Source: a virus. From it: a stretch of 56,106 bases of DNA. The position numbers and the translations under genes are program-made. Location of the stretch: positions 1 through 56,106 of IMG/VR virus record IMGVR_UViG_3300030106_002316; one strand, given 5' to 3'. Below, piece after piece: positions 1 to 56,106 of this stretch (the stretch's first letter is position 1; each line of letters starts with the position of its first letter). The notes below the pieces were generated by a model. That model had not been told where the DNA came from and ran no database searches. It saw only the letters and a list, made by a program, of their open reading frames with translations.

Positions 1-98
1 CTGCTAAGAAAGTTGCTGAATTATTATCACCTAAAGCCAAGGTGATGCACCTTAACTTGAAAGATGCTAACGAGTATCTTATACAAGATAAGATTGAG
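1..98. repeat. Terminal overlap, left copy
   Basis: These 98 bases are identical to 56008-56105; the next base differs (G at 99, A at 56106). The repeat lies inside the primase-helicase reading frame, which is continuous across the join. This is what an assembler leaves when it closes a circle or a circularly permuted genome. It is a less likely place for a true terminal redundancy, which would normally avoid an essential coding sequence. Confidence 0.95.
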
Positions 99-1043
99 GA
101 GTTTACAAAGTTGTGGTGGGCCTCAGAAAGATACACGCCAGACGGTATCATTGCAGGTACAGAACTATGGGGTGTTCTAAAAGAAGGCCCGACTAAGACA
201 GCAATAGACTATCCTTATGGTGGCTTGAACTTTCTTACAAACGGTATTCGTATGGGTGAACTCATTACAGTATGTGCAGGGACAGGTATAGGTAAGAGCA
301 GTTTTCTAAGAGAGATCATTCATCACATATTCAAATACACTGACGACAATATCGGCATGATGTTTATGGAAGAGAGTGTTCGTAGTACGGCAGAAGCCAT
401 GATGAGTTTAGAAGTTGGTAAGCCATTACATCTCCCTACAGTAACAGGAGAGCCTGTTTGTTCAGAAGACAGATACTTACAAGCCTACCAAGACACTGTT
501 GGATCTGGTCGTTACTTCTTCTTTGATCATTTCGGTTCTAATTCAATAGATAACATACTTGCTCGTATTCGTTATTTTGCTAGGGCTGTTAAATGCAAAT
601 ACATTGTGTTGGATCACATAAGCATTATAGTCAGTTCTCAAGAACATTCGTTTGATGAACGTAGGACTATAGATGAATGCATGACCAAACTGCGTACAGC
701 CGTTCAAGAACTCGACATATGCCTAATAACTGTATCGCATTTACGGAGGCTTCAACATGGATCACACGAGGAAGGTTATGCAGTATCTTTGTCTGATCTA
801 AGAGGTTCCGCAAGCATTGCTCAATTGTCGGATATGGTGATAGGTCTGGAACGTAACAGTCAGTCGGATGATGAGGAGGAGCGTGATACAACGTATGTGA
901 GAGTCATTAAGAATAGATTCACAGGACGTACAGGTTTATGCACAAAACTGTTTTATAACTTTGCAGATGGTCGTATGGTGGAGAAAGAGCTAGACCCTGC
1001 TAACAAAGATGAGGATGATGACGATGATGAAAATAGCTTGTAG
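1..1043 (+). CDS. Primase-helicase, T7 gp4-like (3' part; begins at 55383)
   Basis: This is the C-terminal part of a replicative primase-helicase that unwinds the fork and primes lagging-strand synthesis. The first complete codon is at base 3; joined to 55383-56007 the protein is 555 aa, close to T7 gp4 (566 aa). The part encoded here is the RecA/DnaB-type helicase: Walker A GTGIGKS (full-length residues about 302-308), Walker B ending at Asp 413 (YIVLD), and a C-terminal RVIKNRFTGRTG stretch typical of the arginine-finger region. The C-terminus is very acidic (a run of Asp and Glu), as in T7 gp4, where the tail contacts the polymerase. It overlaps the following lipoprotein gene by 20 bases. 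An apparent start at 42 is internal and not used. Confidence 0.95.
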   Translation, partial: AKKVAELLSPKAKVMHLNLKDANEYLIQDKIEEFTKLWWASERYTPDGIIAGTELWGVLKEGPTKTAIDYPYGGLNFLTNGIRMGELITVCAGTGIGKSSFLREIIHHIFKYTDDNIGMMFMEESVRSTAEAMMSLEVGKPLHLPTVTGEPVCSEDRYLQAYQDTVGSGRYFFFDHFGSNSIDNILARIRYFARAVKCKYIVLDHISIIVSSQEHSFDERRTIDECMTKLRTAVQELDICLITVSHLRRLQHGSHEEGYAVSLSDLRGSASIAQLSDMVIGLERNSQSDDEEERDTTYVRVIKNRFTGRTGLCTKLFYNFADGRMVEKELDPANKDEDDDDDENSL

Positions 1044-1302
1044 TATTGTAGCACTTGTAGTATTGTCTGCTTGTGGTCGAGGACATGATGGTGGAGATTA
1101 TGTGTGGATTGGTTGTCACGTAGTACACACTAACCCCGCTGATTGCGAACCTGGAACAGATCGTTGTGTTTACGCATTTGGCCCAGAAGGAGACAAGCTT
1201 GTAGGACAGAAGATTTACTGGAAGCAACTCAAGCTAGGACAAGATCGGTACGGCCCGATTGGTAAGATTGCAACAGCAAGACCCTGCAAGGAGGGAGAGT
1301 AG
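1024..1302 (+). CDS. Small predicted lipoprotein
   Basis: This 92-aa protein has a short basic N-terminus, a hydrophobic segment and a lipobox LSAC (Cys about residue 17), so it is expected to be exported and lipid-anchored. The mature part is about 75 aa with several cysteines and a Gly-rich start. A GAGG at 1011-1014 best fits the ATG at 1024, with 1027 as an alternative. It overlaps the end of the primase-helicase gene and shares one base with the next start. I do not recognise the family. Its position among replication genes is odd for a lysis protein, so superinfection exclusion or host-envelope modification are guesses only. Confidence 0.7.
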   Translation: MMKIACSIVALVVLSACGRGHDGGDYVWIGCHVVHTNPADCEPGTDRCVYAFGPEGDKLVGQKIYWKQLKLGQDRYGPIGKIATARPCKEGE

Positions 1303-1730
1303 TGCCGTTAATATCAATCTTTAAGTTGAGTGATGCTGACCTAATGGAGAATAAGAACGTTCTGTTCGTATATGCAGACCACCGTAAACAGAACGGAAGC
1401 CCTGATGTTAACGATAGATTGAGAGCTTTACCAAACGGACTACCCCTCATTATTAAGAAACACGGAGGTATTGAACCTGATTCATTTTGGAAAGATGATG
1501 AAATAGATGCTTTTAAGAATGAGTTTACAGATTCCCTTGAAAAAATTACAAGTGCGCTGACTAATAATAATGAAAGAGTCTATGGTGTTCTTTGTCGAGA
1601 GTCCTTGGATCACGATGAGTTTTCCATTGATAGGATAAGAGAACATTCCGTGGAAGTGTTCAAGCATGTAGCTTTCACGTTGTCAAGATTTTACACACGA
1701 TATAGCCCTGTTGAACTGAAAGAGGTATAA
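1302..1730 (+). CDS. Hypothetical protein
   Basis: A 142-aa soluble protein that I do not recognise. The start is a GTG overlapping the previous TAG by one base, supported by a strong ribosome-binding site (AAGGAGGGAG) just upstream. It is mixed alpha/beta in composition, with no membrane segment or zinc motif. It lies in the rightward DNA-metabolism operon between the lipoprotein and the HNH-type gene, two bases before the latter, so it is almost certainly expressed with them. Confidence 0.7.
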   Translation: MPLISIFKLSDADLMENKNVLFVYADHRKQNGSPDVNDRLRALPNGLPLIIKKHGGIEPDSFWKDDEIDAFKNEFTDSLEKITSALTNNNERVYGVLCRESLDHDEFSIDRIREHSVEVFKHVAFTLSRFYTRYSPVELKEV

Positions 1731-1732
1731 TT

Positions 1733-2179
1733 ATGTCTAATAAAAAATGGCGAGACAAAAATCCAAAAGCTTACAAGAAACAGAAGCTTGATGCTGCTGC
1801 AGCGAAACGAGATATGGATAACTTTCAATTTTTTAATCAAAAAATGTCAGGAATAAGAACACGTTCAAAACAAGAAAACAGAGAATGCAATGTTGATGCA
1901 GAATATTTAAAAAGTATTTTTCCGAAAGATAAGAGATGTCCTGTTTTTAAAACTTTATTTAAAGTGGGCGTAGAGGATCATAAACCAATACCCACCAATT
2001 TCTCCCCTAGCATTGACCGCATAGATAATGAACTAGGGTATATTAAAGGGAACATTCAGTGGGTTTCAATGAGAGCTAATCGTATTATGTATGATGCAAA
2101 CCCAGATGAGGTTATGGCAGTAGGCTTCTATCACTACCAAGCTTACAAGAAATCTAAGGAACAAAATGAAAATTCATAG
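1733..2179 (+). CDS. HNH-type endonuclease-like protein
   Basis: A 148-aa basic protein. The central CPVF motif followed by SIDRIDNELGY, KGNIQWVS and a conserved Asn (residues roughly 70-125) is the signature of a family of small phage HNH / His-Me-finger endonucleases, in which the Asp-Arg-Ile-Asp segment and the GN-x-W/V-x-S motif form the core. The N-terminus (about 35 aa) is Lys/Arg-rich and could bind DNA. It may cut host DNA for nucleotide recycling or act as a homing-type nuclease. A GAGG ribosome-binding site precedes the ATG. It overlaps the next gene, a T7 endonuclease I homologue, by 14 bases. Confidence 0.7.
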   Translation: MSNKKWRDKNPKAYKKQKLDAAAAKRDMDNFQFFNQKMSGIRTRSKQENRECNVDAEYLKSIFPKDKRCPVFKTLFKVGVEDHKPIPTNFSPSIDRIDNELGYIKGNIQWVSMRANRIMYDANPDEVMAVGFYHYQAYKKSKEQNENS

Positions 2180-2543
2180 ATCTAACTTTGAAGCTAACTT
2201 TGCAAGATTCTTAAAAGACAACAACATAAAATATGAGTACGAGACTAAGAAGATAAAGTATGTTCCGAAAGTAAAAACATATACTCCAGACTTCTATTTG
2301 AAAGATTACGACATTCTTATAGAAACAAAAGGTCGCTTTACTATAGCTGACAGAGTAAAACACAAGCTTATTAAAAAGCAACATCCTGATCTGGACATAC
2401 GATTTATTTTCCAAAGATGCAAAGAAAAGCTTTACACAGGCTCAAAAACAACGTATGCTGATTGGTGTGACAAAAATGATTTTAAGTATGCCGAAGGCGA
2501 AATCCCTGAAGCATGGTTGAGGGGTAAACGTGGACGAAGATAA
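2166..2543 (+). CDS. T7 endonuclease I-like Holliday junction resolvase
   Basis: A 125-aa homologue of T7 gp3, the homodimeric enzyme that resolves four-way junctions and debranches replicating DNA before packaging. The catalytic set is visible: Glu9 (equivalent of T7 Glu20), Asp42 in YTPDF, and Glu53 and Lys55 in ETKG. The downstream KLYTGSKTTYADWC block and IPEAWL near the C-terminus also match the T7 protein. It is slightly shorter than T7 gp3 (149 aa), mainly at the termini. It sits in the rightward operon and overlaps both neighbours by about 14 bases. Confidence 0.93.
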   Translation: MKIHRSNFEANFARFLKDNNIKYEYETKKIKYVPKVKTYTPDFYLKDYDILIETKGRFTIADRVKHKLIKKQHPDLDIRFIFQRCKEKLYTGSKTTYADWCDKNDFKYAEGEIPEAWLRGKRGRR

Positions 2544-2898
2544 AGTAAATGAGGTCGTAGAAGAAGAAAAAAGGCATCTTAAAGAAGACAGAGTGTATAT
2601 TGTTCTTCAGTTGGATAAAGAAGACAAAGAGCAATTTTCTATGCTTTGCCTAGATACAACAAAAGATGATGTAGATAAAAAACCTAACGTTGTACAAATT
2701 ATTGCTAGAGGTATAACGGATCTACTTAGTCACGATTTAGATGGACTATTAGATTTAGGCTTACAAGGCATAGAGAGAGATAAGCAAAAGAACAGTAATA
2801 TTGTATGGTTAGATAGCTATAGACCACCAGAGGAAGATGATCCTACAGTTATAACATTTGCTTTTGAAGATAAAGATGAGGAAGAAAAGGATGAATGA
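2530..2898 (+). CDS. Acidic hypothetical protein
   Basis: A 122-aa strongly acidic protein with Asp/Glu-rich ends. The start is a GTG inside the end of the endonuclease gene, with GAGGGG five bases upstream. No catalytic motif or membrane segment is visible. Its position between endonuclease I and the DUF3310 gene suggests a role in DNA metabolism or host takeover. A DNA mimic is possible from the charge, but nothing else supports that. Confidence 0.75.
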   Translation: MDEDKVNEVVEEEKRHLKEDRVYIVLQLDKEDKEQFSMLCLDTTKDDVDKKPNVVQIIARGITDLLSHDLDGLLDLGLQGIERDKQKNSNIVWLDSYRPPEEDDPTVITFAFEDKDEEEKDE

Positions 2899-3133
2899 GT
2901 TAGAGGTAAAAAGAGTTGAAGATCCCGTTAACAGCCCATCACACTATAACAAGCTGGACGTTGAGGCTATAGATCTCATAGAGATGTCTATGACAAACAC
3001 AGAGTTTTTAGGATACCTGAAGGGCAATGCGTTAAAATATATCATACGTTACAAACACAAGGGCAACCCTAAACAGGATCTCAGCAAGGGTCTATGGTAT
3101 TTAAATAAATTAAAGGAAAAAGTTAATGTCTGA
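2891..3133 (+). CDS. DUF3310 family protein
   Basis: An 80-aa protein matching the phage DUF3310 family: a VNSPSHYNKL motif near the N-terminus, then AIDLIE, then LKGNALKYIIRYKHKG and KGLWYLNKL, which is the family's characteristic order. The function is not established; it is commonly found beside phage nucleotide-metabolism genes, and here it directly precedes a ribonucleotide reductase. I chose the ATG at 2891 because a purine-rich GGAAGAAAAGG lies right before it; an upstream ATG at 2858 would add eleven poorly conserved residues. It overlaps the reductase start by eight bases, suggesting coupled translation. Confidence 0.88.
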   Translation: MNELEVKRVEDPVNSPSHYNKLDVEAIDLIEMSMTNTEFLGYLKGNALKYIIRYKHKGNPKQDLSKGLWYLNKLKEKVNV

Positions 3134-5042
3134 ATTACCTACAGATTATCAGGCGTTCATACACAAGAGTCGTTATGCACGTTGGTTAGATGAAGAGAAT
3201 AGAAGAGAGACATGGAATGAGACAGTCTCAAGGTTCTACGAGTTTATGTTGGAGCATGTTAAGCTAACGACAGATGTAGACTTATCGAAGAACGATACAG
3301 TGAAGCAGGTTAAACAAGCTGTTCTTAATCTAGATGTCATGCCGTCTATGAGATCCCTTATGACTGCAGGGCCAGCTTTAAGACGCGAGAACATTGCAGG
3401 ATACAACTGTTCATATATTCCTATTGACAATCCCCGTTCCTTTGATGAGGTCTTATACATACTGATGAATGGTACAGGTGTAGGTTTTTCAGTAGAAAGG
3501 CAATACATCAACAATCTTCCTACTATACCTGATCAACCATTTGAGGAGACAGAGGACGTTATAAGCGTAGCAGATTCTAAGGAAGGATGGGCGAGAAGCT
3601 TTAAAGATCTTATAAGCTTTCTCTATACGAACAGAGTTCCTAAATTGGATTACAATAAGGTGCGTCCTGCTGGTGCAAGGCTCAAGACATTTGGTGGTAG
3701 GGCATCTGGCCCAGAACCTCTACAAGATTTGTTTCAATTTACAATAGGAGTATTTAAGAATGCTGCGGGAAGGAAGCTTACGTCTATTGAATGTCACGAT
3801 ATTGTGTGTAAGACGGGTGAAGTCGTTGTTGTTGGAGGAGTTCGCCGTTCTGCTCTTCTCTCTCTTAGCAATCTTACTGATGATAGGATGCGTTCTGCTA
3901 AGTCTGGTGATTGGTGGCATATGTATCCTCATAGATCTTTGGCTAATAATTCTGTGGCATATACAGAAACTCCAGACACAGCTTCGTTTATGAAAGAGTG
4001 GCTTGCACTTTATGAAAGCAAATCTGGAGAACGAGGTATCTTTAATAGAGTGGCAGCTAACGCTAAAGCTATAAGCAATGGTCGTAGACAAGAACACAAC
4101 GACTTTGGAACGAACCCTTGTAGCGAAATCATACTGCGTCCTAATCAGTTTTGCAATCTGTCGGAAGTGGTTTGCAGGTCTACTGACACAATCAAAACAT
4201 TGCAAAAGAAAGCAGAGTTCGCTTCCATACTTGGAACACTGCAATCTACACTAACAGATTTTAAATATCTTAGAACACGCTGGCGAAGTAATACCGAAGA
4301 GGAACGGTTGCTTGGTGTGTCTTTGACAGGCATCATGGATTGTACTGCGTTACATGCTTCCGATGCTGACAAAAAGCTATCATTGTTACGGGATACAGTG
4401 GTAGAAACAAACAAGAAGTGGTCTAAGCTCCTTGGCATTCCTCAGTCAACATCCACGACTTGTGTTAAGCCTTCTGGAACTGTCAGTCAGCTAACTGATT
4501 CTTCCAGTGGTATTCATGCTCGACACGCTCCATACTATGTTCGTACAGTACGTGGAGATGTTAAAGATCCATTAACACAATTTTTAATGAATCAAAACAT
4601 TCCTAATGAGCCTGATTTTAACAGCCCAACAAATACGGTGGTTTTTTCCTTTCCTTTTAAATCACCTGATGGTGCTGTATGTCGCACAGACATGAAGGCT
4701 CTCGAACAATTGAGTGTGTGGAAACGTTTTAGTGATCATTGGTGTGAACATAAGCCCTCAGTCACAATCAGTGTGAAAGAGCATGAATGGATAGAAGTAG
4801 GAAACTGGTGTTATGAGAACTTCGATAGTTTGAGTGGCATCAGCTTCCTACCCTTTTCTGATCACAGTTATAGGCAAGCTCCTTATCAGGATGCTACCAA
4901 GAAGGAATACAACAAGCTTAGTGCTAGTATGCCAAAGACAATTGATTGGAAAGAGTTTGATGAATATGAGAAAGAGGATAACACAAAAGCCTCACAAGAA
5001 TTGGCTTGCAGTGCAGGGGTTTGTGAAATAGTAGATATATGA
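3126..5042 (+). CDS. Class II (B12-dependent) ribonucleotide reductase
   Basis: A 638-aa adenosylcobalamin-dependent ribonucleotide reductase that supplies deoxynucleotides for phage DNA synthesis. Visible residues correspond to the monomeric Lactobacillus-type enzyme: Cys95 in GYNCSY, the NPCSEII active-site block (Cys332, Glu334), Cys343 in FCNLSEV (redox partner of Cys95), and the C-terminal Cys628/Cys633 pair that re-reduces the active site. No class I small subunit or class III activase is encoded, as expected for class II. It needs host cobalamin, which suggests an alphaproteobacterial-type host that makes or imports B12. It overlaps DUF3310 upstream and shares an ATGA with the next gene. 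Confidence 0.95.
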   Translation: MSELPTDYQAFIHKSRYARWLDEENRRETWNETVSRFYEFMLEHVKLTTDVDLSKNDTVKQVKQAVLNLDVMPSMRSLMTAGPALRRENIAGYNCSYIPIDNPRSFDEVLYILMNGTGVGFSVERQYINNLPTIPDQPFEETEDVISVADSKEGWARSFKDLISFLYTNRVPKLDYNKVRPAGARLKTFGGRASGPEPLQDLFQFTIGVFKNAAGRKLTSIECHDIVCKTGEVVVVGGVRRSALLSLSNLTDDRMRSAKSGDWWHMYPHRSLANNSVAYTETPDTASFMKEWLALYESKSGERGIFNRVAANAKAISNGRRQEHNDFGTNPCSEIILRPNQFCNLSEVVCRSTDTIKTLQKKAEFASILGTLQSTLTDFKYLRTRWRSNTEEERLLGVSLTGIMDCTALHASDADKKLSLLRDTVVETNKKWSKLLGIPQSTSTTCVKPSGTVSQLTDSSSGIHARHAPYYVRTVRGDVKDPLTQFLMNQNIPNEPDFNSPTNTVVFSFPFKSPDGAVCRTDMKALEQLSVWKRFSDHWCEHKPSVTISVKEHEWIEVGNWCYENFDSLSGISFLPFSDHSYRQAPYQDATKKEYNKLSASMPKTIDWKEFDEYEKEDNTKASQELACSAGVCEIVDI

Positions 5043-5263
5043 GTACCCAACCAAAATCAATAAAACTTTCGAGTGTAGATGTAGAGATAACAAAAAGCGG
5101 TAATATAGAACTGATATACAGCCATATTACCGCCGAAGAGTTTAAGAATACAATGGATTCCAAACTTCCTGAGTATGAAAACACAGAGCTTCTTTACGGG
5201 TTTATACAAAGATTACACAAAATTACTGCCATTTACCGAGAAGCAGTAAATAAACTGCTCTAA
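5039..5263 (+). CDS. Hypothetical protein, last gene of the rightward arm
   Basis: A 74-aa protein with no recognisable family; the C-terminal half is predicted helical and amphipathic. Its ATG overlaps the reductase stop in an ATGA, so it is probably translated by termination-reinitiation. It is the final gene before the convergence region and could be an accessory of nucleotide metabolism, which is inferred from position only. Confidence 0.7.
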   Translation: MSTQPKSIKLSSVDVEITKSGNIELIYSHITAEEFKNTMDSKLPEYENTELLYGFIQRLHKITAIYREAVNKLL

Positions 5264-5278
5264 TAGGGGTGAAATATG

Positions 5279-5373
5279 CTAAATCCTTTGTACGGCATTT
5301 TAAGAGCGTTACAGAGGATTTAGGTATTCTCAGGTACATTGGGTTATAATACCCTATTACTTGCTCTGTAGCG
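5279..5373. terminator. Convergence region with two competing inverted repeats
   Basis: The 141-bp gap between the converging arms holds a 14-bp stem (5279-5292 with 5310-5323, one T-G pair, 17-base loop). It also holds a second, mutually exclusive stem (about 5307-5316 with 5364-5373) that reuses 5310-5316 and encloses a further six-bp stem (5323-5328 with 5348-5353). Neither is followed at once by a classic T-run; TTTTTCTTT begins about 17 bases later. A bidirectional terminator or transcription-collision structure is the natural reading but is not proven. Confidence 0.5.
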
Positions 5374-5404
5374 TCAAATATGGAGGAGTTTTTCTTTCAA
5401 GACC

Positions 5405-5902
5405 CTATTTTTTCTTGTTTTTCTTACTGACTTTACCGCCTTTGTTAAAATTAGACGTAAAACCTAGTCTTGCTCCAACTTTTCTTTTACGGTTCGGCCC
5501 TCTTGGTGTTACATCTCCTGTGATGCCAAATGTTCCTTGTCCGACAGGGAAATTTACACCTGCTCTAAAATTTCTTACAGGCTTTCCTTTATCTTTAAAT
5601 ATTCCCCAAGGAGTGTCAGCTTGAAACTTGTCTCTTGATTCAGATGCACCTATACTAAAATCTGCTGGCCCGATAGGTACAGTTAAATCTATTCCTTTAC
5701 TTAAACTACCTTCTTTAATATCTACACTTTGTATTGGTCTGTTTTTAGTCCAGCCTCCGCCCACACCTAATTTAATTTTAGTTCTTCCTTTTTTAGCTTG
5801 TAATGTTGCAGAACCACCAAACTTCTTTTTACCACCGCCACCACCGCCTTTTAATTCCATGTTAGCGTAAGGCTTTCCTTTGCTCCTATACTTTCCCATC
5901 AT
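5405..5902 (-). CDS. Gly/Lys-rich protein, possible beta-barrel virion protein
   Basis: A 165-aa protein, the last gene of the leftward virion operon. It has a run of six glycines near residue 20, then alternating hydrophobic/polar stretches (FSIGASESRDKF, FRAGVNF, KVGARLGF) suggesting antiparallel beta strands, and a C-terminus of NKGGKVSKKNKKK. The GGKV element recurs in several other structural-module proteins here. It overlaps the holin gene by four bases. No enzyme motif is visible, and the function is unknown. Confidence 0.7.
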   Translation of the reverse strand: MMGKYRSKGKPYANMELKGGGGGGKKKFGGSATLQAKKGRTKIKLGVGGGWTKNRPIQSVDIKEGSLSKGIDLTVPIGPADFSIGASESRDKFQADTPWGIFKDKGKPVRNFRAGVNFPVGQGTFGITGDVTPRGPNRKRKVGARLGFTSNFNKGGKVSKKNKKK

Positions 5903-6321
5903 TTAACCTTTTTCATATTATTACGCTGTACGCCCTTAGATTTCTCAAAACTACGCATTCCACCTAGTCCTAACAAGGCCATAGTGAGAGACATAAGACC
6001 TTCTGTTTCTATGATAGGCAACACTACGTCTACACCTGCCACAGCCATTCCCCATATAGCCACAGGCTGAAACACGAACTGCCAGCCTAACCCGAAGGCG
6101 CATATCCACATGATAGCTGGCCTAGCCCCTGCAACGAACAAACTAGGATGAGCAGCTTGAACCTTGTTTGTTTCTATTTGTGCAAGGTTGGCTTTGTTGA
6201 AAGCTGTTGTTAACTCCTTCTCCATCTCCAGCTTGGCTTTTTGAGCAGCGTTCTTGTCAGGTATAACACGATCAAGTATATTTGTAGCTACAGGAAGAAG
6301 GGAACTTAATACACCTATCAT
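5899..6321 (-). CDS. Holin, GTA_holin_3TM-like
   Basis: A 140-aa membrane protein with a helical N-terminus, an ARPAIMW motif, and hydrophobic segments at about 71-85, 86-102 and 110-122. This matches the 3TM holin family of gene transfer agents and marine phages, in which the ARP-x-x-MW motif opens the first span. Holins form the inner-membrane lesion that times lysis. It follows the largest virion protein gene by two bases; an AGGA lies upstream of the ATG. The lysins themselves are far away (32.8-36 kb), in the same transcription unit. Confidence 0.85.
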   Translation of the reverse strand: MIGVLSSLLPVATNILDRVIPDKNAAQKAKLEMEKELTTAFNKANLAQIETNKVQAAHPSLFVAGARPAIMWICAFGLGWQFVFQPVAIWGMAVAGVDVVLPIIETEGLMSLTMALLGLGGMRSFEKSKGVQRNNMKKVK

Positions 6322-6323
6322 TT

Positions 6324-9300
6324 TTATAATCCTATTCTTTCAAATAATTCTGTTTCAGCGTCATTTGTTTGTTGATCAAGGCTAATAGAAGGATCTTGAC
6401 TGATAGTATCAATATCTATTTCGTCTTCTTCTAACACCTCTTGTCTTGTCAAACCGTATCCTCCGAAAAGGTTTTCATCTTCGACCAAAGATAACTCTCC
6501 TGCGACAATATCTTTAGGCTCATTAAATCCAAGAATAGGTACTGTCATATCTGTAAAAGGAATATCTAAACCTTTCTCTTGAAGATACCTAACGTTAAAA
6601 AAAGATCTTAAAAATTTTACAACTTCATTTGGAGTAGGATCGTAATTTCTAGACTCTTCTTTATCTGGATCATAAGTAACTGCTCTTGAAAAAGCAGGTT
6701 TTGCCATAATGTCAAGTATCTTTGAAACAAAATTTCTTTCATCTTTCACTGGTTTGTTGTCTATAATAAGTCCTAAATTTCTAACAAAATTTGGATCAGA
6801 CATGATTGTGTGCAACATTAAATGTTTTGCTCGTTGTTGTTCTCTCACAATTTGTTCTGTTGCCAAATATCTCCAACTAACAACTCCTCGCATACCAGAG
6901 TATATTCGTGATAGCGCTGCAGAGTATGTTAGCCCTCTAGGTATATTGCTAAATTCTCCAGAAGCAAGGTCAGGGACTAAGCCTTTTATTGCTATAACAT
7001 TATCGAATATCATTTCTAAGTCTTCAACAAATGATTGATTTGCTCCTACCGCTCTATCTATTTTCTTTAAACTTGTTCCCATGTTTTCATACATAGTCAT
7101 CATTTCAACTATATTTATGTCAGAATCTAGTTGAAAAGCTTTTGGAGTTGATATTACTCCTTCTGAAACAAGAGAATCGTTGATCCATTGTGTAGGACGA
7201 AACATTTCCTCTTGATTAACGCCTCTTATTTTGTCTATATCTTTTTTTGTACTAAGGTCTAGCATTGCTTTTCTAGTACTGGTTACGTTTTGAGATTTCT
7301 TAATTAGGGTACTTACTAAAACATCCCTAAAGCTTTGGAGTTGTTTTTTTTGAGTTTCGCTAACAGTTCTGTTATAAATATCTTGAGGCGTTACACCATA
7401 TAATTCTTTTATAAACACATCAAATCGTGATCCTGTTATTTGTTCTCTATCTCTAATAGGAAATTTCTCATCAAATGTTTTTTGTATGCTAGAGACATCT
7501 AATGCAGGTTCAAATCCTGCTTCTTTAATCTTTTCCGAACTTTCTTCTGCTAAAGTTTTTACTCTTCCAAAAATATCTGTTACTTCGTCACTTGCTCCTA
7601 CAGACTCCCTTGCATAAGTGTCTGCTCGTGATGCTGGAAATAAAAAGTCAAATAGCTGGTTGGTGTCTTTTATAGATTCGACCTCTGTACCAATAGATTT
7701 TTTTATGTTTTCTAATTGGGTACTGGTCATTCTTTTTAAAGCTGCATCCAAATCCTTAGTTGCGTTATCTATGTCTTCTGTTACATTTTTTACAGAATTT
7801 TTGTCTAACAAGTTAAGATATTCTTTTGCTCTATCTGCAGCTTTTTTAGATATTAACCTATTCTCTAATAGATTTGATATTGTGGATATGTTTGTTTCAT
7901 AATTGCCTCTAAGCAATCTTCCTTGTATTATTTCAAATCCAAAAGTTGAGTCTAAGTCATCTAAAATTTGTTTGCGAATATCTTTCATACTTATAATATT
8001 TTGGTTGCTGTCTTTAAAGTCTGAAAATAGTTCATCAAGAAGCTTTCTTGACTGAGCAGGATCTTTTGCTTTTAAAAATGGTGCGAGAAGATCTCTTGGT
8101 GAATCAATATTTCTTAAAAACTGCGTAACTCCTCCTTCAGCTTGTTCATCTATTGTTTGTAACAATCTTTTGCCCAAGTAGGATTCATGCCATGTTCTTC
8201 TAAAGTTAGTATACTCTTTATTTGCTTCGGCTACTTCGCTTATGTTGTGTCCTTCAAATATTTCGTCCAGATTTTTAGAAGAATTGTACACAGCTTGCGA
8301 TGCTTCAGGTTTAGTAAATTTGTTTCTCCAAGACCAATCAGCATGATTCTTACGAAGAGTGTGCATATCAGAAGCATTCATAGAATGTGTAAATTTAGAA
8401 TTTAATGCAGATCTATTTTGAGAAGTTAGGTTTGAAAGAAGTATTCTTAAATAATCTTCTTCAGACATTTTTAAACTTGCAGCGTGATCTGATAAATTCT
8501 CAAGTGTTAAAGACAGGTCGAAATCTCCTGTATCATCCTTTGAGTGTGGAATAGAACCCGACTTGCTTCCTTTTGCTAATGTAATACTTAAATTACTATC
8601 AATAATGTTTTCAGCTATATCAACCATCTCATCTTTTGAAGTATTCCCCAAGCCTTTATATCTAGCGAAACGAATAAAAGTATCAATATCATCAGAATAA
8701 CTTATAGGCTCTCCTTCAGCCCTCGTAAATTTTCCAAAAGCAAGATACTCATTTGGCTTTTTAAGAATTGCGTGTATTTCTCCAAAATCATCTATTTGCT
8801 GATTTCTTAATTTTTCTAACTCATCAATATAATTCTCTGCGTCCAAAGTTTTTCCTTGCAAGGCTTCGTCCATCTCATCAAATCTTGCATTTTTTGTTCT
8901 TATTGCTTGTTCGTAAGCGTTTGTAGCATAACCTTCTATCCTGTTTCCAAAAGCAGTCTCTGCTCTTGACAATGCTTGCATACCATTCGGACTTTCTTCT
9001 AAGCCAACACCATGCGTTCTTCGTAAACCGAGGCCATCTTCGTCCATCATTATTTTTCTTACTTGGCTATCTCTTAAAGTTCCTATTCTTTTAGTTTGTT
9101 GAGATAATGAATTTATTTGTTCAGAAAACTCACCTATGTTTGATTTAAGTTTGGCTACAATTTTATCTGCACCTATTTTCAAATCCTTAAATTCACCCGA
9201 AGTTTTTCCGAACCCTCCAACAAGATCTTCCATTGCGCCTTGTATGTATCCAACTTGATCCTGTAATTCCTGTTGGTGTGTTCTAAATATGTTTAAAATA

Positions 9301-11402
9301 TTATCAGCATCTCTCTTTCCAAGACCAAACATACTTTGACTGAAATCATCATTTTTATAAGCTTGGTTCAGTATTCCTCCAAACGCATTCATACGAACAC
9401 CCGCAGCTAACTGATCAAGAGCAATAACAAATTCACTTGTTTTGTCTCCGTATGGAGAGTTTCTTAGACGTTCTGCATTGTCTGTTCCAATTTTAACAAG
9501 TAACTCGTGACTTCTTATGTATTCTTCTGGTAAATTCTGCATTATTTGGTTAGAAAATTTTTCTAAAGATCTAAATTCCTTAGTACTATAGGTAGTTATA
9601 GCGTCTAATTGTGTCATCCCCTCAGCATTAATCTTAGTTTTGTCATCTATTCCTACGTCAAGACCTTTCTTTCCAAAAATTCTGTTTGTGTCTGAAAACA
9701 TAATTTTATAAAATGGAACGCCCATTGCCATAGCTCTAGCTTTTTTAGCGAAGGTAGCTGTATTTAGGTCTAATACCTCTCCTTCTTTAAGCCTATTTTC
9801 AGCTACAAATTTTCCTATTCCATGAATCAAAGAAGGAAGACTTAAAGCTCTATCTATTTCCATTCCTGCAGCGTCTGTTCCTTTACCCCAAGGAATTTTC
9901 CAATTCTGAACACCAATTTTGCTTGCAAAAGTTATGTGTCCGATGGCATCAATCAATCTCATAGTAGACGTAGGATTAGCGAAAATAGATGTAAGACCCA
10001 TAAGATAAGATAAGTCTCTGTATTCTGTTCCTTCAAAGTAAGAATCCCATGTACCAGCAATGGCCCCTGCACTTACAACAGCTTGCCCTTGCATCAGCTT
10101 TTGCCAAAATTGACTAAAAGCTTTTTGTTCTGGATTCCAAGTTTCAAATACAAGCCTGTCTGTTAACTGTGGTTTTGCGCCTTCTATTTCTTTTCCAACA
10201 CCGCCATAATATGTATCTTTTAAAGGTACTCTATAATCTGCTGTCATAACAGAACGTCTTGCACCCTTCGGAGTCGTTCTTATAAGACCTATATCATACC
10301 AACGAGCATCTTCACTAACTTTTCCAACCTTCCACGCTGGCCCTTTAGTTAACCCTTCGTCTATACCCTTTATATTTTTCATTGAATCTTTAAGAAGTGA
10401 AGCTCTTTGTTGTAATATTTTTTCATTAAGCTTAGTAGCTTGAGCATATTCTTTATTTACTTCAGCTTTTTTTAGAGCGTCTTTTAATGGGCCTACATTC
10501 TGATTTTCTCTTAAACTTTTTACTATAGGGTCAATAGGTTGGTATCCTGGAAGTTTCTGAAAATAAGGAGTGGTGGCAGTAAGAGCTTTGTAAGTATCAG
10601 AAGCAACATCGCCAATTATTTTAACTGCTTTAACTATTTTTCCTGGAATATTAATTGGAACAGCAAAATCTGTTACATACATAAGTATCTTTGCAGACGT
10701 ACCTAAGTCTTTAACATCTAATGCTGCATCAGAGCTTTTTATAAATTTTTCAGATGCTTCTGCGAGTGGTTTAGAGCTAGTATTTGCCATTATTAGTTTA
10801 TCGTAATCAACTACTCCGTCACCAACTAAACCAATTCCTCTAAGACCTTGTTCAATAGTTCCAAAACCATATTTGTTAACAGCATCAGCAATCTGAGGAA
10901 GAATAATAGAACCACGCACTGCACCTGCTTGCGCTGCTCTGTATGATTCTTCAAACCCTCTTGTCAAACCCTCCGATGTTTTTCTTTTAATACGTTCAAA
11001 AGTTGGGACATCTTTGGCTTTGTCAAGAGGAGATGTACCAAGAACAAATGATTCTATAGCAGATATAGGTTCAGCAGGTGCTTCTCTTTCATCCCTCTCC
11101 ATAATACGTAACGTAACAAGTTCAGGAGTATTGTTTTCTTTTACTTTTCTTTGCACTTCGGGATCTGTACTATTTGTTATAAGAGTCCCGTCTTCTAATT
11201 CAAAATATTCTCCTGCTCCTATCTTAGCAGCATCTTCTTGCCCCTGAGTTTTTGGTTTTTCCATTAACTCTTCGGGTATATCTCCCATAAACTTAGGAAC
11301 AAACTTTTCTTCCTTTTTTTCTTCTTTTTCTTTTTTATCGTCATCTGAAAATAACTCAAACAACGCTTTGTCAAAAGGTGTGAAATATTTACCGCTTGCC
11401 AT
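6324..11402 (-). CDS. Giant internal virion / ejection protein
   Basis: A 1692-aa protein, the largest in the genome. It is mostly helical and polar, with an acidic Lys/Glu-rich N-terminus (about residues 20-35), weak hydrophobic helices around 160-270 and long coiled-coil-like stretches in the middle. Podoviruses of this size carry one to three such proteins that are stored in the capsid and ejected to form a channel across the envelope (the role of T7 gp14-16). I see no lytic transglycosylase motif, and assignment rests on size, composition and position just upstream of the holin. It starts nine bases after the 1111-aa protein ends. Confidence 0.75.
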   Translation of the reverse strand: MASGKYFTPFDKALFELFSDDDKKEKEEKKEEKFVPKFMGDIPEELMEKPKTQGQEDAAKIGAGEYFELEDGTLITNSTDPEVQRKVKENNTPELVTLRIMERDEREAPAEPISAIESFVLGTSPLDKAKDVPTFERIKRKTSEGLTRGFEESYRAAQAGAVRGSIILPQIADAVNKYGFGTIEQGLRGIGLVGDGVVDYDKLIMANTSSKPLAEASEKFIKSSDAALDVKDLGTSAKILMYVTDFAVPINIPGKIVKAVKIIGDVASDTYKALTATTPYFQKLPGYQPIDPIVKSLRENQNVGPLKDALKKAEVNKEYAQATKLNEKILQQRASLLKDSMKNIKGIDEGLTKGPAWKVGKVSEDARWYDIGLIRTTPKGARRSVMTADYRVPLKDTYYGGVGKEIEGAKPQLTDRLVFETWNPEQKAFSQFWQKLMQGQAVVSAGAIAGTWDSYFEGTEYRDLSYLMGLTSIFANPTSTMRLIDAIGHITFASKIGVQNWKIPWGKGTDAAGMEIDRALSLPSLIHGIGKFVAENRLKEGEVLDLNTATFAKKARAMAMGVPFYKIMFSDTNRIFGKKGLDVGIDDKTKINAEGMTQLDAITTYSTKEFRSLEKFSNQIMQNLPEEYIRSHELLVKIGTDNAERLRNSPYGDKTSEFVIALDQLAAGVRMNAFGGILNQAYKNDDFSQSMFGLGKRDADNILNIFRTHQQELQDQVGYIQGAMEDLVGGFGKTSGEFKDLKIGADKIVAKLKSNIGEFSEQINSLSQQTKRIGTLRDSQVRKIMMDEDGLGLRRTHGVGLEESPNGMQALSRAETAFGNRIEGYATNAYEQAIRTKNARFDEMDEALQGKTLDAENYIDELEKLRNQQIDDFGEIHAILKKPNEYLAFGKFTRAEGEPISYSDDIDTFIRFARYKGLGNTSKDEMVDIAENIIDSNLSITLAKGSKSGSIPHSKDDTGDFDLSLTLENLSDHAASLKMSEEDYLRILLSNLTSQNRSALNSKFTHSMNASDMHTLRKNHADWSWRNKFTKPEASQAVYNSSKNLDEIFEGHNISEVAEANKEYTNFRRTWHESYLGKRLLQTIDEQAEGGVTQFLRNIDSPRDLLAPFLKAKDPAQSRKLLDELFSDFKDSNQNIISMKDIRKQILDDLDSTFGFEIIQGRLLRGNYETNISTISNLLENRLISKKAADRAKEYLNLLDKNSVKNVTEDIDNATKDLDAALKRMTSTQLENIKKSIGTEVESIKDTNQLFDFLFPASRADTYARESVGASDEVTDIFGRVKTLAEESSEKIKEAGFEPALDVSSIQKTFDEKFPIRDREQITGSRFDVFIKELYGVTPQDIYNRTVSETQKKQLQSFRDVLVSTLIKKSQNVTSTRKAMLDLSTKKDIDKIRGVNQEEMFRPTQWINDSLVSEGVISTPKAFQLDSDINIVEMMTMYENMGTSLKKIDRAVGANQSFVEDLEMIFDNVIAIKGLVPDLASGEFSNIPRGLTYSAALSRIYSGMRGVVSWRYLATEQIVREQQRAKHLMLHTIMSDPNFVRNLGLIIDNKPVKDERNFVSKILDIMAKPAFSRAVTYDPDKEESRNYDPTPNEVVKFLRSFFNVRYLQEKGLDIPFTDMTVPILGFNEPKDIVAGELSLVEDENLFGGYGLTRQEVLEEDEIDIDTISQDPSISLDQQTNDAETELFERIGL
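7504..7520 (+). other. tRNA T-arm look-alike inside the giant virion gene
   Basis: The sequence GCAGGTTCAAATCCTGC is a perfect T-arm (5-bp stem, TTCAAAT loop). On the opposite strand it simply encodes Ala-Gly-Phe-Glu-Pro-Ala of the 1692-aa protein, and no acceptor, D or anticodon stem is found around it. It is recorded because phage attachment sites often match tRNA 3' ends, but there is no supporting evidence for that here. Confidence 0.2.
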
Positions 11403-11410
11403 GTGTATTC

Positions 11411-14400
11411 CTATCTCTTAGTATTGTATAAATGAATTATGAGATTAAGTATTAATCTTTTTTCAGGCGCTGCGCCTATATTTAATTTCTTCAAACTTTC
11501 TTGTGCCTGTGCTTTTTCTGCAGAATCTTTTGTATTTCGTATAGCTTCTTGCAACCCATATCTTCGAGAAGCCCTGCTCAAAACATCACCAAGTTTCAAT
11601 CCATTTTGACCGTATCTGTTCAATCTAGAAACAATTTTTGGTGTGTTTCCAAATCTTCTTAACATTGAGACTCCTCTTCCTAAAACTTTCTGTTTTTCTT
11701 CCTTGCTTAAATTATTGTAAGATGCAATATTACCTCCTATTACAGTTGTTCCGTACTGCGTTTTTTCTAATCTTTTTCTTGGTGGGAGGTTTTTTGAAAC
11801 TTGTGAAAATGTATTAGCAAATATATTTGATTCTCTTGCTAAATTAGCTGAATCTAACTTTATATCTCTTCCGTCAAGTTGAGTTATTATGCTCTGAGGA
11901 AAAACATTAGAAGCTTCGTTTGTTTGTTGTTGTGGCAATCCTGCTTCATGTCTTAATAAATTGAAATTCTTAGATTCATTATAGAGCCGTCTAAATTTAG
12001 CTCTTCCAACGGATCTACTTACTTCAAGCATTTTTCTTTCTATAAGAGAACCATTTTTTATTCTTGCATACTTAGCATCATTCTCTGCTCTCACACCTAA
12101 AAAGTTTACTATGTCTTCTACTCTATCAAAGGAACCTTCTCCAGTTTCTGATCCAGCACCGCCCCATATGGCTCTATAAAGTATAGCAAAGTCTTCGTTT
12201 GAAATAGCACGACCACCGTTTTGTCCTTGTACCATTCCCGCATAAGTGTACGTCATACTTACTTTAGTCATAGCATTTTGAGCTAATAGGTAGGCTTGAT
12301 AAGCTATTACTTGCTGCCTTAAAGCCACCTTCATATGCCTTTCTCTATCTTCTGGATTCCCTGCATTTGATGCTTTATCTAAAGCTTCTTTTGCAGCTTC
12401 TGAAGCTACAGAGATAGTAGATTTCCACTCTTTTGATTTTGCTTTTGCCCACTGTTCTACGTGGGCAAGTCTGGATTTAACAAACCCGTCATTTTCAGGA
12501 TTCGAGGATTTATAAGAATCTGCGCTAAATTTAAACTTTTCTTTTAAAAAATCTGGAGTAACTTGAGCAATAATTAATGGAGCAGCGTTAACGTAGTCTC
12601 TAATCTTTTGAAGAAAAACTACTGTTGATGATGCAGCTTCAGTTCCAATCTTAAAACCTTTTCTTCCTACTCTTTTTTCTTGTACTTTTAATGCTTCCAT
12701 TAACTCCTTATTTTTAATAAAGTTTGGATCTTCCTTCAGCAAATTAAAAAGATTTGTGGCATCCGATGAAGTTATATTTCCGTCACCACTCAAGCTCTTA
12801 AGAAGCGTATCTGTTGCACTTAACTTTAACTGATTATTTTTAAAACTACGTATATTTTCTTTAGTTTCACCAAGTTTGTTTATTGTTTCTTTGAGATCTT
12901 TTATTTTTGTATTTAAAGGTGGGTCCTTATAAATTTCCGCTTCAGTGTAGTGCATAGGTCTGCTTGTAGTTATCGCCCTCTCTCCACCCGCCATCAAAGA
13001 CACGGTAGGAGGGGGAACTATTTCAGAAAACGCTTGTTTTTGAGACAGTATTTCTACTGATTTTTCCAAAGCTTCTTGGTTTATCTTACCCTCGGATGTT
13101 TTAAATTCAAACGTCTTTTGAAGCTGCTCTTTTACAACTTCTAAATTACTATCTGTAGGATTATCTATAAATTCGTTTAGAGAAGTATATACGCTTGATA
13201 ATCTTAAAAACTCATCTAATTCTGTAGCTTTGTCAGGACTCTCAAAGTATTTCGGATCAGCTCTAAGAAGATCGTCATAATACATAAGCTTGCTCACCCT
13301 TCCATCTGTCATATCTAATGGGCTACCAAACTTTTGTACTTCCTCATTTCCAAGATAATCTACGGTTATAATAGGTTCAGAAGTTACGTTTGTCACATTA
13401 AGATCGTTTGGAGTTTGTTTTTTTGTTGTCCTCTTTATTGGTGTATTTATTCTTCTTTCTATAATCACCGTGCCTTCATCATCTCTGTGACTATTTTTTA
13501 TAGGAGAAGTCGGCATTCCTAAATTTGTCCCCCCTGTATGTATGACCGCAACCTCGCCTGACTTTATCTGCGCTAATGCGTCTTCATAATTTATTTTTCC
13601 TTTACTATTTTCAACAACCATGTTTGCTTGTTCTTCAATGGTTCTTAATGAAGAACTGGTTTTTCTTTCTGGTATTAGTACGTTTGATTTTTTATTTTCG
13701 GTAAACAAATTATGAATATTGGGCATTGACTTTTTTGTAGTAGTATTCGTTATAGATCTTTCAATCTCCCCGTTAGATGAAGTATACTCTATTCCTGTAC
13801 TTTCTAAAGCTGCCTTAACATTTAAAAAAGCCGTTTTATATCCTTTATTCTTACTAACATGCTTTATAATAGCATCTTTTTCAGCCCCTTGCTTACTTTG
13901 AATAAGACTATCAAAGTTTTGTAACATAGTATAATTCCATAGGTTGTTATTTGGTGAGCTTGAAAGAACTTTTGCCCTTTGTGTATCAGTCAAATGTGCA
14001 AATATATTAGAAGATATTAGTACGTCTGTTTTATTAGGTATCGGAGTAAACTTTACGTTTTTATCTTTGTCTGTATAAGGTATAATTTCATTATCAGGAT
14101 AAACTTTTTTAGCGTTTATTTTAAGTCGTATCTTTTCACTAGTATCCCACTTTTTTTGTAAACTTTTTAAATAATTGACGGTGGTTTTATTGTCTTTGGT
14201 CTTATTGACTTTTGAATCGCCTTGTGGACTCATAAGTTTTCTAACTTGAGCCAATATTTTTTTATTTGATGCATACGGAGATGGATTTGTCGTCCCGTTA
14301 ACGATATTTGTTGCTATCTTTTTTTGAAGAGCGTTGTCTTCTTTAGCCTCTATAGCCTGTCTTAGAGGGAGTAAATTATACTCACCACCAACTGGTTTTA

Positions 14401-14746
14401 TTCCGTAAGTACTTTCAAGAGCCTCTTGTTGCTCTTTAGAAAAAGTATTAACTGGCAATTTGTTGTTATATTGTGCGTACTGATTCATTAAAGCAAAAGT
14501 AGCATTTCCTACCTTAATGCTTTGGTTCTTTTTTGCGTTTTTTTGTGTAGCAGCTAAGTTTTTTTCTGCAATGTCTAATTGTGTTTGTCGGCCTAAAGCT
14601 GCTATGCTTTCTCTTGATTCTCTCCCCAATCTTGCCTCTTTTCGTTGAGCAGCAAGTTTAGCGGTATCAGCTTCTGCTGCTGCTCTTTCTTGTTGAGCCT
14701 GTATGAATCCTGTGGCTATCCCGCCAGCTAATGCTGAAAATCCCAT
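11411..14746 (-). CDS. Large internal virion protein
   Basis: An 1111-aa predominantly helical protein. It opens with a small Gly/Ala hydrophobic segment (GFSALAGGIATGFIQAQ) followed by an Ala/Glu/Arg-rich coiled coil (about 20-75), a layout common in podovirus internal core proteins. The rest is low in cysteine and rich in Lys, Asn and Ser. An excellent ribosome-binding site, GGAGGT, is embedded in the last codons of the upstream gene. No peptidase or muramidase motif is visible. The role is inferred from position in a block of large virion proteins. Confidence 0.75.
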   Translation of the reverse strand: MGFSALAGGIATGFIQAQQERAAAEADTAKLAAQRKEARLGRESRESIAALGRQTQLDIAEKNLAATQKNAKKNQSIKVGNATFALMNQYAQYNNKLPVNTFSKEQQEALESTYGIKPVGGEYNLLPLRQAIEAKEDNALQKKIATNIVNGTTNPSPYASNKKILAQVRKLMSPQGDSKVNKTKDNKTTVNYLKSLQKKWDTSEKIRLKINAKKVYPDNEIIPYTDKDKNVKFTPIPNKTDVLISSNIFAHLTDTQRAKVLSSSPNNNLWNYTMLQNFDSLIQSKQGAEKDAIIKHVSKNKGYKTAFLNVKAALESTGIEYTSSNGEIERSITNTTTKKSMPNIHNLFTENKKSNVLIPERKTSSSLRTIEEQANMVVENSKGKINYEDALAQIKSGEVAVIHTGGTNLGMPTSPIKNSHRDDEGTVIIERRINTPIKRTTKKQTPNDLNVTNVTSEPIITVDYLGNEEVQKFGSPLDMTDGRVSKLMYYDDLLRADPKYFESPDKATELDEFLRLSSVYTSLNEFIDNPTDSNLEVVKEQLQKTFEFKTSEGKINQEALEKSVEILSQKQAFSEIVPPPTVSLMAGGERAITTSRPMHYTEAEIYKDPPLNTKIKDLKETINKLGETKENIRSFKNNQLKLSATDTLLKSLSGDGNITSSDATNLFNLLKEDPNFIKNKELMEALKVQEKRVGRKGFKIGTEAASSTVVFLQKIRDYVNAAPLIIAQVTPDFLKEKFKFSADSYKSSNPENDGFVKSRLAHVEQWAKAKSKEWKSTISVASEAAKEALDKASNAGNPEDRERHMKVALRQQVIAYQAYLLAQNAMTKVSMTYTYAGMVQGQNGGRAISNEDFAILYRAIWGGAGSETGEGSFDRVEDIVNFLGVRAENDAKYARIKNGSLIERKMLEVSRSVGRAKFRRLYNESKNFNLLRHEAGLPQQQTNEASNVFPQSIITQLDGRDIKLDSANLARESNIFANTFSQVSKNLPPRKRLEKTQYGTTVIGGNIASYNNLSKEEKQKVLGRGVSMLRRFGNTPKIVSRLNRYGQNGLKLGDVLSRASRRYGLQEAIRNTKDSAEKAQAQESLKKLNIGAAPEKRLILNLIIHLYNTKR

Positions 14747-14747
14747 T

Positions 14748-15305
14748 TTATTGTACCTCCATATCTAAGAAGCTTTCCCTAGAAGGCTCTTGCATACCCT
14801 CGTTAGGATTCTCTAAATTTAATAACATATCTTGTATTTCTTCTTCTTCTACTGTAGCTCTTAACTTTTGTCCAAACTTTTCAGGATTTATACGTTGCAT
14901 CATCTCCAAATCATTTTCGGGATCTATGTCCTCGTCTGGAATCTCATTAACAACTCTTAGGTCTTCAATACCTTCCTCTACACCTATGTCAGTTATACGG
15001 GCTGTTAAAGGAGGTTTTATAATTTCTGCAATGTCTGGTGTAAACACACCTTCTGAAAACATTTTTAAAGTGACGGCAGAAGCCAGTGTTTCAGCAGATA
15101 TACCAGCATCTAATAAGCTTACTATGTTTTGGTAAGCAGCAGGTTCCTCTAATGATTCAGAAACTAAGTCAAACGCTTGTCTTGGAGAAACAATAGAAGG
15201 TGGTTTTTCATAAGGTTTTTCTCCTGCAGTGTCAGTTAAAGACTGTCCAGGAATAGGTCTTGATAGAATGTCAATGTCTGTCGGATTATGAGTTTTTACA
15301 ACCAT
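14748..15305 (-). CDS. Acidic virion-module protein
   Basis: A 185-aa acidic protein (many Glu/Asp, C-terminus ending DMEVQ) with no recognised domain. It lies between the small coiled-coil gene and the 1111-aa internal protein, with junctions of zero to two bases, so it is co-translated with the internal virion proteins. A scaffold-like or chaperone role for the core is possible, inferred from charge and context only. Confidence 0.7.
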   Translation of the reverse strand: MVVKTHNPTDIDILSRPIPGQSLTDTAGEKPYEKPPSIVSPRQAFDLVSESLEEPAAYQNIVSLLDAGISAETLASAVTLKMFSEGVFTPDIAEIIKPPLTARITDIGVEEGIEDLRVVNEIPDEDIDPENDLEMMQRINPEKFGQKLRATVEEEEIQDMLLNLENPNEGMQEPSRESFLDMEVQ

Positions 15306-15706
15306 TATGCTGTTCCAATTTGTTGAGGAGCTATTTTTGTGTCTGTGTCAGTAGATTTAGAGTTAAGAGTTTGCTTTAATATGGCAGAGTGATCTATCTT
15401 TCCTTGTTTTATGGCTTGTTGTACAATTGCCTCTCTAACTTTTGTATCTTCTATGCCACGTAAAAGATCTACAACCTCTTTTTGAAGTTTTCGTTGTCTT
15501 TCAGAACGATTTTCTTTTGCATTTTTGCTTCTAGTATTTGTCAGATTAATAGCATCTCTTGCTGCTGTCATAGCTGTTTGTCTTTCAGCAGCAAAACCAA
15601 TCTTTTCAGAAGCAGGGTCATACATCTGTCCACCACCGCTTTTTTCGCTACCACCAATAATTTCACCTAAAGCACTCTTTCCTAAGTCCATAAGTATATC
15701 AAACAT
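15305..15706 (-). CDS. Small virion-module protein
   Basis: A 133-aa protein with a hydrophobic/Gly N-terminus (FDILMDLGKSALGEIIGG), a basic helical centre (about 55-85) and a polar tail ending in APQQIGTA. The architecture resembles small internal core proteins of podoviruses, but I do not recognise the family. It shares one base with the following gene and lies 16 bases after the 504-aa protein. Confidence 0.7.
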   Translation of the reverse strand: MFDILMDLGKSALGEIIGGSEKSGGGQMYDPASEKIGFAAERQTAMTAARDAINLTNTRSKNAKENRSERQRKLQKEVVDLLRGIEDTKVREAIVQQAIKQGKIDHSAILKQTLNSKSTDTDTKIAPQQIGTA

Positions 15707-15722
15707 TTTTTATCTCCTCTTA

Positions 15723-17237
15723 TTAAAAGTCTTCAAACTCTGGAGCTAACATTTCTCCTTCAGCATATGGTGTTATCGGACTTTCATTCATTTTGAGTAA
15801 ACCTTTAGTTACACCAACAAATGATTTTTCTAACAATCTTCCTAAAAACGACCCAACAGCTTTTTGAGAATCAGCGTCCACTTGAGCTTCAAACATTTCT
15901 TGTGCAAATTGATTAGCTATAGCAGTTAACGCTAACTGTTGGTTTCTCTGAATAGAATTTTCTGTTGCTGTGAAAGCAAAAGAAACTTCATCTCTATACT
16001 CTTGCCAGAGAGCATCTAAGGCAGAAGCTTGAATGCCTAACACTGCAGAAGCGTTGATTCTGTTAGCGCTGTTTTGTTCTGCTGTGTTAGCAGTATTAAT
16101 TGACCTTCTCCACAAAGCGTTAGACTGTTCGATAGCTGACGACATAGTTGCGTTAAATTGATCTCTAGAATCTGCTAATTTAGCATTATATTTTTTTATA
16201 GAATTTGCCTGATCAACGTTAAATTGATCCATAGCTGCTTGCCTATTAGCATTTGCAGCAGAGGCGCTAATAGCTAATTGATCGTAAAATTTGTTAACTT
16301 CTGTTTGTGTCTTAGCGTTGATATTTATACGAGCATTTTCTGCAGCCGTATCGGTAAACAAAGCCTGTTTACGAGCTTCGTAACTTATCAAGTCTGCTTG
16401 TTGTTCGAGGTCTGCGTTTTTTGTATCTATAGCGAGAAAGGTTTGAGCATTTTGTTGTGCTGCTTTCATACGATTATCGAGATTTTGTCTATCCATTGCA
16501 GCCAGTGTTGCAGCATTAGATAAAGCTGTTTGTTGTTGGTTATTTAAATTTTGTAGTTGTATGGCTGCAAACTTATTAGCATCTTGTACTGCAATAGGCA
16601 ACGCACTTTCTGCAATAGCTTGTACCATTGCTGCTGCTGCAACACTAGAAGTTCCGAGTCCTCTTGCGTTCATTATCTCTTGTACTTTTCTTACGTTCTT
16701 CGAGGCCCAAGCTGGAAGTGGCTTTCCTTCTTCTAATGATTCATAAAGAGATTCAATCTGATACTTTGTTGTAGCCTGTAATGCTAGTTCTTGTGTTTTA
16801 GCTTCTGCAAGACTACCTCTTTCTAGCATTTGCTGTTTTGTTCGTTCATCCACTATCTGCGATGTATCTACAACAGAGTTTGCCCTTTCTGTTATTTGCG
16901 CTCCTTGAACATCTGTAGGAATATTTGTTAAATTACGATCTATAGCTTCAATATTGCCCAATCCTTCTTGGGCTTGAGGAGCAGTAACAGTAGGCGTTGC
17001 AGCGACTTGAGTGGAAGATATGTCTCTAGCAGCAGGGTCTACTAACGTTGTGTCTGTTGTTAAAAATTCGTCTGGCTGAACAGCTTGTGATGTAGGCTGA
17101 AAAGCTCCTTGACCTAACTCGACTACTCCAGTTGCTTGTTCCCCCATAATGTTGCGAACAGGACTAAAAGCTTCTTCAGTTGTTAGCTCCCGTGTTTCTT
17201 GTGGTTGCTCTTCTGTTACAATTTCTTCATCTGCCAT
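15723..17237 (-). CDS. Ala/Gln-rich coiled-coil internal virion protein
   Basis: A 504-aa protein with a low-complexity acidic N-terminal third and then about 250 residues of Ala/Asn/Gln-rich helix (for example NAATLAAMDRQNLDNRM), strongly suggestive of a long coiled coil. A conserved-looking RGLGTSSVAAAAMVQAI motif lies near residues 195-211. It ends in an acidic PEFEDF. This composition is typical of internal core or needle-like proteins in marine podoviruses. It starts inside the end of the lipoprotein gene (11-base overlap). Confidence 0.75.
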   Translation of the reverse strand: MADEEIVTEEQPQETRELTTEEAFSPVRNIMGEQATGVVELGQGAFQPTSQAVQPDEFLTTDTTLVDPAARDISSTQVAATPTVTAPQAQEGLGNIEAIDRNLTNIPTDVQGAQITERANSVVDTSQIVDERTKQQMLERGSLAEAKTQELALQATTKYQIESLYESLEEGKPLPAWASKNVRKVQEIMNARGLGTSSVAAAAMVQAIAESALPIAVQDANKFAAIQLQNLNNQQQTALSNAATLAAMDRQNLDNRMKAAQQNAQTFLAIDTKNADLEQQADLISYEARKQALFTDTAAENARININAKTQTEVNKFYDQLAISASAANANRQAAMDQFNVDQANSIKKYNAKLADSRDQFNATMSSAIEQSNALWRRSINTANTAEQNSANRINASAVLGIQASALDALWQEYRDEVSFAFTATENSIQRNQQLALTAIANQFAQEMFEAQVDADSQKAVGSFLGRLLEKSFVGVTKGLLKMNESPITPYAEGEMLAPEFEDF

Positions 17238-17646
17238 TGTAGTTCACCTTTATTTCTTCGGCCTTTACTTTTTCTACAGCTTCCGCTATATAGAAATATT
17301 TAAGTTCGTTATTCTCATCACGCTCATCGCTAAATATTATTTTCCATACTTCAAGATCGAATTTATCATTTATGGGTTTCTTGAATACAATATTAAGCTT
17401 CTTAGCAAGAACATTTGTTCCAAAATTAACACATTTTTTTTCAAATAGGAGTTTGTGGTAAAGCTGATTCCCTTTTTCTATGCTCTCTTTGTAAGCATAA
17501 TAAAGATCTTTATGAACTTCTAAGGTTGTGCATACTTCGTTTATAGCTACAACTTCACCTTTTAAGGCTTCCTCTGTTGTTTTACAGGATGTTAGCCATA
17601 AAGTCAAGAGAATAACTACAGTAATTAAACATACTTGCTTTAACAT
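17227..17646 (-). CDS. Predicted lipoprotein, candidate outer-membrane spanin
   Basis: A 139-aa protein with a signal sequence (MLKQVCLITVVILLTLW) and lipobox LTSC, giving lipidation at Cys21. The mature part is Lys/Glu-rich. It directly follows a small protein with an N-terminal membrane segment and coiled coil (17649-17990), the arrangement expected of a two-component i-spanin/o-spanin pair, which fuses inner and outer membranes at lysis. The mature part is longer than a typical Rz1 and is not Pro-rich, so the assignment is tentative. Confidence 0.6.
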   Translation of the reverse strand: MLKQVCLITVVILLTLWLTSCKTTEEALKGEVVAINEVCTTLEVHKDLYYAYKESIEKGNQLYHKLLFEKKCVNFGTNVLAKKLNIVFKKPINDKFDLEVWKIIFSDERDENNELKYFYIAEAVEKVKAEEIKVNYNGR

Positions 17647-17648
17647 TG

Positions 17649-17990
17649 TCAGCCTTCAACTGGCGGGTGCTTTCCATTATGGGTCTTCATTAATACATCA
17701 ACATCGCGTCTTAACGAGTTGCACCTGTGTTTTAAGCCCTCTACTTCCCTTGCTTTATCTTCTTGGTTACTAGGAGATAACATCCCACCTAGTATCTGTA
17801 ATTGGTGGTTCATTACAGCACCACTAGCTTCCACTTGATCTAATCTTGTTTGTATTACAGCTAATTCTTCTTTAGTTGCTTTAAAGTCTTCCATTAAACG
17901 ACCAATTTGGCCTTTTACCATTCCCCACGTTGCTGCCAGACCTGCAAGCACTGTAGCAATGGTCATTAATTCTTTTGCGCCTAATTCCAT
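17649..17990 (-). CDS. Membrane-anchored coiled-coil protein, candidate i-spanin
   Basis: A 113-aa protein with an N-terminal hydrophobic segment (about residues 8-24) followed by a coiled-coil region (about 30-100) and a short Pro-containing tail. Size and layout fit inner-membrane spanins or XhlA-like lysis proteins. It precedes the lipoprotein gene by two bases and follows the 168-aa tail-anchored protein by one, forming a three-gene membrane cassette between the fibre and internal virion genes. Confidence 0.6.
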   Translation of the reverse strand: MELGAKELMTIATVLAGLAATWGMVKGQIGRLMEDFKATKEELAVIQTRLDQVEASGAVMNHQLQILGGMLSPSNQEDKAREVEGLKHRCNSLRRDVDVLMKTHNGKHPPVEG

Positions 17991-17991
17991 A

Positions 17992-18498
17992 TTATTTTTT
18001 TACCCAGTTTATGTACACGACAAGTGCGAGTAAGCTTCCTGCTAAAACCAAAATACCTAAAACCCATTCAAGTGCTTTGTATATTTTTCTTCTAAACTCG
18101 TCCTTTTCTTCTTGTTCTTCTTCGAGTTGTTTCTCATGTTCTATGATTCTTTTTCGGCGTTCCTCTAATATTGTGTCCCATGTACTAGCGCCAAATCTTA
18201 TATTTATTAATCTTTTTACTTTAAGCATCTGCTCTTCAGCTAGTTTCTCCTCAATTGTTTCTTTTGCTATTGCGCCTATGGAGAACTTGTCGGCTGTTGA
18301 TCCTAAAGTTTTATTAAGTAGGCTATTCCATTTGCCTATTATGGGATGGGCTTGTTGTTTTACTTCTTCTTTTCCTTTAAATAAATCGTCTATCTGATTT
18401 GCAATTTGTGATACGTCTTTTGCTGTACCTATTGCGCTTTTGATTCCTTTGACTGCGCTATTAACAAGGGCGAGTCCTGCTAATATTTCTGCAACCAT
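17992..18498 (-). CDS. Tail-anchored membrane protein of the lysis cassette
   Basis: A 168-aa protein with an amphipathic N-terminal stretch (AEILAGLALVNSAVKGIKSA), a Glu/Lys-rich coiled coil (about 85-135) and one C-terminal membrane span (about 143-163) ending in INWVKK. I recall similar proteins near fibre and lysis genes in marine phages, but I cannot name the family. With the next two genes it probably acts at the membrane during lysis or ejection. Confidence 0.7.
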   Translation of the reverse strand: MVAEILAGLALVNSAVKGIKSAIGTAKDVSQIANQIDDLFKGKEEVKQQAHPIIGKWNSLLNKTLGSTADKFSIGAIAKETIEEKLAEEQMLKVKRLINIRFGASTWDTILEERRKRIIEHEKQLEEEQEEKDEFRRKIYKALEWVLGILVLAGSLLALVVYINWVKK

Positions 18499-18499
18499 A

Positions 18500-21400
18500 T
18501 CATCGACCTGCTATTATACGACCAGATGTATCTATAATGGGCGTTCCTATTGCCATGTATATTATTGTATTATTATTTACTACAAAGTTAGTACCACGCT
18601 GTTTTATACCACCTGTAACGAAATCCATATCACCCCAGTTACCTTCTGCTAAAGTTTGATCTGGCGATAGCACTTTATCCATCACATTCGTTGAACTTCT
18701 AGAGGTGTCTTCTTGACTCCAAGCACTGCCTGATGTGCCATTATCAATATTCTTAAAAAGCGCCCAAACTGGTTGTAGAGGAATACCAAGAGAATTAAGC
18801 AATGGTGCAAAAGCCCCATCAGCATTTCCGTTTCCTTCGTATGCTCCTATTGAAATAAATTGGCTAGGAGCAAAACAATAGGCTACATAGGTGTGACTTG
18901 ACTGATTTGTACTTTGAGTATCTCCAACTGAGAACACACTACTTGTTGGGGCGGTGTCGTTCCACATACCAGCTAAATCAGCAACAGCACCAGTTGTATC
19001 TAGTAAAAGATATTTATCTTCGGGCGCACTTGCATCTGAGTATTTGTGATAGATGGCCCAACTACTTGAAGAATCTCCTGCTCGTTTTTTCACGATAATC
19101 ATTTCTGGAACTACACCTAGCCCATGTCCGATAGTAGCTGCACTACCTGTTCCTGTGTAGGTTGAAATGCTTAATCCTAAAGTCGTATCAACTAATGTTG
19201 ATGTCGTATTGATAGACCCATCTTCATTAGATGATCCACTACCTGTAGCTTCCATCATCCAATTCCAAAGAACATAGCTTTCACTAGCTGTATTAACTTC
19301 AACATCTTCACCTATTTGAACTCCACCAGCTAAGAAACTTTTAAGTGTATTTTCATTCGTGACTTCCACTGTAGTATCATTACAATGTAAATCTTTCGTT
19401 ACACCACGCACACGATCAAACAACATATAATTATCTGTGGCATCTCTATTCTTAATCCAACTAAGGGCTGATATAAATTGATCTGAAGCTGTTATATTAT
19501 CTTGTGCAAGTTTAGAATATCCAGTTGGTATTGAGTAAGTAAAAGCACTTGCACCAAAATTTACTGTTGCATCATTAGCAGAACTTGCACCACCATTTCT
19601 AAAATAAAAATAATACGTGGTTCCTTTTGGTGTATTTAAATCTATTGTTGCTTTGGCAGTATCTGCTTGTCTAAATGTAACTTGATTATTATCAAGATCA
19701 AGCATGATAGCATTAACCTGATTATTAGCCATAGCAGAACCATAGCTGCCAATTAAAGTTGCATTATTTCTGTAAACAGTTCCACCATCCCATCCTATAC
19801 CATTCGCTGATTGACCTGGATATTGACTTGAATTTTTTTGATCAAAAGGCACAACACCTAACATTGGAGATCCAACAGTAGAACCACAAATTAGTTCGCA
19901 ATACCATTTTCCACTTGATACCCCGATTGTAGATACATTTGAAGAAGCACTGTTATATCCTGACATAGTTAAATTTCCGTTACTATATCCCGAATATTTA
20001 TAAGCACCGTCAAGAATAGAATAGTTTATCGTAGGTGAATCTGATGATTGAGTTACACTATTATTGTTAGTATAGTCATTAGAATTTCCAGATTCGTCAT
20101 CACCTAAGTTTCCACTATCTGCAAAGTCTAAGAAAAAAGTATTATTACCAGAACCAAATGAAAAGCTAGATAAATCTTTCGGAATCCATCTATTTGTAGT
20201 AGCATCAGTTTTTCCAAAGTTAGAAGCAGCGCTGGCAGTTCCGTCTAAGAATACGACCTGTGCCATATAACCAGTGAGAGAGATAGCATCACTACCACCT
20301 GACACATTATTTCCTATGATAATAGGTTCGCCATTATCACCAACACCCTCCAAAGCACCTGCTGAACTTCTATTATCGGTAGCCCAAGCTGTTACAAGAT
20401 TACCATTAATTGTTAACTTAACTTTATCTGTTCCAGATTCACCTGTATTATAAGCTACATGATAATGAAACCATTCACCCATGTTAGTCCATGCAGGAGT
20501 TGTTAGTCCAACTACCGTAGCTCCACTATATATATAAAATTGACCAGCAGCATTAAAACCTAATTGACCTTGTGCAGACTCATCAGAAAAGTTTGCATAT
20601 ACAGTATTTTTATCTTCACCTCTTTTTATCCATGCACTAAATGTCCATACTGTACCAGCACTTGTTCCTGTTGTTTGATTTCTACTTAATGACATATCTG
20701 TGCCATTAAATACAGCACTATTAGACACAGTAAAAGTATCACCAAATGGCTGGAGAGATCCAACTGTTTGACCAGTACCGTTTCCTTCATAGAGTATTGA
20801 CTGAAAGTATTTGTTTGTATCTGATGCTGTGCGAGTTGTAGCAGATGCTAAGTTAGTTGTTGTTAAGGCTTTAAAATCAGTCGTTGGCGTGTGGGCAAAA
20901 TCTGTTGCACCAAAGTTTACCGTAAAAGCTGACGTATCATCGTTATGAATAAACATTGATTTCCAAGTGACTCCAGCCGTTGGAGTAATACTTCCTTGGC
21001 TGGCATTGTTTTTGAAAAATTCTAGGGAGTTTCCTGCAGCGTTCCACTCCACTCGGATAACATCACCGTCAGTATAGGATGCACCATAAGATGAAGCTGT
21101 ACCGTCAATATCTTTTTGTCCAGTAGCCCTATAATAGACACCATCATCTGATAAAGATGAAGCAGATACGGTGGGATCAACCACGTTCTTTAATCCTATA
21201 TAAAATTGATCGACAACATTTGTAACAGTGACTTCCCAAACCCATTTGCCGACACTTTTAGGAAGAAATGTTCCAGAGACATAAGTGGTTCCACCACTTG
21301 ATTGCGTGGATGTAAGATTGCCATTTGATAAAGCAGTTGTTCCGCCAGACGTAAAGTGATCGAGAGGATTTAATAGTGCATATGTATTTGTAGGAGAGTT

Positions 21401-22150
21401 AGCATCTGTTGTAACTGTATTATTATTTGTAAAATCATTTCCTTCACTACTAGCATCTGTTTGAGCATTTGTAGTATTATCTAGGTAGAAACCATTCGTT
21501 CCAAATGTGAGAGCTTTAATTGTTGAAGAACTTTTAGGAGTCCAAAACAAACCAGTTGAGTCGTATTCTGCAAAACTTGTAGGATTTAATGCTGTCCCAT
21601 CTATAAAAACAAATTCAGATATGTAACCATCAAACCAGTTAGATGCTGCATTATATGCACCAACACTCATTGTAGCATCTGCGCCATTTACTGTAAGACC
21701 AGAAAGAACTATATTTCCATTGACAAATACAGTTCCTGATCCAGCAACTGATTTTACAACAAGATGATACCAACCAGTATCACGAAAAACTGCTGAAGTT
21801 GATGTGTAGCTCCCCGAATACCAAGACACGACATCAGCCGTAGTTCCATCTCCAAAGGAAAGTCCAGAATCAGTTGCGATGGTAAATACAAAATTGGCAG
21901 CAGTTGCTTCTAGTGCTGGTTCGGTGCGATATGCCCAACAGCTTGCCGTCCATGTAGTTGCTGTTCCACCCATACTTCCACGACTAAGTGATTCATTGTT
22001 TGCATTAATAAATAAAGCAGACTTACCAACAGATACGACTGCATCGGTAGCAATTGTACCAGCACCGAAACCTATGTATTGACCATAAAGATCACACAAA
22101 TGGTTAGGAAACCTCGCAGAAGGAAACATATCAGTAGATTTTTTACGCAT
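18500..22150 (-). CDS. Tail fibre with duplicated LamG-SPRY-like domains
   Basis: A 1216-aa receptor-binding-type protein. It shows a repeated two-domain unit. A concanavalin-A/LamG-like domain (about 40-210; key strings SCWAYRT, GWYHLVV, FDGYISEFVFIDG) is followed by a SPRY-like domain (about 290-435; KWVWEVTV, DGDVIRVEWN, TVNFG). A second LamG (about 490-665; FSAWIKRG, GEWFHYHVAY, GYMAQVVFLDG) and second SPRY (about 735-880; GKWYCELI, ATVNFG) follow. The C-terminal 300 residues (SALSWIKNRD, GHGLGVVPEMIIVKKR) match a domain I recall as common in marine phage fibres. It likely contacts host glycans or proteins. It abuts the next fibre gene exactly. Confidence 0.85.
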   Translation of the reverse strand: MRKKSTDMFPSARFPNHLCDLYGQYIGFGAGTIATDAVVSVGKSALFINANNESLSRGSMGGTATTWTASCWAYRTEPALEATAANFVFTIATDSGLSFGDGTTADVVSWYSGSYTSTSAVFRDTGWYHLVVKSVAGSGTVFVNGNIVLSGLTVNGADATMSVGAYNAASNWFDGYISEFVFIDGTALNPTSFAEYDSTGLFWTPKSSSTIKALTFGTNGFYLDNTTNAQTDASSEGNDFTNNNTVTTDANSPTNTYALLNPLDHFTSGGTTALSNGNLTSTQSSGGTTYVSGTFLPKSVGKWVWEVTVTNVVDQFYIGLKNVVDPTVSASSLSDDGVYYRATGQKDIDGTASSYGASYTDGDVIRVEWNAAGNSLEFFKNNASQGSITPTAGVTWKSMFIHNDDTSAFTVNFGATDFAHTPTTDFKALTTTNLASATTRTASDTNKYFQSILYEGNGTGQTVGSLQPFGDTFTVSNSAVFNGTDMSLSRNQTTGTSAGTVWTFSAWIKRGEDKNTVYANFSDESAQGQLGFNAAGQFYIYSGATVVGLTTPAWTNMGEWFHYHVAYNTGESGTDKVKLTINGNLVTAWATDNRSSAGALEGVGDNGEPIIIGNNVSGGSDAISLTGYMAQVVFLDGTASAASNFGKTDATTNRWIPKDLSSFSFGSGNNTFFLDFADSGNLGDDESGNSNDYTNNNSVTQSSDSPTINYSILDGAYKYSGYSNGNLTMSGYNSASSNVSTIGVSSGKWYCELICGSTVGSPMLGVVPFDQKNSSQYPGQSANGIGWDGGTVYRNNATLIGSYGSAMANNQVNAIMLDLDNNQVTFRQADTAKATIDLNTPKGTTYYFYFRNGGASSANDATVNFGASAFTYSIPTGYSKLAQDNITASDQFISALSWIKNRDATDNYMLFDRVRGVTKDLHCNDTTVEVTNENTLKSFLAGGVQIGEDVEVNTASESYVLWNWMMEATGSGSSNEDGSINTTSTLVDTTLGLSISTYTGTGSAATIGHGLGVVPEMIIVKKRAGDSSSSWAIYHKYSDASAPEDKYLLLDTTGAVADLAGMWNDTAPTSSVFSVGDTQSTNQSSHTYVAYCFAPSQFISIGAYEGNGNADGAFAPLLNSLGIPLQPVWALFKNIDNGTSGSAWSQEDTSRSSTNVMDKVLSPDQTLAEGNWGDMDFVTGGIKQRGTNFVVNNNTIIYMAIGTPIIDTSGRIIAGR

Positions 22151-24987
22151 TAGCTGTCATTTGCCTTATCAGTTGTAAAAAGGATACGCACACCAACTAA
22201 TCGTGCGTCACCAGACATATCATCATTAGCGTCACTTACATCCCTAAAGATCTGGCAAAACAACAAGTCATCTGCTGCACCGCTACACGCTATGTCACCA
22301 CTTTCAGGACTTATAAGTAACTCTGTAGCACTGCCCTGTGAGGAGTCATCTACGACTACTGCAGTGCCGTAAGCTACGTTTATGTCTTCGTTATCGTTTA
22401 GTGCTTTTACTTGTAATGCCCAAGAACATCCAGTAGTTGCTGCAATGCCAATCCAGTAGGCTTTAAAGGTAATGTTACCTCCGTCCCATTGTTTAGGCAT
22501 ACATATGCTGAACTGTGCGTGTTCATCGCTGTCCTTATCAAAGTCAAGAACTCTAAGGTCAGGTCCACTGTTCGTTCCAGAATCTACCGTAGTAATGTCA
22601 GCACAAGGATTTGTTGCAGCAGGAGTCATCGCTGTAGCTGGAACCCAGATTGTTTCCTTGCCGATTGTCTTAACAGAGTTGCCCTTTGATGTTACATCTC
22701 CTACGAAGGCTAACGTTGAACTAGCTGCTGTCGCGTTAGGTGTTGCTGTAAGTAACGTTGCGTGTGTTCCTGCACTGGCTATGTCGTTGCCTAATGTAAG
22801 TACACCGCCATTAGCTACATTCAGTTTCCATTCATCTCCTGCATCTGCTCCTGCGTCTGCTTGTAGTATAATACCGAGAGCAGCATCATTAACATTCTGA
22901 GAAACAACAAGAGCATCAGTTGTCGTTTCATCGTACCCAATAGAGACATCTTGATCGTTACCAAATTTAACGTATTTGTCATCTGCTACGAATACATCTC
23001 CCCACTCTGCGGAAGTTGATCCTATGTCAGCACCGCCGACAGTATCAGGAACAATCGAAGTAGCGACAGTCATTGTTGTACCGCTTACAGTACCGCCTTC
23101 AAAGTTAGCACTTATAGTACCTACAGATCCACTTACTACCTCGCTGGATAAACTAGCGTCAGGTATGAACTTTAGCTTGTAAGAATCATCGTCATCAATA
23201 CCAAGAAACGCTGTCTTTGCTGCAGATCCTGTGTGATACTGCATGGCGATACCTACGTCTTTGTTAGTGTCTGATCCTAACGCACCACCATCAGAAGCTG
23301 TCTGTAAGTGTATGATTGGATCAACCACAGCCAGTGTAGCAGTATCCAGTGTCGTAGTCGTACCGTTAACTGTAAGGTTTCCTGTTACTGTCAAATTCTG
23401 TGAAGCTGATACGTTCCCGCTTGCATCTATTGTTATAGCGTCTGCATCCGAAGCAGTTCCTATTGTACCGCCATCTTTTATCTTAATGTCGTCTTTAAAT
23501 GTTACTATACCGCCTGATGAGATTTGAATAGCATCTGTGGCACTTGCTGAACCAATATCACCATCGTCAGGAACAACCACTCCTCCCGCGCTCAGTGTCA
23601 GGACACCTGCGCCAGACAGTTGCATTTTGGAAGCAGGAACATCTGTCGCTGCAACCTTGGTTTTAAAGTCTATGAGTGATGTACCTGTTCCATCTCCACC
23701 GCCTGAAGACAATGTTAAGTTACCACCGTTTATGTTGGCAGATCCTGTAGCAGAGGAACCCGCAGCCACCGTCAGACCCTTACCTGCCGTAGTGCCTGAT
23801 GTTGCTGCTACTCCGACTTCCCAGTTGGCTCCGTTCGTGAATGTTATACCGCCATCGTCTATCTCAAAGATGTCTGTTCCATCTACGTCAAAACGGATAC
23901 TGGCTGCATCACCTCCGCTATCTGCCGTAGCTGTAGAAATTTCAAGATAATCGAGAGTCTGTGCGCCACTGTCAAAGACAGCTTGTATCATTCCTTTTTC
24001 AGCGTCTGCTCCACCTATTGATATAGATGGGTTTCCATCGTTTACGTCTTCTAATACTTTTAAGTCTGATCCATCAAATGTTAGATGGGCTTCGCCAGCA
24101 AGTGCATTCGCGCCTGTGACAGTAGCGATTGTGTTGTTTGTACTTCCACTCAATGATACAGAACTTACTGTTCCTGTAAAACCATCAAGAGCATTAAGTT
24201 CTGAAGCTGTTGCTGTTACAAGCGTTCCTCCTAATTTAAGACCGCCAGCAGTACCATCGTGAGTAGAGATGTCCACAGTAATGTCCCCATCACTACTCGC
24301 ACCCTGAATGGACATACCTTTCGTAAGCGTTCCATCATTTTCTGCAACATAAAAATCTATCCCTCCTTGTTCGCCTCCAGCCGTCACATCTACAATTGTA
24401 GATTGTATGCGCCCGTAGGTCGTTGCTACTGCTCCAGCGTCTTCACTCAAGAAATCTATGTTTCCTACAACGTCACTGGTTGCAGCACTTGTACCGTCTT
24501 TTTTAAATTTTAAAGTTGCTCCGTTTGCATCTGCGTTACTGTTGAATAGTGTCATAACAGGTTTAGCAGACGTAGCACTTTCAACGGATATGTCTGATCC
24601 TGTCAATACAAGGTCATCATCTCCACTCTCATCGTACTTTATCGTCCAATCTGAATCTGAGCCAAAGATAAGAGTCTCATTGTCAATGATCATAATGTCG
24701 TCATTGTATTTGAAATAATCTTCGTCTTCCATCCACAAGAATACGCCATCGTTGGTTTCGCCATCAAACGTTACAGTAATATCTGTACCTGCCGTAGCTG
24801 CACCAATTGTTATGGAGTTGCTTCCTGTTAGTTTTGATAATGCTCCACCATTACCTGCTGTGCCATCGTGGTTGTGACCACTTGTTCCGAAGGCAGTTAC
24901 AATCGCATCAAATTCATCATTGGAATGCGCTGCTGTAATTGTGTCGCCTGTTGTATAACTGCTTTGTCTTGATGAATAACCTGCCAT
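22150..24987 (-). CDS. Repetitive tail fibre protein
   Basis: A 945-aa protein rich in Gly, Ser, Thr, Asp and Ala with short degenerate beta repeats (for example IGSASATDAIQISSGG, IGTASDADAITIDASG, VTGNLTVNGTTT) of the kind found in trimeric phage fibres. The N-terminus (YSSRQSSYTTGDTITAAHSNDEF, then GHNHDGTAG) is the conserved virion-attachment part seen in many marine podovirus fibres. The last 200 residues are non-repetitive with cysteines and probably form the distal globular tip. It overlaps neighbours by one base on each side. Confidence 0.88.
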   Translation of the reverse strand: MAGYSSRQSSYTTGDTITAAHSNDEFDAIVTAFGTSGHNHDGTAGNGGALSKLTGSNSITIGAATAGTDITVTFDGETNDGVFLWMEDEDYFKYNDDIMIIDNETLIFGSDSDWTIKYDESGDDDLVLTGSDISVESATSAKPVMTLFNSNADANGATLKFKKDGTSAATSDVVGNIDFLSEDAGAVATTYGRIQSTIVDVTAGGEQGGIDFYVAENDGTLTKGMSIQGASSDGDITVDISTHDGTAGGLKLGGTLVTATASELNALDGFTGTVSSVSLSGSTNNTIATVTGANALAGEAHLTFDGSDLKVLEDVNDGNPSISIGGADAEKGMIQAVFDSGAQTLDYLEISTATADSGGDAASIRFDVDGTDIFEIDDGGITFTNGANWEVGVAATSGTTAGKGLTVAAGSSATGSANINGGNLTLSSGGGDGTGTSLIDFKTKVAATDVPASKMQLSGAGVLTLSAGGVVVPDDGDIGSASATDAIQISSGGIVTFKDDIKIKDGGTIGTASDADAITIDASGNVSASQNLTVTGNLTVNGTTTTLDTATLAVVDPIIHLQTASDGGALGSDTNKDVGIAMQYHTGSAAKTAFLGIDDDDSYKLKFIPDASLSSEVVSGSVGTISANFEGGTVSGTTMTVATSIVPDTVGGADIGSTSAEWGDVFVADDKYVKFGNDQDVSIGYDETTTDALVVSQNVNDAALGIILQADAGADAGDEWKLNVANGGVLTLGNDIASAGTHATLLTATPNATAASSTLAFVGDVTSKGNSVKTIGKETIWVPATAMTPAATNPCADITTVDSGTNSGPDLRVLDFDKDSDEHAQFSICMPKQWDGGNITFKAYWIGIAATTGCSWALQVKALNDNEDINVAYGTAVVVDDSSQGSATELLISPESGDIACSGAADDLLFCQIFRDVSDANDDMSGDARLVGVRILFTTDKANDS

Positions 24988-26498
24988 TACATTCTAGCTC
25001 CTGGAGTAAACTCTAATTCAAATCCTTTTAGTGTTATAGGTGGATTGGATGATGTATCTTCCACTCTAATCACAACTGTAAAACCACTTCCTTCCACACT
25101 TTGTCGTACAATGGGGATACCTCTTGCTCCATATACGGATGTATCGTAAGTGCCTGAACCGTACACTGCTGCTGAACTTTGAGTTGTTAAACTGTAAGCT
25201 GCTGGTTGTGGAACGCTACTATCTTCAAAGTCATATTTTACAAAGAGAGAAGCGTCTACAGATCCTTCAGTATCGAAATTGAGGTTAATGCGCTGCATAT
25301 TTTTTCGTATGCCAGCGTCACCCATTGTAAGATCTGGTGAACGGTATATTGCATTAATATTAGTACCTGCGAAAGTGTTTCCTGAATCTTGTTGATATAC
25401 GTATCCATCGTAGCCCCCGTGTACAATTGTTTCTGTTGTTCCTATAAAATCGGAATCACAACAAGCAGCCTTAATGCCTTTTATGTCGGCATATTCCCAC
25501 CCAATTTGTCCTTGAGGGTTCGATTTAATAACTCCTATTATACCTTTAGCGCTTGCTTCAATTCCACCTGTCGTTGGAAAAAATAACCTATACTGACTCT
25601 TACTTCGTATTATCGTAGAAGATATATTGTCAAATCCAATAGCATTAATGCGCTCCTGTATTTGTTTAGAGACTGTTCCTAATTCAACGTCACCGATACG
25701 TGCCGTACCAGCAATTGTACGTAGACCGTCTGGTGCAAGAAAGATAATATCACCGCCAATCTCCTGTACGCTATTTCCGTCACTACACCCCACATTACGA
25801 GATATGGGTGTTATGGCGAAGTCTGAACTGGAACTCCCTGATAATTTGTATATACGATCCTTCCCAAAGACAATTAGATCATCACGGAAGGACTTTAAGG
25901 CTACAACCTCAGTATCAACTTTTACGTTACCTGATCCTGTACCTGTATAATCTGTGTCACTAAATGGAACAGTGTATTGTATCTGTTGTTTTGCTGCTGA
26001 AGCTCCTGCATAAAACAAGTGGTTTTTAAAAGCTGCTACAGATGTTGCATTAGCTGGTGCGCCTGTTCCGCTTAAAGCTGTTCCTGTTCCAGTACCTGTC
26101 CACTTCGTAGGTGTGTTTGCACCATCCACCCAAACTATTGTGTCAGTGCCACCAAAGTTATATTTCTCGAAACGTGGTCGGGATGGTGTACTGGATTGTG
26201 TCGCAACGGCTGACCACGATGATCCTGTTCCATGTTTTACTGCTGTTCCTGCTATGGCTATAACACCACTAGCAAATACAGCTACTCCTGTCACTTTAGC
26301 CGATCCATTGACTTGAGTAGTTGAGTATTTAGCTGTTCCATCAAGTCTTCTGTACCCGCCTTTAACAGAAGGCTCAAAGTTTTGTAGGATGGATGCTGCT
26401 CCTACGGGCATGGTGTACACATCTCTATCAAGAACTAGACCGCCTGATGTTGTTACAACGTATGGCGAGATATATTCTGGTTCTGTTACTTGAGCCAT
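24987..26498 (-). CDS. Tail nozzle / tail tubular B-like protein
   Basis: A 503-aa beta-rich protein. The N-terminal GGYRRLDGTAKY and central repeated strands (WVDGAN, FKNHLFYAG, FRDDLIVFGKDRIYKLSG, DIIFLAPDGLRTIAG) are typical of the beta-propeller tail proteins of podoviruses that extend the tail below the adaptor. It lies between the adaptor gene and the fibre genes, the usual order adaptor-nozzle-fibre. The C-terminal jelly-roll-like part ends GFELEFTPGARM. I cannot decide between a T7 gp12-type nozzle and a P22 gp10-type stabiliser. Confidence 0.7.
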   Translation of the reverse strand: MAQVTEPEYISPYVVTTSGGLVLDRDVYTMPVGAASILQNFEPSVKGGYRRLDGTAKYSTTQVNGSAKVTGVAVFASGVIAIAGTAVKHGTGSSWSAVATQSSTPSRPRFEKYNFGGTDTIVWVDGANTPTKWTGTGTGTALSGTGAPANATSVAAFKNHLFYAGASAAKQQIQYTVPFSDTDYTGTGSGNVKVDTEVVALKSFRDDLIVFGKDRIYKLSGSSSSDFAITPISRNVGCSDGNSVQEIGGDIIFLAPDGLRTIAGTARIGDVELGTVSKQIQERINAIGFDNISSTIIRSKSQYRLFFPTTGGIEASAKGIIGVIKSNPQGQIGWEYADIKGIKAACCDSDFIGTTETIVHGGYDGYVYQQDSGNTFAGTNINAIYRSPDLTMGDAGIRKNMQRINLNFDTEGSVDASLFVKYDFEDSSVPQPAAYSLTTQSSAAVYGSGTYDTSVYGARGIPIVRQSVEGSGFTVVIRVEDTSSNPPITLKGFELEFTPGARM

Positions 26499-27589
26499 TA
26501 TGTGTTAACTTTCAATAGCCTTCCTGATGAACGAAGACCGCTAGGATACATGTAGTTCTTTTGATTCAAGAGTTCTATTCGCATTCTCTTTACACCATTT
26601 AAATAGTCATTCTCAGCTAACTTTGTTCCTGCTACATTCGCTCTCATCATATATGTGTAATACTTTGCACGATTGACTATGGTATCGTGAAATCTAACTG
26701 GCAATAAGGGTATGTCTGTGTACCCCGATAGGTCAGAGTGTGTCTTATAGTACTTGTAGGTTACGCTAAGAACCCTGTCAGGAATAGGTGATACACCGTA
26801 TTTGTCATCCGATGTTTCGTAAACGTATAAAGGCAGAGCAAACTGATTCTTAGAGGTCTGGTTGAGGTCTGTCTCAGAATATGTGTTAAACCACTCATCA
26901 TAAGACATGTATTGTAGCTTGCGTGGATGCTCGTTCTCTACAACTTCTATTGTGTCTACTTCTGCGTTGCTACCGCTTCCTTCCGCTAAACCAATATAGG
27001 TCGTTGTTGCTGTAGCTGTGAAAGAGTTGGTCTGCCACTCTCCATCACCTGTATTCGTTACACTTAACGTTGCACTAAGGTTTTGTGTTCCTCCTGAAGA
27101 TGTACCTACCTTCAATGAAACATCGTTAGAGAAAGTTCTTGTCCTTACTATGTATTCCTTATTAATAATAGTTTGAACAGTCTGAGTGACTTCGGCAGAA
27201 GTGAGGCGTAAAGCTCCTGTCACACTTGCTCCTGAGTTAGTTGTGTCCACTCGTAACGGGCTTCCTGATACTACTGTCCAATCTGCAATGCTTGCATTGA
27301 ATGTGCCGTTTGTTATTAAGTTCTTTGGCAGAAGCATAAAGGAGTCAAAGTCTATCTTTCTGAAGTCTGATGGAAAGTCATACTCTTGTGTACCTGCAAC
27401 CAAGTTGTCTGTTTGTGTACCTATGAGAAAAGGCCATTCTATCTCTGAGTTGTAAATGTCGTTGATTGATTTGTTGACTACATTCTTAACCATTGACTGT
27501 ACGCCCCTAGAAGATGAGAAGGTGCTAGATGTCAATTCTACTTCATTAAGTTCGCTGAGAACATTATTTACAAGTGTGAGATAATTCAT
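26498..27589 (-). CDS. Head-tail adaptor with inserted carbohydrate-binding-like domain
   Basis: A 363-aa protein whose ends look like a podovirus adaptor / tail tubular A protein: a helical N-terminus with LVNNVLSELNEVEL and SINDIYNSEIEWPFL, YDFPSDFRKIDF, then after a break KLQYMSYDEWFN, SPIPD, and a helical C-terminus with YYTYMMRANVAG. Between residues about 90 and 218 there is an insertion beginning LITNGTFNASIADWTVVSG and rich in Thr/Ser strands, which resembles CBM4/9-type jelly rolls. The insertion would place a sugar-binding domain on the outside of the tail ring. Confidence 0.75.
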   Translation of the reverse strand: MNYLTLVNNVLSELNEVELTSSTFSSSRGVQSMVKNVVNKSINDIYNSEIEWPFLIGTQTDNLVAGTQEYDFPSDFRKIDFDSFMLLPKNLITNGTFNASIADWTVVSGSPLRVDTTNSGASVTGALRLTSAEVTQTVQTIINKEYIVRTRTFSNDVSLKVGTSSGGTQNLSATLSVTNTGDGEWQTNSFTATATTTYIGLAEGSGSNAEVDTIEVVENEHPRKLQYMSYDEWFNTYSETDLNQTSKNQFALPLYVYETSDDKYGVSPIPDRVLSVTYKYYKTHSDLSGYTDIPLLPVRFHDTIVNRAKYYTYMMRANVAGTKLAENDYLNGVKRMRIELLNQKNYMYPSGLRSSGRLLKVNT

Positions 27590-27592
27590 TGT

Positions 27593-27874
27593 TTAACACT
27601 TCCATCTTTTACGTGCTTGTCTTAATCTGCTTTTAGGGTTCTTAGCAGCTTTAGGAAACTTCTTCATTTGTCCTGCAGATCTTGCACAGTAACTCTTACG
27701 TCTTTTAGCTGATTTACTGCCAGCTTTTACTTTACCTGTTACTGCACCTTTTAGCTTGGAACCTGGATTTGCTCTACGATGTGCTGCAATACCAGCCCTT
27801 GTCATACCTGCTCCACTTTTAGTCGAGCGATAGTTTTTCTTATTACGTGCTATAGGTTTCTGTCGTTTAGTCAT
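27593..27874 (-). CDS. Small basic DUF6321-like protein
   Basis: A 93-aa extremely basic protein. The C-terminal GSKSAKRRKSYCAR and RKRWKC blocks with spaced cysteines match the DUF6321 family that I recall from marine phages, always in structural gene clusters. The charge suggests DNA or RNA binding, perhaps packaged in the head. It follows the adaptor gene (27589 start) with four bases between. Function is not established. Confidence 0.75.
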   Translation of the reverse strand: MTKRQKPIARNKKNYRSTKSGAGMTRAGIAAHRRANPGSKLKGAVTGKVKAGSKSAKRRKSYCARSAGQMKKFPKAAKNPKSRLRQARKRWKC

Positions 27875-27957
27875 ACTGACTAGCCTTTGTATATTGCTTT
27901 TCTTACATCATTAGAGTATGTTTTAGAACTAGAAGCTATTTTAGTTCCACCTTATTT

Positions 27958-28113
27958 TTATTCGCACTCAGAACATCTACAGTTCTTGCAAACCTCAACG
28001 TCCTGATCTCCAGTGTCATCTGCGTGGTTCCTGAAAGAACGCAATGTGTCAAGTTTCTTTGAGAGTGTGTTTCCACAGTGGGAGTCGTACCCACAGTTCG
28101 AGCATTTAGCCAT
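27958..28113 (-). CDS. Small cysteine-rich zinc-binding-like protein
   Basis: A 51-aa protein starting MAKCSNCGYDSHCG and ending VCKNCRCSECE. The N-terminal CxxC and C-terminal CxxC-x-CxxC pairs bracket a basic centre, as expected of a zinc ribbon or knuckle. Its ATG lies eight bases inside the end of the upstream gene (28106-28414), a typical coupled start in this genome. It is probably a small virion-module protein; partner and function are unknown. Confidence 0.7.
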   Translation of the reverse strand: MAKCSNCGYDSHCGNTLSKKLDTLRSFRNHADDTGDQDVEVCKNCRCSECE

Positions 28114-28414
28114 TATACTTTGCTACTCTGCCTCCACTGGCATACTTGCGACCACGATAGACTTTTCCACCGCCCATGTAGCTGCTAGAAGCTTTGCCAC
28201 CCATCTTTTTTTGAAATTTTTTAACAGGTGAATCTTTTCCTGAAGATGTTACTTTTTTGTGCATGTCAAGTATTTCTTTATCAGACATATCTACTGCCGT
28301 TTTTTCTCCAATATGTCCTTCGTCTATTAAAAAATCACGTTTAGATACAATACCTTTAGGATCTTTATTCAAACCTAAAGCTTCTCGCATAGCTTTTGTT
28401 ACTACTTCCATCAT
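28106..28414 (-). CDS. Small protein with GGKV/GGRV repeats
   Basis: A 102-aa protein with a helical N-terminal half and a Gly/Lys-rich C-terminal tail containing KKMGGKAS, YMGGGKVYRG and YASGGRVAKYNG. The aromatic/Met-x-x-GG-x-V element recurs at the ends of several other proteins in this virion module. No catalytic motif is visible. It lies between a putative decoration protein (28424) and the zinc-ribbon microprotein, which it overlaps. Confidence 0.7.
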   Translation of the reverse strand: MMEVVTKAMREALGLNKDPKGIVSKRDFLIDEGHIGEKTAVDMSDKEILDMHKKVTSSGKDSPVKKFQKKMGGKASSSYMGGGKVYRGRKYASGGRVAKYNG

Positions 28415-28423
28415 TTTTTCCTT

Positions 28424-28915
28424 TTAAGTTGCAGCAAATACACGCACGTTGGCGGTACTGCCTGATCCGTTATAACATTCAATGCGGTCTATTGTATCCG
28501 CAGTCCAGTTTGTTTCCCAAGTATCATTCTCTGCAAGATAATTGCTTTCATTAAAGCTTCCTGTTACATCGCCTCTGTTACGGCTTGAGTCGTCAGCAAG
28601 ACAAAAAGGAATACCTGCAGCAAGTTTAACCACCCAAGCATTTTCTAGATCACTTCCTGAAACTGTTCCACCCTCATTACACATAAGCTGAATCTCTACA
28701 ACCTGATCTGATTCAATCCACAAGAAGTCAAAGTCTGAAAGCATCGTGTCGTTCCATACTTCTGCTAAGCTTCCATTCGTAATGCTGTAACGCTTATCAA
28801 AATAATGCGTTATAGTTATGGAATCAGTCGCAGTCGTGCTTCCTCCTGTGATTGTGTGGGTATCATCATCAGGAATATCCACAGTGAAATGAGTGGTATA
28901 GCTTAAAGTAGCCAT
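28424..28915 (-). CDS. Putative virion decoration protein
   Basis: A 163-aa acidic, beta-rich protein (Thr/Ser/Asp-rich strands such as HFTVDIPDDDTHTITGG) with three cysteines. Composition and position close to the capsid gene suggest a head decoration or fibre-like surface protein. I do not recognise the family. Its start overlaps the end of the upstream oxygenase gene by one base. Confidence 0.65.
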   Translation of the reverse strand: MATLSYTTHFTVDIPDDDTHTITGGSTTATDSITITHYFDKRYSITNGSLAEVWNDTMLSDFDFLWIESDQVVEIQLMCNEGGTVSGSDLENAWVVKLAAGIPFCLADDSSRNRGDVTGSFNESNYLAENDTWETNWTADTIDRIECYNGSGSTANVRVFAAT

Positions 28916-29550
28916 TAGTTTTCCTCCATTTTAACGGAAACGTTCATACTAAAGGAACGCCTTTCTCCTTTGGTCTTAAACGGGTAAACCGTGTGCATAA
29001 GATACCGAGGGAATAAATAAAAATCTCCAACTTTAGGTTCAATAAGAAGAGTATGAGCATTAAAGTCTTGCGGTGTTCCATAAACAAACTCTATATGTCC
29101 TCTTGCACTTCTTGTTGTTTCTGATTCACTCTTAAACTCTTTCTCTATTCCTTTCGGAAGTTTTAGGTATCCTACTGAGGATAGAGAGCAGTATGTGTGA
29201 ATGTGTATTGGATTAAAGTCGTTCTCAAACTGTCTTACGTACCACGCTGTTCCAAGTTTGAATGGTCTTCCATCTTTGCTTTCTGTTACGTGCTTTACGT
29301 AAGCATCTACTAATGCTTCAAAGTAACCATCGTACTTTTTTCTTAGATTGTCAGGTACACGTAATTCGTGTTTTACTTTGCCAACTAAGTGTGGCGACCA
29401 ATCCAATTCTTTTACTCGTTTTTCGTCCTTTACTATCTTCTCAAGTTCCTCGTTATAATCATCCATAAGTTCTTGAGGAAGTTCCGACTTTACTATGAAT
29501 GGCCCGAAAGGACGAACAAGCATAAAAGGTATTTCTTGACCAGCTTTCAT
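28915..29550 (-). CDS. 2OG-Fe(II) oxygenase-like protein (PF13759-type)
   Basis: A 211-aa protein related to the phage-borne 2-oxoglutarate/Fe(II) oxygenases. Visible features are NPIHIH (His116, His118) followed by SSVGYL, then GDFYLFPRYLMHTV with His186, and ERRSFSMNV with Arg197/198 for 2-oxoglutarate binding. Such proteins would hydroxylate a protein or small-molecule substrate; in phages the substrate is unknown. It is directly upstream of a beta-rich virion protein and two bases from a second, unrelated oxygenase, so a capsid or tail substrate is an attractive inference. Confidence 0.85.
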   Translation of the reverse strand: MKAGQEIPFMLVRPFGPFIVKSELPQELMDDYNEELEKIVKDEKRVKELDWSPHLVGKVKHELRVPDNLRKKYDGYFEALVDAYVKHVTESKDGRPFKLGTAWYVRQFENDFNPIHIHTYCSLSSVGYLKLPKGIEKEFKSESETTRSARGHIEFVYGTPQDFNAHTLLIEPKVGDFYLFPRYLMHTVYPFKTKGERRSFSMNVSVKMEEN

Positions 29551-29551
29551 C

Positions 29552-30184
29552 CTATTTACCCCATTCTTTCTTAAGGTAGTTTTGTATAAGGACAGACTTT
29601 ACGAATATGCTGTTGCTGTCTTTGGATAGGTGCTGGTTTACCTCATATACATTCTTTAATATGAAGGATTGTTCGTAAGAAATATTTGAAGAAAACCATC
29701 CAAGTACATTTGTTCTCAAGCCTTTTGTTACTTCTTGTACCCCGTGTGTATAAGTTATGGGGAATATGGCAGCTTCTCCCGCCTTTAATTTTCGGCCTAT
29801 GGTTCCTACTTCAGTGTTAAAATATATTTCTCCACCTTCATAATCATCGTTTAGATTGATAGAAAAGCCGTAGTCAAAGTGTACATTGTTGGACTTAGGG
29901 TAGGCTTTGAAGTTATCAACATGAAGATTATAGTAATCTCCTTTTTTATATTGGTTGTAGTAGTTAACTGAGACTCTTGTTGGGCAGTACACGCTATCTA
30001 TGTAGTGAGCATCGTATATCTTGTTAATTATTATCTTACGAATGTCTTCAGGTACGCCTAATGATTCTTTATTCTTTTTTATGCCTTCTATTGGCTGTGA
30101 TTTAGCGCCATTTTTAAATGTATCTTTTGTAATACCGTCTAAACAAGTCTTAATTTCATCGTCAGTAAGTAATTTAATAAACAT
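29552..30184 (-). CDS. Prolyl-4-hydroxylase-type 2OG-Fe(II) dioxygenase
   Basis: A 210-aa PKHX/P4Hc-type dioxygenase. The metal triad is clear: HVD (His88, Asp90) and His147 in YTHGV, with Arg157 in KGLRTNVLGWF binding 2-oxoglutarate. The core strands FSINLNDDYEGGEIYF and AGEAAIFP are also typical. I chose the ATG at 30184 because AAAGGGG lies seven bases upstream; a start at 30253 would add 23 poorly conserved residues. Cyanophages carry relatives of this family. The substrate is unknown; the neighbourhood (capsid and decoration genes) suggests hydroxylation of a virion protein or of a host protein late in infection. Confidence 0.9.
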   Translation of the reverse strand: MFIKLLTDDEIKTCLDGITKDTFKNGAKSQPIEGIKKNKESLGVPEDIRKIIINKIYDAHYIDSVYCPTRVSVNYYNQYKKGDYYNLHVDNFKAYPKSNNVHFDYGFSINLNDDYEGGEIYFNTEVGTIGRKLKAGEAAIFPITYTHGVQEVTKGLRTNVLGWFSSNISYEQSFILKNVYEVNQHLSKDSNSIFVKSVLIQNYLKKEWGK

Positions 30185-30274
30185 GTTATATCCCCTTTCA
30201 TCAGGACAATTGAACAAAGCAAAGAAAGGTGTGGGATTTTTGCAGAACCCCACAAAACTGTTAGTTTGGTGTGA

Positions 30275-30751
30275 TTACGTACCAGAAGATACCGTAGCCG
30301 ACTCAGTTGGGTTTTTAGACACATCTGCCAACACAACATGAATACGGAAACGAAGTGCAGATTCACCAGTAGAGCCACCATCTAAGATGAGAGCGTCAAT
30401 AGTATCAGCACTTGTCAAGATACGAGCGTTAGAGCCAGATGCTCCAACAGCAGCTTCTAAGAATGGGGTGAAGCCAGCAGCGCAAGCAGAACCGTCTACA
30501 AAACAGTCTACGTCACCGCCAGTAACACCAACGTCCAAAGTGATCTGACCATTGCCTCGTGCTTCGAGAACTTCCAAGCACCCTGCAACAACCATTGTAT
30601 CCGCAGGAACGTCAATCAATTGAACAACGTCACCGCCAGTACCACCGTCAGCCGTATCCCATACAGGAGAAGTCATCACGTAAGGCACTGCAGCGTTAGC
30701 TGGATGTCCAGCAGTTCCACCACCAGTAGCCGTTCTATTATAAGTAGCCAT
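30275..30751 (-). CDS. Putative head decoration protein
   Basis: A 158-aa Gly/Ala/Thr/Val-rich, beta-strand-type protein immediately downstream of the major capsid gene (14 bases). Small beta-rich genes in this position usually encode capsid decoration or cement proteins. No known family is recognised. Codon use looks GC-richer than the neighbouring hypothetical genes, as for the capsid gene, which fits a highly expressed virion protein. Confidence 0.7.
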   Translation of the reverse strand: MATYNRTATGGGTAGHPANAAVPYVMTSPVWDTADGGTGGDVVQLIDVPADTMVVAGCLEVLEARGNGQITLDVGVTGGDVDCFVDGSACAAGFTPFLEAAVGASGSNARILTSADTIDALILDGGSTGESALRFRIHVVLADVSKNPTESATVSSGT

Positions 30752-30765
30752 GATTCATACCCTCC

Positions 30766-31737
30766 TTACGAGCCAAGATCAACAACACCAGAGAACACGC
30801 CCTTGAAGCCCGTTCCACTGCCACGAAGTACTTTACGTCCGAAAACGTGAAGACCACGAACAATGTCTGCGAAACTGTCAGGGTCACGAATAACTTCCGT
30901 TTTCGCAATATGAGAAGCTGTAGCGACAGCGCTCATGTGACCGAATAGGAAGATATGCTCACCAGCATTTGTTGAAGAGAATGTATGACTTGCTGCTGCA
31001 CCATCACCACCATTAACAATAGAGTTGGTTTGATACAGTTTAAAGCCATGTATGATACGATCAGTTACTTGGCCGTTCATTAGAGCAGAACCTGACTCTC
31101 CAGTAACACTAGAATCCATCAGCTTTGCTGCTGCTGCACGTAGTACTTCATAGAACTCAGGGTCGGCTACTAGCCAACGGTTTTCGTAAGCGACATCGTT
31201 CTCATCCATTACTTTAGCTGCAGCGCTAATAACGTTAGCGAGTTCGTCACCAGTACACGCAGAACCAGTACCTGTCCCAGTGATAGGAGAGGCATCAGTA
31301 CCTGTGTCGCCAGCACTTGTTGCAGCGTTGTCATAAATGTTTTTGAGAACGTTATAGTCGTATGCTTTCTTCAAGGTGTAAGCACCAGAAGATGTAGCAA
31401 GCGACTCAAAGTTAAGGTGAGAATGACGCTCTTCAATGTCATCTACCTTAAAGGCAAAGTAGTTGCCTTGATCCACAGTGAGTTGGATCTGGTCATCTGC
31501 CAAATCTTGTGTGTTCACTGTAGAACCGCGAGTATAAGAAGAAACCGTAATGGTTGGTTCCTTGATGATATTCACGGTATCACCAAAGTTCTCAATTTCC
31601 CCAGTGTAATCGGTGTTGGTTATTGCTTCCGCTACCGAAGCTCTGCGAAAGAACTTGAGAACCTTTTGGCTGTAGATTACAGGTACGAAATTACCACTAG
31701 GTAGGTTTTCGTAACCTGCTGCAGTTGCATAAGCCAT
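30766..31737 (-). CDS. Major capsid protein
   Basis: A 323-aa protein with HK97-fold-type features: a polar N-terminus, an E-loop-like segment (YTGEIENFGDTVNI, KEPTITVSSYTRG), a spine helix region (DELANVISAAAKVMDENDV, then RWLVADPEFYEVLRAAA) and C-terminal FGRKVLRGSG. The gene lies between a scaffold gene and a decoration gene, and its codon use suggests high expression. I recall this type of capsid protein from HMO-2011-like marine podoviruses. No protease gene is seen nearby. Confidence 0.88.
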   Translation of the reverse strand: MAYATAAGYENLPSGNFVPVIYSQKVLKFFRRASVAEAITNTDYTGEIENFGDTVNIIKEPTITVSSYTRGSTVNTQDLADDQIQLTVDQGNYFAFKVDDIEERHSHLNFESLATSSGAYTLKKAYDYNVLKNIYDNAATSAGDTGTDASPITGTGTGSACTGDELANVISAAAKVMDENDVAYENRWLVADPEFYEVLRAAAAKLMDSSVTGESGSALMNGQVTDRIIHGFKLYQTNSIVNGGDGAAASHTFSSTNAGEHIFLFGHMSAVATASHIAKTEVIRDPDSFADIVRGLHVFGRKVLRGSGTGFKGVFSGVVDLGS

Positions 31738-31774
31738 AAGCTTAATCCTTTTCTACATCAAGGTTATTATTTAA

Positions 31775-32668
31775 CTAAAGAGAGTTCACCACTCTTCCCT
31801 CTTTTGCTGCTTTGTCGATGTCTTTTTCGACTTTTGCAAACTCGTGAGGTTTAAGTTTTGAAATCTCAGCAACAGTCCAAATCTTAGTATCGTCTTGAAG
31901 GTCGTCAAGGTAACGCCGTTGTTTAGTCTTTGTTACAGCTTCAGCAGCCTTCTTAGGCGCAGGTTTGGATTGTCGGTTCGACCTCGTTTTGGAAACGTTG
32001 CCAGTGTCTGCTTTGAATAAATCAATAACTCTCGCAGCCCATTTCGTATCAGTATTGTTTTTATATATCCCGTCAGATATATTAGTTGGTTGTGAATCAA
32101 GCCAATCAAGAAATCCTTGGTCTTCTTTCAAGTTAACAAAATCAGGATGCAAGCTTATAAGTTCTTGCTCTGCAGTCTGAATGATTGCTTCCTGTTCTTT
32201 TTGTTTTAACTCTTCAAGTCGTCCTTCAACTTCTTTGACTCTATCACTTGCTTTAAGAGATGAGATAGTTTCTACTACGTCATAAACATCTGGATACTTA
32301 GTGCGGAACTCTTCAAGTTCTTCTTCACTCTTCGGTAGCTCTGGTATGCCTTTCGACTTTTCTGCCATAGCTACTTCAGCCTGAAGAAGCTCTTGTTGTT
32401 GCTTCCACTCATTAAGTTTAGTATCATAGTGTTTCTTTAAGTCTGAGTATCGCTTCTTGTAATCATGCGAATCAGCCTCGTTTGTAGCATTCTTATCTAC
32501 AAGACCTTGTTTCTTACGCTTTGGAGTAGCCATATCTACGGGGTCTTCCACGTTATCCTCAAAGTCATCCTCTTCTAAGCTTCGCCTATACTGATTTTGG
32601 TATGGGGTAGGCTCAAGTTCTTCAGTATCCTCTACATCTACAGTTTCAGTTTCATTACGGACAGTCAT
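31775..32668 (-). CDS. Scaffolding protein
   Basis: A 297-aa highly charged protein directly upstream of the capsid gene. It has an acidic N-terminus (about 1-45), a Lys/Glu/Gln coiled coil (about 65-175), a small conserved-looking region (HPDFVNLKEDQGFLDWLDSQ) and a basic C-terminal part, which in podovirus scaffolds binds the coat. Size, charge pattern and position are all typical. It is separated from the upstream lysozyme gene by a 141-bp gap that contains a strong hairpin. Confidence 0.85.
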   Translation of the reverse strand: MTVRNETETVDVEDTEELEPTPYQNQYRRSLEEDDFEDNVEDPVDMATPKRKKQGLVDKNATNEADSHDYKKRYSDLKKHYDTKLNEWKQQQELLQAEVAMAEKSKGIPELPKSEEELEEFRTKYPDVYDVVETISSLKASDRVKEVEGRLEELKQKEQEAIIQTAEQELISLHPDFVNLKEDQGFLDWLDSQPTNISDGIYKNNTDTKWAARVIDLFKADTGNVSKTRSNRQSKPAPKKAAEAVTKTKQRRYLDDLQDDTKIWTVAEISKLKPHEFAKVEKDIDKAAKEGRVVNSL

Positions 32669-32768
32669 TTTTTACCTCTCTTTCTTGGGGCCACACGGAA
32701 CCTAAAAGAGCTAAATAGTAATGTCCAGCAAGTTAATGGTAACATATGGGTAGCCAACGGTAGGTTAG

Positions 32769-32808
32769 CAATGGGGCCGATAACACCATGTTAGTCGGGT
32801 AGCCATTG
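32769..32808 (-). promoter_or_regulatory. Intergenic hairpin before scaffold and capsid genes
   Basis: A two-part hairpin: CAATGG/CCATTG (32769-32774 with 32803-32808), an internal loop, then CCGATAAC paired to GTTA-g-TCGG with one bulged G and a five-base loop. It lies immediately after the lysozyme stop in the leftward transcript and about 100 bases before the scaffold start. There is no T-run, so it is more likely an mRNA-processing or stability element than an intrinsic terminator. The rest of the gap also contains repeated GGGTAGCCA. Confidence 0.5.
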
Positions 32809-32809
32809 A

Positions 32810-33292
32810 TTAAAAGAACATCTTTGCAAATTCTTCATTGCGATGTTCTAATTCTCTTAATTCGCCAGAACCAGTACGGTAATAGCGTTTGTATTCTTGG
32901 TGCATGACTTCAGTATCGCCATCAATGACAGCATTCACAAACTTAGGGAACTTTCGTAGACCATTCGATCCTAAGTTAAATACAAAGTCTGTAAACATTT
33001 CCTTGCAGTCTTGACTTAATGCCTCAAAGTTATCGCTGCCAAATTCTGATACAACATTGATTGCGCCTTCGGCTGCAATTTGCAAGTCTGATATAAGTAA
33101 GTTTTCTGCGTCACTGTCTGATATGCCGACTTTCATCCAAGTCTCATCATTCTTCAGTTTGTGACCATAAGCAATTGTGTCGTTACCGCCTTCAGGGGAT
33201 GGATGAGGAAACCAAGTCTCTCCATCAAATCCTACCTTCCCGCCGTTTTCCACAAGCTTCACGTATTCTATAAACTCTCCGCGCATTAACAT
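32810..33292 (-). CDS. GH24-type lysozyme (endolysin)
   Basis: A 160-aa muramidase related to T4 lysozyme. The N-terminal block LVENGGKVGFDGETWF (catalytic-type Glu15), then NDTIAYGHKL, matches the E-x8-D/C-x5-T/S-x-GYG-H pattern of GH24; FTDFVFNLGSNGLRKF matches the conserved helix with Asn. It cleaves peptidoglycan at lysis once the holin (5899-6321) opens the membrane. No signal peptide is seen. ATGs at 33292 and 33286 are both possible. It begins immediately after the SleB-domain protein ends. Confidence 0.82.
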   Translation of the reverse strand: MLMRGEFIEYVKLVENGGKVGFDGETWFPHPSPEGGNDTIAYGHKLKNDETWMKVGISDSDAENLLISDLQIAAEGAINVVSEFGSDNFEALSQDCKEMFTDFVFNLGSNGLRKFPKFVNAVIDGDTEVMHQEYKRYYRTGSGELRELEHRNEEFAKMFF

Positions 33293-33293
33293 T

Positions 33294-36065
33294 TTAAGCT
33301 GCTGTATCCCCTACTTTTTCAACAAACCCGCCTTGATGATAGAAATGGTGTTTACCTATTACTGTCTTTCTTTCCATTCCTCTAAGATGTTTTGGACGTT
33401 CTACTACTTCTGGATTATAGTAGTACAACGCACCATTTGTTATGTCGTCTATTTCATTATTCATTATCGCTCTGGCATCTTCCACCGCATCACGATAAGC
33501 GTTATCTTTTATAGAAACATTCATAAACTTAGCAAAATTCTTTTGGTGTTTTTCATCTTTAGTATTCCCTAACTCAAAACCTTTCAAAGCACTAAATGCG
33601 TTAGGATGTAAAATTACACTTCTAAAAGGATCGTTAGGAAATCTGTTTATTCCGAATTGAGGATCTTTAGAGTTAACTCTGTTCCTTATTACGTGCATTA
33701 CAGCTTGCATTCCTGCTCTATTTTCGCTTCGAGCCTCTCCTAATGCCGTTAAAGCCATAAGTTTCTCTATCTCTAATGTTTTTAACCTATTAAAGTTATC
33801 TTGGTCTTCCTTTCTAATTGTGCTATATTTTTGTCCTTTATGAATAAAAGATCTTTCACCTGCGTCAGAAGCCGTTTTGAATGCTTGATTAAATGAAGCA
33901 TCTGCAATTTGTGTTTCTCGGGGTTCAGGAGTCTGTACAGCAGATGTTTCCATTTGAGTTTGTGGAAGTGGTTCTTCTTGAACATTTTCTTCCTCCTCGA
34001 TAGGTGTCTCTACATTTCCTCCAAGTGCAAATCCTTGTGGTGCAGCAAATCCTTGTTGTACTACTTTACCTGTAGGATCGACCATTGGTGGTTGCTGGCT
34101 TTTTTGTCTCGCTTGTTCCAGAGCTTGTACTTGGTTGTAAGCTGATTGAGTAGGTTGTGACGTATCACTTGTTAAAGCTTGTTCTGCTGATTTTAAAGCT
34201 TTAACAGGATCATCAACAAAACCCCCTGTCTGCATCATTGGCGTTTGAGGGGCTGGTTGTGCATCTGCAACCATCTGTGGTTGTGGCGTTGGCTCTGGTG
34301 CAGCTTCCATAGGCTGTTGCTCTTTCATAGAAGGCTGTTTTTCTTCTTCCAAGCGTTTACGTAATGCAAGTCCTTCGTTACGAATCTTGTCAAGATACTT
34401 TTTGCCACCGCCAAAGTAAGGAACAAGACCTTTAGGAATGTGGTATTCGTAATTGCTTATTTTAATTGGAACATCGTCACTCGGATCAAGGTCTGTACCT
34501 TTCAAGTTAACGTTGTTCTTTATAGCAAGCTGTATAGCTTCTTTCGCGTAGCGGTTAAGCTGCTTTAAACCTACTTGTAAGACAGTCTCATATGGGAGGA
34601 TGTAATCACCTTCATCTGCTTCACGGGGTATGTCATCTTTCACTGATTGTTGACCGCCTTCTTGTGGAGGAGCAGCTTGCTCGTTGACCATGCCAAGGTT
34701 TGTCATCTCTGCTTCTTGACCTTCTTGAGGCATCTGTGGCATCTGTGGTGCTTCGCCACCTTCTTGCATTGCTATTTGACCACCTGATTCGTAGAAACTT
34801 CCTATATCTCCAGCACCAAGATCTTCTCCAAAACCACCTCCTGCAGAAGGATCTACTGAATCTTCACCGCCATCCTCTCCACCTTGTGTGGTTTCTACTG
34901 TGGGTTGTTCAGCTATCTTTTTTGCCAATGCCCTCTGTAGATCAGGAGAAATTGTTCTGATGCTAATTATCTCTTGAGCTAGTTTACGTCCTGCCTTTCC
35001 TGAATTTATAAGATCTAAAAAGTCCTGCTTTAAACCACCATGATGAACTTTTCCTCCTGCTGAGATAAAATCTCCTTTCTCCCATCGACCACCTTCATCC
35101 TTATTATGTTGGTATCCTGGAGTAAAACTTCCTCGAAGACCACCACCTCCAAAATCAAGACCTGTCCAGCTTTCAACCCTTTTTAAACCTTTTGTAAAAA
35201 TACTGTCATTTATACTCTTTTGTTCTGCATCACGGTACATTTTGTCATTGTCAGAGTACCAATATACGCCAGTGTTAGAGGCATATCTTGTTACAAAATC
35301 AGTCGAATCTTTCGGTAAGTCGGCATAATATTGCCCTTTCTCATTGACAGCGTTCCCGTTTATATCCATTCTGTCAATACCTGCCTGATAAGCTGAAGCT
35401 TGAGCCTCATTCATCTGTCCATTATCTATCATCTCTTGTATTTGATCCGAAGTAAATGTTCCAAAATCATAATAAGGATTTCCTTTGCTTTCTTCTGAAG
35501 AAGGATCAGACCCACCAAAAGCTCCCTCTAGAATTGTTGCCATTGGAGAAGCCATCATTTTTAATACATTTGTAATACCGTAATTTGGATCAATAGCAGG
35601 ATCTAAGTTCTCTAGACCCATCTGCTCCATATCAAGACTTGTCCATTCTTGCTCCTGTTTTTGTGGAGCAGACAGGGGAGCAACGACAGGTGCTGGTGCT
35701 GCAGATTGTTGTCCTGTCGTAGTGGCAGAATCCTGTTTTGTTCCTTGAGCAACGCCCATACGTCCTTGAAAAGACCCGAAAGGCGATGATGTAAATGTTG
35801 CAAGACCTTGTGGCAACAATCCTGACTTGACCCCTGTTCTATAAAAAGATTGTGCTGTTACACCTTTTGGTACGTCTGGTAAAAGCTCGTTTTTACCTAG
35901 TCCTGTGTTTTCTGCCATCTTTTGAACAACTTCAGGCCACGATAATTTCTTTTTACCTCCTGCTGTTACACCTACTGGAGCCACTGTTCCAGGAGATATC
36001 GTTGTACCTGTGTCTGTCTCAAGAGCATCTTCAAATTGTTGGGCTATTTCCTCTAATGTCGCCAT
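33294..36065 (-). CDS. Virion protein with C-terminal SleB-type cell-wall hydrolase
   Basis: A 923-aa protein. The C-terminus (about 763-905; ALTALGEARSENRAGMQAVM, then VIRNRV, then ITNGALYYYNP) is a SleB/Hydrolase_2 domain with the expected catalytic-type Glu in GEAR. The long N-terminal part is Gln/Pro/Gly-rich and disordered-looking, with inserts YESGGQIAMQEGG, MMQTGGFV, FALGGNV and YHQGGFV. It probably is a virion-associated lysin that opens the cell wall during DNA entry. It lies between portal and lysozyme genes. Confidence 0.82.
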   Translation of the reverse strand: MATLEEIAQQFEDALETDTGTTISPGTVAPVGVTAGGKKKLSWPEVVQKMAENTGLGKNELLPDVPKGVTAQSFYRTGVKSGLLPQGLATFTSSPFGSFQGRMGVAQGTKQDSATTTGQQSAAPAPVVAPLSAPQKQEQEWTSLDMEQMGLENLDPAIDPNYGITNVLKMMASPMATILEGAFGGSDPSSEESKGNPYYDFGTFTSDQIQEMIDNGQMNEAQASAYQAGIDRMDINGNAVNEKGQYYADLPKDSTDFVTRYASNTGVYWYSDNDKMYRDAEQKSINDSIFTKGLKRVESWTGLDFGGGGLRGSFTPGYQHNKDEGGRWEKGDFISAGGKVHHGGLKQDFLDLINSGKAGRKLAQEIISIRTISPDLQRALAKKIAEQPTVETTQGGEDGGEDSVDPSAGGGFGEDLGAGDIGSFYESGGQIAMQEGGEAPQMPQMPQEGQEAEMTNLGMVNEQAAPPQEGGQQSVKDDIPREADEGDYILPYETVLQVGLKQLNRYAKEAIQLAIKNNVNLKGTDLDPSDDVPIKISNYEYHIPKGLVPYFGGGKKYLDKIRNEGLALRKRLEEEKQPSMKEQQPMEAAPEPTPQPQMVADAQPAPQTPMMQTGGFVDDPVKALKSAEQALTSDTSQPTQSAYNQVQALEQARQKSQQPPMVDPTGKVVQQGFAAPQGFALGGNVETPIEEEENVQEEPLPQTQMETSAVQTPEPRETQIADASFNQAFKTASDAGERSFIHKGQKYSTIRKEDQDNFNRLKTLEIEKLMALTALGEARSENRAGMQAVMHVIRNRVNSKDPQFGINRFPNDPFRSVILHPNAFSALKGFELGNTKDEKHQKNFAKFMNVSIKDNAYRDAVEDARAIMNNEIDDITNGALYYYNPEVVERPKHLRGMERKTVIGKHHFYHQGGFVEKVGDTAA

Positions 36066-36288
36066 CTTTTTGTGCCTTTATTGTATCTCTTGTTGAATCT
36101 TGTAATTTAATTAAGGTTTCCAGTAAAACCAGCTTCCCCTGCAGTCGGCGCACCTCCAACTCCGATTCCTCCACCATCAACCGATGGCGGTTTAGTTGGA
36201 TTAATTGGTTCAGGTACTCCTTTAGCCCCTCCCATACCTCCTGATTGTTGGCTAGGGGCAGTAGCATCTTCGCTTGTTCCTTGTTCAT
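36031..36288 (-). CDS. Overprinted coiled-coil protein at the portal 3' end
   Basis: An 85-aa protein in a different frame from the portal gene, overlapping its last 182 bases and the first 35 bases of the SleB-domain gene, so it fills the gap between them exactly. The sequence reads as a genuine protein (LLPLANNQEVWEGLKEYL, then VRRLQGKLVLLETLIKLQD), an amphipathic helical hairpin like small proteins I recall next to portal genes in other phages. The portal region it overlaps is Gly/Pro-rich low-complexity tail, which tolerates overprinting. An AAGGG lies ten bases before the ATG. Confidence 0.62.
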   Translation of the reverse strand: MNKEQAKMLLPLANNQEVWEGLKEYLNQLIQLNRHRLMVEESELEVRRLQGKLVLLETLIKLQDSTRDTIKAQKDGDIRGNSPTI

Positions 36289-38233
36289 TTGGCATCAACC
36301 CTTTCAGTATCTCAGCGAATATCGCTGCATCATTTATATCATTCACCAACGCATCAGGATCAATGTCTTGGCTGATGGCTAACTCACGAATGAGATTTGG
36401 TATTTTTATGAATGGTGCAAGCATAGGATTAGCAACTGTTTGGAGTAAAGCTGTTAATCGTTGTGTACGTACTTCCTTTTGTATAACAGCGCTTGTTCCT
36501 TTAGGCTTAATCTCAAGGTCGCCTATCTTCTCAGGTGTACGCTCGTTAAACTGCATATTCCACTGAAAGAATGCTTCTCCCAATGGCTTCAATAAAAAGT
36601 CATCTACGTTCTTTATGACAGTCTTTATACTTAGACCCGCACTTGACATGAGCATACTGAGGCCAGCAGCAGTACGTCCTGTGCCTGTCACGCCTGTCTG
36701 TCCGTGTACGATAGATGGTATGCCTGTCTGTTCGTCAGCTAACTGTCTCGCCTTATCGAACATCTGGACATTTTCTCCAGCAGTGCTAGGAAACTTTATG
36801 CCATTCACTGCCGTACCTGTTACGCCAGACTGCCTTCTAAATATTTTTCCTGGAAATATATCCATTGTCTGTCCAGGAACGAGTTGTGTTTCATCAATGT
36901 CAAATACCAGATTGCCAGCTAATGCTAGGTTATCTATTGCCATACGGATGTGCCCGTTCATTAGCATTTGGCTATCTTCCATGTTCTCTGCAACACCTAC
37001 ACCAAATAACTGATAGGGATTGAGTTCATAGGGAAACGCTTGGTAAGGTATGCGTGTTGGTATAAAAGGATTTGCTACAAAGCGAAGTATCTCATTTCCT
37101 GAGATCCAGATATTTACTTGTACAGCGTCATTCCCTTTCACTTCTTTCGGAAAGTCGATTCCAATTTCTTCCGCAAACTTTGCGTCAAGTGTACCCCAAT
37201 ACTCCAACACTTCAAAACGACTTCCTTGGTAATTCGGATCATCGTCATTAGAATAGAGAGTATTTTCGTAATACTTTTCTTCATAATTTGGCCCACTTTG
37301 TAAAACATTGTCAATTGCCTCTCTGTTAAAGAATGGACGGTTAGTAAGATCACGTACTTGTTCCCTATTCATACGGTGTCGTTGAATCACATAGTCAGCA
37401 TCTTCAACACTTGTCGCACTAGGATCAGGGTAGAAATCCCAACAGCTAACGGCTTCAATACGTGGAACTGTACGATCCATTGGATTATATTGCCCACCTT
37501 CCCAATTGTGTACAGTCTTGTTATAATTAAATGGGCCTTTGATTATGCCTGTTCCAAGAAGTGAACACTCAAAGATTGCGTGTCGCAGAACTGTTACAGC
37601 ATTTGTGTCTAATAGCTGATCTTGTATGCACTTCTCCATCACTCTCGCTGATTCTGCTGCAGGACTTATTTGCGGTTCACCCATACGAGCAGGGCCAGAA
37701 GCAAGGTTCGCTCCTTCATACTTCTCCGCTAACCCACCAAGCTCTGCTGGTTCTGGGCCTTGTTGCTGCATAGGAGTCGCTTGTAAGGCTCCAGGAAGTA
37801 GCTCTTGTCCGTCACCTTCAAATCCGTAAGGATCAGATACTTCTGGAGTTACAGGAACTTTAGATAAGTGTGCGAACTCATCTATACCTACTGGCATAGG
37901 CGAGGATTCAACAGAAATAGGAAACTTGTTGTTTGCGAACAGGATGTCTATGATCTGTCCGTAAGCTGCAAGAACTTTAGTCTTTGTAATCTTTATGAAT
38001 ACTTGACTGCGCTCGTTGTCTCTATACTGTGTTGTTGAGTCGTAGATACCGCGATAGTTCTTGTAAGACTTTAACCATCGTGTTTCATCGTTTCTACGAC
38101 CTGTCTCAGCATCAGAAAAACGAGCCTTAACAGTACCAATGATGCTGTTAAAGTTCTCCCTGTCTCCATCCAGATCTATAAGACCTTCGGTTTCCGCTTC
38201 TTCCGATTCATCTAAGAATGATTGATCAGCCAT
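36107..38233 (-). CDS. Portal protein
   Basis: A 708-aa portal (head-to-tail connector) protein. It has an acidic N-terminus, then RWLKSYKNYRGIYD, KITKTKVLAAYGQIIDILF, a central YQAFPYELNPYQLFGVG and MLMNGHIRMAIDNLALAGN, and a C-terminal helical region (QRLTALLQTVANP), in the order seen in long podovirus portals. The last 60 residues are Gly/Pro-rich and overlap another reading frame. Portals form the dodecameric DNA channel and dock the terminase, whose genes lie just upstream. It is followed by virion lysin genes. Confidence 0.93.
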   Translation of the reverse strand: MADQSFLDESEEAETEGLIDLDGDRENFNSIIGTVKARFSDAETGRRNDETRWLKSYKNYRGIYDSTTQYRDNERSQVFIKITKTKVLAAYGQIIDILFANNKFPISVESSPMPVGIDEFAHLSKVPVTPEVSDPYGFEGDGQELLPGALQATPMQQQGPEPAELGGLAEKYEGANLASGPARMGEPQISPAAESARVMEKCIQDQLLDTNAVTVLRHAIFECSLLGTGIIKGPFNYNKTVHNWEGGQYNPMDRTVPRIEAVSCWDFYPDPSATSVEDADYVIQRHRMNREQVRDLTNRPFFNREAIDNVLQSGPNYEEKYYENTLYSNDDDPNYQGSRFEVLEYWGTLDAKFAEEIGIDFPKEVKGNDAVQVNIWISGNEILRFVANPFIPTRIPYQAFPYELNPYQLFGVGVAENMEDSQMLMNGHIRMAIDNLALAGNLVFDIDETQLVPGQTMDIFPGKIFRRQSGVTGTAVNGIKFPSTAGENVQMFDKARQLADEQTGIPSIVHGQTGVTGTGRTAAGLSMLMSSAGLSIKTVIKNVDDFLLKPLGEAFFQWNMQFNERTPEKIGDLEIKPKGTSAVIQKEVRTQRLTALLQTVANPMLAPFIKIPNLIRELAISQDIDPDALVNDINDAAIFAEILKGLMPNEQGTSEDATAPSQQSGGMGGAKGVPEPINPTKPPSVDGGGIGVGGAPTAGEAGFTGNLN

Positions 38234-38239
38234 TTAGCT

Positions 38240-38488
38240 TTACTTTGGTTCTAGTGAATTGATGCCTTGTTGCTTGTCAGCAGCCATGATCATACCGCTT
38301 TGACCCATGTGCTTACTTCCACTTTCTGAAGGGAAATCTTCTGTAAGGGAGCCTTGGTTGATTCCTGGGCCGAACTCGTTCTTCTCACGATAGAGTTGAG
38401 CTTCGTTCACTTCGGACACAGCCCCGTGTTTAGCCATCTGACCCATTATGTAGCCAGATTTGTATGCTTGTGGATTACCGTATGGCAT
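38240..38488 (-). CDS. Small hypothetical virion-module protein
   Basis: An 82-aa polar protein (starts MPYGNPQAYKSGYIMGQMAK) between the recombinase-like gene and the portal gene. No family is recognised, and there is no membrane segment or cysteine. Tight spacing to the portal gene (6 bases) argues for co-translation. A portal-associated or head-assembly role is inference from position. Confidence 0.7.
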   Translation of the reverse strand: MPYGNPQAYKSGYIMGQMAKHGAVSEVNEAQLYREKNEFGPGINQGSLTEDFPSESGSKHMGQSGMIMAADKQQGINSLEPK

Positions 38489-38517
38489 AGTTTAGTTCCT
38501 CATTTGGTTGGTTAAAA

Positions 38518-40899
38518 TTAATTTTGTGGTCTATCTATAAAATACCCTGCATATCTTCGGTAAAAAGGAGAGTCTTCATATTCTCTTGTCGCTCTTGCAA
38601 ATCCTGTATCCATCTCTTTACCGAAAGATTCGTAAGCACTTGGAGGAGGAGCGCCATGCATTTGTGTATATTGTTGCGCTTCTTCAGCCATTGCTGCTCT
38701 TCTTTTAGCTCTCTCTCTATCTTGTAGTTCTCTTTCTATATTACGTTTTTCTTGACCTCTTAAATAAAGACTCGAAGATCCTTTTATTGGTTTTCCTGTT
38801 TCAAGAGCCGTCAGAAGTTCTTCATCTCGCACACTCTCATCTACAGTACCGCCCATAAGTGTCGGTGAAAGCGCAACATCTGCTATTGCTTCTGCAGCTT
38901 TAGCTCCTCCTGTGACACCTATACCTATCGCTGTTGTTGCTGCACCTATCGCTAGTTTTTTTGCAGCTTCTGTTATAGCTTTTCTTTCTATTAATTTAGA
39001 TTGGGCTGTTACTTTATCTAGTAGTTGTCTGTAAGACTCTAGATTTCCAGACTCACGTAAAGCTATTGCTTCATCAACTTCAGCTTGAGTCATTACTCCG
39101 TGTTTAAGTTCTTTAAGAAATTTGTACCCTCTCTCACGTACTTTTGCTTTAGGCTCTCCAAGTAATTCATCTGTTTGCGATGAAATTTCTGTAGTAGGAA
39201 TAGTAGTTTTTGTTTTGTCAGGGCCAAACCTTGTTTCTCTTTCTTCCTTTAACTCTGCTGCTTTTAGTTTGTTTTGTTCTGTTTCTATAGCTAACTCAGA
39301 AGCTGCTTTTTCAGATTGGGCTTTAGATAAAGTATTATCTGATTCTATCTTTTGATTAAGCTCTGGCGTTACAGTTTTTTCTTTTTCAGGTACTCCTTGA
39401 GAGATCTCTTCTGGTGTAGTAGGTTGTACTTGATATACTTTTGCTCCTACATTTGTCAATTCAGGTACGTTACCTAAACCAATCTTTGCTGGAATTTCGT
39501 TGAATGTATTTACACCTACAGCTTTGGCTTGCTCTCTTTGTAAAAACGTCTGTCCAACAACCTCACTCGCCGTATCCTCTCCTACCAATCCTAGCGTTAA
39601 ATAGTTTTGCCTTTGTGTAGCATCAAACAATTCAGAGGCTTCACCTAAACTGTCTCGTTGCTTACCCATCATATCATCTATTATTTGTGCTGATACTGAT
39701 GGTGGTAAACCTGATGAGTTAAGAATTAAAGACGTTGTTATTTTTCTGTTATCTTTTGCAGTAAGGTTTCTTCCCATTCCTTTTCTTACAGCACCTGTCT
39801 CATCTACTGTATCTTCAACTAAGTCTGCAAATTCGCCTTTTAAGTTTCCTTTTTCTAAAGCATCAGCTATATTAACATTAGGAAACAACTTAATAGCGTC
39901 AGGTGCATACTTTTCTTTTTTTACAAGACCAGATTGCACTGCTTCTAAAGTCTTTTTTATTCTTTCTCTTATTATGGCTTGAAGATATGGGCTTAAAGGA
40001 GTCGGTTTATATCCTTTTGCTCCTCCTACAAATTCTTCTGTTGGTATTAAAACTGTTGGATTAGTTGCATCTACGTATCCTGGAGATCTTCCTGCTCCTT
40101 TTATGTACTTTATAAACCCTTCCTTACCTCCTCTATCTGCCCATTCAGATGGAATGTACAGTCTTGTAGACACCATCTGCTCTAGTCTTTCTCCAAGAAA
40201 ACCCCACAGATTAACTACAGATCTTTCTGTATCTGCTTTAAATATTGCTTGAGGAGTATTAGCTGAAGGTCGTATATTTTGTATTACTCTTGCATGTCTT
40301 GAATAAAACTGCTCTGCTGTTGGTGATGCTTTAAGTTTAGCACCTTTACTTCTAGGAGCCTTTTTCTTTTTTAAACCTACTTGTAATAATGATAAAAAGT
40401 TAGATTCTTTACCACCAAGATCTAATACATCTTTTGTTCTGTTAAGAAGAAATCTTAAAGTTTCTCCTGCTTGTGTTCCTTTTGTTAAACCAAGAGACTC
40501 TACTCCTTTGTCTTTTGCTTCATCACTAAGAGTCAATAAAGTAGTATCTAGTCCTTTAGTAAAACCTGATTTTGTAAGTTTATTCTCTAGACCTCTTAAC
40601 GCATTGACTCTCTTAACTGATGGAGAAGCTTTGTGCGCCTCTCCTCCTGTATCGGACTGATATGGAAATAGATCTTGAAGTTTCTTTCCTAAAGGTTCTT
40701 TTATTTGTGCGCCATCAACGTTTATTCCTGTATCATACAAACGCAGGATGTTTCCTTCACGTATCGTTAGATCTTTAGGATCTTTAGCCAATAATGCTTC
40801 TCTTGAAGGAATAGAAAAATCTTCACTTGCTATTTGATCAGCAGTGAATAGTACATCTTTTATTTTTTCTAATTCTTTTAAAGGATCTGCTGTCGCCAT
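38518..40899 (-). CDS. Large protein with degenerate tyrosine-recombinase-like core
   Basis: A 793-aa protein between large terminase and portal. Residues about 195-440 follow the order of a tyrosine recombinase catalytic domain: FLGERLEQMVSTRL (box I-like, Arg238); KYIKGAGR (possible beta-hairpin Lys); PTPLSPYLQAIIRERI (matching the common vPLspeL motif); IKLFP; AKDNRKITTS (box II-like, Arg385, with the usual His as Lys); GLPPSV; MGK in place of lGH. The nucleophile position reads SELFDAT (Phe425), with Tyr433 a few residues later. The C-terminal third is coiled coil plus an Ala/Gly hydrophobic stretch. It may be an inactivated integrase reused as a virion protein. This is my own reading by eye. 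Confidence 0.5.
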   Translation of the reverse strand: MATADPLKELEKIKDVLFTADQIASEDFSIPSREALLAKDPKDLTIREGNILRLYDTGINVDGAQIKEPLGKKLQDLFPYQSDTGGEAHKASPSVKRVNALRGLENKLTKSGFTKGLDTTLLTLSDEAKDKGVESLGLTKGTQAGETLRFLLNRTKDVLDLGGKESNFLSLLQVGLKKKKAPRSKGAKLKASPTAEQFYSRHARVIQNIRPSANTPQAIFKADTERSVVNLWGFLGERLEQMVSTRLYIPSEWADRGGKEGFIKYIKGAGRSPGYVDATNPTVLIPTEEFVGGAKGYKPTPLSPYLQAIIRERIKKTLEAVQSGLVKKEKYAPDAIKLFPNVNIADALEKGNLKGEFADLVEDTVDETGAVRKGMGRNLTAKDNRKITTSLILNSSGLPPSVSAQIIDDMMGKQRDSLGEASELFDATQRQNYLTLGLVGEDTASEVVGQTFLQREQAKAVGVNTFNEIPAKIGLGNVPELTNVGAKVYQVQPTTPEEISQGVPEKEKTVTPELNQKIESDNTLSKAQSEKAASELAIETEQNKLKAAELKEERETRFGPDKTKTTIPTTEISSQTDELLGEPKAKVRERGYKFLKELKHGVMTQAEVDEAIALRESGNLESYRQLLDKVTAQSKLIERKAITEAAKKLAIGAATTAIGIGVTGGAKAAEAIADVALSPTLMGGTVDESVRDEELLTALETGKPIKGSSSLYLRGQEKRNIERELQDRERAKRRAAMAEEAQQYTQMHGAPPPSAYESFGKEMDTGFARATREYEDSPFYRRYAGYFIDRPQN

Positions 40900-40901
40900 T
40901 A

Positions 40902-42545
40902 TTAATAACCGAATACACTGTCTGCGGGTTGAAAAGTATCTTTCTTAATCTGATTGAACAGGTTATTTTGTGGTAAACCTGTCGGCCTCGTCATGCACAT
41001 ATATCGAAGTGCATCGTAAGCGTGATCTTCTGCTTTCGTATCTACGTCCTCGCTGTTCGTCTTAGATAGCGGAATCGTAGGAAGTGTTCTTACTAGGTTG
41101 GTGCAGGTCGAGAACATCTTTAGCTTTGGTTCTTCTGTTCGTTCATTTATAGCTAATCGTCTGTGCAATTCTATTTTACCTGCTATGCGGTGCTTGTCTG
41201 CTGGTATAAACCTTACACCGTTCCGTATCATTGTCTCTGCTATACTTGGGCCTGTTCCATGCTTTGACCAACAGGCTCCGTCCAGTACGGATATTTGCAT
41301 CAAAGGATCGTCTTTCTCTAGGGCGTTGATTGTTTGTGCCAGCCTCTCGCCTGTATACCCTTTAACGTAAAGTTCTCTGTAGATCCATATGACTCCATCC
41401 CAATCTAAAGCACCCCATAAGATACAGCTAGGAGCAGAATAGCCATAGTCGGCTGCTCGTATTCTGGGCCAATTATACGGTACTTCAAATGGTTCAACAA
41501 CGTGTACGGATCTTTCAAATTCTGAAAATGCTGCACCATCTGCAACATCCCAATCACCTTCCAGCAGTCTGCGTCTTTCTACTTCAGGAAGGGAGAGAAG
41601 CATTGCTTCGTATTCTCCGCTTTCCATAAGATACGGGTTATCTGTTAGTCTCGCTGGTATGAATCTACGTTGATAAAGAGGTTCTCCAGCGTGTATAGGA
41701 TGGTTAGGCCCGTATCGCAGTATCTGCTTTGATTCGATGTCTGTGGCCCAAAACGGATCATTAGGAACAGCAGGGTCTATAAACATCTTTTTAATCCACC
41801 AGCCCCCTATACCTCCAGGGTTGGCGGATGCTCTCATATATGTCTCTATGTTTGGATCTGTTGTTCTTAATCGTGAACGAAGGTAGTTCCAAACGTAAGG
41901 AGTGGGGTATTGACCAAGCTCATCTATCCCAATCCACGTAAAACTTTGTCCTTGGTAGCGTGTAACGTCACTGTCTTTATCTACGTAGCTGAATAACGCT
42001 GTCGCTCCGCTTGGAAAAGACCAAGTATTCTTAGACTCTCGAAAGACTGCTCCAGGAAATGCTTTAGGATATAGCTTCCGAGATTGATCTATAAGTTCCG
42101 TTAGCTCCGAAAGTGTACGTCTTAATAATAAAGCTCTGTGATTACCATTTGAAGCGTAACGTAACAGATCGACCAACATGGCGAAGGACTTTCCTCCACC
42201 TGCAGCACCTCCATATAGGACTTCTTTCTCTGGTGCTGCTAAAAAGTCAACTTGTGGCCCCTTATTAGGAGTAAAGATGACTTCTGTATTATCTTTTATT
42301 GATTCCCTTATATCCTTCGGAAGTGATTCTACAAATTCTTTTGTTGTTGCTCCGCCACTTCCTGCTAAACTCTGCCCTTTCTTTTTGTTTGAGACTTGGT
42401 TATTTAGCTTTTTTAGTTTATTTACTACCCTGTTTTGTTTCTTTTTGGCTGCTTTAAGCTCTCGTTGTATCTCCCGTTTCTTTTGTTCTGCGCGAGATAT
42501 ATTGTAACGACCCTTTTCTCCAGGTTTTAGCTTTGGTCGGGCCAT
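40902..42545 (-). CDS. Large terminase subunit
   Basis: A 547-aa packaging motor. Walker A is YGGAAGGGKS (residues 111-120), Walker B is FTWIGIDEL with Asp208/Glu209, followed by SANPGG (coupling motif). The RNase H-type nuclease acidic residues are in RAADYGYS, SVLDGACW and EDHAYDALRY. It translocates DNA into the prohead and cuts the concatemer. The first 60 residues are an unusual Lys/Arg/Gln coiled coil before the ATPase domain. It is three bases downstream of the recombinase-like gene's 5' neighbour spacing and closely follows a short membrane-type micro-ORF. Confidence 0.96.
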   Translation of the reverse strand: MARPKLKPGEKGRYNISRAEQKKREIQRELKAAKKKQNRVVNKLKKLNNQVSNKKKGQSLAGSGGATTKEFVESLPKDIRESIKDNTEVIFTPNKGPQVDFLAAPEKEVLYGGAAGGGKSFAMLVDLLRYASNGNHRALLLRRTLSELTELIDQSRKLYPKAFPGAVFRESKNTWSFPSGATALFSYVDKDSDVTRYQGQSFTWIGIDELGQYPTPYVWNYLRSRLRTTDPNIETYMRASANPGGIGGWWIKKMFIDPAVPNDPFWATDIESKQILRYGPNHPIHAGEPLYQRRFIPARLTDNPYLMESGEYEAMLLSLPEVERRRLLEGDWDVADGAAFSEFERSVHVVEPFEVPYNWPRIRAADYGYSAPSCILWGALDWDGVIWIYRELYVKGYTGERLAQTINALEKDDPLMQISVLDGACWSKHGTGPSIAETMIRNGVRFIPADKHRIAGKIELHRRLAINERTEEPKLKMFSTCTNLVRTLPTIPLSKTNSEDVDTKAEDHAYDALRYMCMTRPTGLPQNNLFNQIKKDTFQPADSVFGY

Positions 42546-42548
42546 CTA

Positions 42549-42623
42549 TTAGTTCATTACCTTTGCAATGTCTATAATACTTACAGTTAATACAGTGTAT
42601 GCTATAATTGTGAATATAATCAC
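42549..42623 (-). CDS. Possible 24-aa membrane micro-ORF
   Basis: A GTG-initiated frame encoding a 24-aa peptide (MIIFTIIAYTVLTVS then IIDIAKVMN), essentially one membrane span with a polar end. It fills the gap between the stop at 42629 and the terminase ATG at 42545 almost exactly. The Shine-Dalgarno signal is weak, so expression would rest on coupling. The gap could instead be mere spacer. Support is composition and fit only. Confidence 0.35.
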   Translation of the reverse strand: MIIFTIIAYTVLTVSIIDIAKVMN

Positions 42624-42628
42624 TTGAT

Positions 42629-42907
42629 TTAGGACTTTCGTGATATACGTTTTATGTGTTTAGCTACCTTCTTTGACTGATTGGCGTGTAGCTTACTTGC
42701 TTTTTTGAGTTGTGCAGGTATCTTCTTAACACTTGCAGATACTTTTACTTTACCGCCTTTGTTCATCTTAGCTGTTTTAGCTGAACGTTTAAAGTTAGCA
42801 GCAGTAGGTGCGCCTTTAGCTCCAACCTTACGCATCTTCTCACCACTTCCTGCAGCGATACGTTTTCTCTTTGCGTGTATATTAGCGTATAATCCTCTTT
42901 TAGCCAT
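42629..42907 (-). CDS. Small basic conserved phage protein
   Basis: A 92-aa very basic protein beginning MAKRGLYANIHAKRKRI followed by AAGSGEKMRK and KGAPTAANFKRSAKTA. This N-terminal block is one I recall from many podoviruses near packaging genes. The C-terminal half includes MNKGGKVKVS. Nucleic-acid binding is likely from the charge, and a virion or packaging role is inferred from position between small and large terminase genes. Exact function is unknown. Confidence 0.8.
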   Translation of the reverse strand: MAKRGLYANIHAKRKRIAAGSGEKMRKVGAKGAPTAANFKRSAKTAKMNKGGKVKVSASVKKIPAQLKKASKLHANQSKKVAKHIKRISRKS

Positions 42908-42909
42908 AT

Positions 42910-43392
42910 CTAATTATCCATAAACTTTGCTTTACGAACACCGCCACCGTTGGCGTAGTTCTTTACTGTGCCACCAGAAGCACGTTGTATGCCTTCCTTT
43001 TTAGCCCATTCTTCATTTCTTTTTCTAACTGCTTCATCTTCTCCTTTATTCAGTGTGGAAGGAGATAGAGCTGTTTCTATGGCTGCAAGATAAGGACTAC
43101 CAAGTGCTTTAAGACCAAATTTAGCAGCAGTTTTAATTGCTTTGTTCCTTGCAAGTTTCTTTGCCATAGCCTTATCAGTTTCTTTTTCGGCTAAAGATAT
43201 GGCATGTTTCTTAGACCGTTCCATGTGCTTATCAGTTGCAGGTTTACGACCCCTTATCTTTTGACTCTTGTTAAATTCTTTAGCAGCTTTCTTACTCTCT
43301 TTGACAGCAGTTTTCTTTTTCTTTTCTAGCAGCTTATTATACTTTTTCTTTTGTCTTGCAGTTAATTCGTCATAATTTATGGTTTCAGCCAT
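42910..43392 (-). CDS. Lys-rich packaging-module protein
   Basis: A 160-aa protein that is strongly basic and helical for the first 100 residues, then has a short hydrophobic stretch (FGLKALGSPYLAAIETAL) and a C-terminal tail ASGGTVKNYANGGGVRKAKF. The tail carries the GG-x-V element shared with other virion-module proteins. It lies between the small terminase and the MAKRG-type gene with gaps of zero to two bases. Function is unknown; DNA binding is plausible. Confidence 0.72.
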   Translation of the reverse strand: MAETINYDELTARQKKKYNKLLEKKKKTAVKESKKAAKEFNKSQKIRGRKPATDKHMERSKKHAISLAEKETDKAMAKKLARNKAIKTAAKFGLKALGSPYLAAIETALSPSTLNKGEDEAVRKRNEEWAKKEGIQRASGGTVKNYANGGGVRKAKFMDN

Positions 43393-43817
43393 TATACTTG
43401 TTCCTCTTGATCTATCACTATCTCTTTCGGTTTATCCTTGGAAGGAAGCATGATGATGCCATGCATGATATTGCCTTCCACTTCGACTTGTTGCTTCTTA
43501 CCCAAACCCACTCTATCGAGTATGGTTTCTGCGGTTTTAAGTCTGTGATCCATTTGATTAAGAGGGGTTGTACCATCTGCGTCCAGACCTTCTACTATGC
43601 GACTTGCAGCTTTAACAGAGTTAGTAGCAAGCATGTTGCGTGTTCGATCTATTATCTCGTCACGTAACGAGCGCGTTAACCAACTACGAGACTGCTCTTT
43701 GTAACCAGCAGCAGCAACAGCATTCTTAACGTGACCACCATTAGCCATAAGTTCGTTAAGGAACTTCTCTTGTTTCTCTGTCAGATTCTTCTTTTCTTTT
43801 ACTTGAGGTAGGCTCAT
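43392..43817 (-). CDS. Small terminase subunit
   Basis: A 141-aa protein with the terminase small-subunit layout: LTEKQEKFLNELMANGGHVKNAVAAAGY is cut here to its features, namely an N-terminal helix-turn-helix (about 12-40), SLRDEI, a central oligomerisation helix (about 45-110) containing KAASRIVEGLD, and a C-terminal beta/acidic tail. It recognises the packaging site and activates the large subunit (40902-42545). It shares one base with the first gene of the operon. Confidence 0.87.
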   Translation of the reverse strand: MSLPQVKEKKNLTEKQEKFLNELMANGGHVKNAVAAAGYKEQSRSWLTRSLRDEIIDRTRNMLATNSVKAASRIVEGLDADGTTPLNQMDHRLKTAETILDRVGLGKKQQVEVEGNIMHGIIMLPSKDKPKEIVIDQEEQV

Positions 43818-44197
43818 TATATAAACACGATAGATACGTGTTCGTTTTCTTTGAAACAGTTTCTACCGAACCTTCTCTTGCAGTAGTGTGTTGCTGCAGT
43901 CTTGTGTTTGAATACTTGTGTACATATCCAAGAAGGAAGCATATATGGCTTTCTCTTACCTTCCTCTATATCAGGATACATCTGCTCCCATACAGCATAC
44001 TTGTTGTCTAAGGAGCGTTGCGTTATATCTATGTGAATCTTGTCTTGTTTACTCATAACATAAAAAGTAGTATTATTAATAAATCTCCGAACCCACCTGC
44101 CATCTATTTTCCCCATTATTGTAAGGTTGCGTAGGTAACAAGGGAAAGGAATCTCTCTTAAACCCATAACGTAGAACGTCTTACGAACTGCATTCAT
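43817..44197 (-). CDS. Hypothetical first gene of the leftward virion operon
   Basis: A 126-aa basic protein of unknown function, Arg/Lys/aromatic-rich with five cysteines. A short duplication is visible (TFYVMGLREI near residue 8 and TFYVMSKQDK near residue 44). It is the first gene after the consensus leftward promoter at 44345-44372. There is no Shine-Dalgarno sequence before the ATG (the region is CTCCCC-rich on the mRNA). An 11-bp inverted repeat (44127-44137 with 44223-44233) brackets its start. DNA binding near the packaging site is a guess. Confidence 0.7.
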   Translation of the reverse strand: MNAVRKTFYVMGLREIPFPCYLRNLTIMGKIDGRWVRRFINNTTFYVMSKQDKIHIDITQRSLDNKYAVWEQMYPDIEEGKRKPYMLPSWICTQVFKHKTAATHYCKRRFGRNCFKENEHVSIVFI

Positions 44198-44233
44198 TTT
44201 GTTATTTTGGGGAGATGTTTGCTACCTACGCAA
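44127..44233. repeat. Inverted repeat bracketing a start codon
   Basis: TTGCGTAGGTA at 44127-44137 and its perfect complement TACCTACGCAA at 44223-44233 flank the 5' end of the 43817-44197 gene. The CCTACGCAAT part occurs again at 44831-44840. In the leftward mRNA the two arms would pair across the translation start. They could be a translational control element or DNA sites bound by the small terminase or a repressor. Confidence 0.6.
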
Positions 44234-44344
44234 TCTCTAAAAATCTCGTTTAGCAGGAGATAGAAGTAATGTTCCTTATCCCAGATTTGTATGAACTTTA
44301 AGGTTTGTGTGAATATAGACTCTTTTCTACTCGTGCCACCTTCT

Positions 44345-44372
44345 ATTATACACCATATATCAATGTTGTCAA
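44345..44372 (-). promoter_or_regulatory. Leftward sigma-70-type promoter, perfect consensus
   Basis: On the minus strand this reads TTGACA, 16 bases, TATAAT. It is preceded by TTTAC and surrounded by GGTGTATAATAG, features shared exactly with the opposing promoter at 44412-44439. It should drive the terminase and virion operon, with a leader of roughly 140 nt before the first start codon at 44197. An A/T-rich tract upstream could act as an UP element. Confidence 0.85.
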
Positions 44373-44411
44373 GTAAATAATGCTCTAATATGAAAAAAAA
44401 TTATTTTTTAC

Positions 44412-44439
44412 TTGACAGACTCGTAATACGGTGTATAAT
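44412..44439 (+). promoter_or_regulatory. Rightward sigma-70-type promoter, perfect consensus
   Basis: TTGACA at 44412-44417 and TATAAT at 44434-44439 are separated by 16 bases, with an A8-TT-A-T6 tract just upstream as a likely UP element. It points into about 500 bp without a gene and then against the leftward early operon, so its product is either a non-coding RNA, an antisense RNA, or a primer/activating transcript for replication. The 10-bp direct repeat covering the -10 box could be an operator. Confidence 0.85.
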
Positions 44440-44903
44440 AGTGTATAACACTGCCGAGGGGTGCAATAGCAATACTATATAGTACTATATAGAACTGTGC
44501 TGCACTGTGATGAACTACGAGTCCACTCGCACCAAAAGGTTAACAAGACCAGAATAGCTTCAAAAAAATAAAATTAATAGGGGCCGTGAGTATACTATTA
44601 CGGGGGGGCGTAGTGGCCCATGCGCGGGTGTTCCTATTTTGTCCCGCACGAAACATCGCCGATCATTTAGCAATATTGATTATATAAGGAAAACCGCCAA
44701 AGCACTATTTATCCTTATTTTCTGCATTATTTCTTCACGTACACATACATGTGAGTAATCTTGAACTGACATTTTGTATTTATAGTTTTAAAAGTAGTGT
44801 ATAGGGGGCAGGGTGGCGCACATTTCAAACCCTACGCAATAACCCTACTATCCAGACATTACAAAGCTTTAAAGAGTTATGCGAGTTATTACAGCCTACA
44901 CAT

Positions 44904-44939
44904 AAAAAGAACCCTAGCATTCTATAAAGAACACTAGGG
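44904..44939 (-). terminator. Leftward intrinsic terminator of the early operon
   Basis: On the minus strand a hairpin with CCCTAG/CTAGGG (44912-44917 with 44934-44939), an inner TTCT/AGAA pairing and an ATAA-type loop is followed by TTCTTTTT. It lies 25 bp after the stop of the last small leftward gene (44965). It separates the small-gene operon from the control region and virion operon. Confidence 0.85.
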
Positions 44940-44964
44940 CCAAGTTAACAGGGAGGAATATACC

Positions 44965-45345
44965 TTATCTTATATATTCTATAAACGCTATCAGGAAGAC
45001 TACAACGCCGAACATGACCGCACCGCCAATTGTTATGCGGTCAAGTAGCTGGATTGCGTGGTCATAACGGTTGTTAAGCAAAGCAATGTCTCGCTGTCTT
45101 GTCATATCTATTGTTTTATTGATCTGCTTTAACTCTGGATCAATCCATTCTGCATTGTAAGCTTTAATAGCCTTATCAACATCCGCCTTATTCATTGTTG
45201 AGAGTGCCAAGCGGTTCATTTCATCCTTAACATCTGCACATTCAGCCAAAACGAACTCACTTGTTAAAACGGGAGATTTAGACGTACCAAGGTTTTCTAA
45301 TGCTTCCCGCATTAACTTGGTTGGATCAGTTACTTGTGTTTTCAT
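44965..45345 (-). CDS. Tail-anchored membrane protein, early operon
   Basis: A 126-aa protein with a soluble, mildly acidic helical N-terminal 100 residues and one C-terminal membrane span (about 104-123, GGAVMFGVVVFLIAFI). No family is recognised. It is the last gene before the leftward terminator. Early phage membrane proteins often block superinfection or alter the host envelope, but there is no direct evidence for either here. Confidence 0.72.
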   Translation of the reverse strand: MKTQVTDPTKLMREALENLGTSKSPVLTSEFVLAECADVKDEMNRLALSTMNKADVDKAIKAYNAEWIDPELKQINKTIDMTRQRDIALLNNRYDHAIQLLDRITIGGAVMFGVVVFLIAFIEYIR

Positions 45346-45360
45346 CTATTCGCTCCTTCA

Positions 45361-45591
45361 TTAATAGTTAGTAAAACCGATGTGAACATCCTTAGAGAGA
45401 TCAACAGTTGATCCCTTGTAGACTGCGTTTTCGAATGTATCACGGTTAAAGTTTGGATTGTCTCGACCAAACAAGCATATGAAGTCATATATTAAAGGAT
45501 CAATACGGACTTTCGTTTCATCGTCCTTCACATAGTCATTAAGAAGTTTCGCAATGTCGATATAATGCCGTTTTTGATATTTACTAGCCAT
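45361..45591 (-). CDS. Small hypothetical early protein
   Basis: A 76-aa soluble protein (starts MASKYQKRHYIDIAKLLND) with no known motif. It overlaps the end of the zinc-ribbon gene upstream by eight bases, the overlap style common in this operon. Function is unknown. Confidence 0.68.
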   Translation of the reverse strand: MASKYQKRHYIDIAKLLNDYVKDDETKVRIDPLIYDFICLFGRDNPNFNRDTFENAVYKGSTVDLSKDVHIGFTNY

Positions 45592-45901
45592 TGTGCTTAA
45601 TCTCCCATTCTAAAGGCTTATTTGTGCTGTTCTTTACATCCTCGCGCCTTCTCTGAATAACGCCTTTCGCTAGGCTATCAATTGTGACCCGTGTATCCCA
45701 ACGACTAATCACATCCAATTCATCGCGCATATTCATTTGTTTTAATCGCAAAGCAAGCACGTAACTGTTGCATTCATCACAGCATCGCCCGTCAATTATA
45801 GGCTGTGCATTATGTCCATCGCTCCAAATAACCTTGCCGTTCTTTTCATCACGAACGGGCTGGATATCACCTTTGCAAATATCGCATGTTTTCTTTTTCA
45901 T
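45584..45901 (-). CDS. Zinc-ribbon protein
   Basis: A 105-aa protein with an N-terminal treble-clef or ribbon-like zinc site: CDICKGDI (Cys6, Cys9), then GHNAQPIIDGRCCDECN with a second CxxC pair. The C-terminal half is basic and helical. Proteins with this GHNAxPxxxGRCCxxCN pattern are widespread in phages and plasmids; the function is not known, but binding to nucleic acid or a host protein is likely. Confidence 0.8.
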   Translation of the reverse strand: MKKKTCDICKGDIQPVRDEKNGKVIWSDGHNAQPIIDGRCCDECNSYVLALRLKQMNMRDELDVISRWDTRVTIDSLAKGVIQRRREDVKNSTNKPLEWEIKHNG

Positions 45902-45962
45902 AATCTATAATCCTTCTCTGTTAAAGTTAGGGCGGAAACATCTCTGCAACCGCCCGTAAGTT

Positions 45963-46043
45963 TTAACCGAATACTAAAGATAATGCAACAATTATTGCTA
46001 TTATCACACCTATTTTATATAGGCCAATAATTGCTTCATACAT
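45963..46043 (-). CDS. 26-aa single-span membrane microprotein
   Basis: A short frame encoding MYEAIIGLYKIGVIIAIIVA and a further six residues, a textbook single membrane span. Its ATG overlaps the stop of the DUF932 gene in a TAATG, so reinitiation after that gene would express it. There is no separate ribosome-binding site. Regulins or small inhibitors of host membrane proteins have this form. Real expression is unproven. Confidence 0.5.
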   Translation of the reverse strand: MYEAIIGLYKIGVIIAIIVALSLVFG

Positions 46044-47158
46044 TACGCAACAAGCAATTCTTTTGCTTTGTTAAATGCTTTGGTTTTAATGTCAGTAGCA
46101 CCAGCACCATAGAAAGCTTTATCCAATCGATTATCCTGACCGTGATCTCTGACAGGCTTATGGTCTGACATATAAGTGACAGTATTAAACGCACCCCAGA
46201 GAGTACCTTGAGCGCTTGGCTTATCCCATCCCATATTGATAGCTGACGATTGCTTACTAACAATTTCACTTTCCTCTTGGATCTCATCGTGAGATTTACC
46301 AGACAACAAGCCGTCAATAATCTCCTGCTGCCTTCTGATCTGAGCATCCTTTGTTTCTTTTGATGAACTATTCGGAGCAAACTCTTGTCCTCTGAAATAT
46401 GCCATTGCTTTCCTGACACCTTCAGAGTGTATAAGCTTGCCTGATTTGTCCTCGCGTTCTTTACCGCCAAACACTGAACGGAAATACTCAATCTCCTCCT
46501 CACCTTGAAGAACACGTTGCGCCATCTGTTTGGCAAGTCCTTCCAACTTTCCAAAGTTCTTAGAACTGACACCAAGAGCAACTTTCAATGCGTCTGCATC
46601 GAACACGGCGCGGTGGTTATGAGTAACAATATCTTCCGCCCCGCCCATTGCTAAACGCATCGTATTAGCACACACGACACGAACTGGTGTATTCAAAGCA
46701 CTGTTTGCGTGTTTACCAGTATGTGAAATAGTGAATAACAAATTGTTGTGAACCCAGTCATCATCCCCGAGATCAAACCCCTCATTCGTGGTAGCCATAC
46801 ACCAAACTTTCTGACCACCAAACAACGAGCCAGCGGTGTGCAGATACATTGAACCATTGTTAACAAACTCAGAGAAGAACTCGAACAACTCTTTGTTCTG
46901 AACTGGCTTGTAGTCTCCTGCAACATAATGTCCTAATATCTGACCATCGCTGATACGTTCAATAAAGTTAGAGTTTTCAATTGGCTCTGATGGATAATAC
47001 TCGTGGTTTGCTGGATAACAGTTATTGTTTAACTTCACTTCCCAATCGCAACCTGCTTCCACCATCATTTGCTCTGGTGTCAGATCATTGCTAATTGGAT
47101 TACCTAACCCATGCCAAGGTGTTTCTCCTGCGAAGGCCATTGTTTCTACTTCATGCAT
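46043..47158 (-). CDS. DUF932 family protein
   Basis: A 371-aa member of the phage/plasmid DUF932 family. The N-terminal HEVETMAFAGETPWHGLG block is diagnostic; ARMS such as YKPVQNKELFEF, HTGKHANSALNTPVRVVCANTMRLAM and the C-terminal TLWGAFNTVTYMSDHKP also fit. Its role is not settled; the family sits on mobile elements and phages near replication or early genes. A GAAAGGAAAG ribosome-binding site precedes the ATG. A short hairpin (47185-47204) lies in the leader. Confidence 0.9.
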   Translation of the reverse strand: MHEVETMAFAGETPWHGLGNPISNDLTPEQMMVEAGCDWEVKLNNNCYPANHEYYPSEPIENSNFIERISDGQILGHYVAGDYKPVQNKELFEFFSEFVNNGSMYLHTAGSLFGGQKVWCMATTNEGFDLGDDDWVHNNLLFTISHTGKHANSALNTPVRVVCANTMRLAMGGAEDIVTHNHRAVFDADALKVALGVSSKNFGKLEGLAKQMAQRVLQGEEEIEYFRSVFGGKEREDKSGKLIHSEGVRKAMAYFRGQEFAPNSSSKETKDAQIRRQQEIIDGLLSGKSHDEIQEESEIVSKQSSAINMGWDKPSAQGTLWGAFNTVTYMSDHKPVRDHGQDNRLDKAFYGAGATDIKTKAFNKAKELLVA

Positions 47159-47184
47159 AATCTTTCCTTTCTATGCTGTTAACT

Positions 47185-47204
47185 GCTCTGCGATATTGCG
47201 GAGC
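47185..47204 (-). promoter_or_regulatory. Small hairpin in the leader of the DUF932 gene
   Basis: GCTCTGC (47185-47191) pairs with GCGGAGC (47198-47204), seven bp with one G-T, and a six-base loop. It lies about 25 bases before the DUF932 start on the leftward mRNA. There is no T-run, so it is more likely a stability or processing element than a terminator. Confidence 0.4.
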
Positions 47205-47288
47205 ATACCCTACTTATAAATACTTGGCTGTTAATTGCAAGAACTTTTATTGCAACATAAGCTTGTAATAATCTTGGAACATAACGTG

Positions 47289-47372
47289 CTAATAAGACTG
47301 CAACACAAGACTCCAGTACAAGCAACAGACCGATCCCACCAAGAGTGAAACCATCACAATACCTTCGGTCAC
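47289..47372 (-). CDS. Possible 27-aa membrane micro-ORF
   Basis: A GTG-initiated frame encoding MTEGIVMVSLLVGSVCCLYW and seven more residues. The GTG overlaps the TGA of the upstream DnaJ-zinc-like gene (GTGA), and an AAGGAG lies eight bases before it, better support than most micro-ORFs have. The peptide is one hydrophobic span with two adjacent cysteines. Function is unknown. Confidence 0.45.
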   Translation of the reverse strand: MTEGIVMVSLLVGSVCCLYWSLVLQSY

Positions 47373-47752
47373 GATTTTGCTCCTTCCTCAATAAAAAAAA
47401 CCTTATCGACCATATCTTGTGCTGTCTCCTCGTTAGGGGCCGACAATTTTGTCTCGTCATCACTTTCAGGTCTGACAAGTTTATAGCTGACAATTTTATG
47501 GCTGACATTTAATTGGTTGACAAATTCCATGTTGGCTATCTGTATTGCATCCTTATAATCTTCCGCACAATCCCAAATACAAGAATAGTTTGTTACAATT
47601 TCCTCCGTCACTCCTGTCATCTCACAGTCCACGCAGTCACGTTCTGTGATATGCGCCCACTGTCCACTATCATCAACGCCATGCTCAGTAACCTCTTGCA
47701 TTCCAGTACCATTACATTCAGTGCAAGCCCACGTTACTTGAAAATCAGGCAT
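47369..47752 (-). CDS. Protein with DnaJ-type zinc motif
   Basis: A 127-aa protein. Its N-terminus contains CTECNGTGM (Cys10, Cys13) and CVDCEMTG (Cys40, Cys43), the CxxCxGxG pattern of the DnaJ central zinc domain, here reduced to two half-sites. The J domain and other DnaJ parts are absent. The ATG at 47752 follows GGAGGAGGTA directly; the upstream TTG is not needed. The C-terminal part encodes short repeats (NVSHK-IVSYK-LVRPE) produced by the 15-bp DNA repeat array at 47439-47522. HMO-2011-type phages carry a partial DnaJ domain inside DNA polymerase; here it is separate. Confidence 0.72.
   Translation of the reverse strand: MPDFQVTWACTECNGTGMQEVTEHGVDDSGQWAHITERDCVDCEMTGVTEEIVTNYSCIWDCAEDYKDAIQIANMEFVNQLNVSHKIVSYKLVRPESDDETKLSAPNEETAQDMVDKVFFIEEGAKS
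47439..47522. repeat. 15-bp-period repeat array, copy A
   Basis: On the + strand, variants of GCTGACA start at 47471 (TCTGACA), 47486, 47501 and 47516 (GTTGACA), exactly 15 bp apart, each followed by A/T-rich bases (AAGTTTA, ATTTTA, TTTAAT). A further related GCCGACAATTTT lies at 47439, 32 bp before the first. The array lies inside the 47369-47752 gene. The same core and spacing occur at 48950-49017. It is iteron-like. Confidence 0.75.
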
Positions 47753-48050
47753 TACCTCCTCCAATCCAAGCTCCTAAGTCTAGGCCAACAAAGAATCCTC
47801 TGTCTTCCGCCTGTTCCTCGCTTAATACATCGGCATCAATAGCTAAGTCGCCTGTTTGACGTAAAGCGTCTGACATAAATGTTAGTGCCTTATCAATTGA
47901 AGCAAAGAGCATCACTTCTCCCGCATCATCCAAGAGATATTCCTTACCATTCAACGAGATACCTTCTGGATGCATATAAATATGGTACAGTGCATCTGGT
48001 GCATTCTCGTGTTGGTTCTCGCGTAACTCGTCATTAGCTTGGTGGCTCAT
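47745..48050 (-). CDS. Acidic hypothetical early protein
   Basis: A 101-aa acidic protein with a central YHIYMHPEGISLNGKEYLL stretch and a C-terminal Gly-rich GAWIGGGNA. No family is recognised. It overlaps the next gene by eight bases (ATGCCTGA junction) and the 48034-48219 gene by 17, so it is translated as part of a coupled series. Confidence 0.68.
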   Translation of the reverse strand: MSHQANDELRENQHENAPDALYHIYMHPEGISLNGKEYLLDDAGEVMLFASIDKALTFMSDALRQTGDLAIDADVLSEEQAEDRGFFVGLDLGAWIGGGNA

Positions 48051-48219
48051 TATTCAATCTCCTTACTTTTAGTGCTAAGTCTATGATCTCTTGGGCTGTC
48101 ATAATAAATGCCCAATCTTCTCCAATAGCATCATCAGCTATCTCTGTAGCTACTTGATAATCACCACAATTACCAAGAGGTAAACATTGTCCTAAATAAT
48201 CAAAAGCATACCAATTCAT
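48034..48219 (-). CDS. Small hypothetical early protein
   Basis: A 61-aa acidic protein (MNWYAFDYLGQCLPLGNCGD, then helices) with two cysteines. It is preceded by an AAGGAGG-type site and overlaps the next gene. Family and function are unknown. Confidence 0.62.
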   Translation of the reverse strand: MNWYAFDYLGQCLPLGNCGDYQVATEIADDAIGEDWAFIMTAQEIIDLALKVRRLNNEPPS

Positions 48220-48231
48220 TATTCAACCTCC

Positions 48232-48489
48232 TTATGTCTTCATACTGAATGGGTTATTGCTCCATAACGTACCAGCCTTAACACGCACCATTGCATGCTT
48301 CTTAGTATCTTTGCCAGTATTGTTTGGAACTGTAAGTACAACGTTGCGTCCTTCGCTGAAAGCACGTTGCTGGTCAAGTAGTCGTTGCATACTAGAACGT
48401 TGTCTTCTAACAGCCTTAGTAGTCTCTTTTGCAACACTACGTCTTTCACCTTTAGAGGTGTACTGAGGTCTGGATTTCTTTCTACCCAT
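48232..48489 (-). CDS. Small basic conserved phage protein
   Basis: An 85-aa basic protein starting MGRKKSRPQYTSKGERRSVA. The first 35 residues are Arg/Lys-rich, and a small beta-type core (RNVVLTVPNN, HAMVRVKAG) follows. I place the start at 48489 because AGGATATAAC precedes it; an upstream ATG at 48522 would add an unlikely hydrophobic leader. A nucleic-acid-binding role is likely from the charge. Confidence 0.72.
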   Translation of the reverse strand: MGRKKSRPQYTSKGERRSVAKETTKAVRRQRSSMQRLLDQQRAFSEGRNVVLTVPNNTGKDTKKHAMVRVKAGTLWSNNPFSMKT

Positions 48490-48490
48490 G

Positions 48491-48724
48491 TTATATCCTA
48501 ACAAACTTAGGATTATTAACACGTTGGCTTGTAGGAGATAGATTCTTACAAGCTTTCAATGATCTCCAATAAGTTTCAGTGTCGGGACAATACCACAACC
48601 AACTCTTGCCGTTACGAACTTTATGCAACGGCGTTCTAACAAGCCTATGTTTATTAATATTGTCTGAACTGGCTAGTAAGTCATTGAAAAAGTCATTCAT
48701 AAATGCAATACTATTTTTTGACAT
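48491..48724 (-). CDS. Small hypothetical early protein
   Basis: A 77-aa protein with a basic C-terminal half containing WYCPDTETYWRSLKACKN, a possible small zinc- or nucleic-acid-binding motif. It is the first gene after the leftward promoter at 48760-48788. Family unknown. Confidence 0.65.
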   Translation of the reverse strand: MSKNSIAFMNDFFNDLLASSDNINKHRLVRTPLHKVRNGKSWLWYCPDTETYWRSLKACKNLSPTSQRVNNPKFVRI

Positions 48725-48759
48725 ATTCTTTCCTTTTCAAAAATGTTGAAGATAGGGAC

Positions 48760-48788
48760 AGAGTACACCACCTAAAAATCAGTGTCAA
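48760..48788 (-). promoter_or_regulatory. Leftward sigma-70-type promoter
   Basis: On the minus strand this reads TTGACA, 17 bases, TACTCT, with a consensus -35 box but a weak -10 box. It overlaps the stop region of the upstream gene (48785) and lies about 40 bp before the 48724 start, so it could re-initiate transcription in the middle of the early operon. Confidence 0.55.
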
Positions 48789-49018
48789 ACTTTATTATTG
48801 CAGTCTTGTGTTCCATGCTCCTGCAACAGAAGATTGATTTCTTCCTCCGAAGCAACTCCAATGTAATATCTCAAGCGATCTTCAAATGCAAAGTTCATCA
48901 GGGTTTGAAGATCCCAACTGTCCACTAAGTTATCAACAGCATTTTCAATGCTGACAATTTTATTCGCTGACAATTTATTCGCTGACATTTTCATCGCTGA
49001 CATTTTCATCGCTGACAT
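48785..49018 (-). CDS. Small acidic early protein with repeat-encoded N-terminus
   Basis: A 77-aa protein. Its N-terminus (MSAMKMSAMKMSANKLSANK) is encoded by the 15-bp repeat array at 48950-49017 and offers several in-frame ATGs (49018, 49009, 49003, 48994, 48988); I use the first. The remaining 55 residues (IVSIENAVDNLVDSWDLQ onward) look like a normal acidic helical protein. It overlaps the upstream gene by 44 bases in another frame. Function is unknown. Confidence 0.6.
   Translation of the reverse strand: MSAMKMSAMKMSANKLSANKIVSIENAVDNLVDSWDLQTLMNFAFEDRLRYYIGVASEEEINLLLQEHGTQDCNNKV
48950..49017. repeat. 15-bp-period repeat array, copy B
   Basis: Five perfect GCTGACA cores on the + strand at 48950, 48966, 48981, 48996 and 49011 (spacings 16, 15, 15, 15 bp), each followed by ATTT or AATTT and most preceded by ATTC or CATC. 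The array straddles two overlapping genes and encodes NVSDE repeats in one frame and MSAMK repeats in the other. It matches array A at 47439-47522 in core and spacing. Confidence 0.9.
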
Positions 49019-49271
49019 TTTCTTTTCGTAAAGTAAATGGATCATCGTAACGAACTTCTGACATCGGGTACACCATCTCCACATAAATGTCTCTGTAGAC
49101 ATCGCCTGTCCAATCATCAAGAGCGTACACATCCTTATCCTCATAAGGGTTGACATTTTTAAGCATCTCTTGACCTTGCTGTTTTGCGTGAGCAATGTCA
49201 TTCGCTTTCACAATACATTCATACCATTGGGTACTAGCACGTTGTATTCTAATACAATATTCGTCAGCCAT
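48975..49271 (-). CDS. Early protein with NVSDE repeat tail
   Basis: A 98-aa protein. The N-terminal 80 residues (MADEYCIRIQRASTQWYECI, then a helical and acidic region) form an ordinary small globular protein, and the C-terminus is three NVSDE-like repeats encoded by the 15-bp DNA array. The ATG at 49271 follows GGAGAAAAAAGGAGAGAAG. It overlaps both neighbours. Function is unknown. Confidence 0.7.
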   Translation of the reverse strand: MADEYCIRIQRASTQWYECIVKANDIAHAKQQGQEMLKNVNPYEDKDVYALDDWTGDVYRDIYVEMVYPMSEVRYDDPFTLRKENVSDENVSDENVSE

Positions 49272-49461
49272 TCTTCTCTCCTTTTTTCTCCTGTTCCCAA
49301 GCCTCATTGACATCTTTTGTTGCAGGATTATCTGCTTTGTACCTACCGCCTTTTGTTCTAGCACGTTTACGCTTACGTTTAGGTTTGTCTTCTGGTTCAA
49401 ACTCTAACACGAATATGCTGGAACACAAGTCTCTAAATGTTTTAACGTCACTCAGTTTCAT
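49264..49461 (-). CDS. Small basic early protein
   Basis: A 65-aa protein with a hydrophobic/acidic N-terminal third and a strongly basic centre (KPKRKRKRARTKGGRYK), likely nucleic-acid-binding. It overlaps the gene before (14 bases) and after (8 bases). Family unknown. Confidence 0.65.
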   Translation of the reverse strand: MKLSDVKTFRDLCSSIFVLEFEPEDKPKRKRKRARTKGGRYKADNPATKDVNEAWEQEKKGEKNG

Positions 49462-49630
49462 CTTCTTTCTCCTCTTTCCAAGCCCATAGTCTCATACTGA
49501 AACCATTTTCTTCGGTTGACCACTTAAACTCCCAAGAACCACCAAAATGTCTTACAAGAATCTGTTGCAAGTCATTTCTAAATTCTTTGGGACACGGTGT
49601 TTCTTCTTCTTCTTCAATGCATTGTTTCAT
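49448..49630 (-). CDS. Small acidic early protein
   Basis: A 60-aa protein, acidic at both ends, with several Trp residues (WEFKWSTEENGFSMRLWAW) in a probable beta sheet. AGGAG precedes the cluster of ATGs; I use 49630, six bases after it, though 49636 is possible. Family unknown. Confidence 0.62.
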   Translation of the reverse strand: MKQCIEEEEETPCPKEFRNDLQQILVRHFGGSWEFKWSTEENGFSMRLWAWKEEKEDETE

Positions 49631-49895
49631 CATCATCTCCTATAACATCAACAACCCATTTGTCTGAATTATCAGTGTCCATAGAATCAGCAAAACGTGT
49701 TAATTCTTCTAATAGAAAAGCTACTGCAAGGATAGGTGAAGGTGCTTTCATCATAACACTGGTGTAGAGAGCGTGTATTGCTCCTGTAAGCATCGCTCTG
49801 GGATCGTTTGGATACCTGTTCTCCAAATCTCTCATTACTTCTGTGAGATTCTTAAAACTCTCTATCATTATGTCAGTATCTAATTTATCTGTCAT
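49614..49895 (-). CDS. Hypothetical early protein
   Basis: A 93-aa acidic helical protein (MTDKLDTDIMIESFKNLTEV, later APSPILAVAFLLEELTRFA). The start at 49895 overlaps the upstream stop as ATGA. No family is recognised. The hydrophobic stretch is amphipathic rather than a clear membrane span. Confidence 0.68.
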   Translation of the reverse strand: MTDKLDTDIMIESFKNLTEVMRDLENRYPNDPRAMLTGAIHALYTSVMMKAPSPILAVAFLLEELTRFADSMDTDNSDKWVVDVIGDDDETMH

Positions 49896-50119
49896 ATTAC
49901 ACTCTTCTGTTTTAAGTCTTTCATAGCGTGGTATAAATGCCACTTTGCATCTGTAAGTTTTCTATAATCAGACATGTACATATCCCCATCCATCTCTGCA
50001 ATATTATCAAGAGGTTGGCTAATAAGATCATTAATTCTTACAAGAAACTCTGCTGGAGTAAGATACTCATTACCGTTCCAGTGTATAGGCGAAGTCTTAG
50101 TTTGTTTTGTTGTACTCAT
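49892..50119 (-). CDS. Hypothetical early protein
   Basis: A 75-aa protein (MSTTKQTKTSPIHWNGNEYL onward), helical and mildly acidic, without known motifs. The start at 50119 forms an ATGA overlap with the preceding gene, which makes the longer form from 50158 unlikely. Confidence 0.66.
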   Translation of the reverse strand: MSTTKQTKTSPIHWNGNEYLTPAEFLVRINDLISQPLDNIAEMDGDMYMSDYRKLTDAKWHLYHAMKDLKQKSVI

Positions 50120-50424
50120 ATCGCTACATCCATTCTTACACCACGACACTTTATCCACTGCATTGTATCAAGATTAACATTGCGATACCCTCTTGTTGCA
50201 GGTTCCCACACAGTAATATATTCTGGTGCAGTAAAAGAGTTACCACCCTTGAAATGTTTTGTTACACCAAGCCGACAAGTCATTACTCTCTCGACACCAT
50301 TTAGTTTAATGAACTTAACAGTGAAGAAACGAGAACCCACCATTTCAGATATTTTTCTTTTGAAGTCCATGTGGTCTACTTGCTTTGTATAACGATTGTT
50401 AAAGTAGTATGGCCGATTTCGCAT
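50116..50424 (-). CDS. SH3-barrel-like early protein
   Basis: A 102-aa basic protein. The segment ISEMVGSRFFTVKFIKLNGV, then RVMTCRLGVTKHFKGG and YITVWEPATRGYRNVNLDT, matches small phage proteins annotated as SH3 beta-barrel fold proteins, common in T4- and T7-like phages. Function is unknown; a role in early host takeover or DNA binding is inferred. It is the first gene of the leftward operon, with ribosome-binding site GGAAAGGAAAT, directly downstream of the promoter at 50475-50503. Confidence 0.8.
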   Translation of the reverse strand: MRNRPYYFNNRYTKQVDHMDFKRKISEMVGSRFFTVKFIKLNGVERVMTCRLGVTKHFKGGNSFTAPEYITVWEPATRGYRNVNLDTMQWIKCRGVRMDVAI

Positions 50425-50452
50425 TAGATTTCCTTTCCTTTAAAAAAAATGC

Positions 50453-50482
50453 TTGACAAGTGAAATTTGGTCGGAGTATACA
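50453..50482 (+). promoter_or_regulatory. Rightward sigma-70-type promoter for the replication operon
   Basis: TTGACA at 50453-50458, 18 bases, TATACA at 50477-50482. It precedes the methyltransferase start at 50539 by about 50 bp. Its -10 box overlaps that of the leftward promoter, so the two compete for polymerase and cannot both be open at once. Confidence 0.75.
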
Positions 50483-50503
50483 TAGTAACAATTTGCATGT
50501 CAA
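50475..50503 (-). promoter_or_regulatory. Leftward sigma-70-type promoter for the early operon
   Basis: On the minus strand this reads TTGACA (50498-50503), 17 bases, TATACT (50475-50480), five of six -10 matches and optimal spacing. It lies about 45 bp from the start at 50424 and should drive the whole leftward run of small genes to the terminator at 44904-44939. Confidence 0.8.
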
Positions 50504-50538
50504 CAGCTAATTTAGTTACTGACAAAAAGGGAAAGAAA

Positions 50539-51069
50539 ATGACAGAATTTAGCCAAACATTTGCAATGCCAAACAAGGATACACTGAGTATTAAACCCAT
50601 TAGAGAGTTTGCAGAAAAATGGGTAAACAAGTCACTTACACTTAACAAGCTTAAAGTTGTAATTGATCCATTTGCTAAAGATTGTGAATTGGGAACAATA
50701 ACAAATGACCTTAATCCTGACACAAAAGCACATTATAATATGAGGGCGGAGGTATTTTTAGATATGCTGTTAGATGATGGTGTGAGAGCAGACGTTGTTA
50801 TCTACGATCCACCTTACAGTGTTAGACAAATAAGCGAGTGTTATAGTGCAGTAGGAATTAAAACAACACAACAAGATACGCAGTCTAGTTTTTATACTAA
50901 GATTAAAGACAGAATAAGACCGCTGTTGAAACCCGATGGCATTGTGTTATCATTTGGTTGGAATAGTATGGGCGTGGGTAAGAAGGGTTTTGAGTACGAA
51001 GAGATCATGTTAGTGACACATGGTGGTGTACACAATGACACTATATGTGTAGCACAAAGGAAGGTATGA
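50539..51069 (+). CDS. DNA N6-adenine methyltransferase-like protein
   Basis: A 176-aa protein with the amino-methyltransferase catalytic motif DPPY (residues 90-93) in VVIYDPPYS, preceded by a VIDPFAKDCE segment that could form part of the SAM site and followed by LKPDGIVLSFGWNS. It probably methylates adenine in phage DNA, protecting it from restriction, or marks DNA. It is shorter than Dam (about 270 aa) and lacks an obvious target-recognition domain. I place the start at 50539, after AGGGAAAG; upstream ATGs at 50467 and 50497 would fall on or just after the promoter. It is the first gene of the rightward operon. Confidence 0.78.
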   Translation: MTEFSQTFAMPNKDTLSIKPIREFAEKWVNKSLTLNKLKVVIDPFAKDCELGTITNDLNPDTKAHYNMRAEVFLDMLLDDGVRADVVIYDPPYSVRQISECYSAVGIKTTQQDTQSSFYTKIKDRIRPLLKPDGIVLSFGWNSMGVGKKGFEYEEIMLVTHGGVHNDTICVAQRKV

Positions 51070-52796
51070 TGACAACATATACACTAGATATAGAAACAGA
51101 CAGCCTTGAAGCACAAAGGATATGGTGTGTCTGTGTAAAAGCGTTGTATTCTGATGACTACATTGTTGCAACGAAAGCTGAAGATCTATCTTTTATAACA
51201 CAAGACGACACATTGATAACTCATAATGGTGTACAGTTTGACATTCCTATTCTTAATAGGTTATGGAATACTGGCATTAAACTGAATCAAGTTAGAGACA
51301 CTCTTATAATGTCGCGTTTGTTTAATCATAGTCGAGAAGGCGGTCACTCGTTAGGTCAATGGGGTAAGCGTCTTGCGTTTAAGAAGATGGATTTTGACAA
51401 TTTTAAAAGCTACTCTGACAAAATGGTTGAGTATTGCAAGCGTGATGTCGCCCTAACAGAAAAGATATATTTTTATTTGAAGCGTGAAGGTGAGAATTTT
51501 TCTGACAAATCTATTCAACTAGAGCATGAGATCGCTCATATTATAAGCTTACAAAGTAACAACGGTTTTTATTTGAATAGAAAAAAAGCTAATGATTTAT
51601 TTGAAGAAACGTTTACTAAGGCCAATCTCATAAAAGAGCAACTACAGAAGGAGTTTAAGCCGAAGCCCAAGCTTCTTAAAGAGGTGACACCAAAGATAAA
51701 GAAAGACGGAACACTATCTCCTGTAGGTTTAAATAAGATTAAAAATTGTCTTAAGACAGTAGGCGGTAAGTTCTCTTTAATTGAGTTCGTAGACTTCAAC
51801 TTAGGAAGCCCGAAGCAGATTATTGAAAGATTAGATTCTTGCGGATGGAAGCCCGTAGAGTTCACACCGAAAGGCTCCGCTAAGATATGTGAGAGGAATC
51901 TTGAAACTATCTCTGACACTGCACCACAGTCTGCTAAGAAGCTGGCAGAGTGGAAGATGCTGGAATCACGGTGGAAGACTGTAGAGAGTTGGCTGAAGTT
52001 TTGTGGCACTGACAATCGTATTCACGGTAAAGTGATGACGATGGGTGCTGTGACAGGACGTATGACACACTCGGACCCTAACATGGCGAATGTAGTGTCC
52101 TCTGAGAAGCCCTACGGACGCGAATGCCGTGAGTGTTTTACTGTTGAGGATGCTGACAATTACAGTATGGTGGGGATGGATGCTAAAGGGCTAGAACTAC
52201 GAATGTTAGCACATTACATGAATGACAAAGAGTATACTGACATTGTGTTGCATGGTGATCCTCACACTGCCAATCAAGAAGCGACAGGTTTGAGGACAAG
52301 ATCTCAAGCCAAGACTTTTATCTACGCATTTCTTTATGGTGCAGGAGCAGAAAGACTAGGTTCTGTGGTTAACGGCACAGCTAGGGATGGTGCGATGCTG
52401 AAGAAGAAATTTTTATATAACATGCCCTCTTTACAAAAGCTTTTGGATAAGGTACAAAGATTATCTAGCAATGGAAGTATTAAGGGTTTAGATGGACGAA
52501 GACTTATAATACGACATCAACATGCATCCTTGAACACACTATTACAAGGAGCAGGGGCAATAACCTGTAAGCAATGGAGTATTTGTATGCACCGTTACAT
52601 TAAAGACAACAAGCTTAATGCTAAGCTAGTGAACACTATACACGATGAGTTACAGTACGAAGTACATAACGATGATGTAGAGCAGATGATTATAGGTGCT
52701 GACAAAATGATGCAAGAGGCTGGAAAACTTCTTGGTGTAAGATTACAACTTAACGCAGACGCAAAGGTAGGTACGACATGGGCAGACACTCATTAG
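51069..52796 (+). CDS. Family A DNA polymerase with 3'-5' exonuclease
   Basis: A 575-aa T7-like polymerase. The exonuclease motifs are LDIETD (Exo I), THNGVQFDIP (Exo II) and YCKRDVAL (Exo III). The polymerase motifs are GMDAKGLELRMLAHY (A), RSQAKTFIYAFLYG (B) and NTIHDELQYEV (C). The residue equivalent to E. coli Phe762 is Tyr, as in T7, a variant linked to virulent phages. It is about 130 aa shorter than T7 gp5 and lacks a clear thioredoxin-binding insert; there is no DnaJ-like insert. Start is 51069 (or 51066); AAGGAAGG precedes. It overlaps the methyltransferase stop and the next gene. Confidence 0.95.
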   Translation: MTTYTLDIETDSLEAQRIWCVCVKALYSDDYIVATKAEDLSFITQDDTLITHNGVQFDIPILNRLWNTGIKLNQVRDTLIMSRLFNHSREGGHSLGQWGKRLAFKKMDFDNFKSYSDKMVEYCKRDVALTEKIYFYLKREGENFSDKSIQLEHEIAHIISLQSNNGFYLNRKKANDLFEETFTKANLIKEQLQKEFKPKPKLLKEVTPKIKKDGTLSPVGLNKIKNCLKTVGGKFSLIEFVDFNLGSPKQIIERLDSCGWKPVEFTPKGSAKICERNLETISDTAPQSAKKLAEWKMLESRWKTVESWLKFCGTDNRIHGKVMTMGAVTGRMTHSDPNMANVVSSEKPYGRECRECFTVEDADNYSMVGMDAKGLELRMLAHYMNDKEYTDIVLHGDPHTANQEATGLRTRSQAKTFIYAFLYGAGAERLGSVVNGTARDGAMLKKKFLYNMPSLQKLLDKVQRLSSNGSIKGLDGRRLIIRHQHASLNTLLQGAGAITCKQWSICMHRYIKDNKLNAKLVNTIHDELQYEVHNDDVEQMIIGADKMMQEAGKLLGVRLQLNADAKVGTTWADTH

Positions 52797-53281
52797 AAAC
52801 AGAACACGGTGAAAAAGCAGAAAAGCTTTTTAGAGACATAGCGATACAAGAAGGATATTCTGTTAAGAAATCAACACGTTACAGTAACATAGCAGAACAC
52901 ATAGATTTTCATTTAACATCAAAAAGAGGGTTTGACAATTTTTCTGTTGATGTAAAAGCAAGGAAGAAACCATCAAGAGATGCAACGTGGTACGAAGATC
53001 AAGAAGTGTGGGTAGAGTTTCATAATGTTGCTGGCAAGAAAGGCTGGTTATATGGAGAAGCTGACAAAATAGTTTTTGAAAGAGAAGGAGATTTTGTCAT
53101 AGTCCCTAGAGCCGAATTGACAAAATTTTGTGAAAAATCTGTTTCACCTTGTTTTGTTAAAAGCGCAAATGAAGCTTTGTATAAAAGTTACAGACGCAAA
53201 AACCGAAAAGACGTTATTAGTAAAGTTTTAATGGCTGACATTGTTGAGAATGTAGAGAATATTATTTATTGGAAAAAATAA
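52778..53281 (+). CDS. PD-(D/E)XK nuclease-like protein
   Basis: A 167-aa protein with a PD-(D/E)XK-type core: HIDF (Asp43) followed by FSVDVKARK (Asp58, Lys60), a spacing typical of restriction-type or resolvase-type nucleases. The C-terminal part is basic. It overlaps the polymerase 3' end by 19 bases. A repair, recombination or host-DNA-degrading nuclease is likely; the exact substrate is unclear. Confidence 0.65.
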   Translation: MGRHSLETEHGEKAEKLFRDIAIQEGYSVKKSTRYSNIAEHIDFHLTSKRGFDNFSVDVKARKKPSRDATWYEDQEVWVEFHNVAGKKGWLYGEADKIVFEREGDFVIVPRAELTKFCEKSVSPCFVKSANEALYKSYRRKNRKDVISKVLMADIVENVENIIYWKK

Positions 53282-53590
53282 ATGAAGAAGTACAATCCAC
53301 TGCCAAAAATACTAACAATAAAACAAAGTAACATACACGGTTTAGGGTTGTTTGCTATTGTCAATATACCTAAAGGAACAGAACTTGGCATGTGCCATCT
53401 TAACATTAACAGTGTGCTAATAAGAACACCGTTAGGAGGTTTTTACAATCACAGCGACAATCCAAACTGTGTAAAATATGAGAAGCATAATAAAAAAGGT
53501 TACGCCAATACTTACTATTATTTAAAAACAATAAAAAATATTATGAAAGACGAAGAATTAACAGTTAAATATACTTTATATAAAATGTGA
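53282..53590 (+). CDS. SET-domain protein (candidate lysine methyltransferase)
   Basis: A 102-aa minimal SET domain. It begins with the IKQSNIHGLGLFAI motif (HGLGLFA, 19-25; compare the canonical S-x-x-HG-x-GLFA), has FYNHSDNPNC (NHS, 56-58, the SAM-binding knot), YYYLKTIKNI, and ends with DEELTVKYTLY (90-100), the canonical GEEL-T-x-x-Y element. There is no pre- or post-SET zinc cluster. It probably methylates a Lys of a phage or host protein using SAM. It immediately follows the nuclease gene in the rightward operon. Such small SET proteins occur in giant viruses and some phages; the substrate here is unknown. Confidence 0.85.
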   Translation: MKKYNPLPKILTIKQSNIHGLGLFAIVNIPKGTELGMCHLNINSVLIRTPLGGFYNHSDNPNCVKYEKHNKKGYANTYYYLKTIKNIMKDEELTVKYTLYKM

Positions 53591-53599
53591 TTTTATCTG

Positions 53600-53628
53600 T
53601 TGACACGAATAAATAAATAATGTAAATT
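53600..53628 (+). promoter_or_regulatory. Rightward sigma-70-type promoter before the SSB gene
   Basis: TTGACA at 53600-53605, 17 bases of A/T-rich sequence, and TAAATT at 53623-53628. It lies in the 77-bp gap before the SSB gene (53668), a protein needed in large amounts, so a local promoter makes sense. The -10 box is only a four-of-six match. Confidence 0.6.
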
Positions 53629-53667
53629 AACAGACTTAGAAACCATAGATCGAAAAGGAGAATATCT

Positions 53668-54108
53668 ATGATAGTTAGAGGAACAGCTAAATGGGCTTCA
53701 GTTTTTGAACCAAATGTTATGTCTGGTAAGTATCAGGTTGACATTTGCAACTTAGACGACAAGACCATTAAAGAGCTAAAGAAGCATGGCCTTGATGTTA
53801 AGAAAGGCACTGACAAGAAAGAAGACCAAGGACACTACATAACGGCGAAAGCCAGCAAGTACGCTCCTAGAGTCTTAAATAATAAACGAGAAGTTATGGA
53901 CGGTTCCGATCTTATCGGTAACGGTTCTACTATTAAAGTATCTATCACACCGTTCAAATGGAATTTCCAAGGTAAGTCTGGTGTGAGTGCTGCTTTAAAT
54001 TCCCTTATGGTAGTCAAGCTTGAAGAATATGGTGGCGGTGATTATCTTGAAGCTGAACCAGACGATGACTTTTCGTTTGATTCGGATGGGGAGGGCGAAG
54101 AGCTTTAA
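53668..54108 (+). CDS. Single-stranded DNA-binding protein, T7 gp2.5-like
   Basis: A 146-aa protein with an OB-fold-type N-terminal region (MIVRGTAKWASVFEP, SGKYQVDICNLDD), a KVSITPFKWNFQGKSGV strand and a strongly acidic C-terminal tail ending DDDFSFDSDGEGEEL. In gp2.5 and bacterial SSB this tail recruits polymerase and helicase-primase. An AAAAGGAG ribosome-binding site precedes the ATG. It is between the SET gene and the exonuclease gene, with its own candidate promoter and downstream terminator. Confidence 0.85.
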   Translation: MIVRGTAKWASVFEPNVMSGKYQVDICNLDDKTIKELKKHGLDVKKGTDKKEDQGHYITAKASKYAPRVLNNKREVMDGSDLIGNGSTIKVSITPFKWNFQGKSGVSAALNSLMVVKLEEYGGGDYLEAEPDDDFSFDSDGEGEEL

Positions 54109-54294
54109 TACGGGTTTATAAAGCTTACGCTCCAAGAGTAGGTAGGGATGACCAGTAGGAGTCATCGGTATTAGAGCGAGGGATCGGGGCTGCTAGTACA
54201 AAGTTCTTTCTGTTGTTGAAGTGAGAAATCCCGTACACCAAAGTTATGCTCCTTACTGAAGTGTGCGGGTTTTCTTTTTTGCAAGGAATTTAAA
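54109..54294 (+). ncRNA. Structured intergenic region (candidate small RNA)
   Basis: The 186-nt gap after SSB contains an outer CGCTC/GAGCG stem enclosing a GATGAC/GTCATC hairpin (six bp, eight-base loop), a G-rich linker (GGATCGGGGCTGC), and then the terminator hairpin at 54230-54280. The region is too structured for ordinary spacer and could be the 3' UTR or a released small RNA. No known riboswitch is recognised. The next gene starts with TTG after AAGGA. Confidence 0.4.
54230..54280 (+). terminator. Rightward intrinsic terminator after SSB
   Basis: CCCGTACAC (54230-54238) pairs with GTGTGCGGG (54261-54269), nine bp with one G-T pair, followed at once by TTTTCTTTTTT. This is a canonical rho-independent terminator. 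Because exonuclease and primase-helicase genes follow without an obvious new promoter, partial read-through or antitermination is likely. Confidence 0.88.
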
Positions 54295-55134
54295 TTGCCT
54301 AAAATTATTACGTTAATAGACGACATACACAAGCTTCTTGAAGATGGTAAAGAAGGCGTTAATGAGAAACACTTACAAGAATTTTTTAAGTTTTTACGTG
54401 AGGATATAAATGTATTTTTGTCAGGAGAAAAGAGAGGAAAACCTAGTTTACGAATGTCCTCAATTGGTAAAAAGGATCGTAAACTTTGGTATGAATTTAA
54501 TAGTAAGAAACCGCCAGAGGAGATAGACGGTAAGCTTAAACTTAGATTCTTCTTTGGGAATCTTGTTGAATCTTTTCTGTTATTGCTTGCACAAGAAGCA
54601 GGTCACAAAGTAACAGACAGACAAAAGGAAGTTATAGTGGAAGGTGTTAAAGGACACATAGACTGCAAAATAGATGGTGTGTTAGTAGATGTTAAGTCTG
54701 CTTCTGACTTTGGTTATAGAAAGTTTAAAGATAATAGCATATACCACGAAGATCCTTTTGGATACATTGCTCAGTTAAGTGGTTACGTTCAAGCGGAGGA
54801 AGGAGATGTTGGATACTTCTGGGCTTACAACAAAAATAACTCTGAGATGACACTTACAGAGCTAGACGAACTAACGATGATTGATACATCACAACGAGTT
54901 AAGCATCTCAAGAAGATGGTCAAAAATGGTAACATGCCAGAAAGATGCTACTCTGACATTCCACACGGTAAAATGGGTAACAGAGTTATTGACAAGAATT
55001 GTAATTATTGCGAGTATAAGATAGATTGTTGGAAAGACACAAACGATGGCGATGGGCTAAGAGTCTTTCAATACTCTTACGGTAAAGAATACTTTACTCA
55101 TGTTGAGAGGACACCAAAAGTTTTAGAATTGTAG
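54295..55134 (+). CDS. PD-(D/E)XK exonuclease (Cas4/RecB-like)
   Basis: A 279-aa nuclease of the RecB/Cas4 type. The core is GHIDCKIDGVLVDVKS (Asp123, Asp132, Lys134), followed by QLSGY (160-164), the QxxxY motif of the family. A C-terminal CNYCEYKIDCW supplies three Cys (236, 239, 245) as in Fe-S Cas4 proteins, but the usual first Cys in the N-terminal part is absent (SSIGKKDRKLWY), so the cluster may be missing or incomplete. It is likely the functional counterpart of T7 gp6 exonuclease in host DNA degradation and recombination. The start is TTG with AAGGA upstream. Confidence 0.82.
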   Translation: MPKIITLIDDIHKLLEDGKEGVNEKHLQEFFKFLREDINVFLSGEKRGKPSLRMSSIGKKDRKLWYEFNSKKPPEEIDGKLKLRFFFGNLVESFLLLLAQEAGHKVTDRQKEVIVEGVKGHIDCKIDGVLVDVKSASDFGYRKFKDNSIYHEDPFGYIAQLSGYVQAEEGDVGYFWAYNKNNSEMTLTELDELTMIDTSQRVKHLKKMVKNGNMPERCYSDIPHGKMGNRVIDKNCNYCEYKIDCWKDTNDGDGLRVFQYSYGKEYFTHVERTPKVLEL

Positions 55135-55144
55135 ACGTACTGTA

Positions 55145-55396
55145 ATGAAAAGGAAAGGAAAAGGTACATGGCATATAAAGTGGTTTTCAACAATTTTGTT
55201 GATGCTTGGTATGACTTTGACAAGTCAAAATATTTTCCCATACAATTTATACCTTCACTTAGTAGGAACGTTAGGTTGGACATACGTTTCTATTGTGTGG
55301 AATGATAGAGCTTTGATTATTTTGAATAGCGTAGCTTTATCTATATTTATAAACGGAATAATAGCAGAAATGGTGAAAACAAATGGGATACCTTAA
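55145..55396 (+). CDS. Small two-span membrane protein
   Basis: An 83-aa protein with a basic N-terminus (MKRKGKGTWHIKW) and hydrophobic segments at about 14-26 and 36-52, then NDRALIILNSVALSIFINGI, possibly a third. I recall this family (KGTWHxKWFST) from marine phages and bacteria, possibly DUF6552; I am not sure of the number. It overlaps the primase-helicase start by 14 bases. Function is unknown. Confidence 0.72.
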   Translation: MKRKGKGTWHIKWFSTILLMLGMTLTSQNIFPYNLYLHLVGTLGWTYVSIVWNDRALIILNSVALSIFINGIIAEMVKTNGIP

Positions 55397-56106
55397 AACA
55401 CATCAACCTTGTGATGACTGCGGGAGCAGTGATGCACTTGCAGTGAACGATGATGGAAGCTCGTTTTGCTTCTCTTGTGAAAGACATCGTAAATCTACGG
55501 ATGAACTCTTATTAGATGACGAAGAAGATGAAGAAGAAACAATGAAGCATAATCCCCGACACGCTTCTCATCTTAATGAAGGCGAGTTTATGGATTTGCC
55601 TGAACGTGGTATAACGAAAGAAACTTGTGAGGCTTACAATGTAACTATTGCGCCTAATGGTTATAAGCATTACTACCCTTATTATAATGAAGATAATGAG
55701 TTAATAGCGCAGAAACATAGGATATACACAAGCGACAATCAGAAAACATTTCAAACGATGGGAGATTGGGATCAAACTACGTTGTTTGGACAATCCATAT
55801 GCAGGAAAGGCGGTAAATACATTACATTATGCGAAGGCGAACTTGACGCTCTCGCTGCATATCAAATGCAAGGCTCCAAGTGGCCTGTTGTTTCTATAAA
55901 GAATGGTGCTGGAAATGCTGTTAAAGATGTACAAAGAGCTTTCGAGTTTCTCACTTCATATGATAACATTGTTGTATGTTTTGACAATGATAAGGCTGGT
56001 AAAAAAGCTGCTAAGAAAGTTGCTGAATTATTATCACCTAAAGCCAAGGTGATGCACCTTAACTTGAAAGATGCTAACGAGTATCTTATACAAGATAAGA
56101 TTGAGA
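55383..56106 (+). CDS. Primase-helicase, T7 gp4-like (5' part; continues at base 1)
   Basis: This is the start of the primase-helicase. Residues 10-32 form the zinc-binding primase domain (CDDC and CFSC, Cys10, 13, 29, 32) that recognises priming sites. The TOPRIM part has LCEGELDA (Glu151/153) and VCFDNDKAGKKAA (Asp201, Asp203). The frame is open to the end of the window and continues in phase at base 3 of the window, so the two pieces form one 555-aa protein. The start ATG is 14 bases inside the membrane-protein gene. Confidence 0.95.
   Translation, partial: MGYLKTHQPCDDCGSSDALAVNDDGSSFCFSCERHRKSTDELLLDDEEDEEETMKHNPRHASHLNEGEFMDLPERGITKETCEAYNVTIAPNGYKHYYPYYNEDNELIAQKHRIYTSDNQKTFQTMGDWDQTTLFGQSICRKGGKYITLCEGELDALAAYQMQGSKWPVVSIKNGAGNAVKDVQRAFEFLTSYDNIVVCFDNDKAGKKAAKKVAELLSPKAKVMHLNLKDANEYLIQDKIE
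56008..56105. repeat. Terminal overlap, right copy
   Basis: This stretch is identical to 1-98 and shows that the window closes into a circle of about 56,007 bp. See the left copy for interpretation. Confidence 0.95.

Follow-up and report, generated by a model that had tools for sequence, protein, structure and literature searches.

Locus and genome context

The window, by which we mean the whole stretch of DNA analysed here (56,106 nucleotides, IMG/VR record IMGVR_UViG_3300030106_002316), has the appearance of an entire HMO-2011-type podovirus genome. Positions 1-98 and 56008-56105 are identical (98 nt, stopping just short of the final base), and this exact end overlap closes the record into a circle of about 56,007 bp, despite its linear class. 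Kinship with HMO-2011-type phages is seen in a homologous large terminase (TerL), a homologous portal and the gene order: the window portal is 48-52% identical to those of HMO-2011 and HTVC033P and TerL is 50-55% identical, and both proteins stand at ~50% identity to HMO-2011, CRP and HTVC phages. The late operon runs TerS, TerL, the gene under study, an 82-aa ORF, portal and hydrolase to the capsid protein, on a single strand throughout. An earlier note on this DNA had placed a 793-aa protein between TerL and portal without giving a strand. Its ORF coordinates are exact and the gene lies on the minus strand, starting 2 nt past the TerL stop; the 82-aa ORF also intervenes before the portal.

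40902-42545, minus strand: large terminase (phrog_979 match 1e-59), 2 nt upstream of the recombinase gene
38518-40899, minus strand: 793-aa protein with N-terminal helical domain, tyrosine recombinase domain, coiled-coil-like linker and hydrophobic C-terminal module
38240-38488, minus strand: conserved 82-aa ORF between recombinase and portal (median identity 100% across pairs whose TerLs agree at 97% or more)
36107-38233, minus strand: portal of SU10/HMO-2011 type (SU10_portal match 5e-28)

A tyrosine recombinase domain behind the large terminase

Searched alone, the window protein matched nothing significantly in Pfam, PHROGs, PDB sequences, viral_contigs or 50,697 phage records (tblastn), and it does not match PF00589 at the curated cut-off. 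After these direct searches, relatives were gathered by synteny via TerL; this search returned 80 IMG/VR loci, later enlarged, most of which have a protein of about 650-1030 aa in the slot downstream of TerL. Taken singly, 13 of 44 slot proteins matched PF00589 (best 1.5e-9) and 10 of the 44 matched the phrog_1 integrase family, while the member from contig G002 passed the curated PF00589 cut-off at 41.2 bits. A joint family profile from the full-length alignment matched IntI4 at 1.7e-5. When the profile was restricted to the domain and further members were added (including L154, L127 and L132), IntI4 was matched at 1.1e-8; next came Tn1549 Int, XerC-like, S. aureus integrase, XerH, XerD and XerA.

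As a guard against circularity, we used a jackknife profile that left out the window, its nearest relative L017, and L154, L127 and L132. With the HMMER filters disabled and Z = 10,000, it matched the window over residues 99-475 (E = 9e-13); under the default filters it missed the window. Aligning the window plus L017 against the remaining family with hhalign gave a probability of 99.2% and paired Arg238, Arg385, GK412-413 and Tyr433 with the family's GxR, LRK, GH and Tyr. An AlphaFold2 model of the recombinase segment reached pLDDT 79 and pTM 0.77, support that is partly dependent because family relatives are present in its input alignment. With residues 90-475 of the model, Foldseek against the PDB returned S. 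aureus integrase 3nkh (probability 0.99, TM 0.54), XerA 5hxy (0.84) and Cre 1f44 (0.80), and nothing unrelated above 0.1 probability; the E-values were modest (0.04-0.2). The full-length model again gave tyrosine recombinases as the top structures, with lower scores.

The earlier note had proposed an integrase-type domain within a packaging-operon protein and a Foldseek comparison as a check. That comparison put tyrosine recombinase structures at the top, and family profile, Foldseek and hhalign agree, so the window protein almost certainly holds a true tyrosine recombinase domain. The protein was also free of MuF, portal-fusion and known polyvalent domains in Pfam and PHROGs. Its parts are as follows.

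40372-40623, minus strand: residues 93-176, helical, ahead of the catalytic domain (model secondary structure; N-terminal region conserved in A4)
39475-40323, minus strand: residues 193-475, catalytic (tyrosine recombinase) domain (Foldseek and jackknife HMM)
39226-39366, minus strand: residues 512-558, long helix forming a coiled-coil-like linker (model)
38860-38967, minus strand: residues 645-680, hydrophobic segment rich in Gly/Ala, flanked N-terminally by basic residues (family hydrophobicity comparison)
38542-38553, minus strand: YAGY, a C-terminal YxGF-type motif (such a motif lies in the last 45 aa of 25/45 members)

Judging by its position, the segment of residues 93-176 may be a core-binding (SAM-like) domain. 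Towards the other end, the most hydrophobic stretch falls within the last 260 aa in 39/45 members, as a Gly/Ala-rich segment near the C-terminus; its hydrophobicity is moderate (1.4 Kyte-Doolittle is reached in 17/45 members) and it is poorly modelled. We regard it as a putative, membrane-active-looking segment.

An altered active site

All of the motifs quoted in the earlier note are present: GERLEQM with Arg238, PTPLSPYL (299-306), LFP (338-340), DNRK with Arg385, GLPPSV (397-402), MGK with Lys413, Phe425 and Tyr433. They also stand above chance, as R238, F339, R385 and Y433 are, together with K295, the columns that reach at least 90% conservation across 53 aligned members, at a mean column identity of 13%. 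Lys295 adjoins the PTPLSPYL strand and fits the catalytic Lys-beta.

40186-40188, minus strand: Arg238, catalytic Arg I (R in 52/53)
40015-40017, minus strand: Lys295, catalytic Lys-beta (K in 53/53)
39754-39756, minus strand: Lys382, His position of HxxR (K16, G10, S10, Q6, N5 in 53; His absent among the residues listed)
39745-39747, minus strand: Arg385, catalytic Arg II (R in 51/53)
39661-39663, minus strand: Lys413, His/Trp III position, lGH (family His 40, Arg 9, Lys 2, the window among the Lys)
39601-39603, minus strand: Tyr433, presumed nucleophile (Y in 51/51; hhalign column; the sole Tyr between 413 and 445)

Lysine at the usual histidine positions, as the note had read it, is what we find: the window has Lys382 at His II (HxxR) and Lys413 at His/Trp III. 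These are the two positions of the catalytic set that vary within the tyrosine recombinase superfamily. In the main slot family the HxxR His is replaced (by Lys, Gly, Ser, Gln or Asn), and it is kept in divergent slot proteins such as L154; the third position is His in 40/51 family members. L154:3479-6403 is a 974-aa slot protein with a textbook domain (R, K, HxxR, LGH, Y) near its N-terminus. We therefore count the window protein, on its fold and its Arg-Lys-Arg-Tyr set, as a divergent, non-canonical member of the superfamily.

The note's reading of the nucleophile does not stand. It had assigned the nucleophile position to Phe425, a column that is gappy and unconserved in the family alignment. 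The homologue alignment it had suggested for choosing between the two residues shows the conserved tyrosine column to be Tyr433. Nor is the tyrosine shifted in kind: Tyr433 occupies the family nucleophile column, behind a loop longer than that in Xer or Int. This loop (416-441) is modelled at low confidence (pLDDT <50).

The note had also suggested that the enzyme was perhaps inactivated. A catalytically dead recombinase fold, retained for DNA binding only, would account for the missing HxxR His and for Lys in place of His at position III in the window, and these substitutions could alter activity. However, Arg, Lys, Arg and Tyr are near-invariant at 13% family identity, and DNA binding alone would be insufficient to explain a Tyr retained in 51/51 members, making a dead fold very improbable. 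The window has the full Arg-Lys-Arg-Tyr set, and in allele pairs the recombinase domain shows a dN/dS of 0.14-0.41, below that of the linker and C-terminus in most pairs, a pattern by which the domain is judged to be under purifying selection. Because the four residues are near-invariant, Tyr433 is conserved and domain dN/dS is this low, the enzyme probably retains activity, with its general acid/base set modified.

What fills the slot after TerL

Among 95 distinct proteins directly after TerL, an automatic test assigned a recombinase domain to 63, portal to 13 and something else to 19. The count of 63/95 is a lower bound, and inspection by hand adds L051 and L132/L133. Every slot protein whose TerL is more than ~74% identical to the window's carries the domain, and the recombinase gene is, by gene content, near-universal in the window's clade. 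Among the annotated isolates examined, HMO-2011, HTVC115P and HTVC033P have a slot without a large protein, while just ahead of the portal an SGNH hydrolase is found in phiM6 and a BNR-repeat protein in RHph_N3_13. Sister lineages L150, L072, L120, L128, L135 and L145 carry unrelated large proteins in the slot, and that of L150 has a similar hydrophobic C-terminal segment and no recombinase domain.

A short motif, [LIV]xxQMxxL, occurs in 20/83 slot proteins against 0.8 expected, relatives being non-independent counts. It is found in recombinase-bearing and unrelated slot proteins, at either end or internally, and is absent from the window protein and from all TerL, TerS and portal proteins examined; a docking or loading signal is a possible function. 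Carriers include L001, L016, L127, L128, L132 and L042, and the motif is also seen in a few other large late proteins (G005 9518-14065 and 41202-43154).

These features raise the prospect that the protein is injected to work as an effector on the DNA of the host or of competitors; a variable recombinase part would then be coupled, much as in MuF and polyvalent proteins, to a delivery part that can be swapped. Slot proteins resemble such injected proteins in being large, multi-domain and coded near terminase and portal, with variable and constant modules. The shuffling of domain and C-terminus described below would fit this, as would unrelated slot proteins in sister lineages, the C-terminal segment retained in L150 and the motif common to both kinds of slot protein. 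However, no homology between MuF or polyvalent proteins and the slot protein was found, and a survey of polyvalent proteins uses neither "integrase" nor "recombinase" (PMC5512222). In addition, no immunity gene was recognised, the window protein lacks the motif, and near-universal presence in a clade is unlike typical cargo. We consider such an effector improbable.

Whole-gene replacement and module shuffling

Comparison of the window with its relative L001 shows DNA that is 98.8% identical through TerL, a slot gene that cannot be aligned, and ~95% identity resuming 4 nt past its stop. The pattern is general: in 33 of the 46 locus pairs whose TerLs agree at 97% or more, identity of the recombinase domain falls below 30%, whereas the medians in the same pairs are 95% for portal, 97% for TerS and 100% for the 82-aa protein. 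The recombinase protein is thus the least conserved of the packaging module. Within it, L057 and L074 share a domain at only 22% and a C-terminus at 85%, L074 and L075 have domains 97% and linkers 35% identical, and L007 and L026 have domains 89% and C-termini 33% identical; from these alignments, the C-terminal module is exchanged independently of the recombinase domain.

Integrase alleles are commonly exchanged between temperate phages, and allele swapping would also be expected of a lysogeny integrase that had moved into the late operon and worked inside the cell in the ordinary way, with the C-terminal extension incidental. There is a precedent within the same phage group: HMO-2011-type phages of subgroups I and III encode a tyrosine integrase, and in CRP-3 a tRNA-Met gene serves as the integration site (PMC9038755, PMC6918029). 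No other integrase was found among the window genes. But the known integrases (CRP-1, CRP-2, CRP-3, HMO-2011), while also tyrosine recombinases, have been described only upstream of the replication module and not in this slot (PMC9038755, PMC6918029), and subgroups IV-X have been termed free of lysogeny genes (PMC9038755). No repressor was recognised. The swap comprises exactly the ORF and therefore leaves no room for a co-swapped attP alongside, which speaks against a standard int-attP cassette, and late expression would be mistimed for integration unless the protein were carried in. A TerL search for prophages in host genomes gave six distant matches, none of them an integrated relative of the window's clade, although absence from the genomes sampled is weak evidence. 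A relocated lysogeny integrase is therefore unlikely, and the wholesale replacement of the gene suggests a DNA-cutting enzyme that would travel with the virus particle rather than the usual integrase.

A further candidate is a packaging or maturation factor that would bind or resolve branched concatemers, or sit at the DNA end in the head. The model here is baculovirus VLF-1, a member of the tyrosine recombinase superfamily that occurs at nucleocapsid ends in virions and takes part in processing and packaging the DNA (PMC6669607, PMC11654684). The position between terminase and portal, and the occurrence of the domain in almost every slot protein of the window's clade, would be consistent with this function. 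Yet a core packaging part should co-evolve with terminase and portal, and the hypervariability of the recombinase protein argues against a core packaging role; in addition, sister lineages and isolates package DNA without it. VLF-1 also differs in belonging to another virus group and in being a conserved core protein, whereas the slot protein is hypervariable. On balance we find a VLF-1-like factor rather unlikely.

Other hypervariable genes

The recombinase gene is not alone in its variability. A gene-by-gene comparison of the window with G008 (the 38-kb contig of L001) shows replication and terminase genes that are mostly 90-100% identical; besides the recombinase, the tail-fibre-like protein (28%), the 1692-aa protein (38%) and the 1111-aa protein (31%) stand out as divergent, and the small neighbours of the divergent late genes differ strongly as well.

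6324-11402 and 11411-14746: a pair of giant late proteins, 1692 aa and 1111 aa long, no clear family match
18500-22150: tail-fibre-like protein, 1216 aa, DUF7483/SPRY, hypervariable between otherwise near-identical phages

The giant late genes sit between the tail-fibre-like gene and the holin. By analogy with T7-like podoviruses, this is where one would expect internal ejection proteins.

A possible role at DNA entry

We tentatively favour the reading that the late-made recombinase is virion cargo acting on DNA at entry, in circularisation or integration. Three features point this way: it is made late with the packaging genes, it varies together with likely entry proteins, and it bears a hydrophobic tail module. 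Because the gene is read in the late packaging operon, directly behind the large terminase, the enzyme would be made during head filling. The C-terminal module would place it in the particle beside other entry proteins, and it would enter the next cell together with the DNA. There it would form a 3'-phosphotyrosine intermediate and recombine DNA at entry, so that the incoming genome would be closed into a circle or joined to a chromosomal site. Virion location, injection, activity and substrate are what we infer from this arrangement. The earlier note had likewise suggested a virion or packaging factor, possibly acting at DNA ends, for which the late operon, the hydrophobic C-terminal segment and a hypervariability shared with the tail fibre and giant late proteins would offer only indirect support. 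A broader proposal, conceivable though doubtful, is that the slot proteins form a family of injected virion recombinases of marine phages, in which recombinase and delivery modules would be shuffled like those of polymorphic effectors, giving differing specificity among near-identical phages.

Compared with the PF00589 superfamily (XerC/D/H, IntI4, Tn1549 Int, S. aureus integrase), the window protein shares the fold of residues 90-475 and the order Arg I, Lys-beta, Arg II, lGH-like motif and Tyr. Unlike these enzymes, the main slot family is without the HxxR His and the window has a longer pre-Tyr loop, and the slot family has a C-terminal extension of a few hundred residues, lies in the packaging operon and is swapped as a whole gene. 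Recombinases as divergent as this family escape normal annotation; tblastn of a typical slot protein, L010, against 50,697 phage records gave no match. In the literature searched, with subscription papers and preprints outside its coverage, we found no earlier report of the family. According to a published account, no tyrosine recombinase outside baculo-like viruses has been linked to packaging or to the formation of virions (PMC11654684). If our reading holds, a tyrosine recombinase would lie in the packaging module of a tailed phage, a role so far reported only for baculovirus VLF-1 (PMC11654684). It would then be asked why phages retain the gene yet vary its sequence faster than all its neighbours, and the closing or joining of marine podovirus genomes on entry would become testable.

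Target-site searches and repeats

Searches for a recombination site found no long palindrome except a promoter-like inverted repeat, no allele-specific repeat and no enrichment of tRNA 3' ends within the genes. The inverted repeat (44343-44441, within noncoding 44198-44964) has 39-nt arms at 79% and two diverging sigma70-like promoters (TTGACA, TATAAT), one towards the late operon and the other against the minus-strand genes. As a recombinase target it was set aside: the stretch it lies in is also conserved in G008, whose allele differs, so the repeat is not allele-specific. A protelomerase (telomere resolvase) is ruled out by the circular record and the lack of a long perfect palindrome, and an invertible tail-fibre switch was rejected since no long inverted repeats flank the tail-fibre gene.

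An attP within the gene at a tRNA end, as in SSV1, was likewise discarded (T-loop motif 4 observed vs 3.9 expected). A perfect T-arm-like sequence, GCAGGTTCAAATCCTGC, lies at 7504-7520 inside the late 1692-aa gene; among seven relatives it has a counterpart only in G004, where it is part of a real tRNA-Arg, and its presence in the window is probably due to chance. Finally, 15-nt tandem repeats with a common GCTGAC form two clusters, 47477-47521 and 48957-49016, 1.5 kb apart.
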